Assembly (NCBI GenBank): GCA_030248195.1 | Contig: JASAND010013091.1 | Span: forward strand, 1 to 64,000 | Direction: 5' to 3' | Origin: Trissonchulus latispiculum | Taxonomy: Eukaryota > Nematoda > Enoplea > Enoplida > Ironidae | Length of the DNA stretch: 64,000 nucleotides | Shown here: one piece after another, positions 1 to 64,000 of the stretch | Layout: every line of letters starts with the position of its first letter | Numbering within the stretch: position 1 is the first letter of the stretch | Notes under the pieces: model-generated | Databases searched by the model: none | What the model was told of the DNA's origin: nothing | Seen by the model: only the letters and a program-made list of their open reading frames with translations | Program-made: the position numbers and the translations under genes

Positions 1-3000
1 AGTCACGCTGAAAAAGTTCTCGAGTTCTCGAGTCAAGTTCTCTGGTCGATTTCTACCAAAGAAAAATTCGCCAACTTGAGACCTACTCGAGAAATTTTTG
101 AAAATTTAAATTTGTAAATTTCTTCTTCCTGCTTCAATTACTTGCATAATTGATTGAATAAATCACCATATAATTTTCCGTAGATACTTTTACCTATAAT
201 TTTTAATAGAGAAGAGGTTGTTGTCACTGAAAACAGACTACTCGAGAACTTGAGAACTCGAGAACTCGAGACGGTTTTTTATGAAACTGGCCCCTGCACG
301 GTGCTGCAGCTGCAGCGCCGCAGCGCAGCACGATAGCAGCATTGCACAGTGACAAGGATACTCTCATCGTGTTCAGCGACCCCAACTACTATGTAAGGGC
401 AAGCTTGCAGGCAGTTTCAACTTGCCTATTTCAAGTTACAGGGCGTGCTGCACGGTGTTGCGGCTGCAGCGTCGCAGCGCAGCACGATAGCAGCACCGCA
501 CAGTGACGAGGATACTCTCATCGTGTTCAGCGACCCCGACTTACTATATAAGGGCAAGCTTTCGGGCAGTTTCAACTTGTTCATTTCAAGTTACAGAGCG
601 TACGGGGGCCAGTTTCATAAATATGTTCTCGAGTTCTCGAGTCTAGTAGCTGAACTACGCTGGAAGTTTTCGAGATCCGCAAGGCGCATTGAAAGTCACG
701 CTGAAAAAGTTCTCGAGTTCTCGAGTCAAGTTCTCTGGTCGATTTCGACCAAAGAAAAATTCGCCAACTTGAGACCAACTCAAGAAATTTTTGAAAATTT
801 AAATTTGTAAATTTCTTCTTCCTGCTTCAATTACTTGCATAATTGATTGAATAAATCACCATATAATTTTCCGTAGATACTTTTACCTATAATTTTTAAT
901 AGAGAAGAGGTTGTTGTCACTGAAAACAGACTACTCGAGAACTTGAGAACTCGAGAACTCGAGACGGTTTTTTATGAAACTGGCCCCTGCACGGTGCTGC
1001 AGCTGCAGCGCCGCAGCGCAGCACGATAGCAGCATTGCACAGTGACAAGGATACTCTCATCGTGTTCAGCGACCCCAACTACTATATAAGGGCAAGCTTG
1101 CAGGCAGTTTCAACTTGCCTATTTCAAGTTACAGGGCGTGCTGCACGGTGTTGCGGCTGCAGCGTCGCAGCGCAGCACGATAGCAGCACCGCACAGTGAC
1201 GAGGATACTCTCATCGTGTTCAGCGACCCCGACTTACTATATAAGGGCAAGCTTTCGGGCAGTTTCAACTTGTTCATTTCAAGTTACAGAGCGTACGGGG
1301 GCCAGTTTCATAAATATGTTCTCGAGTTCTCGAGTCTAGTAGCTGAACTACGCTGGAAGTTTTCGAGATCCGCAAGGCGCATTGAAAGTCACGCTGAAAA
1401 AGTTCTCGAGTTCTCGAGTCAAGTTCTCTGGTCGATTTCGACCAAAGAAAAATTCGCCAACTTGAGACCTACTCGAGAAATTTTTGAAAATTTAAATTTG
1501 TAAATTTCTTCTTCCTGCTTCAATTACTTGCATAATTGATTGAATAAATCACCATATAATTTTCCGTAGATACTTTTACCTATAATTTTTAATAGAGAAG
1601 AGGTTGTTGTCACTGAAAACAGACTACTCGAGAACTTGAGAACTCGAGAACTCGAGACGGTTTTTTATGAAACTGGCTCCTGCACGGTGCTGCAGCTGCA
1701 GCGCCGCAGCGCAGCACGATAGCAGCATTGCACAGTGACAAGGATACTCTCATCGTGTTCAGCGACCCCAACTACTATATAAGGGCAAGCTTACAGGCAG
1801 TTTCAACTTGCCTATTTCAAGTTACAGGGCGTGCTGCACGGTGTTGCGGCTGCAGCGTCGCAGCGCAGCACGATAGCAGCACCGCACAGCGACGAGGATA
1901 CTCTCATCGTGTTCAGCGACCCCGACTTACTATATAAGGGCAAGCTTTCGGGCAGTTTCAACTTGTTCATTTCAAGTTACAGAGCGTACAGGGGCCAGTT
2001 TCATAAATATGTTCTCGAGTTCTCGAGTCTAGTAGCTAAACTACGCTTGAAGTTTTCGAGATCCGCAAGGCGCATTGAAAGTCACGCTGAAAAAGTTCTG
2101 GAGTTCTCGAGTCAAGTTCTCTGGTCGATTTCGACCAAAGAAAAATTCGCCAACTTGAGAATTACTCGAGAAATTTTTGAACATTTAAATTTGTAAATTT
2201 CTTCTTCCTGCTTCAATTACTTGCATAATTGATTGAATAAATCACCATATAATTTTCCGTAGATACTTTTACCTATAATTTTTAATAGAGAAGAGGTTGT
2301 TGTCACTGAAAACAGACTACTCGAGAACTTGAGAACTGGAGAACTCGAGACGGTTTTTTATGAAACTGGCCCCTGCACGGTGCTGCAGCTGCAGCGCCGC
2401 AGCGCAGCACGATAGCAGCATTGCACAGTGACAAGGATACTCTCATCGTGTTCAGCGACCCCAACTACTATATAAGGGCAAGCTTGCAGGCAGTTTCAAC
2501 TTGCCTATTTCAAGTTACAGGGCGTGCTGCACGGTGTTGCGGCTGCAGCGTCGCAGCGCAGCACGATAGCAGCACCGCACAGTGACGAGGATACTCTCAT
2601 CGTGTTCAGCGACCCCGACTTACTATATAAGGGCAAGCTTTCGGGCAGTTTCAACTTGTTCATTTCAAGTTACAGAGCGTACGGGGGCCAGTTTCATAAA
2701 TATGTTCTCGAGTTCTCGAGTCTAGTAGCTGAACTACGCTGGAAGTTTTCGAGATCCGCAAGGCGCATTGAAAGTCACGCTGAAAAAGTTCTCGAGTTCT
2801 CGAGTCAAGTTCTCTGGTCGATTTCGACCAAAGAAAAATTCGCCAACTTGAGACCTACTCGAGAAATTTTTGAAAATTTAAATTTGTAAATTTCTTCTTC
2901 CTGCTTCAATTACTTGCATAATTGATTGAATAAATCACCATATAATTTTCCGTAGATACTTTTACCTATAATTTTTAATAGAGAAGAGGTTGTTGTCACT

Positions 3001-4740
3001 GAAAACAGACTACTCGAGAACTTGAGAACTCGAGAACTCGAGACGGTTTTTTATGAAACTGGCTCCTGCACGGTGCTGCAGCTGCAGCGCCGCAGCGCAG
3101 CACGATAGCAGCATTGCACAGTGACAAGGATACTCTCATCGTGTTCAGCGACCCCAACTACTATATAAGGGCAAGCTTACAGGCAGTTTCAACTTGCCTA
3201 TTTCAAGTTACAGGGCGTGCTGCACGGTGTTGCGGCTGCAGCGTCGCAGCGCAGCACGATAGCAGCACCGCACAGCGACGAGGATACTATCATCGTGTTC
3301 AGCGACCCCGACTTACTATATAAGGGCAAGCTTTCGGGCAGTTTCAACTTGTTCATTTCAAGTTACAGAGCGTACAGGGGCCAGTTTCATAAATATGTTC
3401 TCGAGTTCTCGAGTCTAGTAGCTAAACTACGCTTGAAGTTTTCGAGATCCGCAAGGCGCATTGAAAGTCACGCTGAAAAAGTTCTGGAGTTCTCGAGTCA
3501 AGTTCTCTGGTCGATTTCGACCAAAGAAAAATTCGCCAACTTGAGACCTACTCGAGAAATTTTTGAACATTTAAATTTGTAAATTTCTTCTTCCTGCTTC
3601 AATTACTTGCATAATTGATTGAATAAATCACCATATAATTTTCCGTAGATACTTTTACCTATAATTTTTAATAGAGAAGAGGTTGTTGTCACTGAAAACA
3701 GACTACTCGAGAACTTGAGAACTCGAGAACTCGAGACGGTTTTTTATGAAACTGGCTCCTGCACGGTGCTGCAGCTGCAGCGCCGCAGCGCAGCACGATA
3801 GCAGCATTGCACAGTGACAAGGATACTCTCATCGTGTTCAGCGACCCCAACTACTATATAAGGGCAAGCTTACAGGCAGTTTCAACTTGCCTATTTCAAG
3901 TTACAGGGCGTGCTGCACGGTGTTGCGGCTGCAGCGTCGCAGCGCAGCACGATAGCAGCACCGCACAGCGACGAGGATACTCTCATCGTGTTCAGCGACC
4001 CCGACTTACTATATAAGGGCAAGCTTTCGGGCAGTTTCAACTTGTTCATTTCAAGTTACAGAGCGTACAGGGGCCAGTTTCATAAATATGTTCTCGAGTT
4101 CTCGAGTCTAGTAGCTAAACTACGCTGGAAGTTTTCGAGATCCGCAAGGCGCATTGAAAGTCACGCTGAAAAAGTTCTGGAGTTCTCGAGTCAAGTTCTC
4201 TGGTCGATTTCGACCAAAGAAAAATTCGCCAACTTGAGACCTACTCGAGAAATTTTTGAACATTTAAATTTGTAAATTTCTTCTTCCTGCTTCAATTACT
4301 TGCATAATTGATTGAATAAATCACCATATAATTTTCCGTAGATACTTTTACATATAACTTTTAATAGAGAATAGGTTGTTGTCACTGAAAACAGACTACT
4401 CGAGAACTTGAGAAATCGAGAACTCGAGACGGTTTTTATGAAACTGGCCCCGGCACGGTGCGCAGCTGCAGCGCCGCAGCGCAGCACGATAGCAGCATTG
4501 CACAGTGACAAGGATACTCTCATCGTGTTCAGCGACCCAAACTACTATATAAGGGCAAGCTTACAGGCAGTTTCAACTTGCCTATTTCAAGTTACAGGGC
4601 GTGCTGCACGGTGTTGCGGCTGCAGCGTCGCAGCGCAGCACGATAGCAGCACCGCACAGCGACGAGGATACTCTCATCGTGTTCAGCGACCCCGACATAC
4701 TATATACGGGCAAGCTTTCAGGCAGTTTCAACTTGTAAAT
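1..4740. repeat. 693-bp tandem satellite array, about 6.8 copies, running off the left edge
   Basis: The sequence at 1 recurs at 694, and the same landmark (GTGCTGCACGGTGTTGCGG) appears at about 445, 1138, 1831, 2524, 3217 and 3910, giving an exact period of 693 bp and very high identity. Each unit holds two diverged copies of a sub-unit of roughly 140 bp. Each sub-unit carries a GCAGCGCAGCACGATAGCAGC-like segment followed by TTCAGCGACCCC and ACTATATAAGGGCAAGC. Each unit also holds CTCGAG-rich inverted repeats and an AT-rich spacer. Because 693 is a multiple of three, the same 121-codon frame stays open in six copies, but differences between copies include non-conservative changes, so I do not call it coding. 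The array continues left of the window. It could be a satellite or a spacer-type promoter repeat. Confidence 0.97.
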
Positions 4741-5210
4741 TTCAAGATACAGGGCGTACTGCACCGTGCAGCGGTTGCAGCACCGCAGCGCAGCACGATA
4801 GCAGTACCGCACAGCGACGAGAATACTCTCATCGTGTTCAGCGACCCCGACTTACTATATAAGGGCAAACTTTCAGGCAGTTTCAACCTGTCCATTTCAA
4901 GTTACAGGGCGTGCTGCACGGTGCAGCACCTGCAGCGTCGTTGCGCCTGCCGCATCGCAGTGCAGCGCAATAGCGGCACCACACGGAGAAGCAAACATGC
5001 CTATCGTGTTCAGCGACCCCGATTTACTATATATCGCTGCCACAAAAAGGCCAAAAATAGCCGTTTTTAGCGACTTTTCCCAACTTTGACCCTGTGCGAA
5101 GAACCACGGGCGCCGTGCAGCCCGAGGGTCACATCCGTCAGTTTCGGCGATATGCTCATCGTTTTCAGCGACCCCGATTTACTATATATGCGCACTACCA
5201 AATTTTTGGA
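4741..5210 (+). repeat. Degenerate edge of the satellite: isolated TATA-core sub-units
   Basis: Beyond the 693-bp array the roughly 140-bp sub-unit continues in diverged copies. The GC-rich and AT-rich parts change freely, but the stretch around TTCAGCGACCCCGAYTTACTATATA is retained at about 4686, 4837, 5008 and 5166. The last two copies are embedded in otherwise unrelated sequence. I see no gene here. Confidence 0.75.
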
Positions 5211-6345
5211 CGACTTTTTGACAATTTTCCATGTTGGGGCCTCGAAAAAGTCCAAACGTTTCGCAACCCCATGTTTGACAGTCTGTAGAAACCGCTAGAA
5301 ACCGAATTGGGCCAAAATAATCAATAGTGAACAGGTTCATGGTTTTGTTAACAAGATAATAATAGGTAAAGGTTACCACCATAAGGCATGTGAAAAATCA
5401 GTGTGCTAGAAAATGTACCAAAAGCGTAAAGAAGAAACATCAGAGAAAAAACCCCAGTTAGAAAGTAGGTCTGAAAAATGAAAATTTTCAAAGTGTTGGC
5501 GCATTTTTACCAAATCTTGATAACGAAATCCTTCGGTAAGGTTTCAAGAACGTCATTTGTTTATCAGTATTTGCAATTTTATATTTAGTTCAGAAGACTG
5601 CATGCATGTTAAAATTCGATATGAATTGAGACCTTTGATTTGGAATTTGATTTCCGAAGAAAGGCGAAGAATTATGTAATAGGGGATTGATAAAAGCTAT
5701 TACGTACTCAGAAATTATAAAATTGCAATTCTAAATGCAACTATTTACATTACAACGACATTTATGTGTGAAAAATGGATAGTGTATGCTTTGCACTTCG
5801 AGTTGCCGATAATCGGATGTTAAACCTATTCGTGTGAACGGACGCATCGTGGGGATTAAGAATTAGATTAAAAGTGGCTTGCTGCCATTGGTCGGTTGCT
5901 AGCACGTTACTGTATTTTATTGGCCAAAACGCATTCACGTGAGAAATAGTATAACTATTGATTAACTTCAGATTAACTCAAGATTAGTTTAACTTTTCTC
6001 AATCTAATTTGGTGCAATGAGAGAAAGTTTAACATTCACCCGAGTATAGGACTGAATCCTGATCGACCACCCATTACGACGACGACGACGACGGCGAAAG
6101 TTTAACATTAGATTAAGTTAATCTTGAGTTTATCTATTACAAAGTTAATCGTAACATAAGTTAAACTGAAGTTAATCATAAACTTAATCTTATTTGGTGC
6201 AAACGGGCGTTAGAAACTAGGTCTGAAAAATGAAAATTTTGAAAGTTCATTTTTCGTGGCAAGTTTGGTATCATTCGAAAGCTCTTGGCCTGGGGATTTC
6301 AAAAATGTAATTGTTAGCTCTTAATTCCTTACCGTTAATTAATTA
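5211..6345. other. Non-coding interval, no gene seen
   Basis: AT-rich sequence without a convincing ORF. It contains a short (GAC)n microsatellite at about 6076-6096 and runs of TTAATCT/AGATTAA-like words at about 5950-6190 that are partly inverted relative to each other, suggesting an old foldback element. Confidence 0.6.
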
Positions 6346-6353
6346 CGCCTAAT

Positions 6354-7509
<1,156 letters not shown>

Positions 7510-7892
7510 CGCCTAGTTAAGCATTTTGAAAACCCGCAATGTACCTTTTGGCTCATATTATGGGGTGCTCTCCGAGCTGCCCCTTGATACAACAGAGAAT
7601 GTATTAGTGTTAGAGCTGCGTTAGCTTTCATTTTGTTCTGATTTAAGCTTTGTTTTGTTTTTCAACAGTTGCGTAGATAACGTTTATTGTTATACATTCC
7701 TTTATTTGTCTTTTTGTAATAGATGTGTATTTCTTCGTTTACACGCAGTGCAATCTTTGTGATAATATTGCCTGTGCAGTTCAGTGTCATTGTCATTATA
7801 GATTACCTTAGGGTCGGAGGCTCCAAACTTCCCCTATAGAACGAAGAAGACAAATTACCGGGTGGGGATAAGAAAAAACGGCCAGTTGTCAG

Positions 7893-8325
7893 CATACATT
7901 AACATAGGGTCGGGTCCTGGGGGGGCTTGTCCCCAAACAATTTTGAGGGGGCTTGTACCTTGAACATAATATTTTCAGGGGGGCTTGTACCTCAAGAAAA
8001 AATTTGTAAAACTTTTCGCAAAATTAAAGCTAATTTTATTAAAATTACCAATTTTTTGTCTAAATTTGCAAAAAGTCTTCAATTTTTGGAAAAATTTCAA
8101 AATTTTGCCCGATTTTTCCGAAAAATTAAGCATTTTAGCTAAAAAATTCCGGCGAAGCCGGAAATTTTTTGAAATTTAGCTGTAAAAACTAATTTTTTCC
8201 AGCTGTTTTTGGTAACCCCTTGGCCATTTTTTCGTTACCCCTTGTCCCCGACGGCGATAGGGCTTGTACCTTGTCCGGTTTGGGGGGGGGCTTGGACCCC
8301 CCCAGACCCCCCGCGTTAACCTATG
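7893..8325. mobile_element. Non-autonomous hAT-like element (433 bp) with perfect 8-bp duplication
   Basis: Flanked on both sides by GTTGTCAG (7885-7892 and 8326-8333). Ends are imperfect inverted repeats: CATACATTAAC at the left and GTTAACCTATG at the right. G-runs lie near the left end and C-runs near the right. No coding capacity. A GC hairpin with a GAA loop (TTCCGGC-GAA-GCCGGAA) lies at about 8147-8163. The perfect 8-bp duplication is the hAT hallmark. Confidence 0.88.
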
Positions 8326-8333
8326 GTTGTCAG

Positions 8334-9830
8334 CAAAAATATGTACGAAAGAATAGGTTTTGAAACTAAAATTTAAAACAGGGCTGGTTTTGCTGGTGGA
8401 GCTTTTCTCAGCTCTCTAAAATTTCTGTAGAAATGTGCAAAATTTTGATTTGCTCAAAATTGAAATTTTTATTGTAATTTTTAGATTATCATTATTCAAT
8501 TAATTACGTTTTAGCCTAAGGTCACTACAAACAAGTTCCTGAAATTTTCGACAGATCCTGCCCCAGAACCTCATCCTGTGTAAATTTGTTTATGTGTATT
8601 TATTCCCGTCAAAAGAATTGTCAAAATGAATTTCAGCATTGATTAAATTGTCTTTAAGGGTGGTTCCTTTTGGGCACATTTTGTTGGTTCACGGCTTAAA
8701 TCAAGATGAAATAAGTTCGCCTAGCGTTATAACACCCTCCGCTGCAAAAGTTCGAGATTTCTGAAAGTTTGGCAGCTGCATAATTCTGATTACATCCATT
8801 GGAAAGATCTCATTGAGCTCTACAATTTTGCTTCTGGAAGATACTTTCTAGCTGCAGCTTTTGTGGGGCTGCGATGAGCAATAGCAATAGTTGAGTTGGC
8901 AACTAACGTTCCAAAAATACAACACGTTTTACTAAAGGTTTAACTCACAACTAATCAATATGACGGCAGTAGTGCACCAATATAGTGCAAGAACACATCT
9001 CAGTCAAAGTAATTAAATTTAAGTCATTTTTGCGCTACACTAGCCTTTCCCTATCGTGAGATGTAGCCAATTTTTTGTTTTGGCGTCGAAAACTTGCCCT
9101 TTCTGCGGAATCAAGCAATCCATTATTGATTGTTCTGTGCAAACCGTAAAAATAAACTAATAAACGTGTCGATCTGAAGGTCTTAAAGAGGCCGATTATT
9201 CGAGGCATGATCATCTTCCAGTTGCAATCCTGTAAGCTGTTATCATAAAAATGTAGTTTTTGCAAGAACACGACCAAGTTTTTTCCAGCGATTGTGGAGC
9301 ATTTAGGTACTATGCAAGCTGGATTGTTGCTACTTAATATGCAAAAATACCCAGGGACTCTTTTGTGGTTGCTCCGGTAGCAGCTTTCTAACTAAAGTAA
9401 CCGCTTGACAAAGCAGAGAAAAGCAGTCAAAATGCAGGTTGTGCACATATTTCAGCTAATTTCTCCCTAACGAAAAGCGATGTGACAAATAAAAAGGGTC
9501 CCCAGCTATTTGATAGATGAATCGAATGATCTAACCACTGCCACGCGAAAAAACTGCTTGGGTCTGCAAAACATCGGGAAAATTAAACTTCTTCTAAAAT
9601 GTGTTTAAAAATTTAAAACAGCAACATTAGTTTCATTATATGCATTAGAAAGAGAGAATGTTAAGCTGCATTTTGATATAAAGATTACTTTTTAATTCCA
9701 AGTAATAAATGAGTTTAATGGTTCAAAGTTGATGTCACCAAAGGGAATCACCACCTTTAGTAGTCACCAAACAAGCATTTTGTGTTTGTAGTTTCTTTCC
9801 TTATATATATACGTATATATATATACGTAA

Positions 9831-9861
<31 letters not shown>

Positions 9862-11285
9862 CATGTAACGATTGTGGGTTATGACAATTGTTCCATTGCT
9901 TTTTGTTTAGGAGTAGTTGTATTTGATATATAGCTATCGGTCGATGCTTACATATGTAAGGACAATACTTAAAACTACCTGTTAGAATAGAATATATTAT
10001 ATGTCTTACGTGATCTTTTGTATGTTGCAGCTTATTCTGAATGCTTTATTGTAAGATATTTTTATTAAACAAACTTGATGGAGTATGTGCAGTATAGTTT
10101 ATATGATGTATATATTTTGTGTGTGAAGTCTTACTGCGGATCAGGGTACTTTTTACCGGGGGAGGCCGACAATGCCCCCCGAAATCGCCCCCTTCCAAGA
10201 TTTTTGCTTCCCCCATCCCTCCTCCCCCTCCGATTTTTTGAGTGCCCATATTTTTTGCCACAAATAGGACGCAAGTTTTCAAAAATTTTCCGTCTTTGCC
10301 AGAAATTTTTTCCTGAAAATGGCCATTTTCAGCGTAAATCCAAACATTTTTGAAAACTTTTTGCCTCCAACTGCAACTTTTCTACCTGCAAAATACGCCA
10401 AAAAATAGCAATTATTGGCTCATTTTTACAACCCCCCAGGGGAACCATTTATTTATTAACATAATAAAATTCTGTATAATTTTAGGAATTAAAGTAAATG
10501 GCAGAAAAAACAAGGCACCAATATGAAAATCTTTCAGGAGTAGACGGTGTTAATTGTTTGTTACATATCATCAAAGATTTACAGAGCTTTTAAGTATTGC
10601 AGTCTGTTTTTTTCATATAAAACATTGTGTACCTTCTAGATAGGTTCTTACTTGCACATATTTTTGCACATGCATAATATAAATATTTGCAGAAATCATG
10701 CTAATGCTACATTAGATGTCAAACGTTAGCGTTACTCAAAATATTAGTAGCTCTTCGTGGAAGCGGAGATAACTTGGCCTGATTTATGGAAAAACAAAAA
10801 CAGTCAATGCTACAAACTCGGCAAAGCCAAAGGATTTATTGAGTCTCGACTAACCCGTTTTACCCACCTTTGACCCGCGGGTCACACGTTTTGACCCCCA
10901 CTCTACCCGCCCGACCCGACTCGACCTTCAGGCATCCGCGGGTAGCCGGGACCCACTTCCAGCACTGCGTCCAAGTATTATAATTTTGGCTGGTAATGGC
11001 GATAGTTTGCCCTGAAGCCATCGAAAACAGCCTCAAATTTGAGATATTTCACAAAAAGTTTTGAAAATTTTGTATTCTTCGGGCGTTCATAGAAGCCCAC
11101 TTCTCCGAGGCAAAAAGTCTCCAGTGTTTTGCTCAGCCACAGATAATGTTTGTTATTAGTGTTTGTAGTACAGTCAAGTCAACTGCTGTTTAATTTTTGT
11201 GTAATCTGCTGTTCGGTGGTTTTATTCTGTGATTGGAATTTACACTTCAGCTAATAAACTGTTTGTTGGCTTAGATGAAGTTGTC
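8334..11285. other. Non-coding interval with microsatellites and diverged repeats
   Basis: No gene is supported. An AT microsatellite with ACG interruptions lies at about 9798-9861. A G/C-run repeat occupies about 10143-10440. The segment at about 8655-8830 is a diverged copy of 45790-46015 (shared words around GGGCACAT, CTAGCG, ACACCCTC, TTTGGCAGCTGC). Short ORFs here are low-complexity or unrecognised. Confidence 0.6.
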
Positions 11286-11290
11286 CTTAC

Positions 11291-11533
11291 CTGGGTTTAC
11301 TTTTGTGGGGGGGGCCTCCACTTTTTGACCCTCCACGGTCAAAAATGGTCATTTTGGTGCTAAAACTTAATTTTTGAGCACTTTTTAGCATAGTTAGCAT
11401 AGCATAGCAGTATATGCAGAGAACAGGCTATTTTTACTGCATTTTAGGCAATTTTAGACCACTTTGGATTCCCCCCTTCAATTTTGGACCTCCCCCCACT
11501 CCCCCCCACTGTTTTCGCCTAAAGTAAACACAG
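11291..11533. mobile_element. Short DNA transposon-like repeat (copy 1)
   Basis: Ends are inverted: CTGGGTTTACTTT left, AAAGTAAACACAG right. CTTAC immediately flanks both sides (11286-11290 and 11534-11538), a possible 5-bp duplication. The interior (AGCAGTATATG, GGACCTCCCCCCAC) is shared with the copy at 28437-28735. No ORF. Confidence 0.65.
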
Positions 11534-11696
11534 CTTACATTATGTTGTGGCTGTGTTCTTTCGCAAGAAGGTTAGAATAACTGTTTCAGTTATCTCTAAC
11601 GGTAGTGGTACCTGTTTGTCTAGCGTTTTCTGTTGCTGTCGCAATTTTTGGAGTTGAAAAGAGATCTGCATATACATGATTTTTTTATATAAATTA

Positions 11697-11698
<2 letters not shown>

Positions 11699-11762
<64 letters not shown>
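11699..11762. repeat. (TA)n microsatellite
   Basis: About 60 bp of alternating TA, followed by TGTATATAACATATG. Confidence 0.97.
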
Positions 11763-11768
<6 letters not shown>

Positions 11769-12123
11769 ACATATGACATATGAGAAAATCAGAGAAATTT
11801 CTTGTATTTTTAGTGCAAATTTAAAACTTGTAGTAAAATTTTAAAAGTGAATTTCAAGTTTTACCCATGAAACCTGCATTTGCTTTAGTTCTTACTACTT
11901 TGTTTACGATAAGGCCGATTTTAATATTCTTTGATCTCTTCTTATGTTCCTTCTAATTTTTGTCATGTTTTTTACGATTCTAGTATTTCTAGTTGGATGA
12001 ACGGTTCAGACTTTTCTCATTAACATTTTAAGGCAACTTGCCTGTAATCAACTTTAATCAATAATCATTCTAAAAATTAATTGTAAAAATTGCAAACGAA
12101 TGTGAGCGAACTAAGGGTTGAAG

Positions 12124-12733
12124 CAAGAGTGCATAATTAATTGCACTATTATTAAGACGAAGAGTAAGCCATTAGAGGGCTTCTCTTCTTAACTTCTCTG
12201 CGTAACGAACGGTGCTCCGACCACAATACGCAAATCTCATCCGTTTAGTGGAGGGGGGTCGACCAGATCGTCAGCGCATACCCCGCCCCCCTCCGTTTGG
12301 TGGGGGGTAGTCGAAAAGAACTCCCCGTTTGGGTGGGTCGCTTAAGCAGGGTAACTTTGGCTCATTCTGATTGGCTGTTGGCGACCCACCAAACGGGGAT
12401 CACTTTTAGGGACCCCCCCCCCCCAACGGGGACCCTTTCTGGAAATAAGCTGAAACTACCGTAATCCTTTGCTACCACCCTCCCAAACGGAGGGGGTGTC
12501 TGCTATCTGAATGGCTGTTGACGACCCCCCCCCCCAAACGGGGACCTCTTTTCGACTACCCCCACCACACGGAGGGGGGGGGTATGCGCTGTCGATCTGG
12601 TCGACCCCCCCCCCACAAACGGGGGAACATTCGCGTATTGTGGTCGGAGCACCGTTACGCAATGCCAAGAAGAGGACCCCTCTAGTCCTGTGGCTTACTC
12701 TTCTTATAATATATAGTGCAATTATGCACTCTT
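12124..12733. mobile_element. Foldback hAT-like element (610 bp), family with 41218-42020
   Basis: Perfect 8-bp flanking duplication GGTTGAAG (12116-12123 and 12734-12741). The ends are CAAGAGTGCATAATT and AATTATGCACTCTT. The whole element is a long imperfect palindrome: the sequence around CGGTGCTCCGACCACAATACG in the left arm recurs inverted in the right arm, and the centre is made of repeated CCCCGTTTGG / CCAAACGGGG words. No transposase. The same end asymmetry (an extra C only at the left) is seen in the copy at 41218. Confidence 0.9.
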
Positions 12734-13241
12734 GGTTGAAGCCTGGCTTGTCCTCCCTTAATTTTACCAATTATTTTCTGAAGAAGTGAAGGAATAACCT
12801 TAAATTATATTGTTATTCGAATGATATGAAGCTATTAGGAACAGCGACGGATGGGTTTTTCCGGAACAATTTATTGCGGAAATGGATTTTTATTTTTCAG
12901 TTTTTCTACAGTATATAAATGTATACGGTCCGATTTGGAGATAATGTCTAATTTTCCTTAAAATGTGTAAATTTCTAAAAATATTTTGCCGCTTCAGAAT
13001 AAAAAGAATTAAAGGTTTAAAAACAGGTTCTACTGAAAAAAACAAAAATTTTCTTTAAGGTAGACACCTCATGTTGTATTAACAGTTAGTCACGGTATAT
13101 AGGTTCGACGTCAAGACCAAATTTGCTGAAGTCCGGTTTTGAAGTAACCCCTTATTCAGTCCATTTTAACAACTTTTCTAAATTTTTTCAGAATATCTTA
13201 CCTTTCAGAATAGAATAGAAACCAGAGTCCATGATTTTCTC

Positions 13242-13800
13242 CTATATATTAGAAGAGTTAGCCACTAGAGGGCTCCTCTTCTTGGCATTGCATAACGGTG
13301 CTCCGACCACAATACGCCAATGTTCCCCCGTTTGGGGAAGGTCGACAGGCATACCCCCCTTCGTTTGGTGGGGGGGTAGCCGAAAGTGGTCCCCGTTTAG
13401 GGGGGGGTCGCTGAAAGAGGTTCCCGTTTGAGGGGGGTCGCTCAAGCAGGCTAAGTTTTGCTCATGCTGATTAGCTGTTGGCGATCCCCCCCCAAACGGG
13501 GACCACTATTTGTGACCCCCCCCCAAACGGGGACCACTATTTGTGACCCCCCAAACTGGGACCCATTTTCGAATAGAACAAAAACTACCGTAATCCTCTG
13601 CTCTACCCCCCCCCCCACCAAACGGAGGGGGGTTTCTGCAATCTGATTGGCTGTTGGCTACCCCCCCCCCCCCACCAAACGGAGGGGGGTTTCTGCAATC
13701 TGATTGGCTGTTGGCTACCCCCCCCACCAAACGGGGACCTCTTTTTGGCTACCTCCCCACCAAACGGAGGGGAGGTATGCGATGTCGATTTGGTCGCGCC
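13242..13800. mobile_element. Truncated relative of the 12124 foldback element
   Basis: Shares the sub-terminal block (TTAGCCACTAGAGGG, CGGTGCTCCGACCACAATACG, CCCCGTTTGG words) and the internal AACGGAGGGG / CTGATTGGCTGTTGG repeats with the element at 12124-12733. It lacks both terminal repeats. The right part contains two near-identical tandem blocks of about 60 bp (13600-13720). Confidence 0.75.
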
Positions 13801-14225
13801 GAAGTCGCGCCGAAGGCGAGAAAAATTAGCCAAAAATCGGGTATTTTTAGGGTAAATTTTGCAAAATTTTTCAAAAATGTCCAAATTTTTGGCTTAAACT
13901 GTTCATCATTGCGTGAAATGTAACATTATGTAATGCAATGTAATGTAATGTATGTAATGTAATCATTGCGTGTAACCACTACTGGACTCTTTCTAAGCGC
14001 TTGTGTAATTGCATTACCCTGTGGGGCTACAAATATCGTGAAAACTGCTTCTGTGCATGCAAAAACATGAAATAACGCAACTTTTATCACATTGTGTAAT
14101 TTTGGAGTGACCGGAAAAAAAAGAAAAAAAATGGAAAAAAATGGAAAAAAACCGGAAAAAAGGTTTTTTCCGGCAATCTTTTTTTCCGGAAAAAAACCAA
14201 CCCTAGTTGCGGGGACCCATAGGTG
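13801..14225. other. Non-coding, low-complexity interval
   Basis: Holds a TGTAATG-type short tandem repeat at about 13918-13965 and purine-rich (GGAAAAA)n-like sequence at about 14110-14200. No gene seen. Confidence 0.6.
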
Positions 14226-14962
14226 CATAGGTGTACCACCTGTTTGCATAGGTGTGGCTGGCGAAAAAAGTGGGGGTTGGGATTCAGAAAAAAGTAGGGA
14301 GGGGGGTTTGGCGAAAGAGTGGTAGGGGGGGTCGCGAAAAGTCGATTTTGGGGGAGGGGTAAGAAAAATTTTCTAGGGGGGGTCGGTGAAACATTTCGAA
14401 AAAAGTCGGTTTTTTGTTAAAAAAATAAAAAATTTTCTCAATTTACAGCTATTTTTAACGATTTTTAGCTTAATTAAGCGAATTTTAGCAATTTTTAGCT
14501 AATTTTTGGAATTTTTTGGAAAAATTTCGAATTTTTAGCTAAAAATTTTCAAAAATTTAGGTACGGGTTTGAAAATTTTTAGGGGGGAGGGGTCTGAAAA
14601 AATCGATTTGGGGGAAAGGGTAGAAAAAATTTTTAGGGGGGGGTTGGCGACCCCTCCATTTGGGGGGAGGGGTCTCCCCCACCCCCCCCCCCCCCTAACA
14701 CACCTATGCCTGTTTGGGTTGGGGGGAGTAGAAGGTAATTTGGCTCGGGGGACCCCACCCAAATCCGAAATTTGGGGGGGAGGACCCCCCTAAACTGTAC
14801 CCAAGTTTTTTTAGCTAAAAATGCTCCTTTTTCGACGTACAGTACATTAAACGTACTCAAAAGCTTCTGTCAATAGTTTTCGTATGCGAAAATAGGGCTT
14901 GAAAATTGACAAATTTGTACTAAAATATGTCTAAATTAGCCCAGACTGTGGTTTATATAGTC
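14226..14962. mobile_element. B-family element interrupted by a nested insertion
   Basis: Starts CATAGGTGTACCACCTGTTTG and, after the nested element at 14247-14708, continues CCTGTTTGGGTTGGGG. This matches the uninterrupted copy at 24072-24630 through TAAACTGTACCCAAG and GCTTCTGTCAATAG. The right end is lost at an AAC-repeat near 14962. Confidence 0.8.
14247..14708. mobile_element. Nested non-autonomous hAT-like element A (462 bp)
   Basis: Ends CATAGGTGTG and CACACCTATG are inverted. The flanks are perfect 8-bp copies of CCTGTTTG (14239-14246 and 14709-14716). The related element at 24072 carries this site once, uninterrupted, so the filled and empty sites are both visible in the window. Interior is G-run rich and has no coding capacity. 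Confidence 0.92.
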
Positions 14963-15188
14963 AACAACAACAACAACAAACAACAAATTTTTTATTTCGG
15001 TCCAAGAAACAAGCTACATATATAAGTGACAACTCCGAACAAAACGACCGAAATGGGATTAGTGCATACAAAAACACTATCCCCTAGTACAGGCAAATAG
15101 ACACACAAAAACATCTTAGCTACATTTGAAATTTTATACATTATATACGTATACGTGCATTACATGCGTGCATTATAGGTATATCAAC

Positions 15189-15906
15189 CAAGGTTTTTTT
15201 AAATCGGACCTGCGTAAATTTTGCGTATTTTTGTTTTCGAGTGCGTATTTTTAATTTCGACTGCGTAAAATTACAAAAATCGCTTCTCAACGGTACAAAA
15301 GCTATAAACGCACTTAGCGTCGAATTAATGCTGTTTTTGAGAGTTTTAAACAACGTTAAGAATCTTAGCTCGAGTTTAAATTGCGTGCTCTCTCTGTGGT
15401 GTAAGAGTATGAATGAATAGGTGACGAAAAAATATAGATACGCAGGGGGTGTGATGGGCGCAGCCCCCAGACGTTGAAGAAAATTTTAAATTTCAGAGTA
15501 AATTTGCTCTTAAAACTTTGACTTCTTTGCCTTGAACAGTTTAACATTTATATAACTATTTAACAGTTGATTGAACACATATATACGATTTTAATTAATA
15601 TACTATATCAAATCAAATAGAAGGAAAAGCATCGCATGGTACAACGTGGGCTTAGGCACAAAGTATAATCAACTGTAGACGGAAGGAGAATCGAAGAGAT
15701 ATGCGGGGGGTCTGGGGGCGGAAGTCCCCCAGAAGAAGCCAGAGCCCAAACTACGGTAAATTGTCTCAAGAAATTAATTTAGAGCATTCTAGAAATTCCT
15801 ACTACCGAATTTTCGGCTGCGTATTTTGGTGCATATTTTTGTTTTTGACTGCGTATTTTTAAGCTCGACTGCGTAAATACGCAGTATTTTACGCAAGAAA
15901 ACCGTG
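15189..15906. mobile_element. Non-autonomous hAT-like element (718 bp)
   Basis: Perfect 8-bp duplication ATATCAAC (15181-15188 and 15907-15914). Ends CAAGGTTTTTTT and GAAAACCGTG are inverted. Subterminal CTGCGTATTTTT / CTGCGTAAA words repeat on both sides. Two GGGCGCAGCCCCC-like patches lie inside. No transposase. Confidence 0.9.
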
Positions 15907-15935
15907 ATATCAACAGATACTAAATATAGTTGTCC

Positions 15936-16830
15936 TTACACCCCAGCCCAACAACTTACGCATTTACGTAAAAAACTAGATAAATCTATTTTATCAATTT
16001 TTTGCTTAAAAATGGCAGGACTAGGAGCCTTAACTACATTTTCGGGGAGGCTATTCCAGATAGGTATTACCCTATTAGTAAAGAAGCATTTGCTACAATC
16101 CAAACGTGACTTTTTTGACTTCAACTTCAGTGAGTTTCCTCTGGTCCCCGCCTCAGAGGCAAAACTAAAGAATTCTGAGCTGCTAACTTTATCAATTTCA
16201 TAAATTATTTTATAAGTTTGAGCCAGATCCGCCTTTATTCTTCTAAGCTCCAGAGTTTCCATACCTGCTTCATTCAGCCTATGAGCAAAGAAGAGTTCAC
16301 CTAAGCTAGGAATACGCTTCGTGAACCGTCTCTGAACCGCTTCAATTCTGCGGATATCTCCCAACAAATAAGGAGACCAAACACATGAGTTGAATTCCAG
16401 GATCGGCCTAACATAAGTTTTGAACATGGATACCAAAAATTTTACATTTCTACAAGAAAAAGTTCTGAAAATTATACCTTATATGTTTTTATATCTTTTG
16501 AGCAGCTTTAGCGCAAATTTTCTCACAATGGACTGAAAATTTTAGATCTGCAGAAACAATGACACCTAGATCTTTTGCTGTGTCAACTTTTGGGATCACA
16601 GAACCATTTACCGCAAGCTCATCTAACAATAAGGGTGCCCCAATTTCGAGTAACAAACTCTTGTTCAAGGCAACAGAAAGTTGGTTTTGAGGTGCCCAAT
16701 TAAAAACATTTATATATGCAATCCAATTTAAGGAGGTCGAAATCAGCTTCAGTTCTACCAGCGAATGAATTTTTTTTGGATGAACCCAAACCACCCTTGA
16801 CTCGCGCAGGAGGAGGAGCAGTACCACCAC
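15936..16830 (-). pseudogene. 3' fragment of a non-LTR retrotransposon (post-RT region)
   Basis: Reading minus, the first piece (16489-16830) holds the end of an RT thumb-like region, ending with a KDLGVIVSADLKFS-type motif. After a frameshift, the second piece (15936-16436) begins with YVRPILEFNSCVW and continues with IEAVQRRFTKRI and LELRRIKADL, typical of the C-terminus of CR1/Jockey-type elements. The fragment is 5'-truncated and frameshifted. It is a different copy from the longer LINE to its right, which has lost this same region. It abuts the hAT-like element ending at 15906. Confidence 0.85.
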
Positions 16831-17284
16831 CCGGTCAGCTACAACACTGAATAAGATTATATCATAACCTTATTCAATGCTTCGCCGAGCCTCGCAGCTA
16901 AAAGCAGTCTGAGCATAAATCTTTTATTGGCGTCCAATTTATGTACACAACGTATACATACCTAGGACTATGTTAAGACAGACTAGTATATACTGTAAGA
17001 TCTATCACTATTATCATGTGCGTATTAAAAGGCTCTATGTGCTTTTATCCTGCGAGACCCCCGAAAAACTTTAATCGTCAGTCGGAACCGCAATGAAGCA
17101 TACCCCTAAAGCATAACGCCACACTGCCCGTGTGGCTCGAGCCACGTTCACAGGAGAGGGACGTCAGCCTAGGGATATCCTCCATACATAGATACACAGG
17201 TAGAGCTGAATACGAATCGGACGAAACAGTCAAAAACAAATAGATGATTTGGAGGGTGCATAGGAGCAGGACCCCTTCAGTGCA
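16831..17284. other. Non-coding interval between two LINE remnants
   Basis: No gene seen. Probably LINE 3' UTR/flank. It includes a GC-rich stem around CACTGCCCGTGTGGCTCGAGCCACG (short inverted words TGTGGCTCGAGCCACG, about 17129-17144). Confidence 0.5.
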
Positions 17285-17314
17285 CCCTTATAACAATTAA
17301 AAGATACATGACAT

Positions 17315-19685
17315 TCATTTAAGTGAATTACCTTTTAAGAACTTTTTAAAATCTATATTACGCAGTTTGTCGCTAAAAGTTTTACTGCATGAGCAAAGCT
17401 GTATCTCATGAGGTAAGGAATTCCATACCGGTACTATCCTATTCGAGAAAAAATTTGCGAATTTTTGTGTTTTGCAAAAAGGGCGAATTAATCTAAGTCC
17501 ACCTGAATTTCTTGTACCTGTATCTAGAGAGTACGCAAAAAAATCATCAAACCGTAGATCAATGTTACCGTATACAATTTTATGAGTTAAACTTAAATCA
17601 GCATGCAGTCTCCTTAACTGTAACGAAGGAATTTCAAGATACGCAAGACGTTGTTTATTAGTGTTATAAGTTATTTTAGTGTCGTCAGCAAAAATTTTCG
17701 AGTTACAGTGTGAAAGACTATCAGGCAAATCATTTATATACATGAGAAACAGAATAGGACCAAGTACACTCCCTTGCGGGACTCCACTAACAACTTCACC
17801 CATATCGGACAAGACATTATTAACCTTGACATATATACTGCGATCTGTGACATAGAAAACCCCTTATCCAGTTTAGTGCATTTCCTTTCACTCCAAAAGA
17901 TTCCACTTTGGACATAAGCTTGTCGTGAGACACAGAATCAAACGCTTTACTTATGTCAATGTAAATAACTTTCACCCCCATATTCCCATCTCTATAGCCG
18001 GTCCATGTACTTAAACACTCTAAGAGTTGGGTTTGAGTAGAACGTTTCGACATAAATCCATGCTGGTCTTTAGAAATTAGGTTATTCTGAAGCAAGTGCT
18101 GCAAGAGGTACTTTTTAACTATTTTTCCATTACTTTGCAGCAAATACTAGTAAGAGAAACATGCCTATAGTTCGCAGGCACGGCTCTTGATCCTTTACCT
18201 TTAAAAATTGGTACAACGTGAGCAATTAACCAGTCGTCCGGCAATACCCCCTCAACAAAAGATTGCTGAAATATGATTTGCAAGGGAATAGCGAGCTGAG
18301 TTTTGAACTTTTTCAAGAACTGGGATGGGATTTTATCCGGACCCGCAGCAGATTTATATTTCAAGGTGCCGATTGCATCAATAATATCTTTTCGTGAAAA
18401 AGTGATATTTACCAAGTCATTTTCTACTTGGTGAGACGCACACGCAATGGGTACACCATTGTCCCGAACGAAAACCGACTGGAACTGTGAATTTAATAAG
18501 TTAGCCTTAGTAGAGTCACACTCAGCTGAAATCCCCCCTTCCGATAGAACTGCTACCCCTTCAGGTAACGACAATTTACTTTTCACATAGTTATAGAAGC
18601 GCTTGCTGGATGGATATGTCAAAAATTTTGCTTCTCTCCTAGCACAGTATTCTTTTATAGCCTTATTGCACTTTTCACTGACATCCAGATAAGAGTTTTT
18701 GAGTGCAGGGTCAGCGGAGTATTTAACTTTCCTATGGAATTTTCTCTTTTTAAGCAGCAATCGCCTTACATGTTTAGGAAAATTCAGACTCTTTTATTTC
18801 TGAACAACTTTTTAGGCACGTTTTCATCAATGAGAGTCAAGCAAACACTTTTAAAAACTTCCCACTTCTCATTAACGGACGACGAGTGTCGAAATAACAT
18901 TGGCCAATTAGTTAGTTCCAGTTGCATCATTACATTTACATCATCAGCCCTCTCCCAGCACAAAACGCCAGTGTTATATAGCCGTATTTTTCGCAATACT
19001 CGCATTTACATGGGCAGAGAAATAAACAGTATTATGGTCACTATTACGTATATAGCTACCGGAGTTCTGACATCGACTCCAGATACCATGTGGGGGACAT
19101 TTTCGAACACCAAATCTAAAATAGCATCCATTCTAGTTGGCGAATTAACTTTTTGGAAAAATCCATTTTCTAGAAACGTATTTAAAAAAGCATCTTGAGA
19201 GAAGGTGTCAGTTGCTCGTGGGATTTCCCAATTTATACCAGGTAAATTGAAATCTCCTGACAACACTACAGGTACATTTCTAGAATTAAGATACTTCAAT
19301 ACACTTTCGAGAGGTTCTAGGCATTCTACATCGGTTACGGACGCACGATAAAAGGTTGAAAAATGCAAGATGGCTTCGAGTTTGATCCCGCAACTTCAAC
19401 TGCGATCCCTTCTAAATTTCCTAGATCAGGCAAATCTAGCTCTTTGCTTTTTAATTCATTTTTGACAAGAATGGCCACTCCACCGCCCCTTTTGTCACCT
19501 GCCCTGTTTTTTCGGTAAATACAATAGCTATCTTTACATAAAAAGAGACTATCAGGGCACTGCGAAGTCAGGCATGTTTCGGTTAGACAAATAATAGCAG
19601 GATAGTCATACTGCAAGCATACTTCAAAATGAAAATTAATGAATTTGTTACATATACTACGCATATTAGACAGTACAACTCTTAA
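17315..19685 (-). pseudogene. Endonuclease and reverse transcriptase part of the LINE
   Basis: The endonuclease starts at about 19685 with L-S-N-M-R-S and L-T-E-T motifs, then K-R-G-G-G-V-A-I, and in the next frame V-V-L-S-G-D-F-N-L-P-G. RT pieces follow: S-A-A-G-P-D-K-I-P, N-Y-R-H-V-S-L-T-S, Y-I-D-I-S-K-A-F-D-S-V, G-V-P-Q-G-S-V-L-G-P and F-A-D-D (17681-17692). There are breaks near 19368-19335, 19005 (in-frame stop), 18784-18760, 18143-18119 and 17820. After FADD, more than a hundred residues are missing relative to the family. Confidence 0.9.
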
Positions 19686-20260
19686 TTCATTACAAGAACT
19701 TATACTTGCATTAATATGATTGCAATTGTTCCTAACAGCTGGAGCAGCAGGCGGAATGGAAATCCAATCGGCCACCCTACCTTGGCCTACCCGTAAACGG
19801 AGGGGCGGAAACGCTGTCAAGTCAGGGCTGTAAGCAAGAGCTTGAGAATACGTCACATTCTGCATGGGAGGATCGGGCAAGAGATGGGGTCGGCGACGTG
19901 GAGAAACAGGATTGGCAATCGATTTGAGACTTTGAGCAGTTGTGCTTTCGTCAGCACAGCTGCCACGGAAGCTTCTGAAAGGACAAAACCGGCGCTTGTG
20001 TCCCGGATGTTGACACTGATGGCATATAACCTGACCAAAGTGCCGCAGCCGACAATTTCCAATCACGTGCCCCCTGACGCCGCAGTGAAAGCAAAGGGGA
20101 GCGGATGTCAGACCACGACTGGTTGGCACAGTACTCCTTCGCTTTCGTATAAAAGGTTTGCGAACCGGCTCCAGTGGAACTTCACCATCTCGAACTATCT
20201 GCACAGTTTCCCCCATATCTGCGATATCGTAGTTGCAATCATAATCAGACTCATGGCCCA

Positions 20261-20712
20261 CAAATTTTCTCAGATCCATGAGGATGCAACCGAGTTTGTT
20301 CTGTCCAGGAAAGATGGGTGACGCGAGAGTAGCGTCCTTGTGGAGTCCAGTGGTCCAGAATGCATGGCTGGATGGATAGGTGGAGTGAGCTAAGACGGCA
20401 TCACCCGACTTTCGCAGAGCGTCACGGTAGGATGCACACTGCTCCAGCTTAGCTTTTTGAATGTCCGTCATAAGTAGCACTTCATATGACATGTCGCGGT
20501 TCGGTACCGAGCGGCAGACTTTTGCCCAGTCTTTTAGCTGCCATTGGGCTGAAGCTCTTAAGCACTTTCTTGGCGAGTTCATCATATCCATAGAAAAGCA
20601 GCCTATTATATTGAAAGGCATGTTCCGCAGATTTGAACTGGACTCCATCAAACTGAAAATCAAAAATATAAAAACATGAAAGGGGATCTGTTGATCCAGA
20701 GAACGTGATCAC
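20261..20712 (-). pseudogene. NADAR (YbiA-like) domain inside the LINE ORF
   Basis: The N-terminal part (20712-20482) has the F-x-G-V-x-F-x-S-A-E-H-A-F-Q-Y segment characteristic of NADAR/YbiA proteins. After a frameshift the C-terminal part (down to 20261) has the K-L-x-Q...L-R-K-S-G-D-A-V-L helix and the G-Q-N-K-L-G-C-I-L-M-D-L-R ending that closes the family fold. The usual W-G-x-G loop reads W-T-T-G, so activity may have been lost or altered. NADAR proteins are known to hydrolyse N-glycosidic/ADP-ribose linkages. Zinc knuckles follow in the same frame. Confidence 0.8.
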
Positions 20713-20806
20713 TTTAGTACAAGCCCTGGAGGCGGGTCATGCGGGATTATCCTGAGCGGGAGAGGTTGAAGGGCAAGTTTGAGTGTCCATGGAAGCAGTA
20801 GGTGCA

Positions 20807-21079
20807 TCATCTGTCTGCACATAAATGACTGATGACGGCAGGGCTTCCGCCATTGGGTTGAGTCGGATCTTTGAGACACTCATCGCAAAGCCAAACCACA
20901 TTTAGCTTTACCAGTTTCTCGAAATGCTTAAAACGCTGGGGGATAAGCCCCACGCATCGAGTGTGGAAGCATTTCAAGCAGGAAAAACATGACACTTTAG
21001 GGTCCAATGTTCCAATGTCGAATCCACATTTGTTAGAACAATGAACTGGAGTATTTTCGGACTTAGCTGGCAGCATCAA
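20807..21079 (-). pseudogene. PHD-type zinc finger piece of the LINE ORF
   Basis: Ninety codons with the Cys4-His-Cys3 spacing of a PHD finger: C-x3-C, then C-x2-C-x4-H-x2-C, then W-x-C-x2-C. PHD fingers are known in the N-terminal region or ORF1 of some CR1-like retrotransposons, where they may read chromatin or help target integration. A stop separates it from the NADAR piece. A TCAA microsatellite lies immediately upstream (21077-21103). Confidence 0.75.
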
Positions 21080-21103
21080 TCAATCAGTCAATCAATCAAT
21101 CAA
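21077..21103. repeat. (TCAA)n microsatellite
   Basis: CAATCAATCAGTCAATCAAT-type tetranucleotide run at the 5' edge of the LINE. Confidence 0.85.
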
Positions 21104-21283
21104 TCGGTCCGGAGTCGTGATTACTTTCATTTAAGGGCTTGGATTGGGCAAGAAAGACTGGCTGGTACAACCGTAGGGGACATAGAGCATCCGGATCAAT
21201 ATGAAAATAATCACAGGATGCGCGAAGCTCAGAGATTAATCAAAGCAGGACTATCAACTTTCCTAGAACTGAATCAAATGGGT

Positions 21284-22440
21284 TAGTCAGGGGGGGGGAA
21301 ACATGAATAGGGAAGCAAGCCTCCAACTTTTTCTTCGTTTGGATTTGGATCGGTTTGAGTATACCGTTACGTACCGTGGGCAAATATATACCTATCCAAT
21401 CGTATATTCAAACTTCTCTTATACCTCTCTCAGCTTTGGCAGTAACAGGATTTGTCCATGTTTTTTTTTACCCGCGAATCGGGGAAAAAAACATGGTGCG
21501 GCGAAAAAACATGGCACGGATTTCTAGCAAGCAACCATTTAGAGTGGTTTCAAAGCGTTGTTTCAGCTGTTTTTAGCGTGCGAAACTACGTACCTAGGCA
21601 CCATTCTAGCGTCACAACAAGCTTAAAACCCGATTTTTTGGTCAAAATGCCAAATCCGCCGTACCTAACCTGTTTAGGCATGAAATCTGCTGGGAACTGG
21701 CCATAATATGCAGAATATCGCTAGAAATATAGAAGTTAGTTGTGTTAAAAATTGCAATATCAATATCCCATCATTTTTTAAGCCTTTTCAAAATTTTCAT
21801 TGTTACCATAGAAACTTATGAAACCTGGCATGTTGATGCTGCAAATCAAATTTTCGAGCTAGAAGCTTCAAAAATGCTCAAAGTTGGCATATTTTGAGTT
21901 TTTTAGCGGTTTTAAAGCATTCTCTTTCCTATAGAAGCATTAGTTACGCCTTCCTGAAGCATACGCAAAAATTTGAAAATTTGGTCACCATGTTTTCCCC
22001 GCTCTAGTTGACCCTATGTGGGGGAAAAACATGGTCAAATTTTTTTACTGGGTGCACGTAGGGGAAAATCACTATTGCCATGTGATATTGCAAGTCAAAT
22101 TATGCCCGCATGCAAATTTATAGTAGCCAAAGTTGGATGGTTGGTTAGATATATACTTGCAAACTTTCGAAAATCCTTAGCATTTTGGCCAATTTTGGGA
22201 GGTCAACTTTGGTCAAGTAACTTACAGAATCAAACTTAGAAACCAACCAGGTACTGTAGGGTATACTTCTAGACTTGCTCTTTCTAATGGGCTATACCAC
22301 AGGTGGACAAGGGGGGGAAAGGGGGGGAAATTTCCCCCCCCCCCTCGGCGAAGTCGCCCACAAGGGGTTGCGAAATTGCTGCCACAAGGGGTAAGAAAAT
22401 TGGCCACAAGGGGTAAGAAAATTGCCCAAAAAATAGGTTA
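21284..22440. mobile_element. Copy of the TAGTCAGGGG element, right end lost
   Basis: Begins TAGTCAGGGGGGGGG and matches 24972-26105 almost base for base (shared landmarks AACATGAATAGGGAAGCAAG, CCATGTTTTTTT, GGCGAAGTCGCCCACAAGGG). Homology stops at about 22440, so the right terminal repeat is missing. Small ORFs inside differ in length and frame between the two copies and are not considered coding. Confidence 0.85.
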
Positions 22441-22540
22441 GGATAATAGAATACCCAAAAAATACAGATAGCTTAGGACATGACAAACTATTATAGATAC
22501 CTACGTTTCGTATACTTATTACGATGTTACTATATATGTG

Positions 22541-23030
22541 GTTGCGCTGCAGTGGAGTGCTGCAGAAGTACAGCACGGGCTGTAACTAACTACAGAAAAC
22601 TTGCAATCGTCTGAAATTTTGCACACAAGTGCAGAATAGCATTGCAAATCGTGCATGAATTTCCCTCACTGGCAGTAAAGTTTGCATCTGGTTGCGCTGC
22701 AGTAGAGTGCTGCTGAAGTACAGCACGGCCTATAACTAGCTACAGATGGGTTGCAATCGTCCGAAATTTTGCACACAAGTGCGGCAGAGCATTGCAAATC
22801 GTGCCGTATGAGTTTCCTTCACTGACAGTAAAGTTTGCATCTGGTTGGGCTGCAGTCGAGTGCTGCTGAAGCACAGCACGGCCTATAACTAGCTACAGGA
22901 AAGTTGCAATCGTCCGAAATTTTGTATGCAAGTACGGAAGAGCATTGCAAATCGTGTTTTATGAGTTTCCTTCACTGACGTAAAGTTTGCATTTGGTTGC
23001 GCTGCAGTAGAGTGCTATATGCTATATACA
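22541..23030 (+). repeat. About 151-bp tandem repeat, 3.2 copies
   Basis: GTTGCGCTGCAG (or close variants) recurs at 22541, 22691, 22843 and 22995, giving periods of 150-152 bp. Each unit holds GAGTGCTGCTGAAGTACAGCACGG (an imperfect hairpin), TTGCAATCGTCCGAAATTTTG and GCATTGCAAATCGTG. No gene. Confidence 0.93.
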
Positions 23031-23228
23031 GTAACTAAAATTATTGCAGCCATGGATACTGGATGTTGGATTTGTCAAAATAGAGAAAAAGGAAGAACTT
23101 GGAACTTTTCAAGCTTCTTTGTTCTGTACTTTCGGTTGACTATTAATGATTGGCGGAATTTTTAAAGTTTCTTTCACACAGCTTTAACGTTTTTGCTATT
23201 TACTGAGAACCTTAAAAATGAAATAGGA

Positions 23229-23933
23229 CAAGAATAAAAATGCTCCGGTGGAGCATGAAAAATGCAATATGGGTGACATTTGGTTTTAAATGGACAGAGG
23301 ACTAGGTTTTAAAACGTTAATATGGGAGGGGCAGGTTGTAAATGCCATGAGGACTAGGTTAAAAGCGCACTAATATGGACCAGCTTCGCTGAACATCCCA
23401 TATTCGCGGTCACTCATGCTCCACTCCACATGACATACGAGTAAGATCTACATTCTTCAGCTTTCAAAGCAAGCGGGACGATTGTGAAATATTAAAGCTT
23501 ACGTATTCCAAATAAACAATACAGTTCTGGTAGAAAGGTGTTCAAGGTGTTTTTTCTGCAGTGTTAGCGCTTAATCTTTATTAAGATGATGCGGAAAGCA
23601 GTTGACATTATGGACGTGTATTATTAAGTTGTATAATAAGGAGCACGACCACAATATATACTTGCAGGCCATGCTGACAAAAGTCGTGCAATTTTCCAAA
23701 GAACTGCCAATAGCAACAGCAAGCAGCAGCCGATAGAAACTCTGGACAGTTTTCGCGAATATGGGTTGTTCAGCGAAGCTGGTCCATATTAGTGCGCTTT
23801 TAACCTAGTCCTCATGGCTTTTACAACCTGCCCCTCCCATATTAACGTTTTAAAACCTAGTCCTCTGTCCATTTACAACCTAATGTCACCCATATTGCAT
23901 TTTTCATGCTCCACCGGAGCATTTTTATTCTTG
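23229..23933. mobile_element. Foldback element with about 180-bp inverted arms
   Basis: The left arm (23229-23408, starting CAAGAATAAAAATGCTCCGG) and the right arm (23754-23933, ending CCGGAGCATTTTTATTCTTG) are near-perfect inverted copies. Each arm contains GCGCACTAATATGGACCAGC and GGACTAGGTT words. The 345-bp centre shows no coding capacity. No clear target duplication; the right flank is a TA microsatellite. Confidence 0.9.
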
Positions 23934-24071
23934 TATATATATATATATATACATCTCCATTTTATTTATTTAATCTTTTCAAAAGTTTGCATGACGGATT
24001 TTTTCCCATTTCAAAAGATTCTTCAACTTCTGGGGGGCTCTGCCCCCCAGACCCCCCCGTGTGCTTGTTGT

Positions 24072-24630
24072 CATGGGTGTACGACCTGTTTGGGTTGGGG
24101 TGAGTAGAAGGTCCAAATTTGGCTCGGGGGACCCCACCCAAGTCCGAAATTTGGGGGGGAGGACCCCCCCTAAACTGTACCCAAGTTTTTTTAGCTAAAA
24201 ATGCTCCTTTTTCGATGTACAGTACATTAAACGTACTGAAAAGCTTCTGTCAATAAAAGCTTCTGTCAATAGTTTTTATATGCGAAAATAAGGCTTGAAA
24301 ATTGACAAATTTGTACTAAAATATGCCTATATTAGCCCAGATTGTGGGTTATAATTGCGTATATTATCTTTTAATTGCTATAAATAACCATCTTTAGCTG
24401 TTTATAGGTGATTTATAGCCTATTTTTCAAATTTGTTTCAAAAATTTTCAGAAGTTGCAAAATTTTTTTTCAAAAATTTTGCATTTTTACTTGGTTTGGA
24501 CCCAATTTTAGGGGAGGAGAGGGGTTTGAGCTCGGCTTGGGGGGGGAGTAGTTGAGGTCGGGGAGGGGGGTCTGGCCTCTCCGTGGGGGGGATCTCACAG
24601 GGGGGTAAACTGTAGCCTGGTACACCTATG
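24072..24630. mobile_element. B-family non-autonomous hAT-like element (uninterrupted copy, 559 bp)
   Basis: Starts CATGGGTGTACGACC and ends CCTGGTACACCTATG, inverted ends. The flanks are CTTGTTGT (24064-24071) and CTTGTTTG (24631-24638), a decayed 8-bp duplication. This copy carries the single CCTGTTTG site into which element A inserted in the copy at 14226. Confidence 0.82.
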
Positions 24631-24761
24631 CTTGTTTGTGTCAATTCTCCATGCTTTGCTTCGCTCACGGGCTTTAGTTATTTTCCAATTGGCAAGTGAA
24701 CTAATCTTTCCCATACACAATATTATTTTTCTTTTAAAAATATTTTGTTCCTGGAAAAGGA

Positions 24762-26565
24762 CAATTTGGGACAATCCGAAATTTGGGGGGGAGGACCCCC
24801 CCAAACTGTACCCAAGTTTTTTAGCTAAAAATGCTCCTTTTTCGACGTACAGTACATTAAGCGTATATACTCAAAAGCTTCTGTCAATAGTTTTCGTATG
24901 CGAAAATAGGGCTTGAAAATTGACAAATTTGTACTAAAATATGCCTAAATTAGCCCAGATTGTGGTTTATATAGTCAGGGGGGGGGGAGGAAACATGAAT
25001 AGGGAAGCAAGCCTCCAACTTTTTCTTCGTTTGGATTTGGATCGGTTTGAGTATACCGTTACGTACCGTGGGCAAATACCTATCCAATCGTATATTCAAA
25101 CTTCTCTTACACCTCTCTCAGCTTTGGCAGTAACAGGATTTGTCCATGGTTTTTTTACCCGCGAATCGGGGAAAAAACATAGTGCGGCGAAAAAAACATG
25201 GCACGGATTTCTAGCAAGCAACCATTTAGAGTGGTTTAAAAGCGTTGTCTCAGCTGTTTTTAGCGTGCAAAACTACATACCTAGGCACCATTCTAGCGTC
25301 ACAACAAGCTTAAAACCCGATTTTTGGTCAAAATGCCAAATCTGCCGTACCTAACCTGTTTGGGCATGAAACCTGCTGGGAACTGGCCATAATATGCAGA
25401 ATATCGCTAGAAATATAGAAGTTAGTTGTGTTAAAAATTGCAATATCAATATCCCATCATTTTTTAAGCTTTTTCAAAATTTTCATTGTTACCATAACTT
25501 ATGAAACCTGGCATGTTGATGCTGCAAATCAAATTTTCGAGCTAGAAGCTTCAAAAATGCTCAAAGTTGGCATATTTTGAGTTTTTTAGCGGTTTTAAAG
25601 GATTCTCTTTCCTATAGAAGCATTAGTTGCGCCTTCCTGAAGCATACGCAAAAATTTGAAAATTTGGTCACCATGTTTTTCCCCGCTCTAGTTGACCCTA
25701 TGTGGGGGAAAAACATGGTCAAATTTTGTTACTGGGTGCCCGTAGGGGAACATCACTATTGCCATGTGATAGAGCAAGTCGAATTATGCCCGCATGCAAA
25801 TTTATAGTAGCCAAAGTTGGATGGTTGGTTAGATATATACTTGCAAACTTTCGAAAATCCTTAGCATTTTGGCCAATTTTGGGAGGACAACTTTGGTCAA
25901 GTAACTTACAGAATCAAACTTAGAAACCAATCTGGTACTGTAGGGTATACTTCTAGCCTTGCTCTTTCTAATGGGGTATACCACAGGTGGACAAGGGGGG
26001 GAAAGGGGAGGGGAAGTTCCCCCCTCGGCGAAGTCGCCCACAAGGGGTCGCGAAATTGCTCCCACAAGGGGTAAGAAAATTGCCCAAAAAATAGGTTTTA
26101 CGACGCTAAAAAAATCGCTCTCACAAGGGGTACCCAAATTTGCTTCCACAAGGGTCAGTGAAATTTGACCTCCCGTTCAGGTATGGGCTATACTAGGCAG
26201 CTGCAACTGCTATGGTTGGGGAGTAGGCGACCATGTTTTTTCCCCTTCTTTTCCGTCATGTCCCCCCCCCCCTTCTGACTATAATTGCGTATATTACCTT
26301 TTAATTGCTATAAATAACCATCTTTAGCTCTTTATATGTGATTTATAGCCATTTTTTCGAATTTTTTTCAAACATTTTCAGAAATTGCAAAAAATTTGTT
26401 CAAAAATTTTGCATTTTTTACCTGGTTTGGACCCAATTTTAGGGGGGAGGGGATTTTGAGCTCGGCTGGGGGGGGGGAGTAGTTGAGGTCGGGTAGGGAG
26501 GGAGGGGGTCTGGCCTCTCCGTGGGGGTTCTCACAGGGGGCAAACTGTAGCCTGGTACACCTATG
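24762..26565. mobile_element. Third B-family copy, left-truncated and split by a nested element
   Basis: From CAATCCGAAATTTGGGG through TTAGCCCAGATTGTGG the sequence matches the copy at 24072. It is then interrupted by the element at 24972-26281 and resumes at ATTGCGTATATTACC through CCTGGTACACCTATG. Confidence 0.82.
24972..26281. mobile_element. Complete TAGTCAG...CTGACTA element (1310 bp) with TA duplication
   Basis: Ends TAGTCAGGGGGG and CCCCTTCTGACTA are inverted. The B-family copy at 24072 shows the empty site GGTTATAATTGCG at 24347. In the filled site the element sits between GTGGTTTATA and TAATTGCG, so a TA dinucleotide is duplicated, as in Tc1/mariner-type insertion. Two blocks of ACAAGGGGTAAGAAAATT-like repeats lie near the right end. 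No transposase ORF is visible, so it would need a transposase in trans. Confidence 0.85.
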
Positions 26566-26757
26566 GGGGGACCCCCCACCAAAATGACAAATTTTGGCGA
26601 CCCCCCCCCCCAGATTTTCAGATTTTTGCTACCCCCCCCCGATTTTTGGCCAAACTGGCCAAAAATGGCATAAAATCGAGAATTTAGGGGGGTCCCCCCA
26701 CCTTCCGTCGGAACCCCCCCCCCAGATTTTTTGCCCAGCCACACCTATGTATGGCCA
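26566..26757. mobile_element. Partial element-A relative
   Basis: G/C-run sequence ending TTGCCCAGCCACACCTATG, which is the inverted counterpart of the left end of element A at 14247. It abuts the right end of the B-family copy. No coding. Confidence 0.6.
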
Positions 26758-27526
26758 CACCTATGACCCCCGCCCCTGGACCACGCCCCTGCAATCGCAT
26801 TTCCAGCCGTTTCTAATGATAAAAACACCTAACCAGAAAGTATATAATTTTAACATTAGACAGTGGTTCTTCTAAACTCAAAAACTTGATTGCCAACAGT
26901 TTTCAAGTCCAAAATACGGTCAATATTGAGCCATAAGTCCATAAAACAGTTAGAAACGTGTATTTCTCGCAATAGTAAACACTTTAAGCCAAATAGTTGG
27001 ACATTTTTGAATATGTTTGCAAAATTTACACTAAAAATTACCCAACTTTTGGCCATTTTTGACGTCCCCCCAAAAAGTTCTGGGGAAAGGTTGAAAAAAT
27101 TGGCTGGGGGGGCAACCCCCACCTTACACACCTATATATGGGCTTAGGCTTCGCTTAGGGCCCTTTACCATGTAAAAGATCAAAAACGTCGCCGAACAAG
27201 TTTTTCAAAGTTAATTTTGGAACCAATCGACTCTTCTTGTCGTTCTGAGCACAGAAATATCAAATTTATGCATACAAATGCGTTTTGGTTTCCACCATTT
27301 TCTAATCCCATTTCACGGAAACTGGGCTAAGGCTAAGGAGATCCATTCAATATCCGGTTTACTCCCGTCTCAACCTTTGTGTAATGCACATTTATGTTTC
27401 TGGGCCAACGCGAAATGTTTGCTTTACTTATATACATATTATATGCAGGTCCAGTATAGTAAATAACAAGTTCTTATATATATATATACGTAGAGTTATA
27501 GCCCAGTATAACAACAACAACAAACA
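26758..27526. other. Non-coding interval and NIFK promoter region
   Basis: No gene. The last part immediately precedes the NIFK start codon, and an ACAACAACAACAAACA leader precedes the ATG. A TATATATATA run at 27476-27488 could include the TATA element. Confidence 0.5.
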
Positions 27527-30500
27527 ATGGGTCGACGAGGAGTGGTTTACATTGGAAATTTACCCTATGGATTTTTTGAGAATGAACTTCGTTCTTACTT
27601 GTCTCAGTTTGGCACAGTGAAGAATCTAAAGATTTGTAGGAGCAAAAGGGTATGTGTATGTACGTACATACGTAATATATATATATATATATATATATAC
27701 TAGTGATGGACACCGGATTTTTTCATCCGGTTTGGCTATTTTGCGTTAACGGATATCCGAATATCCGGTTATCAGCCTATTCCAACCTTAACTTAACTTT
27801 TTCGATTTTGCAATTGAAATTTCTATTTTTCTGGCAATTTTTCGGTACGCTGCTAATTTCTATCATACAGCAAAGCCACAACCATGGTTTCAAAAATATT
27901 TTCAGAGATATTTATGAAAAATATTTCAAAATTTTTGTCAAAATTTGGTAATTTTTCATTACATTGTTTGAAATTAAAACGGATATCCGGATATTTATCT
28001 CAAATCGGATATTATCCGGATATCCAGTGCCCATCACTAATATGTACTATTGTAATTTTTCATAAATTTCTTTCTGACTTGTTGTGACTAATCTACAATT
28101 TTTTTAAAGCAGATGCGCCTCTGGGGCAAGGCAAGACATTGGCTATAATATGTGGGAAAAGTCCTTGGAGGGAGACACTGTAAAATAAGCTGCGCAGATT
28201 TCATGCGCAAATGTTAGAGCACATCGAAATTTCTCTTTATCTATTCAACCTAGAAAGCTCTAATGTTCCATGGAATGAATGGTTTTCTGGCATGGAGAAT
28301 CGATTCCCGCAGTCAGTTTTGCTGGGCTGGTGCCACTTTGCCGTGGGGAGGGTCAAGTCGGAAGCTTCCTGGAGGTCCATAGTAGGCTAGGCTAGGCTTT
28401 ACTTATCCTCCCAAAACTTTGTCCTTAGGTTTTTTACTGGGGCCCCCCCACTTTCTGGGTCCCCCCCACTCACCCTAAGATGCCCAGAAATTGCCAAATT
28501 TTTAGGATTTTTGGTCAAAGTTTTCAAAAATTTTCTGGCTTCGCCGGAATTGTTTGGTCGAAAATCGTCTATTTTGGTGCCAAAACGTAATTTTTGTGCA
28601 CTTTTATGCTTGGTTATAGCAGTATATGTAGAAAACAGGCTTTTTATACTGTATTTTTAGCATTTTTAGCTCATTTTATTCCCCCCCCCCACTTTTGGAC
28701 CTCCCCCCACATATTTTTGCCTAAAAAAACCCCAGTTGTCTGTAGGGTTTTTTGTGCGCCCGGTTAATCACGGTGTCCGTTTTGCCGTCCGACCCACTTA
28801 TCTTGCTGGACTGGTTCCGCTTTGCCGTCTGGAGGGTCCGGTCAGTACCCACTTCCGGGAATATATACCATTTAGGCATGCACATAGCCTCTCAAAATTT
28901 TGTCTATAGGGTTTTTCTGGTGCCCGAGCTCATTCCTGACCCCTCAGAAGGTCAGATGGCGCCAGCCCAGCAAAATGGGTGCGTTGTACAATAAAACGGA
29001 TACCGGGAACGTGCTCAGCGCACCAGAAGACCCTATAGACAAAGTTTTGTGAGGCTAAGTAAAGCCGACTATGGACCTCCCGGAAGCGATTACCGACTTG
29101 ACCCCGGCGGCACAGTGGAACCAGTCCGGCAAGATGGGGAGGTCGGACGGCGAAACGGACAACGGGAATGAGCTGGGCACACCAGAAGACCCCATAGACA
29201 AAGTTTTGAGAGGCTAAGTAAAGCCCACTATGGATATCCAGGAAGCGGTTGCCGACATGACCCTTCAGACGACAAAGCGGAATCAGCCCAACAAGATGGG
29301 TGAGTTGGATTGCGAAACTGACACCGGAAATGAGCTGGGCGACACCAGAAAACCCCCCTATAGACAAAGTTTTAAGAGATGCTGCAGGGTTTTTATTTCG
29401 TTGCTGACCTTTAAGCCAAATGGCGTCAACGACCAAAATTGTTTAGACCATCTAATTTTGCTAATTTGTAGGTTATGCGCAGTTGTTCGCATCACTGTGA
29501 CAAAATCAAAACTTTAGTGGTTTAATAGTAGGTGCAAATATAAAACGTAACTATATTATATAGCTGGCTCAGTCCAGAAGGTTTTAGGGAGTGAAAACTA
29601 ATTACAAGTATATATATATACGTTCTACTATTTTTACTTAAAGATCAATAAAAGTTTTTTGTCGAAAAGTTTAGACCAGATGGCCTCAGTGGCCACAATA
29701 TTGTTTGTGCCATCGGCTCTAAAATTTGGGCCATGGCCTTAGCTATGGCCTAAATAAAAAACCATGAGGCTAAGTAGAGTCTACTATGTACCTTCAGGAC
29801 TCAGGTAGCAGGTGCCGACCTCACCCTCCAGACCGATCCAGTGAAACCAGCCCAGCAACTTTTGTCAATCGGGCAGCAAAACTGGTAGCGGGAATCGATT
29901 CTCCGTCCCCAAGAAGCTTTATATGCAAGTTTTGTGCCTTCCATGTAGCAAGATAAGCGAATGAACTAAGTTCAAAGTTGGACCCAAAATTCACCCACTG
30001 GCCCCGGCTGGAAAATCATATAGCAAATGAATGACCCTGATATGTATGTGTACTATTCAGCCGTGCAGATAGTATTGGCCCATATATAGCCCAGTCCTGA
30101 CTTAACGCGACATTGAAGCATACTTTTTGGTCATTTTAGCGTTCTGGCCGATTTTGGCCCTCAACCAAAATTTTTTTCCGGCTCCGGGCGTCATAAAAAC
30201 TTCCCTATCGGCTTATCTTTATCGCGTACTACAAGAATATACAAGAATGTACATATGCTTTTGATAGGAAATTTTTCTATCTGTAGTTATAAAGCTACAA
30301 AAACCCCTTATGCGACGTCAAGATGGAGAACTGGAATAAACATCACTCTCGTAGCGATTTTTGGTGCAACTTTTTAACGGAAAGTAGTACGAGGATGAAA
30401 CCTCGCACACATACTAAACTCCACACGTATATTGTATACAAAATTTGCTCATATACATATAATCTGCGCAGCCTTGTTTTACACCGTCATTCCGATACCG

Positions 30501-33500
30501 CGACCCCTATGATATGTCATGACTTTTATTGGCGGAAATGAATGCAGAAGTGGCAGTGGATTGTATCTGTCTACTCAGAAATTTTTCCAACCGTGCACAA
30601 CATTATATAAGCTTTTTTCCTCACATGAAAAAACCAAAACTAGAGCAAGACATTGGATACCCACTTTGTATCCAACTCTCCGTGACAAACATCTTTTGTA
30701 TTTAAGCGCACCAGGGGCTCTTTTTCGTATGACATTAAATGTCATGCGCAGGAAATGTGTTATCGTGTAAACGGAAACGTGTAATTTTTATCCACTTTAC
30801 GCTACATTCGTTTTGCCAAACTTATGGGTCAAAGTGGTATTTTTAAAAAAGTATCTTTCAAATTTTGAAAAACTGCAATGATTAGGTGAATGCTGACACA
30901 TAAGCGGTCCAGAAACTCCAATTGAAAATTGGAAAACTTCCATGGAGTGAGTCGCGAGTAATAGCCAGTCAAATTTGGAAAAGCGGCAAAGATCAAAGGA
31001 TTTTGAAACTAGAAAAATTGAATAACTACGTATATATAGCAAATCCTGACGGAATTAGCTGATATTTGGAATACAAATATCCTTTGGATATACCGGGCTT
31101 ATTCTAGGGAATTTTTCTTGGGGGGGAGGACTCGGGGGGCTAGTCATTTTTTGGGGAGAGCGAAAATTTTTCTAAAAACGTGCTTAAAAATCCGTTATTT
31201 TTATAGTAATCGCCAAAAATACGCGGATTCAGTGTTTAAATAGGCAAAAATCGACTAAAAAGCTCCGGCGCAGCTGGAATTTTTTAAAAATTTGGCCTTC
31301 TGATCGATTTTTTTCAGGGCAAAAGTTGGTACCCAAGGGGGCACCCACTTTTCTTTGGGGGGGGGGGTTATATTGTGTTAGTTTATTGGGGGCCCCGCCA
31401 TGACTGTTCAGAAAATATATTCATTGCTGCAGCAAAAATGTGCTACTAAATCAGTATGAACAAAACAGTTTCGCTCCCTACATTTTTTGAACTTTAATCA
31501 TATATAAGTTGCGATGGTTTTATTCTGCTTTATACCTGAAGATTTAGTGCGTTTTTGTTTTAGAGTGGGCGCAGCCGGGGATATGGCTTTGTTGAATTTG
31601 TAAATGAAGGGGATGCGAAGATAGTTGCAGAAACTATGAACAACTATTTAATGTTTGATAGGCTACTAAAATGTAAGTGAAGTAAATCTACATCATCTGC
31701 TTTATTTTATGATAATTATGGGGATCCCATCGGGAGACAGCAGTTATTATTTTCTTTTTGTTCTGTTATATGCATGTATATGTAGCATGGGTCCACCCAG
31801 GGGGAATTTTGGGGGTTGCGCCCTGGCATTTTTTGGTGGGGGACTTTTCGGTTCCCCCTCCAATTTTCGGAGCCTCCCACTTTCGCCCCCCCTTTTCGGC
31901 AAGCCCCCGCCCACTTTTTTGAGGGTCGCGCAAAAGTGTCGAAAAATTAGGGTTTTGAGGTCAAAATTTTAAAAATTTTCTCAGTTTTTAGCTAATTTAT
32001 GGACTTATAAGTTCATTTTAAGCTTAACAACAGCAATTTTTTACGTTTTTACCTTAAAAATGCTAATTTTTCTCTAAAATTTTAGGTATATTTATACCTT
32101 GGGCTTGCTCCCCCCCACTTTTCGGAAGCCCCCCCCCTTCAAAACCCTAAAAAATGCCAGTGCGCCCCCCCTTTTATCCGACCCCCCCCCGGATTTTTAG
32201 TGGAGCAGGCATAAATTGAGCTATTTTCAGTGCATAACGCTAGAAAATACGAAACTTTTTGGCGCCTGCGGCGCCATTATATCTCAATTTTTTAGAATTT
32301 TCGTGCCTGCGGCGTTTTTCTATATTTCCCCCCCTGCTTCACCATTATCTCGATTTCTAAAATTTTCGCGCCGGCCGTGCTTTTCTAGGTCGAGTTTTTT
32401 AATTTGTTGCGCCTGCGGAGCTTTTTATTCAAATCTGTTCAAGGCTTCCACTACAAACTTTTCCATAATGTAAAAAAATTTTCAACTTATTGAATTTTTT
32501 GAAGCTCCATTACGGATTTTTTCATATTTTCAGAAATTTCTCAACTTCTGGGGAGACCCTCTAGCGTAAGCGTGTTTGGCGGAAGCATATATTTTTCGGT
32601 TCTTCCCTCCGTTTTCAAAATCCTCGGTGCGCCCCTGATATGTAGTTCTGTTTCTATTGCATCTATAAGTCTAATTGTTCCTTCATTTTAGGCAAATTTA
32701 TTCCTAAGGAATCTGTGAAGTTGCATACATTTAAGAATGCCAACAGACCGTGGCGTCAAAGCACTAATACTGCTGTTCATGCCAAGCACCAGAATGGCAT
32801 TAAGTCACTTGGTAGACAGCAAATAATTCGCCAGCGTCTGCTCGCCGGCTTGAGAAAGAAAAAGCTTCTGTTAGCGTCTAAAGGAATAGCTTATTCATAT
32901 ATGCCCGAGGAAGATAAGGTATATACGCACTTTACTAGATGTTATATACGTATACATACGCATGTGAAGAACGTGTTGGAATCATAATATTTTAATTAAA
33001 TCCTGCGTGATTTGTTCTGAATACCCCCTCTTTCCTGGGATTTGTCTCGGTGAAAACTGTTATAATGAAGCTAAGGTGCTAAGATATTCAGTTTCACTAG
33101 CAGAATAGACGAGTTTAGTTTTAAAAATCCACCGAAGCCGAAATCTTTGAAAATTTTGAGAATATTCGCACTGAGCCCCCGGAATTTGAAATATTTTTAG
33201 TGTAAAAAATATGGAACCCCTTTATTTTAGCACATTTGGTGTAACAATTTTCACAGTACGTATATATATATTGATGCATTGATATTGTGTTTGTGTGTAA
33301 AATCTAAAACGTTCAATTGGTATATACTTGTAACAAAGAAACACTACTTGCATATTAAGTTAAGCACGGATAAGCCTCTAAAAGTTATTCAATTTCGCGG
33401 CGTCGGCGCAAACATTCCTTCGTTCGTCAGTGTAGTTTTTCAGTCGGAGGGCCCCGAAAATTGGCAAATTTACCAACTTTTCCCTCCTCCATCCTGAAAT

Positions 33501-36023
33501 TTTTTCCTCCCGCTCGGGGATGCCCCCCTCCAGGAAAATCCTAAAACACATTTTCTCTCTCTAGCTGCTGCGAGATCATCGCAATTTTATTTTTGATAAG
33601 ATAAGATAGAATTTATTAGCTTAAGCAGCAGAAATATAAATCATTATATATATATATATATACGTAATTTCTCGCTTTATACTAGGCTAGACTAGACTAG
33701 CTTTAGGTTTCTTCAATAGTACTGTTCAAAGTTTTTAAAATTCAGGTTGATTAGAAAGTTGATTCAAAGAGCAGCAGGTTAAACAAGAAATGCGCTGTTC
33801 GTCAGTGTCTCTCCCTAAGTGAGCTCCTGCCGTCCTGTTGTTTTTCTGAACTCGTACATAACCTGCATATACATGCATACTACGGGCACTCATATATTTT
33901 CCTGTACAATTTCTATTTTAGATTAAACAGGAGATCAAGGAAGAATTGCCTAGTGGCAGTTCCGCTTCTCAGGACTCTATGGTGTTAACTATCAAAGACG
34001 ATGACGATATGGGGCCTTCTTCCTTCGGTGTGGCTCCGGACCACTTGACTGATGCCCTTCTTTGCCTGGATGCCGATGAAATTAAGGTAGCTCTGTTTGA
34101 CCGAATTGTATCTTTTGAATTTCTGTCAGATTTTTTATGTTTATTTGGTTGTTATATGGCATTTCACTTACTAAAGTCTGACACAAAAATGTGTGTACAA
34201 AATTTGCAAGGCCTCCAGTGAACTCAATATACGTCGTAACCCCATAAAACCATATATTTTCGGAATCCTTGCAGCGAGACGAACATTTTTATAAAATTTA
34301 AAATTTTTTAAAATTTCAAAAATTTTGAAATATCGGTTGATCGGGGAACTTTTTCGGACCGTTCAAGCTATTCAGCTCATTCTTTCAGAAAAATTTGCCC
34401 GTCCAAAGACGCATCGATTAACACAAAAACGAAAAAAATCGGTTGAGAAATAAGCATTTTATTCCAAAATTTCATTTTTCCATTTCCTTTGATGTTTGCC
34501 GCTTTTTGCAACTATGACTGGTTATTACTCGCGACTAGCTCAACGGAAAAGTTTTTCGCTTGGATTTTCGGGACCGCCTAGGCGCCCGCTTTCACCTGCG
34601 GTATGTGTTATTTCAAATTTTGAAAGTCGAGTTTTTTTGAAAAATACCACTTTTTGACCAAAAATTTCGGCTAAGCAGATTTAGCAAAAGTGAGTAAAAA
34701 TAACATAATCCTAACATTCAAGCTGAGCTGAGTCCAACGATATAAAGCTTTTGTTGCTACGACTTAATATTGCGCCAGCAATGAATTTTTAAACAATATC
34801 CCTTATTTCAGCTGGTTTTGCTAGTTTACACTGCTTCAGTCAAATCATGGCGGCAACATCAAAGATAGCCGAAAACCAAGCGGCTTTATATCATTGGATT
34901 CAGCTCAGCTTGAATTTTATGATTATGTTATTTTTACTCACTTTTGCTAAATCTGCTTAGCCGAAATTTTTGGTAAAAATGTGGTATTTTTCAAAAAAAT
35001 CGACTTTCAAAATTTGAAATACCACATACATCAGGTGAAAGCGGGCGCCTAGGCGGTCTTGAAAATTCAAGCGAAAAAATTTTCCGTTGAGCTAGTCGCG
35101 AGTAATAACCAGTCAAAGTTGCAAAAAGCGGCAAACATCAAAGGAAATGGAAAAATGAAATTTTGGAATAAAATGCTTATTTCTCAGCCGATTTTTTTTC
35201 GTTTTTGTGTCAATCGATGCGTCTTTGGACTTTGCAAATTTTTCTGAAAGAATGAGCTGAATAGCTTGAACGGTCCGAAAAAGTCCCCCGATAAACCGAT
35301 ATTTCAAAATTTTTGAAATATTAAAAAATTTTAAATTTTATAAAAATGTTCGTCTCGCTGCAAGGATTCCGAAAATATATGGTTTTATGGGGTTACGACG
35401 AATATTGAGTTCACTGGAGGCCTTGCAGATTTTGTACACACATTTTTGTGTCAGACTTTAGCATTTTAGTTATTCGGTGATTATTTTAACTAGCTCTTTC
35501 TTTATGCCTTAAAATGGCATTTTAAGATTAAGCGGGAAAGGAACCTGTTACTAATGTACATGTCGTCCCAAATTCTCGAAATTGTCGACTTTGAGGACTG
35601 AACAATTTATACGGCCGATTTCTTGTATTAACGAAAACGCTTTATTCAAGTAAGTATTCGAATTTGCACAAATCTTTTTTTGCACGCTGGTTTACTAATT
35701 CAGCATTGCGTGTGCCTTTTGAGAAATGGCGAAAAGCTTGCTTGTCTTCCGAAAAATCTGCATGATGTCAAACGAACAAGACGATAGCAGTCCATGAGTT
35801 CTGAACTTCATATCGATACATAGGTTGTAAATATAAAAGTTCTGCTTATATTGTATTGTACCCCAATTGTTTTTAGGAGGAAATTCCGTCTGATATTGAT
35901 ACTGCATCTGCCCCAGCGCTTACTGATGTGCGTGTTTCCAGTAAAACTACAGATTTGAAGCAGAAGCGCAAACAGAAGAGCAAATTTAGTAGACCTGCAA
36001 TCAGAAAACGACGTGCCATATAA
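27527..36023 (+). CDS. NIFK: NIFK-like nucleolar RNA-binding protein (MKI67 FHA-interacting homologue), 5 exons
   Basis: Exons with GT-AG borders and compatible phases: 27527-27649, 31564-31672, 32692-32918, 33922-34086, 35877-36023 (TAA), giving about 256 aa. Exons 1-2 form one RRM: RNP2 is VVYIGNLP (residues 6-13) and RNP1 is RGYGFVEF (46-53), followed by [12 protein letters not shown], a hallmark of NIFK. Exon 3 is a basic region, exon 4 acidic, and exon 5 ends in a Lys/Arg-rich nuclear/nucleolar tail. Human NIFK (293 aa) acts in pre-rRNA processing and binds the Ki-67 FHA domain; that binding segment is not recognisable here. Introns of 3.9, 1.0, 1.0 and 1.8 kb are packed with repeats. 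An AATAAA lies 54 bp after the stop. Confidence 0.92.
27701..28039. mobile_element. Short hAT-like element in NIFK intron 1 (339 bp)
   Basis: Ends TAGTGATGGACACCGG and CCAGTGCCCATCACTA are inverted. The 8-bp flanks ATATATAC (27693-27700) and ATATGTAC (28040-28047) match at 7/8. The subterminal regions carry repeated GGATATCCGG-type words, like transposase-binding clusters in Ac-type hATs. No ORF. Confidence 0.82.
28270..29930. repeat. About 170-bp repeat arranged as an inverted and tandem cluster
   Basis: A unit containing AGGCTAAGTAAAGCC, CACTATGGA, GCGAAACGGACA, GAGCTGGGC and CCATAGACAAAGTTTT is present in plus orientation at about 29040-29215, 29210-29390 and 29760-29930, and in minus orientation at about 28270-28440 and 28760-28930. 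The centre of symmetry is near 28950. The 168-codon minus-strand ORF across it merely reads the repeats. Confidence 0.82.
28437..28735. mobile_element. Short DNA transposon-like repeat (copy 2)
   Basis: Starts CTGGGGCCCCCCC and ends AAAAAACCCCAG. Internal words AGCAGTATATG and GGACCTCCCCCCAC are shared with 11291-11533. It is inserted within the 170-bp repeat cluster. Confidence 0.62.
30790..31030. repeat. Diverged fragment of the intron-4 palindrome family
   Basis: Shares GTCGCGAGTAATARCCAGTC, GCGGCAAA and ATCAAAGG words with 35095-35155, and the GTGGTATTTTT segment. Only part of one arm is present. Confidence 0.6.
31085..31395. repeat. G-run repeat in NIFK intron 1
   Basis: Starts with GGGGGGGAGGACTC and ends with GGGGGGGGGGTTATATTG. 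It has the style of the other G/C-run elements, but I could not define its termini or a target duplication. No ORF. Confidence 0.45.
31780..32640. repeat. C/G-run and GCGCCTGCGGCG repeat in NIFK intron 2
   Basis: C-rich left part (31795-32195), then four spaced GCGCCTGCGG / GTGCCTGCGGCG words at about 32262-32420. No coding evidence. The intron continues to the exon at 32692. Confidence 0.5.
34171..35461. mobile_element. Giant palindrome / foldback element in NIFK intron 4 (1.29 kb)
   Basis: The left arm starts CTAAAGTCTGACAC at 34171 and the right arm ends GTGTCAGACTTTAG at 35461. The two arms, about 580 bp each, are near-identical inverted copies from the outside almost to the centre (shared CCATATATTTTCGGAATCC, GTCGCGAGTAATAACCAGTC, CTAAATCTGCTTAGCCG). 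About 120 bp of unique spacer lies near 34765-34885. The flanks CATTTCACTTA and CATTTTAGTTA are similar but not identical. No ORF. Transcribed as part of the intron, it would form a very long hairpin RNA. Confidence 0.93.
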
Positions 36024-36076
36024 AATAGTTATTCCTAATGCAGTTTCTGTATGTGTATTTGTTGAAGTTTTGAACA

Positions 36077-36082
36077 AATAAA
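36077..36082 (+). terminator. Poly(A) signal of NIFK
   Basis: AATAAA 54 bp after the NIFK stop codon. Confidence 0.75.
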
Positions 36083-36417
36083 CAGTTTGTTTACGACAAA
36101 TAGTTGTCATTGCCGGGTTCAAAAAATTATTAATTGTGTCGTCTGTCATTATAAAATGCAGTGGTTTGGGGGTATTCATCACTCCCGATAATTATGCAGA
36201 CCACAATAACCGCAATAGTTACAGACGTATTGTTTCCCTGAATTGGTATTACCGTTAAGAATGTACCCACTCATACGATAAGGAGCAGTACTGCATTATT
36301 TTCAAGCTTCAGTGTTTCTTTTTACCGTTTACCCGTGTTATGGTGTGATCCTGGCTCAGCCAATAGCCGGTGGTGTGTAACAGTCAATTTACGTTCAGAA
36401 CTTCGAACAGTATCACG

Positions 36418-36523
36418 TAGAGTTGGGACCGGTTCCACTAGAACCGGTTGGAACCGGAAGCGAACCGGAACGAATTTTAGAACCGGAACCGGTAGGATTT
36501 GGAACCGGCCGGTTCCACTCTTA
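36418..36523. mobile_element. Miniature hAT-like repeat made of GGAACCGG words
   Basis: About 106 bp with ends TAGAGTTGGGACCGG and CCGGTTCCACTCTTA and an interior almost entirely of GGAACCGG / CCGGTTCC motifs. No matching 8-bp flanks. Design resembles the elements at 27701 and 41318. Confidence 0.6.
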
Positions 36524-36529
36524 CAAATG

Positions 36530-37205
36530 GACTTGAACTATTTTTTTGCAGGAGTTTAAATTTTGCAAAAGCTGGATTTTGTTTTTGTGGTTGCCATTCA
36601 TATTGTCTTTTTCAAGCTAGTGACTGCAATTGAAACTAAAAATTTTTCGCTTGCACTTTCGTTCAGACGTGAACGATACATCGCCGAATGAAAACTTTAA
36701 CCAGCTTACATATTTGAATATTAACCTCATAAAAAAGATGAGAGCTCGATGGGATGTAGTCGGAAATTGAGTATATCTTCTCAAAAAATTGGTAAATGGA
36801 AGGTGGTGTTGTCAGCACGCAAGATTTAAGCAACATTTTTTAAAAATTAGTAAATTTTAGAGGAGTAGAAAACTTCGAAGGTTGAGTACTTATTTTCTTA
36901 TTTTTAAGCTATCGGTAACGGAGACGAAAGTCAATCAAAGTTCAAATAATGGAACAGCATGTAGAAGTATCTGTTAGCTATTTTGTGTAATCAAGCGACT
37001 GTACATTTCCTCGTTAAATATAACTTTAATATATATGTTCTTCTTTCCAATTTGGCTTTCAGCTTTTAAATATTTTAAATGCATTTAAATGTTTTGGAAA
37101 CTATTTGCTTCTGACACTGTACTCTTTTTAAAGAAATAAAAATTTAAGCTCCAGTATATCTCAATTCTCAGCATGTTTTACTGAAACGTTCTGTTAATTA
37201 GAAAC
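36530..37205. other. Intergenic spacer between NIFK and MRPS11
   Basis: AT-rich, no ORF or repeat that I could define. Confidence 0.55.
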
Positions 37206-37206
37206 G

Positions 37207-37354
37207 TTAGCTTTCTGAAGGCTTCTCTTGCGGTTGTAGCTTTCTGAAGGCTTCTCTTGCGGTTGTAGCTTTCTGAAGGCTTCTCTTGCGGTTGTAGCTT
37301 TCTGAAGGCTTCTCTTGCGGTTGTAGCTTTCTGAAGGCTTCTCTTGCGGTTGTA
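37207..37354 (+). repeat. 30-bp minisatellite, about 5 copies
   Basis: The unit AGCTTTCTGAAGGCTTCTC followed by TTGCGGTTGT repeats about five times with near-perfect identity, 310 bp upstream of the MRPS11 start codon. The antisense reading frame is not considered coding. Confidence 0.95.
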
Positions 37355-37664
37355 TCTTACAGAAGTCGTCATCTTTTCGTCAAATTCAGACATGAAATTT
37401 CCCGAGCATCCAATAAGTAATTTTACTTAATAGTTAAATTCTAATTTTCTCTCTGGCTTAGACTCCCTCCTTTTCCTGATTTTTTCGTTTCTGCCATTTT
37501 GTACGAGTGAAAACAGAGCCGACATTTTCGTATCGTTTATTCGTGGAAATTTAGCGAGAATGTCGCCTGTTCTCTGTTTCCCCTTTGTTTACCTGCAGTA
37601 CATGGTGAAATAAAGTACTCGTCTTTTGTGACTTTCTTTTTCAGGTTGAAGCTGCTACGAAGTA

Positions 37665-38246
37665 ATGCTTAGGAGTTGCTTAGCGCCGCTCAGTCGTCAA
37701 CTGAACCATGCTGTACCCGTCAAACGCGTTCATACAGCGGCTCCCCTCTATAAGACTGCTTTGGATCGAAGACAGCTGCGAGCTGGCCATGTGATAGATG
37801 AAGGTGTGCCGGGTGAGAAGTTTTTCTGGCTGGATAAGCGAATGCTGGAAGGCCGATTCCCGACCCTGGAAACGGAGACGGAACTGTTTGATGGAATTCC
37901 TTATACCGACCTTCCTGTATGCCATATTAAACTGTCCAAAAACAATACCATCATGTGCATGACTGTCAACACTTTTCCCAAAACGCTCACCTCGGCCGGG
38001 ACGGAGGGATTCCGAAATGCCAAGAAGGGGACTAGTGTGGCTGGCCAGGCGGCCGGTATCAGTATGGCTCTGAAAGCTAAGAAACTGGGAATGTCCATTT
38101 GTAAGGTGGCCCTGCGGGGATTGGGACCGGGTAGAATAGCGGCGATTCGCGGACTTCACATGGGAGGAATGAAGATAGTCTCTATTACGGATGTGACCAA
38201 ACTGCCTGAACTGGGGCCTAGGCCTCGAAAAGCTAGGCGGTTATAG
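37665..38246 (+). CDS. MRPS11: Mitochondrial ribosomal protein uS11m (MRPS11)
   Basis: A single-exon coding region of 193 aa. Residues 1-30 are rich in Arg, Ser, Leu and Ala and lack acidic residues, as expected for a mitochondrial presequence. The rest is the uS11 fold: FDGIPYTDLPVCHIKLSKNN, TLTSAGTEGFRNAKKGTS, A-x-A-A...A-K-K-L-G and the conserved C-terminus LRGLGPGRIAAIRGL...SITDVT with a basic RPRKARRL end. The protein is part of the small mitoribosomal subunit platform. A polypyrimidine-AG (CTTTCTTTTTCAG, ending 37645) sits 19 bp before the ATG, so a 5' UTR intron is likely. It is convergent with the Reeler/EGF gene. Confidence 0.96.
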   Translation: MLRSCLAPLSRQLNHAVPVKRVHTAAPLYKTALDRRQLRAGHVIDEGVPGEKFFWLDKRMLEGRFPTLETETELFDGIPYTDLPVCHIKLSKNNTIMCMTVNTFPKTLTSAGTEGFRNAKKGTSVAGQAAGISMALKAKKLGMSICKVALRGLGPGRIAAIRGLHMGGMKIVSITDVTKLPELGPRPRKARRL

Positions 38247-38286
38247 TCTGGTCACTGTGCTTTTGTATGCTGTTGTTGTAGTGTAT

Positions 38287-38292
38287 AATAAA
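38287..38292 (+). terminator. Poly(A) signal of MRPS11
   Basis: AATAAA 41 bp after the MRPS11 stop codon, in GTATAATAAAAAGCC. Confidence 0.75.
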
Positions 38293-38357
38293 AAGCCTTT
38301 TTTGTTGTGCTGTCAGTTGGGTATCTGATTGTCTAGTTTCATATGAGACTGTAGGAC

Positions 38358-38363
38358 TTTATT
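38358..38363 (-). terminator. Candidate poly(A) signal of the Reeler/EGF gene
   Basis: TTTATT on the plus strand reads AATAAA on the minus strand, about 420 bp downstream of the stop at 38785. Only about 65 bp separate it from the MRPS11 signal. Confidence 0.5.
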
Positions 38364-38784
38364 AAAATATAATGCATACAGTACGAAGAAAATATTGGTA
38401 TATTAGATATTGCACTGATTTGGTTTCTGTAAAGTCTTTAGTTACGCAATCTTCTGCCACCTTTGTACGTAAACTGCGGCTTGGCCAACTTCATTTCTTT
38501 CAGTTACGGTAATCACTAGTTCATTCTGCTCGAGGGCAAATTGGCGACTCACCTATAACAAATGTTCTGCTCAAACTACTCAAAATTATTGACGAGCGGT
38601 GCAACGAAGCGAAACTTTAGAAAGCGAGTGGTAGTGCTAGTTATTGCTATCATGGGTAGATCAACATCCATTCTTCCCCGTAGCTCTCAAGTTAGGCAGA
38701 AACGGATATAATCGAGGAAGGAGTTGAATGTCGAATCAATTTCGTACTCTGCTGTTGTAACATAATCGGCTTAGTCGGTATATA

Positions 38785-44043
<5,259 letters not shown>

Positions 44044-45789
44044 ACTTATATAATATCTGAAAATTAAGAAACAAGTGATGATATAAAATAGGAACACTTT
44101 CACGTATAGATAGATTCCGGCACTGTTTCTGTAATCAGGATCACTGAACTGGTGTATCCTGAACATTTCAGATATTTTGGATCACTATTGTGATCACTAT
44201 CAAATACGGCAAAAAATGCCAGCTCTTTAAGTGTTGGTAGTAGTAGTAGTAGTGCTGGTAGTTGTGTGTATGTCTATTCAGTACAACTGAGCTAGAAGCA
44301 TTAACAACTGGCAACATTTTTGAAAAAAGTAATTTTTTCAAGAACGACCCTTTTTGGAACAACGGTTATAGCCCAAAATATTTTATGATAATTCGAGAGT
44401 GCTGGAGTTTTTGCTTCTGGAACGCAAAAAATGGTCCGTCGGACCCAAACAATGCCCTTATCGTTCGATGAAGATCAAAATTAATAACTAAATAAGTAAA
44501 GCACTACATGCAAATGTACCAATGTGTATGTATTGAATTTCAATTTATTTATTTATATATGGAGAAGGCTATACCAAACTGGTTAAGTAATTGCCTAGCC
44601 GCCCAGATAACGACCGACAAGCGGCCATTCGGACGAACAGCGTCTCGGCAGCCGGATGCCAGCAACACTATTTCACTCTCAATACAAGCTATTAGTCCAA
44701 AGGAAGTATCTATGAACGACCAATTTAATCGGCTCTCACGATTTTTTGGCTTAAACATGGTGTGAACGGAACGGCAGCGTCGATTATTTTGAAAAAAAGC
44801 GCAATCAATTTTCAACCAATCTGAAAAAACCTTCTTGAAAAACTATCCTACAACAGGTCTTATCACCGCCTCCCTGGTCCTGCCTTTTGAAAATGCACAT
44901 GGAGAAATTCCTGTACCACATACTCAAAACAATGTTAAAGTTTTAAAAAGAAACAGTTTCTATAAATGATTTTATAGGCTAAGGAATATATATTCTATAT
45001 TACAGTACCAAGGCTATTTGCTGTCATATATACTGTAGAGGAAATCAGGCCGCTTGCTACTAATTCTGTATTGAGTTATGAGTATGTGACGTATGGCACT
45101 ATGACAACTAGCTTGAAGTCAGATTCTCGATCCACAACTATCGATTCTCCGCTTCATGGCTGCAGTGTGGTCCGGGGAAAGTTACCGACAGTTTTGCCTT
45201 TCTGAGAGTGGGCGAGTCGTTGGTATAAAAACTTGAGTTAGAATTTATAATGCACAGTATATAAAAGTAGTAATACAACACAGTATACTAGTATATCAAT
45301 TAAAACTAAATTTGCAACTTAGTTATGCTATGGCCTATCTAAGAGTTTTAAAAGGATCGCACTAAATGTTTAATCGAAATACAATAATGATAGGCTGAAG
45401 ATGTCAGTTACAAAACAAGTTCAAACTATTCTGTTTTATGGTTCGTTTATAGGGGCATGTCATTCTAATGTATTTTTCACAAGTGTTTCTCTTTCAGAGC
45501 ATAAAATTAAGATAGTCACTAATCCAAGTTGTGCTTTTTCATTCACGATCTGCGAACAAAAGAAAAACTAAAGCAACCATAAAAGTAAAGATTCTGTATA
45601 GGGTTAGACATATCGGATTTTAAAACAAAACTCAGTTTTTGTGAATCCATGTTGTCAATTAAAGCTAACAATTGCATTTCTTTAAACCTAAAATTGCGAA
45701 AACGGAAATGAAAGGAAAGAAAAGAAAAACGTTGCTATGGTGCTTGATGTACGTTTAGCTCAGAATATATGTAATTGTACGCATGCCTT
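44044..45789. other. Upstream region of the Reeler/EGF gene, no gene seen
   Basis: A GTAGTAG microsatellite lies at about 44233-44255. On the minus strand a 3' splice-like TTTTCAG lies 17 bp before the ATG, so a non-coding first exon may lie upstream. No other gene is supported; the short ORFs at 44508-44815 match nothing I recognise. Confidence 0.5.
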
Positions 45790-46019
45790 TAAGGTGGGGA
45801 TTCCTGCTGGGCACATATTGTAGGTTGGCGGCGTAAATCAAGGTAAAATTTGAAGAAACTTTCCGAAATACGTTCCTCTAGCGTGCTAACACCCTCTGCG
45901 CAATCCCGATTCAAAAATTCGAGATTTCCGGGCAGGGCGGTTTTTCCTAATTTCTTAAAGTTTGGCAGCTGCTGCATAGTTTAGACTATATTCATTCGAA
46001 AGATCTCGTTTAGAGTCAT
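45790..46019. repeat. Diverged copy of the repeat at about 8655-8830
   Basis: Shares ordered words (GGGCACAT, TAAATCAAG, CTAGCG, AACACCCTC, AAAGTTTGGCAGCTGC, GAAAGATCTC) with 8655-8830. It stops exactly where the homopolymer block begins. Confidence 0.6.
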
Positions 46020-46172
46020 GTTTTTGCTTTTTAAAAAAACCTTTTTTTTTTTCCTCTCGGGGGAGATAGGGGGTTTTTTTTTGTTGGGGGGGGAAAATTT
46101 TTTTTTTTTTGAAAAAAAAAAATATATAATCTTTTTTTTTGAATGAAAAAGGGGGGGGGTTGGGGGGTAAGG
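46020..46172. other. Homopolymer-rich junction block, possible assembly seam
   Basis: Successive runs of T, G, A and T (8-13 bases each) with almost no normal sequence between. Nothing else in the window looks like it. The repeat families common to its left are not seen to its right. It may be low-quality consensus or an end-joined contig. Confidence 0.6.
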
Positions 46173-46173
46173 A

Positions 46174-47767
46174 TGTAATGAAGTTGCTTTGATCTGAATT
46201 AAAGAATCGCTTTCTATTTCGTCCTAGTTCAGCCTAGTCGGTTAGGGCTCTATAGCAACTCAATCCTTTACACGGAGGGTCAGCGCGTCTGCTAGGATTA
46301 GCAAACTTAGACACAGGATGCCCAAAAGGTGGTTTGTCCAGAAATGGGTATCCTTGTAGCCAACCCGGATGGGGTCCTGGTTGTGAGTTCGTTTGATGGA
46401 TGGGGATGGAGAGATGGAGACAAGCGGGGTCGATGCCTGTCTTTCTTGAGACTGGAGTAGTATCAGTTCACAACAGTGAGTTCTGATATATATCTTGATA
46501 GACTGATCAAGATATACTGACGGATGATTCTTCTTGGTTTCCTTTGATGATCAGGGATCGGGATCTAAAACTCTAGATCCTTCACTTACTTGCGTAGGGG
46601 AAGAGGTTGATCCTGATCCAATGGCTTTGTCCAGTGTATGTGTGCACCCTAGGTCAAACACTTGCTGAGGCACACTTGAATTTATTAAGAATTAATGTAA
46701 TTCTCAACAATTACAATGATTAACAACTACAATGGTTATATGAAGAATAATAATAATAATAATAATAAACACTGTAATTATGATACTATAGGCAATAGAA
46801 TAAATGAATCTACAGGGTACAATTCTAACGATACAAAACACAGATTATAGGGTTGCCAGAGTTGCCAGTTCCAAACATAAACGTTTGATTGTTTTAAATT
46901 GCGGGACAAGACTTTAGATTATGACTACTCACTATTACTTCTTCTTCTTCTTCTCTCTGTACTACTAACCTCAACTACGGTATCCTACTGCTAAACTCTG
47001 TGCCTTCCCTATATGCTTGTGTTTGTGCGGTCTATCTGCGGTCTATCTCTTTATCAGTCCTTTTAAAACAAGGACAGTACTATCAATTATAATCAAAAGT
47101 AATAATAATAATAATAATAATTAATGATAATTAGTTCAGTACACACAAAGCAAATTCCGGTCCTTGGGTGAGCCCAAGAATGCTGTTCCAATCTCCTACA
47201 GCGGAGCACACAGCGCACTGTTCCCGGATGCTATTCGGAAAACCTGAGGGGTCTAACACAGGGGGACGGTCTGGCTGGGGGAATGCCTGGTACGGTTATA
47301 TAAACAACTTCAACAATAAATTAATTTAATTTATTAAATTATCTTCCTTTAGATCTTCCTGAGTTGTTTGACTCTTTAGCACAGATCAAAGGGGAATTCC
47401 CACCCAAGCAGAGCAAGAAGGGCAAAAGCAGAGATCATCTTTTTTGGTTGATAATTGAAAAACAAAGATTAAGTTCTCTTGTTTAGGTTTTAGGTCCCAC
47501 ACTAGATTCCGGTGCCGTATCCGCGATCGTTCCTGCCTTAATCGTTGCAAAACCGTCCAATCTGACTCTCAAAGTACCTTATCTGACTGTGACTGATCCA
47601 AAACCAAACAGCTGAGCAATGTCCTTCTCCGGACTGAATACCAAGTAATTATCTGACCAAATTAACAGCACTGAGGCTTCAAATAGTAGGCAATCGCAGG
47701 GTGACTCTGGCAGGATAGATGCTCACTTCCGCACCTGAATCAAATGGGTTAAAACCCATTAGTTACA
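46174..47767. other. Candidate long terminal repeat (about 1.6 kb), single copy in window
   Basis: Starts TGTAATGAAG and ends ATTAGTTACA, i.e. TG...CA with 5-bp inverted TGTAA/TTACA tips. Six bases further right is a TGG-initiated tRNA-like motif. It contains GATCAAGATAT-type repeats (46490-46520) and an AAT microsatellite. No second copy is in the window and the left flank is the homopolymer block, so the call rests on termini only. Confidence 0.3.
46746..46769. repeat. (AAT)n microsatellite
   Basis: Eight AAT-type units. A second, similar run lies at 47100-47123. Confidence 0.95.
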
Positions 47768-47773
47768 CAATTA

Positions 47774-47792
47774 TGGTGCGGGATTCGAACCC
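47774..47792 (+). promoter_or_regulatory. tRNA T-arm complement: possible primer-binding site or B-box
   Basis: TGGTGCGGGATTCGAACCC is the reverse complement of a sequence with a T-loop (GGTTCGAATCC) ending CACCA. Next to an LTR this would suggest a primer-binding site on the plus strand. However, the acceptor-stem part is too short for a normal tRNA 3' end, and the large ORFs lie on the other strand. On the minus strand it also fits a Pol III B-box. Confidence 0.3.
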
Positions 47793-50700
47793 AGCAACCA
47801 TTACTCACTTATTGGCTTTCTGAGATCAAAACTGAACTTGGGAAACTCAAGCTAATCACAATAAACGAAATTTCTGACATTTTGATACAGAATTGAGAAA
47901 ATTCTAACACTTAATCAAGATTCTGGGGATATTTTAATAAAGATGTTGTTTTTGAGCAATTTCCTGCAATTCCGTGCAGGAAATTGCGATAAAGGTGTAA
48001 TTTTACTTCATACCTTCCGTTTTTGTACTGTTCCAGGTTGGAACACCAAGATTAAAGTAGATCCACAATTTATAATGGTTTGACACTAACTAGACAATTT
48101 GTGGTTATTCTTGTACCTGCATAAAACAATCATATAATTTCATAACGGTGTCAAAACATTTGGGGCCCTTGTTCTGGCCCCAGAGTTCAGGGCAGTAACA
48201 ACTCCCTGTAATTGAAGTATCCCATGATTTGAAACTAGAATAGTAAAAGATAAAAAGGTTGGTTTGATTAGAAGATGGTTCATTTTACCCTATCCATATT
48301 TCTTACGTACTTATTTACTATTTCCTCTATTTCAGGTATACCATTAATTATTAAGCAACACCATACAAGATTTTTTTGATTTTCGACGTTCATTATTGCC
48401 ATTTGAGAGTAGTTGACGAAACTTGGATTAATACTAAACGTGAACATTGGTACGGTTGATTTTGCAACCGTACCAGCTATTGAGCAACCTGGGTTTGTTA
48501 CTCTTGGCTTTAGATATGGTGCAAATGAGAAACAGCACCTACTCGTGATTGTAGTCATTATTACGGCTAAACACAAACTGGACTTGACTGACTAAACTAG
48601 AAATGGCAATAGTGACCTCTACTTGTTTTGGAAATAAACCAACAATACCTTAACTAGAGAATTATTATTAATACTTATCCTTACGTAATACTGCTATACT
48701 TCTTGTGCATGGCAGATTTGCAACTGTAGTCATTATTAGGAGCTAATTACTAACAGGATTTGACCTAGCTAGTTGGTATTGGCTATAAATACATTTGCTT
48801 CATTTGGAAATAAATTGACAGTGTGCATAACCGAAGAACATAGTACTTCTGAGTACAGAAATTATTTTGACACGAACCGCATTTACTAACACAAAATCAG
48901 CAATTTGTATAATCCCTTTTTATGCGATTCGTCCGCACTCTTGATACAGAGTAACTTACGCGGACGAATCGAGGATCTCCCAATATGGACTGCCGCGAGC
49001 CTAATACGAGGTCCTGGTGACCTTAGATTCTCGTGCTCATACCTCATTTGCATATTTCCTATTGTAACCTAAAACCTAAATTGCTTACGTAATTCCGCAC
49101 CTGCAACTTTCGGACATGCATACAAAACTTGGTTACCTTATTTACCTGCATACTACCTAAGTTTTGGGATAATTTCGGTGCTTCGCACAACCCACGCATA
49201 CAGGCAGTCACTATACATTTAGACAATCGTACTCCAGATCGATCGTATCATACAAACTGTAACATCCACGTACACCGTACACAGTTCAATACTTAACTAC
49301 GTAAACTTATTTCCGAGCTAAACAATCTCTAACAGCAATTACACAAACATTTGGACTAATGATTAATAAACATTCACACTACACTTGTACATCATTTAGA
49401 CTAGAATACACTCATATCAAACTCTAGATACCTTCGTTCACATGAACCACAAACATACCTTTATCCTGCTTAATATCTGAGTTTTCGTTCACTCGACGGT
49501 GCTCGCAACCTTCGTCAAACAGAAGGAGTTCCCGCGAGTCACAACACGCATATATACGATCACGTAAGTTCACACGAAAATCATTCATACACTCATACAC
49601 ACGCAATCATACAATTTCTTAGCTAATCGTTACTTAACTGTTTCTAACTACCAACCTAGTTACAACTGCAAATACGACATTTCCTGATACTAGCTACAAC
49701 TAATGTTATTAATCTCTTAGTGATTATTTTAAATGTAACCTAATAATATTAACTACTAATTTTCGGAACTTTGTGCAAGTTTTGGTGCGAGTTTTAATGT
49801 TTTAAAAACTCGACTTTTAGCGCAGAAGTTTGAGAAGTTTGTAGTATTTTTGAAGAAACATTTTGGGAATTTTATGAAAGCCATGTGAGTAATGATTGCC
49901 AAGCAATCATTACTACAAAAACTACTACAACACATTAATATTAACACATAAACAACTGGACAGGGAAGCCGGTCATTCCCTTTTAAACTTCTCAATAATT
50001 AATTAAATAGAACAACTCATAACTTTTAGAATTCGGATTAGACGTCCTAGATTTTTGAAGACCTATGATTTTGTAACCGACCTAAAGCTGAAATAAAAGG
50101 CGTAATACAGAACAGTAACATTTCGGGATTAACTGCGCCTGGATTAACAATATGGCCGGCAACTCCTAGTTGCCGGCTGTGGGGAATAAACCTTAGAACT
50201 AGCTCATATTCTTCTGAGGGTCATACTTTTGAAGACCCGCTAACTCATCTTAAGGAGGTGGGGTCCCACTCATTTTTCCCAGAAACTGCAAAATATATTA
50301 CTCTTTCCTATAAAAATAAACTACGATTCAAAAATCGTGGCTTGACCGAAAGTTTAAATGAAAAAGATAACATGAAAAGAAAGGTGGCTAGGCAAATCTC
50401 AAGACCCCCATCACACAGGAGGAGTTTACATGAGCTGCCTTTTAAAGGGAAATAATAAAAACAAGAAGTGAAATGATAAATAAGGGACAAAACTCAAGAC
50501 CTCCATCGAACAGGAGGGGTTTACATGAGCTGCCCCAAAACAAGAAATCATAAAATAAAATATAGAAATAAACTAAAATTGGCCTTGGGCCCACTCATGC
50601 TAGAAAACTGAAAGTTGGCCAGAAGGCCTCGCATCAAAAAGGTAAAAAGTTATGCCCGTAGGCTCAAAAATAGTACATAAAAAAGAATGGCCCGAAGGCC

Positions 50701-53210
50701 CACATGCGTAGAAAAGACTGGCCGAAAGGCCCAAAAAATACATGTATAAAACTTGGCCCGAAGGCCCAAAACAAATAGAAAAAATATGGCCAAAAAAGGG
50801 CGGCCTTTTGTTCCTAGATTTTGTTCCTCGATTCAGAAATTGGCCGGGCATACAAAACCCATTCGGCCCTTAATTGTAAGTGTTCGTGTTATTTCTTCTC
50901 ACTTTCTTTTCTAGCCCGAAGGCTAGAAAAGTCCCTATATTTTTACCTAACCGGGGGAAGGTACGTTGAATTCTCCGTGCCAAAACTCTGGCACACAGCG
51001 GAGAACGCACCTGGGGGAAAGGGGAAAGCGACTGCTTTCAGCCGCATCTCAACGAACACTGAACTTTTGGAAAAATTTTGGGACCGAGCTGACAGCTATC
51101 TGACAGCTCGGTGACAGGTCATTAGCGCGGTTTGCGGCGGACTTTGCTTTGTTTTTAAGGCAAAGCTTCTAGAAAGTTCTAGAACTTTCTAGAAGCTCGC
51201 CACCTTTAACATTGGCAGACTAGGGGCTTGCCAGCGGGCCAGTCCGCTGAGCCTGAAATTAATGAGATTTTTAAATTATTGCCCCTACAACTGACCCTTT
51301 TTTGATAAATTTTGGGTGCTGAAATCTGGCGAAATTTTGTGAAATTTTGGTTAACACGTAAACATAACCAAAGGGGCCAGATTTAGCTTAAATTTTCAAC
51401 CTTACCCAATTTTCTCAAAATTGGGCTTAAAATTCATCATATTTTGTACTATATTTGGAAAAATTAATATTAAGTCGGGATATTTCACCCAATTTGAATG
51501 TCTGTTTTATATTTTCCTTACTTTAACAGGTCCTTGTTTACTGGACCCCTACTTTGAGTTTTGAAGCCAACTTTTGCCAGTAAACAAGGGACGCTGTTTG
51601 CTGGCCTTAGCGACAATTGCTCCTCATTGCTGGACTTTCTATGTCCTCACATGACTGAGACTAGGGGAGCAATTGTAACAAGAAATATGCATAAAAAATC
51701 ATACGTAATTTTCTGTGAAATAAAAATTACATTTTCGTAATCTACGTACTTTATTTAGTATAACTAGCTGCTTTCATCAAAATCAAACAATTTGGGAGGA
51801 GGGTAAGCCCCCTCCAAACTAATATATCTACGTAAAAGTGTATACTAACTTTGAGGAAAGGCGAGTTTCTATGCTGGCCTTTGGCCAGCCTAAAGGACAC
51901 TTGAGGACACTCAGAGATGTAGAACATGAATGAGGGTGTTAGGACACCTGTTACCTATGTAGCAATTAGGAACCAATTAGGACCCAATTAAGCACTTAAC
52001 ACAAAGGTTTTTAAGGAGGCCAACTTTAAGACACTCCTTCTAAAGAAGCAAGATTACGAAAGAAGAAGCAATTTCACTAAGACATTTTTATTTATAACTT
52101 GCTTAATTTTGAGAGTTAGAAAGTGGGAATTAGATTTTCGGAATCGGGAGAAACTCGCCTTTCAAATGAGCCTAAGTTATATTTTCACCTAAAATTAACC
52201 AAATTAACCAATAACTACTAAATTAATATTAATTAACCTATATTACATCATACTAATAGCTACTTAACTAATTATTACTTGAATTTGAACCATCTTCCAA
52301 CAATTTGGCTATTTTTAATGACTTTCAGTACTACACTCTTTTATTGGTACTTAAATTCCAAACTTTGAGGACATAAAAGATCCTTTATTTCTCTAATAAA
52401 AACTGGAGAGCATCCTTACAGCTGTTTATTTGGCATTTCCGACCGGGAAATAGGGGAATTGAAAGTCCTATCTCGGACTTAATAAGAGTAACTACTCTTT
52501 CGACTGGAATTCGTGAATCAGTGTTAGTAACGGGGGTTAGTACGATTAATAATTGTTTAAGCTTCCATCATTGGTTAATACTAATCTCTTGATCAGTTCA
52601 TGTTTACCGCGTGTTTGATTTCTTTTTATTGTCAATTAATTAATACTTGAATCTAAAATCTTAGTCCCTAATTGAGTAATAGTAATTTGAACTCGGCAAC
52701 TCTGGCAATTTGGAATAAGACATAACAAAATACATTCAACAACTTAATCATTAATTCCAATCAGATCAATCATTATTAAGCCGGTACTCGTCATTTCCTT
52801 TATACTGATGGATTCACTTCTTCATATGATTTTTTATTCACCATTTAGATCTTGAAATTCACTTTTTAACCTTTGTGAAACTCCTTTCATTACAACCTCC
52901 ACAAGAAAAATGGCTGATATTTTAACTAGGGGGGAAGACCAAAATACTAAAAAAAATTCTCCACAGAATTATCATATCAATAACCATAACTTCATAAACT
53001 GCATGACCATAATTATATTAAAGACTGATAAAGGTATCTGCGTTCTGTGCATTGCGTTCTAGTCATACTTATTATTCTTGTCTATTCTTCATATTACTAA
53101 TCAATACTTGATCATTATTATATTTCTTGTGCATTCACGCCTACGTTAGAGTTCACTAATATCTCTGTGATTACTGTCCTTCTTAAATCTGAGTCTTACT
53201 TACTTGCTTT
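47793..53210. other. AT-rich non-coding region with many perfect hairpins
   Basis: No ORF is convincing in about 5.4 kb. Perfect stems lie at 47956-47987 (13 bp, loop ATTCCG), 48448-48475 (11 bp), 48925-48971 (12 bp, 23-nt loop), 50155-50177 (10 bp) and 50906-50931 (11 bp, CGAA loop). From 50630 to 50790 several short GGCC-CGAA-GGCC hairpins are spaced 30-60 bp apart, and GCTGGCC-TTT-GGCCAGC lies at about 51873-51889. Confidence 0.6.
51166..51195. promoter_or_regulatory. Perfect six-unit heat-shock element
   Basis: Six contiguous alternating nTTCn/nGAAn pentamers: CTTCT AGAAA GTTCT AGAAC TTTCT AGAAG, without a mismatch, forming a near-perfect palindrome. Heat-shock factor trimers bind three or more such units. 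No TATA box or start site can be assigned with confidence. Confidence 0.75.
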
Positions 53211-53470
53211 AGGTGGGGTCGACCTTCTATGGGTCCGTTCCGCAACCACCTCATATACCTAATTTGCATATCTTCTTCAGGTGGGGTCGACCTTCTGTGG
53301 GTCCGTTCCGCAACCACCTCATATACCTAATTTGCATATCTTCTTCAGGTGGGGTCGACCTTCTGTGGGTCCGTTCCGCAACCACCTCATATACCTAATT
53401 TGCATATCTTCTTCAGGTGGGGTCGACCTTCTGTGGGTCCGTTCCGCAACCACCTCATATACCTAATTTA
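53211..53470 (+). repeat. 68-bp tandem repeat, 3.8 copies, each with an octamer motif
   Basis: AGGTGGGGTCGACCTTC starts at 53211, 53279, 53347 and 53415, an exact 68-bp period with almost no variation. Each of the first three units ends with AATTTGCATATC, containing the ATTTGCAT octamer recognised by POU factors. It resembles enhancer repeats of retroviral U3 regions, but this is only by analogy. ORFs through it are artefacts of the repeat. Confidence 0.95.
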
Positions 53471-54763
53471 TCTTCCTTTCCTCCATCATATTATTCTTTT
53501 AACTCTAAACTAAATTCCTTCTATCACTAGATTATCTTAATTACAACTGCCTAACTCGGCGTTGTCCTTCGGCGTCAGCCTAACTCGGCTTCGGCCCATG
53601 CTCCTCCTAACTCGGCGAGCATCTTTCATTATTCCTTTACTATTCGTCTTGTCCCTCTTTCTTAAAGTCAGAAATGAATAAAAATATTGGTTATCACTTT
53701 AATTCTTTCCGTCTCACGTTATTCCAAACAATTCACAAAATGTTACAAGAATTATCAATAGTCAAATCAATATTAACATCAATTCCGTACATAACAACTC
53801 TCTATGATCCATTAGCTCAAAATTCTGTTTTAACTCATTCCTTCATCTTTTATCTCTATTTTCCAAAGGATAACCGATAACAGTATATACATACAACACC
53901 GCACACTATTAACATAGTAGACTATAGGATACTAATCTCTACATCCTTCTCGTATCTGCAATTATTAAACCATTTTTTATAGAAATATGATTCCCTCAAT
54001 TAGTTTGTCAACGAACTAGATTATGCCCGACTTTACCAACGATCTTCATTTTGAATGCAATTGATCCCGGCTGTAATCATACATATAAAATGACAGTGTT
54101 AATACTATACACATTAATCCGACGTAATAAAAACAATATACACAAATCACTAAACCTATACACAGTGCAAGGATTCCTAGGTACTAACCGTTTAGTGATA
54201 CAGTAAGACAATCATGACATAAACACGCAATACAACAAAAGAATCATTAACATACATGCATCATTTTCCAGTTAACTATTAGTAATTTCATTTTCTTTAG
54301 TGTATAAGATTCCAAACCAGGAGACTCTCTAAACATGAGGTTAAATACTTCATCTCTTCCTATTTACATTACTTTGCCAGAACGATCCGTTCACCCACCA
54401 AAACCACAATTAGGATATACTACAAATACTAGTACTGATTCACAAACATGATTCACAATATACATGTACAAATATAGTTACAATATACAATTAGGCATTC
54501 TTTTACAGCTATCTATTTCAATTAGCAATATTTTTAGTAATTTTGATATATTGATAACTTCAATTATACTTCAATACCCATATACAAACTAACAATTATA
54601 TACAAACTACAGTAGACAGTTAACACTCATGAAAATTTTTTTGGATTTTTTAAATATGCCCCTTTTTTTGTATTTTTCTGTTAACTTATTCTTTTTAGAC
54701 TTTTTCTTAAAATCTTCAACTCTTATTTACATTATCGTCCAATCATATCATGGGGGACACTGT
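53471..54763. other. AT-rich non-coding region downstream of the third ORF
   Basis: Three CCTAACTCGGC words lie at about 53548-53620; the remainder is AT-rich without gene or clear repeat. A likely 3' UTR of the ORF ending at 54764. No obvious poly(A) signal can be singled out in such AT-rich DNA. Confidence 0.5.
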
Positions 54764-56074
54764 TTATCGATCATAGGGATCATAGGTGAGGATTTCATGT
54801 AGATAATCCTCCATGTACTCTTCTTCGAGAGGGGATTCCAATTCCCGCTCATCAACGGATTCCCGGAGGGCGCGGGCTTTCTCATGGGCAATTATTTTCA
54901 ATTCCCCAATCTGTCTCCAATACTCGATCACAGGAATGATTCCTGCGTCGAGACAGCTATCCAGAGCTCTTAATTCCCGCTGAATGTAGGCGGGCACATC
55001 ATCTCGCCATTCCTCAGGGAGGAGGGGGGCTTTGATATCCAAGGGGGGAAGGGGATCCAGGTCAGGGTCGAGCTCTCCGGGAGCAAGACGATATAGATCC
55101 TCCTGGGTAGGCTCATTCGGCTCTAGGAGTGCATTGAGCCGGGTCATCAAGGGATCGTCCGGAAGGTCATCCCCATCTGGCGTCCGGACCTGGGTGCTGT
55201 TTTCGTTTCCAGTGCTGTTATTCCTTTCCTCATTCCTTTCCTCCTCAGCAAAAAATGGGTAGTTTTCCGACTGGGGGGAGGAAGGTACAGAAGTTGTGGG
55301 CGTTTCAGTGGGCGGTCCATTGGGGCGGTGTAGGGTCGGATAAGGGGCGTAACGACCGTAGGGAGGGTCAGGATAGAGCGGGCGCTCTACCCGGAATCGA
55401 GGGTGATTGATGATGAGAATAATTTCCTCTCTGAGATCTTCTAATTTCCGGAGGAGGAGGGCCTTATCCGCCATAGTATTTCTCTCCAGATTAATCTGAA
55501 TCAAAAAATTTCGGAACGCGGATTGTATTTCGTCATGCGGAGTCATGCCAGGCGTGGGCCTGATGGCATTCTCAAACTGAATTTGAGTGTCCCTGAGCCG
55601 GAGACCGGCTTGATCCATGCTGGATTTATAATGCGGGTGTTGTGCCGCGGCAGGGTATTTCTTCAGTTCAGAGTACATCTGTAGGAGATGATCCACCCTG
55701 TAGTATTCCGGTGTGTGGAATGGGTGGTCATTTAGATCCCGCAGCTGAGTATATTTCCCCACGGAATGGGGGACCTGGACAGGGCAATTTGTGGCAGCTT
55801 TGGGCTCCCCGAATCCAGCAAATGGCGTATTGCATTGTGGACAAACGTCCACCGTAGGCACGATGGGGGCCACGGTAATCGGGCGGAATCCCACAAAGGG
55901 GACATTGGGACGGGGCACAGGGGCCCTGTGTCTGATCGGTTGACCAGCCAAGCATGGGGTAGGGACTCGAAGTCCCGGTAATGCCATAGGGTTTCTGAAG
56001 GCTGGATTCTGCCCAGCGGCCATAAGCGGGGAATACGATCTGGGCACAGATGAATCGCTGGAATTGCCAGACAT
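54764..56074 (-). CDS. Pro-rich protein with acidic C-terminus, third ORF of the virus-like element
   Basis: 436 aa, not recognised. Residues 1-70 are Pro/Ser-rich. A CPQC...C short Cys cluster lies at about 78-103. The middle (about 110-225) is predicted helical with charged heptad-like stretches (ALLLRKLEDLREEIILI). Residues 225-270 are Pro-rich, and from about 275 to the end the protein is Glu/Asp-rich with DPL and LPP repeats. This layout (disordered, helical, acidic) is seen in viral phosphoproteins, but that is analogy only. The ATG lies 14 nt downstream of a good 3' splice site. GC content is higher than the flanks. Downstream of the NADAR ORF, same strand. Confidence 0.7.
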   Translation of the reverse strand: MSGNSSDSSVPRSYSPLMAAGQNPAFRNPMALPGLRVPTPCLAGQPIRHRAPVPRPNVPFVGFRPITVAPIVPTVDVCPQCNTPFAGFGEPKAATNCPVQVPHSVGKYTQLRDLNDHPFHTPEYYRVDHLLQMYSELKKYPAAAQHPHYKSSMDQAGLRLRDTQIQFENAIRPTPGMTPHDEIQSAFRNFLIQINLERNTMADKALLLRKLEDLREEIILIINHPRFRVERPLYPDPPYGRYAPYPTLHRPNGPPTETPTTSVPSSPQSENYPFFAEEERNEERNNSTGNENSTQVRTPDGDDLPDDPLMTRLNALLEPNEPTQEDLYRLAPGELDPDLDPLPPLDIKAPLLPEEWRDDVPAYIQRELRALDSCLDAGIIPVIEYWRQIGELKIIAHEKARALRESVDERELESPLEEEYMEDYLHEILTYDPYDR

Positions 56075-56088
56075 TCTTTCTTCAGTTC

Positions 56089-56100
56089 CTAAAATTAAGT
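56089..56100 (-). other. 3' splice site 14 nt before the third ORF
   Basis: Minus strand ACTTAATTTTAG followed by GAACTGAAGAAAG and the ATG. The AG and polypyrimidine/AT tract fit a 3' splice site, and no donor is identifiable. Confidence 0.45.
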
Positions 56101-56450
56101 CACCACATGAAAGTTTGGACCAATTAATAATATCGACTGCTTCATCTGGCGTTGTGCATGCGTCCGGACGTAACTGCTCAATAACATAGCGTGTTGGAGT
56201 TTAGCAGTAGGTTATCACTGGAGGTAGATATGATTGGCGATTGATAACTATCAATTTTTATTTCATCACCTTTTTGTCGATAACTATCGATTAAATTATC
56301 TCTAAAGTGGAATAACTATTCCAATTACCGATGCAAGATTACATAATTCGCCGTATACAATCAAGTATAATACATAAAGCATGCAACATACAGATATTCA
56401 TGCACAACATATAAATTATATACACAAAATCACAGCCATAGTCCTGGCTT
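56101..56450. other. Spacer between second and third ORF with paired GATAAC motifs
   Basis: Contains TTGATAACTATCAA (56239-56252) and TCGATAACTATCGA (56278-56291), two similar 6+2+6 inverted motifs 39 bp apart start to start. The remainder is AT-rich. They may be protein-binding sites; no factor can be assigned. Confidence 0.5.
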
Positions 56451-58055
56451 TCAATAGTATCTGGATCGCTTCTGAGCCGGGGGGCGTCGCTGATGAGGGG
56501 GGTAAAGCGACAGATTCATCAGATTAGGCAGGGGGGGTGAATCCCTCTGCTGCGGGAAATGAACGCGCCTGTCGGGTTCAGGCGCTCTTCGGGGGACATG
56601 GGGACGACTGGAAGTGTCCCGATTTCGAGGAGAGACGCTCCGGCGTCGTTTGGCCTGGGAGTAGCGCCGCGACTGAGAATAGTCCTGTCGTCGGCTAGGA
56701 GGGGAGCTGTTCCGCTTCTTTTGCTGACATTCAGAACAGACTGACGACTGAGTATCAGGAGGGGAGGGATGTCGTGGTTTGAAAATGGGAGAGTCCTTAT
56801 GCGGCCTTTTCTGCTTGTAAGTGGCAAATGGCTGCCACTTTGAAGAGGGAGGGGTGAAGGCCTCCTTCACTCGCTGATGCGTTTCAGGCGCGAGGATGAA
56901 GGTCTGCTCGGTCGGGATTGCGACCGGATCTTGAGGTTTGAAGTGGGTACCATCCGATCTGATGGTATAGCAACCCCAGATTAATGAGGCCCAGGCAGGG
57001 TCACCCTTCATGATTTTGGTCGGGTTCGCAGAGGCAGGCACGTAAACGATGGTCGGGAAGGCCCGGACCATAGGGAAGGGCTCCTGGTATTTGGGCCCAT
57101 TTCCTAAAGCTTCAGATAGCCTTTGAGCCTCCAGTTGGTAGATTGGTCCCAATCTTTCCTTCTCTCGAACTTCCTTGACGACGCTAATCTCCGGAACCAC
57201 AAAGATCTTGGTCAGGATCGGAGAATAAATGGCGATGGCCACACGGTAGCATCGGGCGGGCGTGGCCATCATGATAGGCAATAGGAGTGGATCAGAGCAT
57301 CCAGACTGCTCTTTGATAATATCAATAATCTGGTTGTTGCGAAGGGCGCAACCGCCAATCACAACAACTCTGGGAGTGGCCGGGTAGAGTCCCTCCGGGT
57401 CTTTGTAATACACCCGGTAGAACTCAAGCAATTGGCCCATGAAGTTGGTGGCCTGATGTTCCTCAGCCTTTTCAATGGCCCACAAATCAGCTCCTTCTTT
57501 TGAGGAGCGAAACTCCTCACAGCGGAGCTCAAGAAGCTCCTCTCCGATGCCCCAAAATCTATCACCTGTGGCTTCCATCAGGCGTCGATTTCCAGTTTCC
57601 ATTAATTCCCTCTGGAAAAAGGGAATTGAATACTTAGACAGGAGAACACCTGCCATGACCAATACCTTGAATGGGAGGTGGGTGTTAGGGTACGGGAGGA
57701 GACACCCCAGCCGTACATTGTCCTTGGCTAATTTCTTGGCCTCCGAGGGCCTCTCATGACGGAGGACCAATTTCCCGATCTTGAAGGCGCCAGCCAGGTC
57801 TGCAATGACCGACTGATAATGATTCTCGGCCGTTAGGCCGCTTTTTCTCAGATGTCGGATTTGAATCTGCTGGTGGTTGGCATCCTTTTCAGGGTGGCGC
57901 GCGAAATTCGAGAGGGTTTTAAATTCCTCCGAGTCACTTCTAAACCAAAGGAAGTCGCCAGGGCGGTCAGGTCTGTAGGGCAGTTGAAATACCCTAAGCT
58001 TCTTGAGCTGATCGATAGCACTCTGGTGCAGCTGAGCCTGGCTGAGATGATTCAT
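56451..58055 (-). CDS. NADAR-domain protein with basic Ser/Arg tail, second ORF of the virus-like element
   Basis: The start is set at the Met directly after a 3' splice site (534 aa); the frame itself is open 40 codons further up. Residues about 36-200 match the NADAR/YbiA family: F-x-x-L-S-N-F near 45-51, T-A-E-N-H-Y-Q near 75-81 (family E-H-Y-Y-Q), S-E-A-K-K-L-A-K near 104, and M-E-T-G-N-R-R-L-M-E-A...D-R-F-W-G-I-G ending near 171. NADAR enzymes cleave ADP-ribose-type N-glycosidic bonds, including ADP-ribosylated guanine. The middle (about 235-400) is not recognised. The C-terminal 110 residues are Arg/Ser/Pro-rich with one CSEC pair, suitable for binding nucleic acid. It could be structural as well as enzymatic. 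Confidence 0.78.
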   Translation of the reverse strand: MNHLSQAQLHQSAIDQLKKLRVFQLPYRPDRPGDFLWFRSDSEEFKTLSNFARHPEKDANHQQIQIRHLRKSGLTAENHYQSVIADLAGAFKIGKLVLRHERPSEAKKLAKDNVRLGCLLPYPNTHLPFKVLVMAGVLLSKYSIPFFQRELMETGNRRLMEATGDRFWGIGEELLELRCEEFRSSKEGADLWAIEKAEEHQATNFMGQLLEFYRVYYKDPEGLYPATPRVVVIGGCALRNNQIIDIIKEQSGCSDPLLLPIMMATPARCYRVAIAIYSPILTKIFVVPEISVVKEVREKERLGPIYQLEAQRLSEALGNGPKYQEPFPMVRAFPTIVYVPASANPTKIMKGDPAWASLIWGCYTIRSDGTHFKPQDPVAIPTEQTFILAPETHQRVKEAFTPPSSKWQPFATYKQKRPHKDSPIFKPRHPSPPDTQSSVCSECQQKKRNSSPPSRRQDYSQSRRYSQAKRRRSVSPRNRDTSSRPHVPRRAPEPDRRVHFPQQRDSPPLPNLMNLSLYPPHQRRPPAQKRSRYY

Positions 58056-58070
58056 CTGAAAACAAAGGAT
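58056..58070 (-). other. 3' splice site immediately before the NADAR ORF
   Basis: On the minus strand CTAATCCTTTGTTTTCAG abuts the ATG at 58055. The pyrimidine tract, AG and an upstream ACTAAT branch-like word are well formed, so a spliced transcript could start translation at this Met. Confidence 0.55.
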
Positions 58071-58175
58071 TAGTTTAACTTTCTGATATAGCACATAGTG
58101 GTATCTACCCTGTTGTGCGTTACAAAACAAGTGAGGTGATCGGGTGGGGATTAAATGCTTCTGTGGTATTCCCAC

Positions 58176-58843
58176 GGTCAGTGGATCCAGCTGTTATGAT
58201 TTACCAACTACACGTTGGGGCTTCCAAATCTACTATGATAATACATAAGAAATTACCTATTTACATCATTGATCTTAATAATGGTTGAACAATTATAATA
58301 ACATATATACAACATGCAAATATTATACTGTGGTGTGAAACGGAGGGAGTGACTCTCTCCCCTGGCAACTCTGACTTACATTACTTGACTAATTCATAAA
58401 TAAGCAATTTCATGCACATGCAAGACAATTATAGCTTAATTTCTTTCACAATTCTGACTCTCGTTATTTTAACCAATTCTTAGTTAACACAGAACGTATC
58501 CATATACAAAATTCTGACATTTACATCCCTTTTTTGTATTATTTTTATTTTATTTTAAGAGCTTTATGTTTCTTTTTATGTGCTTTTCTTTGTTATCAGA
58601 TGGGAACGAAATTGAGGATATAGTTACTTATGAAAATTCTTAGACAATATTTTTATTTGCGTATAATAATTTGTAAATGCTCGTTTTTGATTGCACGTTA
58701 TGTTGTACTTTTTAGACCAAAATCAGTATTGAAATTAAATCTCTTACAGATAAAACCTAACAACATTCTTTTATTTCCTCAATCCTTCGTTCCCGGGGCA
58801 AGAACTTGTATTGAGTTCTCCCCCATATATACAATTATTAATA
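58176..58843. other. Non-coding spacer between first and second ORF
   Basis: AT-rich, without a gene. Poly-T-rich on the plus strand at 58530-58590. No repeat recognised. Confidence 0.55.
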
Positions 58844-61800
58844 CTAATATTCTGGGGAGGCAGGCTCTTCTGGCTCCTGAGACCATGGGGCTCCGGATCG
58901 ATTACGAGTTCGTTCTCGAGCTTGTGGGTTTGATTGGGGGTTAGTTGTCCGTTCTTCCGAATAGTGTTGCGTCGTTAACGTGTCCCGGGGTGGATATCTG
59001 GAACCCTCGCGCGGGATTGAGTAGTCCAGGGGCATGTGATCGTCTTCCTCATTAAGGTATCCTCCTCCGAACCCGGGGGGTACATTTATTCCGCATTCAG
59101 CGGCTCGACGCCTGTAACTTCTTTGTTCTGTAGTAGCGGTTGTCCGCGGGACACGGGGTTGATCGACCGTAGGTGGAGTAGGATGATTAGGATGTGATGC
59201 TTGTTGACTTTCCCTGGGCAAATATCGTTCCCCTATTAATGCAGAGCGGTACAGGTCATGCAGGCTTTTGGCTTTATCTGGGTACATGGCTGTTCGATCA
59301 CGAATTTCATTTCTTAACCCGGCAATAAAAAGTAAGCTGAGATAGGTATCGACAGATTTGGCAGTTATTCGTTCAGGGTATACTTGTCCAGCATAGGCGA
59401 GCAACCGTTGGTAGAAATTATCCACTGACTCGTTTTCCCTTTGTGAAATTGTACTCAACAAGTCTCTCCATGCGCGAAAATCCTCAGGAGATTGAGTAGT
59501 TCTATCGGCAAGTCTTGGTGTTACGGTTGCAGCAGGTCCCGACAGAGCCTGTGACGTAGAAGCTCTCAACCGGGTTGATGGGCCTGGTCTGTCCTTATAG
59601 AGATCCTCTTCAACTGAGAGAGCCATAAGATACAATTCATCTAATCGACCGGTAGAGATGGGCATTTGAAGGCGTATTTCTCTTTGAAGTCCAACAACAA
59701 AAATTCTTCCCATATTTATCATAGTTGATTCTGAGTTAATGCAATCACCATAGACATTATCGGCATATTCACGAACTCTATGATAATATTGCTTTATGGT
59801 TTCTAACTCACCTTGCTTAACTGGAGATATAGAAGACGTCGACGGGTACGTTTTAGAAGGTCGAGGGGAGCGGGCTCTAGCTCCTTGGGAAGCGTCTGTT
59901 TTAACATTCGATGTGTGATGTGGTGGGGCAGGAGGGGCCAGGATCTGCCTTCTGAGATCTCTGGAGATCATTTCCGATACTCTATGTGTGGTTGTTAAGG
60001 GAATTGAGTATGCCGCAGAAGGGGGGGTGAGGTGTATTTTCAGCTGTTTTGTAGGCAGGCAGAATTCAAAAGAACCACTGAATTTAGCCAGCACATCGAT
60101 GCCTAGTAACATTGCCTGTGGTAACTGAGGGCTAACTAAAATAGCGTGAGGGATCGGTGGGTGGTTAGGACATCCTGGGAAGGAGATAGCTGTTTCGAGT
60201 TTCTTGGTGATATTCAATTGGTGTCCGGTGGCTGAGGAACTTTGTCGTGGACGCTCTAAATCCGTTAAGGGGAAGTTGTGCCTTTGAGCCATTTCTTCGG
60301 ACATCACAGTAATACTGGCCCCTGTATCAAGGACTGCTTCAATGGTAATTCCGAGAATGGATATGTCAATACAGGGTATAGGTAGGATTGTGGGAGTAGT
60401 TCTATGTGAGTAGTCAACTTCATCCATCAGGCACCAGATCCTATCTCTTCTGCCAGTAGATGAGTCTCTGGATCGATTACCTTGATATGGCGGTGGAGTT
60501 AAGGCTCGGGCTCCAGCTCTTCCAGCATCAGGACTTGCGGCGCGCAATGGTGGGCTTTCTCGTTCGTATGATCCAGCTCTATATTGGTAAAGTTGATGAA
60601 AGGGTTCATCTCCTTGATGGTCTTCTTCTGGTCCAGATAATAATGGTCTTCTGGGTCTGATGGGGTTGGGGTATCCTGATTCTGGAGAATAAGGTGGGTA
60701 AGGCGGTAATGGTTCCAAGGGAATGTCTTCAAATCGTAGTTGTCCTCTTCCAGATGGGTATGCGCAGGAACGAGGTCTAGCTCCTTTAGCTCTACCTTCT
60801 GTGACAGAGTGTATTGGATGTAAAGGTCCTTCCAGTAGGGGTGACCTACTGCGCAATTCAGATGGGCTAGAACTAGCGGGGGGTGAAGTTGGGGGAGAGG
60901 TTGGAATTCTTTGGGTTCCTGTTCCCAATTTACTCAATCTTTGTCCTAAACCAAAACATGATCCACGTATTCGGTTTAGAAGGTTAGTTCTGAATTCAGC
61001 CATACATGGGGAGAACCAAATGGTAATAATCACTCCTATCACAATCAGGATGAGGATAATAATGAATCCTGTCCAAACGTTCATATTGAGCGGGTGGATG
61101 ACGAGTGGTGCGGTACGATGATGCTTTTCTAATAGTTTCTTCACCGCTTTGTTTTCATATTCTGCTCTTTCCAAATCGGTGAATTGGATGGGGACTACAC
61201 CTAATTCAGGAGCTTCAAAGGGGACTCTGTAAGTAATGAGAGGTGCAGAGTATTGTACAACCTCTATTGCACTGGTTAGCACCAAGTCGCCAACTATGAT
61301 GTGGTTGTAGGATCCGTGTTCTAACCATATCACACCGTTGCTGGGCACTGCAATTGTTTCTCCGCGTGACACATGTTGTAATTGTGGAGTTTGAGTTAAC
61401 ATAATTTCGGAATGACTAGTTCTGATCAGTACTCCTGCTGGAGTAGAAGCAAAATCTGTGTCAGGGGTCAGAACTTTCACCATCATCTGTTGTCTGCAGT
61501 TAGCGGAGTCAATGGGTGTAGCTGAAACAATGGCTTTGAGACAGGCGGATTGGGGAGTTGAAATCAACGCTTCAGGTCCACAAACCCACAGTCCGGGTGA
61601 AGATTGGCATTGTTCAAGCTTAATTTCGGAGAACTCAGAGCTATGATGGGTAACTTCGTGTCTGACAAAACGAGGAACTGGAGCCTTCATTTGAGCATGA
61701 TTTGAAGGATCATTGTATCCAACATTGCTAACTTCATAAATGGGTGCCACATCTTCTCTCGTGGGGGTGGGTATTTCCATGATAAACCCAAATAATAATT

Positions 61801-64000
61801 TTCTGATGTCCATTCGCACAGGATAAATCTTCCCAAATCTATAGATCAGGCTGGGCTCGTCCCTCAGGATTGTTTGATTCAGTTGAGCATGTCCATTTAC
61901 TATATCGCGGATGATCTTGTAATTGATGAGACTGGGGGAAATCCGTCCATCCAGTCCGGCGGCCATGACGCTATCAATGCTATGCTTAAGGGAGTGTTCA
62001 AAGTTAGATACAATCAGAGAATACTGCACCTGAGTGCTCATAGTCAGAGCTTCACATCGTGCTGAGTTGATCAATCCCACCAATTCTTGTAGTGAGAAAT
62101 GCATGAAGGAATAGACTTGTTCGTTAGTTTCAACTAACTTTTCTAGAGCTTCAGTGTGAGCGATCACTTGTTCGTCTAGTTTCTGAGTTGCTTCGATGAT
62201 GGCATTGACTTTTTCTTTGATGGATCCCAAATTGACAGTGTTAGATATGGACATACCAAGTCCAACTATACCAATGACTGCACCGATAGCTCGTTTAGAT
62301 CTTTGGAGAGGAAACTTAGATTGAACATGCTGGTACCCATGATCTGCATACAAGGATTCATTGTATTCTTGATATTTAGGCTTTGAGGTATTACATAGTA
62401 TAGGACTCTTATCGCAGATGATTTTCATAACAGACGAATAATACCTTGTATTAAGTATTCCACCATACATTTCATGATATTCCTCAGTCACATTTCTGAT
62501 CAGTCCAGTTAAATGAGGTTCATGGGGGCAATCAGCAAGTAGTTCATTTGCTCGATTCCGAGGGGTATCACATTTCTTACATTGTTCTCGGAGACTTTCT
62601 GGAACGGAAGATGGTTCTCCTCCACAAAGAGAACAGAAGAATACCCATGCTTGCATTTTCTTAAGTTGTGGTGGTTTGGGCATTTTCATATGGATTAGGA
62701 TTGGGACATATTCTGTTTTACTGTAGGTCGCCATGAGTCCTTTAGGGGATAGAGCCAATCCCCATTTAGTTGATACCATAGTATTCATTGCTTTGGCTTT
62801 CTGGGTGAAATAATCCTCACTTCCCTGTGCTTGTATGCAGGGGATCAACATAGCTATCATTAACCCAAAGGCGATCCACATCACTAGAATGGGAAAAGGT
62901 AGTGAAGTTGAACCTTTCACCTTGCTAGACGGTTTAGTCTTGGGACATTCGTCATGTTTGTCCTGGGGGGGAGATGGATTATCTTCTTCTTTTGGTAGTC
63001 GCATCGTCGTCGGAACAGAGCTTGACCTGGGATTATTCTTGTGACTTAACGAGGGAATTTTTCTTCTTGGTGAGGGTGGAGGATCAGTTGTTCTCCTGAT
63101 AGGATGAAGGGCTTCCATACGGGCTCGGGCGAGTAGGAATTGTTGATACGATTCCCAAGATCGTTCTCTTTCTCTTTTTAATTGCCAAACTCGTCGCTCT
63201 TCCTTCTGAGCTCGTTTTCTTTCTTTACTCCGGACATCTTTCAAGAGCCTACGGAGAAACTTGATATCTTGGGGGCAGAGATCAGATTCAGGAATATGTA
63301 CTTCTCCGATTGTTTTCTTGATCTTGTTGATAACCTTCTTCCTTTTCTTTTTACTCTTTCGGTTCTTTCTGGTCTTTATGACAGTAGGCTCTACAGCATT
63401 GAGCTTTACTCGAACCTCTCGGCTTTTGAGCTTCTTTGTGGCATCTTCTAATTCTTCATCTGAATCTTCTGACATGTCTGAACTGGAGGTGTCCGTTGGG
63501 CTGTCCATTAGATCATTTTGGATTAATTTGCCTTGGAATAGGTCAAACGTTTTGTCCTGGAGACAGGGATCAATATTCTCCTTGTTATCACCCCTTAGAC
63601 CCAACGTCAAGGGCATAGTGGAATCCTTCCTTTCTTTGTGGGCTTGCATTAGTCTCCGGGTTAAGGGTATTGATGTGCTGAGGAGGTTTTCAACCCAGAG
63701 ATCCAATCTTCCGGCATGAGGTGATTCTTCAGGAGCTTCCAATATATCGCTGTCAAGGCAACAATAGAATTCTTCATCGGATACTGATCTCCCAAGTCGT
63801 TTCAAAATTCTTCTGCTGACCTCATAGATTGCTTCTTGATCAATGATCTTGAATCTTCCTCGTTCAGGGTGTTTGATAAGATCACTGATCTGATATTCCA
63901 TCTGGACCGGGGAATGTGACCCATTTTGGGTCATGAAAATACTGGGATCTAGGGTTCGCAAGAGTTCTTCTTCAGTGAGCATTTCTCCAAATCTATCCAG
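58844..64000 (-). CDS. Envelope - retropepsin - Gag-like polyprotein, 5' end beyond the window
   Basis: Open from the window edge to a TAG at 58844; numbering here starts from the Met at 63982 (1712 aa), with six further codons open upstream. Order: basic leader (1-360; Lys-rich 200-290); signal/anchor segment (361-386); Cys-x2-Cys pairs (450/453, 468/471); furin-type RSKR (561-564); Ala/Gly/Ile fusion peptide (565-580); heptad region (585-640); membrane anchor (970-990); Pro-rich tail with PPPY (1163-1166); retropepsin with DTGAS (1219-1223) and L-L-G-I-D-V-L (1292-1298); two Gag-capsid-like modules (about 1390-1460 and 1500-1590, each with F-x-x-G-L-x-x-E-I). It probably enters membranes via a class-I fusion mechanism and self-processes. 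No RT or integrase in view. No stops or frameshifts, so it is young or maintained. Confidence 0.82.
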   Translation of the reverse strand: MDRFGEMLTEEELLRTLDPSIFMTQNGSHSPVQMEYQISDLIKHPERGRFKIIDQEAIYEVSRRILKRLGRSVSDEEFYCCLDSDILEAPEESPHAGRLDLWVENLLSTSIPLTRRLMQAHKERKDSTMPLTLGLRGDNKENIDPCLQDKTFDLFQGKLIQNDLMDSPTDTSSSDMSEDSDEELEDATKKLKSREVRVKLNAVEPTVIKTRKNRKSKKKRKKVINKIKKTIGEVHIPESDLCPQDIKFLRRLLKDVRSKERKRAQKEERRVWQLKRERERSWESYQQFLLARARMEALHPIRRTTDPPPSPRRKIPSLSHKNNPRSSSVPTTMRLPKEEDNPSPPQDKHDECPKTKPSSKVKGSTSLPFPILVMWIAFGLMIAMLIPCIQAQGSEDYFTQKAKAMNTMVSTKWGLALSPKGLMATYSKTEYVPILIHMKMPKPPQLKKMQAWVFFCSLCGGEPSSVPESLREQCKKCDTPRNRANELLADCPHEPHLTGLIRNVTEEYHEMYGGILNTRYYSSVMKIICDKSPILCNTSKPKYQEYNESLYADHGYQHVQSKFPLQRSKRAIGAVIGIVGLGMSISNTVNLGSIKEKVNAIIEATQKLDEQVIAHTEALEKLVETNEQVYSFMHFSLQELVGLINSARCEALTMSTQVQYSLIVSNFEHSLKHSIDSVMAAGLDGRISPSLINYKIIRDIVNGHAQLNQTILRDEPSLIYRFGKIYPVRMDIRKLLFGFIMEIPTPTREDVAPIYEVSNVGYNDPSNHAQMKAPVPRFVRHEVTHHSSEFSEIKLEQCQSSPGLWVCGPEALISTPQSACLKAIVSATPIDSANCRQQMMVKVLTPDTDFASTPAGVLIRTSHSEIMLTQTPQLQHVSRGETIAVPSNGVIWLEHGSYNHIIVGDLVLTSAIEVVQYSAPLITYRVPFEAPELGVVPIQFTDLERAEYENKAVKKLLEKHHRTAPLVIHPLNMNVWTGFIIILILIVIGVIITIWFSPCMAEFRTNLLNRIRGSCFGLGQRLSKLGTGTQRIPTSPPTSPPASSSPSELRSRSPLLEGPLHPIHSVTEGRAKGARPRSCAYPSGRGQLRFEDIPLEPLPPYPPYSPESGYPNPIRPRRPLLSGPEEDHQGDEPFHQLYQYRAGSYERESPPLRAASPDAGRAGARALTPPPYQGNRSRDSSTGRRDRIWCLMDEVDYSHRTTPTILPIPCIDISILGITIEAVLDTGASITVMSEEMAQRHNFPLTDLERPRQSSSATGHQLNITKKLETAISFPGCPNHPPIPHAILVSPQLPQAMLLGIDVLAKFSGSFEFCLPTKQLKIHLTPPSAAYSIPLTTTHRVSEMISRDLRRQILAPPAPPHHTSNVKTDASQGARARSPRPSKTYPSTSSISPVKQGELETIKQYYHRVREYADNVYGDCINSESTMINMGRIFVVGLQREIRLQMPISTGRLDELYLMALSVEEDLYKDRPGPSTRLRASTSQALSGPAATVTPRLADRTTQSPEDFRAWRDLLSTISQRENESVDNFYQRLLAYAGQVYPERITAKSVDTYLSLLFIAGLRNEIRDRTAMYPDKAKSLHDLYRSALIGERYLPRESQQASHPNHPTPPTVDQPRVPRTTATTEQRSYRRRAAECGINVPPGFGGGYLNEEDDHMPLDYSIPREGSRYPPRDTLTTQHYSEERTTNPQSNPQARERTRNRSGAPWSQEPEEPASPEY

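What the first reader, a model, noticed from the sequence alone, without database searches (positions are those of the whole stretch)
58844..64000. One uninterrupted ORF with envelope, protease and Gag-like domains in reverse retroviral order
Known LTR retroviruses and retrotransposons order these as Gag, protease, pol, envelope. Here a single open frame runs leader, class-I envelope (furin-type site, fusion peptide, heptads, anchor), Pro-rich tail with PPPY, retropepsin, then two capsid-like modules. Because it is one frame with no stop, it is not a trivial juxtaposition of two elements. If real, assembly would start from a membrane-spanning precursor whose cytoplasmic side carries the late domain, protease and capsid. 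It may represent an undescribed lineage of retrovirus-like element, or a host gene built from viral parts.
Basis: partly seen in the sequence, partly recalled or inferred. Interest (0 to 1): 0.93.

Follow-up and report, generated by a model that had tools for sequence, protein, structure and literature searches.

The report
Envelope-bearing retroelement lacking reverse transcriptase
The long reading frame belongs to a large retrovirus-like element of an invertebrate that keeps its shell, envelope and protease genes in one frame but has no reverse transcriptase, and it seems to be copied with the help of sister elements that carry the missing enzymes at the same spot.

Summary
The frame is real but cut by the window edge. 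Upstream it continues into an ordinary Gag, so the order is Gag-Env-protease-two capsid-like modules, not reversed. It is ORF1 (2,505 codons) of a ~27-kb gypsy-like LTR element (3' LTR at window 46174-52894; 5' LTR beyond the window), followed by a NADAR ORF and an unknown ORF. Env resembles paramyxovirus F (this copy below the Pfam cut-off, some sister copies above). The genome holds two forms: B (22 long frames counted) has protease-RT-RNase H-integrase-OTU-like where A (this copy; 21 frames) has another protease and two modules like the capsid C-terminal domain. A and B share LTR end, PBS, PPT and, in pairs, closely similar DNA beside that cassette; Env and protease trees disagree, so two cassettes have moved between shared backbones. 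One of three A copies examined has near-identical LTRs: recent movement without its own RT. The A-only tail is under purifying selection. Env in frame between Gag and Pol is known from planarian Burro, RT-less Gag-bearing partners from plants; the combination I did not find in print. Best reading (inferred): A is mobilised in trans by B and supplies structural protein.

The parts
62891..64000 (-). ORF1, part: linker between Gag zinc knuckle and Env (Gag itself lies beyond the window, contig 66361 to 64001)
62834..62890 (-). first hydrophobic stretch (signal peptide or signal anchor), residues 371-389 of P0001
   Evidence: hydropathy
60971..62833 (-). F-like envelope, residues 390-1010 of P0001
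   Evidence: PF00523 (under cut-off), sister copies over cut-off; alignment; PDB profile
62291..62302 (-). furin-type site RSKR, residues 567-570
62234..62290 (-). fusion peptide, residues 571-589
61013..61069 (-). transmembrane anchor, residues 978-996
60485..60496 (-). PPPY motif in the cytoplasmic tail (late-domain reading is recalled, not tested)
60065..60388 (-). type-A retropepsin with LDTGAS active site (motif recalled), residues 1205-1312
59594..59827 (-). first capsid C-terminal-domain-like module, residues 1392-1469
59213..59455 (-). second capsid C-terminal-domain-like module, residues 1516-1596
58844..58846 (-). stop codon of ORF1
56451..58055 (-). ORF2 from its first ATG: NADAR domain protein
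   Evidence: PF08719 1.2e-8
54764..56074 (-). ORF3, no Pfam match
53207..53469 (-). 68-bp tandem repeat between ORF3 and 3' LTR
52895..52905 (-). polypurine-tract-like CTTGTGGAGGT next to the 3' LTR
46174..52894 (-). 3' LTR, 6.7 kb, TGTAATGAA...TTCATTACA; the 5' LTR is at contig 66545-73232, outside the window

Best explanation
This is the RT-less form (type A) of a Ty3/gypsy-like, envelope-bearing LTR element family that exists in one genome in two forms. Type B has one frame Gag-Env-protease-RT-RNase H-integrase-OTU-like; type A has one frame Gag-Env-protease-two capsid C-terminal-like modules. Shown by sequence: the two architectures, shared LTR end, PBS-like and PPT-like sites, near-identical LTRs in one type-A copy, exchange between the forms of the parts beside the cassette, purifying selection on the A-only part. 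Inferred: A and B RNAs enter the same particles; B's RT and integrase copy and insert A in trans; A supplies extra Gag and Env, needed because B's unbroken frame would otherwise make Pol in equal amount; the two extra capsid C-terminal modules tie the A precursor into the shell. Also inferred: the precursor crosses the membrane, with Gag and protease on the cytoplasmic side and the F-like ectodomain, cut at RSKR, outside.
For: Gag upstream in the same frame. LTRs. Type-B copies with RT, RNase H, integrase at the matching place. C659 (A) and C6651 (B): 90.4% over 5,080 aligned nt downstream of ORF1, ORF2 99.6% and ORF3 96.5% identical, while their proteases are only distantly alike (58% DNA window) and the parts after them do not align. 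Env of B copies C13074 and C4650 is 100% and 99% identical to the window's A copy. PR identity: A-A 69-100%, B-B 90-94%, A-B 49-58%; Env A-B 86-99% (13 A, 3 B). Env tree interleaves A and B (5 changes for 5 B rows, shuffled mean 4.6; one-clade test p 3e-8); PR tree splits them 100/100. LTR end and PBS-like site the same in 5 of 5 flanks read, 3 A and 2 B; PPT and LTR start in 3 A and the 1 B copy whose sequence reached it, that one with one base changed in the LTR start. C659 (A): 1 substitution and 3 gap columns in 3,302 columns of its LTRs. dN/dS of the A-only tail: median 0.168, range 0.10-0.28, 78 pairs. Tail modules match own capsid C-terminal domain, E 1.6e-5 and 4.9e-6 (probability 79% and 86%, against at most 0.7% and 1.2% in 20 column shuffles each).
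Against: No RNA, protein or particle data. Exchange could also come from recombination between genomic copies. Low dN/dS in Gag-Env of A could be borrowed from B by exchange. No target-site duplication at the window copy and its LTRs are a patchwork, so this copy itself may be a recombinant or locally mis-assembled. Of three A copies whose LTR pairs I saw, one is near-identical, the other two differ by about 6% and 12%; near-identity can also come from gene conversion. Mutual benefit (extra structural protein) is not shown; A may be a mere parasite. Type-B Gag may be made in excess by a mechanism I could not see. PDB sequences gave no match to the tail.
Confidence: 0.6

Rival explanations
1. 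Type A is a pure parasite (satellite) of type B: it keeps Gag-Env only because exchange with B refreshes them, and gives nothing back.
For: Exchange between A and B has been repeated. Low dN/dS in Gag-Env could be inherited from B.
Against: The A-only cassette cannot be refreshed by B, yet its tail (median dN/dS 0.168) and protease (0.047) are conserved, and the 21 intact A frames counted span divergent subfamilies, tails 44-100% identical to the window's.
Confidence: 0.25
2. A host gene built from viral parts.
For: Long intact frame under purifying selection.
Against: LTRs, PBS-like and PPT-like sites, 21 intact frames on separate contigs, a copy with near-identical LTRs.
Confidence: 0.03
3. 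Mis-assembly joining unrelated elements.
For: The window copy has no target-site duplication and patchwork LTRs; the assembly is fragmented, 21,732 contigs.
Against: Same junctions on many contigs and, for Env-protease-RT, in an independent public contig, P0127.
Confidence: 0.03
4. Env is an intron-like insert: Gag-Pol is made from RNA with Env spliced out, and Env from another spliced RNA, so no giant membrane polyprotein exists.
For: Retroviruses usually make Env from a spliced RNA (stated in a passage of PMC10309623). Nothing here shows the polyprotein itself. In the synonymous-site scan, of the 14 most constrained windows listed, those at residues 1151-1165 (z -3.0), 1018-1032 (z -2.7) and 1117-1131 (z -1.7) lie between Env and protease.
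Against: Frame stays open through Env in the 21 intact A frames and in the 14 of 22 B frames where Env was seen. The strongest window of the scan (z -3.8, uncorrected for many windows, 1,417 codons) lies elsewhere, and I saw no clear splice signal. The scan is a weak test.
Confidence: 0.25

Closest known systems
Burro giant gypsy-like elements of planarians (PMC6431247, section 7 read in full, other passages seen)
   Same: One giant frame with Gag, F-like Env in frame between Gag and protease, then protease-RT-RNase H-integrase; extra domains; accessory ORFs; very large LTR element.
   Different: No BCL2, BIR, MATH, ubiquitin-like or dUTPase domain was found by Pfam in the type-B pieces scanned (the capsid part of B was not scanned); an OTU-like end and a NADAR ORF instead; about 27 kb rather than over 30 kb; a host that is not a flatworm by its COX1 code; and an RT-less partner form. 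I had no Burro sequence to compare.
RLG_Cereba / RLG_Quinta of wheat (PMC11302176, passages seen, some from the abstract)
   Same: Autonomous and RT-less partners sharing LTR ends, PBS and PPT; the RT-less one keeps Gag and adds a domain; recombination between lineages.
   Different: Plant; RT-less partner described as coding only Gag and one unknown domain; here the RT-less partner has Env, its own protease lineage and two extra capsid modules.
Non-autonomous Athila of Arabidopsis (PMC2410132, abstract and section 5 read)
   Same: RT-less families keep intact gag, sometimes env-like, ORFs under purifying selection and recombine.
   Different: Plant; separate ORFs; no cassette in place of pol described in the part I read.
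TelKA elements of bdelloid rotifers (PMC5408684, abstract and first part of the results read)
   Same: Gypsy-like element with a paramyxovirus F-type envelope.
   Different: There Env is ORF3 downstream of pol; here it is in frame between Gag and protease.

Membership tests
Ty3/gypsy-like LTR retroelements (Metaviridae) | LTRs with TG...CA ends, PBS, PPT | tested here: met
   (PBS and PPT by resemblance; the PBS-like site lies 18 nt inside the 5' LTR)
Ty3/gypsy-like LTR retroelements (Metaviridae) | PR-RT-RNase H-IN in that order | tested here: met
   met in type B; not met in this copy, which has PR only
Ty3/gypsy-like LTR retroelements (Metaviridae) | RT groups with Ty3/gypsy in a tree | not tested
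   many of the best database hits are long RT-RNase H-integrase polyproteins; no reference tree built
Burro | Env in frame between Gag and protease, then pol | tested here: met
   type B; type A lacks pol
Burro | BCL2, BIR, MATH, ubiquitin-like, dUTPase domains | tested here: not met
   none in Pfam scans of the type-B pieces given; the capsid part of B was not scanned
Burro | sequence kinship with Burro RT and Env | not testable with these tools
   I had no Burro sequence to compare
Paramyxovirus-type class I fusion protein (PF00523) | profile match over the curated cut-off | tested here: inconclusive
   window copy 25.4 and 28.4 bits, under 29.8; 54 of 83 matches in the genome over it, 3 of them only with neighbours
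Paramyxovirus-type class I fusion protein (PF00523) | fold of F protein | not testable with these tools
   structure prediction switched off; PDB profile search: 7 of 9 hits at E up to 1 are F proteins, best E 0.0058
RT-less partner of an autonomous element (Quinta-like) | lacks RT and IN, keeps Gag, shares LTR ends, PBS, PPT with an autonomous family | tested here: met
RT-less partner of an autonomous element (Quinta-like) | mobilised in trans by that family | not testable with these tools
   inferred from near-identical LTRs of one A copy and exchange
Domesticated host gene | no LTRs, stable single copy | tested here: not met

The most novel reading that the evidence does not exclude
A bipartite, envelope-bearing endogenous retrovirus of an invertebrate: two genome types that travel in the same particle, B carrying the enzymes and A specialised as the structural genome, with its own protease lineage and two added capsid C-terminal modules that adjust Gag-to-Pol stoichiometry and lattice assembly in a system that has no frameshift or stop between Gag, Env and Pol.
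Probability: 0.25. Interest if true: 0.85.

Novelty: new variant of a known kind. Interest (0 to 1): 0.62.

Why it matters
Retroviruses commonly keep Gag in large excess over Pol by a frameshift or stop and make Env from a separate RNA (recalled). A family that puts Gag, Env and Pol in one frame must solve that ratio otherwise. A second, RT-less genome that keeps Gag-Env and replaces Pol by capsid modules is a natural solution, and would make division of labour between two retroelement genomes testable in an animal. It also extends the Burro-type order beyond planarians.

Tried and rejected
Reverse order of domains: rejected after reading upstream of the window. Host gene and mis-assembly: see rivals. 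Flatworm host: rejected, because AAA reads as lysine at a conserved COX1 site (site recalled). Single-sequence protein search with Env: 5,778 candidates, none at E 0.001. Dating the window copy by its LTRs: rejected as patchy, from 2 of 500 to 87 of 472 differences per full window. Synonymous-constraint scan for splice sites: nothing convincing. First PPT/LTR-start scan with an exact motif found only the window copy; a looser pattern found it in 2 more A and 1 B copy.

Papers: PMC6431247 (section 7 and passages), PMC5408684 (outline and results part 1 of 2), PMC10309623, PMC12220506, PMC11302176, PMC13172572 (passages), PMC2410132 (abstract, section 5). The eLife paper on metazoan envelope-carrying retrotransposons (Chary and Hayashi 2025, known to me only as a citation in PMC13172572) was not held and may contain related elements. 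'Not in print' rests on search only, seen as listings.

Full report
WHAT IS THERE. The minus-strand frame 64000-58844 is open over 1,718 codons and is cut by the window edge. The window is the first 64,000 bases of contig C8892 (75,748 bases) of a 733.8-Mb assembly in 21,732 contigs. Reading on, the frame continues for 835 codons with Retrotrans_gag (1.1e-7) and a CCHC zinc knuckle (2.4e-4). The likely start, MDQF, is at frame residue 49, so ORF1 is 2,505 codons, contig 66361 to 58844. Order: Gag capsid, zinc knuckle, long linker, hydrophobic stretch 371-389, F-like ectodomain with RSKR and fusion peptide, TM 978-996, tail with PPPY, retropepsin, two further modules, stop (residue numbers of P0001).

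THE ELEMENT. Two direct repeats of 6.7 kb flank it: contig 66545-73232 and window 46174-52894, 94.2% identical, both TGTAATGAA...TTCATTACA. A PPT-like CTTGTGGAGGT abuts the 3' LTR, and a PBS-like TGGAGCCCCCAGTGAGG lies 18 nt inside the 5' LTR. Total about 27 kb, internal part 13.65 kb. Two more ORFs follow: ORF2 with a NADAR domain (1.2e-8) and ORF3 without Pfam match. No target-site duplication is seen and LTR divergence is patchy, so this copy may be a post-insertion recombinant or locally mis-assembled.

THE ENVELOPE. PF00523 (paramyxovirus F) matches this copy below the curated cut-off (25.4 of 29.8 bits). Sister copies: L023 33.5 bits and L042 36.1, over it; L019 27.9 and L043 28.0, under it; L045, the most distant, no match at E 0.01. 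In the whole genome 88 of 115 candidates were scored, 83 matched, 54 over the cut-off, 3 of these only with neighbours; 0 of 14 control genomes, of which those named in my calls are prokaryotes, so a weak control. A profile of 20 copies finds F proteins first among PDB sequences, best E 0.0058, 7 F proteins among 9 hits at E up to 1. The cleavage site stays basic and the Env core is strongly conserved in the 20 aligned copies.

TWO FORMS IN ONE GENOME. P0001 as query gave 43 matches from 27 scored of 2,153 candidates. Some matches end near residue 1345 and lie in frames of 2,185-3,841 aa. In two of these read further (C6651, C17124) an RT-type sequence follows the protease; for C6651 Pfam gives RT (4.9e-40), RNase H (2.3e-40), integrase (H2C2 1.5e-19, rve 1.8e-10) and an OTU-like end (2.4e-4, 22.0 bits, under its cut-off of 23.3). 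I call these type B and the window's kind type A. Counting long frames from searches with each form's own end: type A, 110 matches from 110 scored of 486 candidates, 21 frames of 2,490-2,573 aa, Env seen in 21 of 21; type B, 116 matches from 116 scored of 489 candidates, 22 frames of 3,375-3,841 aa, Env seen in 14 of 22, not established in the other 8. Counts are lower bounds; many other copies are cut by contig ends or hold stops. Among the 21 A frames the tails of 10 are 69-88% and of 10 are 44-50% identical to the window's, so type A is old. A distant type-B frame (C7053) has the same Env at the same place at 51% identity over 560 residues, so in-frame Env is an old, stable trait. Outside this genome, 1 of the 120 listed best database hits to protease-RT (P0127, filed under a bacterial metagenome bin, probably a eukaryotic contaminant) has the same Env-protease-RT frame, env profile E 4e-125.

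THE TAIL. The two modules match the element's own capsid C-terminal domain by profile comparison (E 1.6e-5 and 4.9e-6; probability 79% and 86%, against at most 0.7% and 1.2% in 20 column shuffles each) and each other (E 1.6e-11). Pfam gives Retrotrans_gag at E up to 1 in 11 of 13 members, best 9.9e-4 (the window's, 19.7 bits, under the 24.1 cut-off); PDB sequences give nothing at E up to 5.

EXCHANGE BETWEEN THE FORMS. The DNA compared starts near the Gag zinc knuckle. Between A copy L011 and B copy L023, identity is 86-98% per 300-nt window up to about residue 1100 (most windows 92-98%), 83% in the next, then 58% in the protease window and about 57% down to 42%, in effect unalignable, beyond. 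The window copy and B copy L017 have 92-96% in the windows of residues 401-900 but 72-95% before Env. Downstream identity returns for some: C659 (A) and C6651 (B) are 90.4% identical over 5,080 aligned nt with ORF2 99.6% and ORF3 96.5% identical. For the window copy the 3' part does not match its Env partner C4650 (its ORF2 is about 50% identical to C659's, C4650's fragments 87-96%), so it is a different mosaic. Env of the B-type copies C13074 and C4650 is 100% and 99% identical to the window's. Protease identity is 69-100% within A, 90-94% within B, 49-58% between, while Env between A and B is 86-99% (13 A and 3 B rows). In an Env tree of 20 rows (15 A, 5 B) the label changes 5 times, the largest number possible with 5 B rows (shuffled labels 4.6 on average, so the label is not clustered at all), and one clade for A is rejected (p 3e-8; I had seen A/B similarity before the test; L043 is a long, compositionally odd branch). 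In a protease tree of 17 rows (14 A, 3 B) A and B part at 100/100. So two cassettes, PR_A plus capsid modules and PR_B plus RT-RNase H-integrase-OTU-like, have moved between shared backbones.

SELECTION AND ACTIVITY. Pairwise dN/dS among 13 A copies (78 pairs; of the loci fetched, L016, L019, L020 and L027 were left out as broken, aberrant or truncated): Env median 0.044, protease 0.047, A-only tail 0.168 (0.10-0.28). Among 3 B copies (3 pairs): Env 0.026, protease 0.025. Median dS is high (Env 1.38 in A, tail 0.83), so ratios are rough. The A-only tail cannot be refreshed from B, so its constraint speaks for a function of type A itself. Of three A copies whose LTR pairs I could compare, C659 shows 1 substitution and 3 gap columns in 3,302 visible columns, the window copy about 6% and C1134 about 12% divergence. 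C659 points to a recent insertion of an RT-less copy, unless gene conversion made its LTRs alike.

MECHANISM. Shown: structure, exchange, constraint, near-identical LTRs in one A copy. Inferred: B supplies RT and integrase in trans; A and B RNAs share particles; the precursor spans the membrane with Gag and protease inside and the F-like head outside; A raises the amount of Gag and Env relative to Pol. B has no stop or frameshift between Gag and Pol (frames of up to 3,841 aa), which makes a second, Pol-free genome useful, but usefulness is not proof. A parasite reading of A remains open. Splicing around Env is not excluded: a synonymous-site scan of 1,417 codons saw no clear splice signal; its strongest window (z -3.8) lies upstream of Env, while windows at residues 1151-1165 (z -3.0), 1018-1032 (z -2.7) and 1117-1131 (z -1.7), between Env and protease, were among the 14 most constrained. 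It is a weak test.

COMPARISON. Arkhipova and Yushenova (PMC6431247; author names recalled) describe planarian Burro with F-like Env in frame between Gag and Pol as the first such case, so that order is known. RT-less partners that keep Gag and recombine are known in plants: Athila (PMC2410132), and Cereba/Quinta, which also share LTR signals (PMC11302176). What I did not find in my paper searches is an animal, Env-bearing pair of this kind, with a separate protease lineage and duplicated capsid modules in the place of Pol. One likely relevant paper was not held.

HOST. Code-5-like mitochondrial code; nearest named COX1 about 71-72% (insects, priapulids, an arachnid), one unnamed at 77%. Species unknown.

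Noticed in passing
G000 (whole assembly); window 17318-17812 and 19338-20663, minus strand: NADAR domains are hugely expanded in this genome (2,478 first-look candidates; 150 scored, all 150 over the cut-off). One in the window (3.2e-6, under the cut-off) sits in a frame with an endonuclease-like match (8.9e-4, under the cut-off), near an RT fragment, like a decayed non-LTR element, so NADAR may be shared by unrelated retroelements.
   Followed up: partly
P0187 and P0210 (database hits): Two other RT-integrase polyproteins are listed with a NADAR domain (P0187, PF08719) or a macro domain (P0210, PF01661; domain name recalled): perhaps repeated capture of ADP-ribose-handling domains by retroelements.
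   Followed up: no
window 37665-38243, plus strand: Ribosomal protein S11 frame (E 3.7e-20), probably a host gene or retrocopy.
   Followed up: no
window 240-4429: ACTCGAGA arrays recur every 693 bp, seven times: looks like a satellite with a 693-bp unit.
   Followed up: no
L011/C1134 LTRs: Intact 2,555-aa frame although the visible part of its LTRs differs by about 12%; with the patchwork LTRs of the window copy this suggests that LTR mosaics occur in this family.
   Followed up: no
L041 (C17523:28493-29676): COX1 shows a frame break in a T run, either a sequencing error or a nuclear copy.
   Followed up: no
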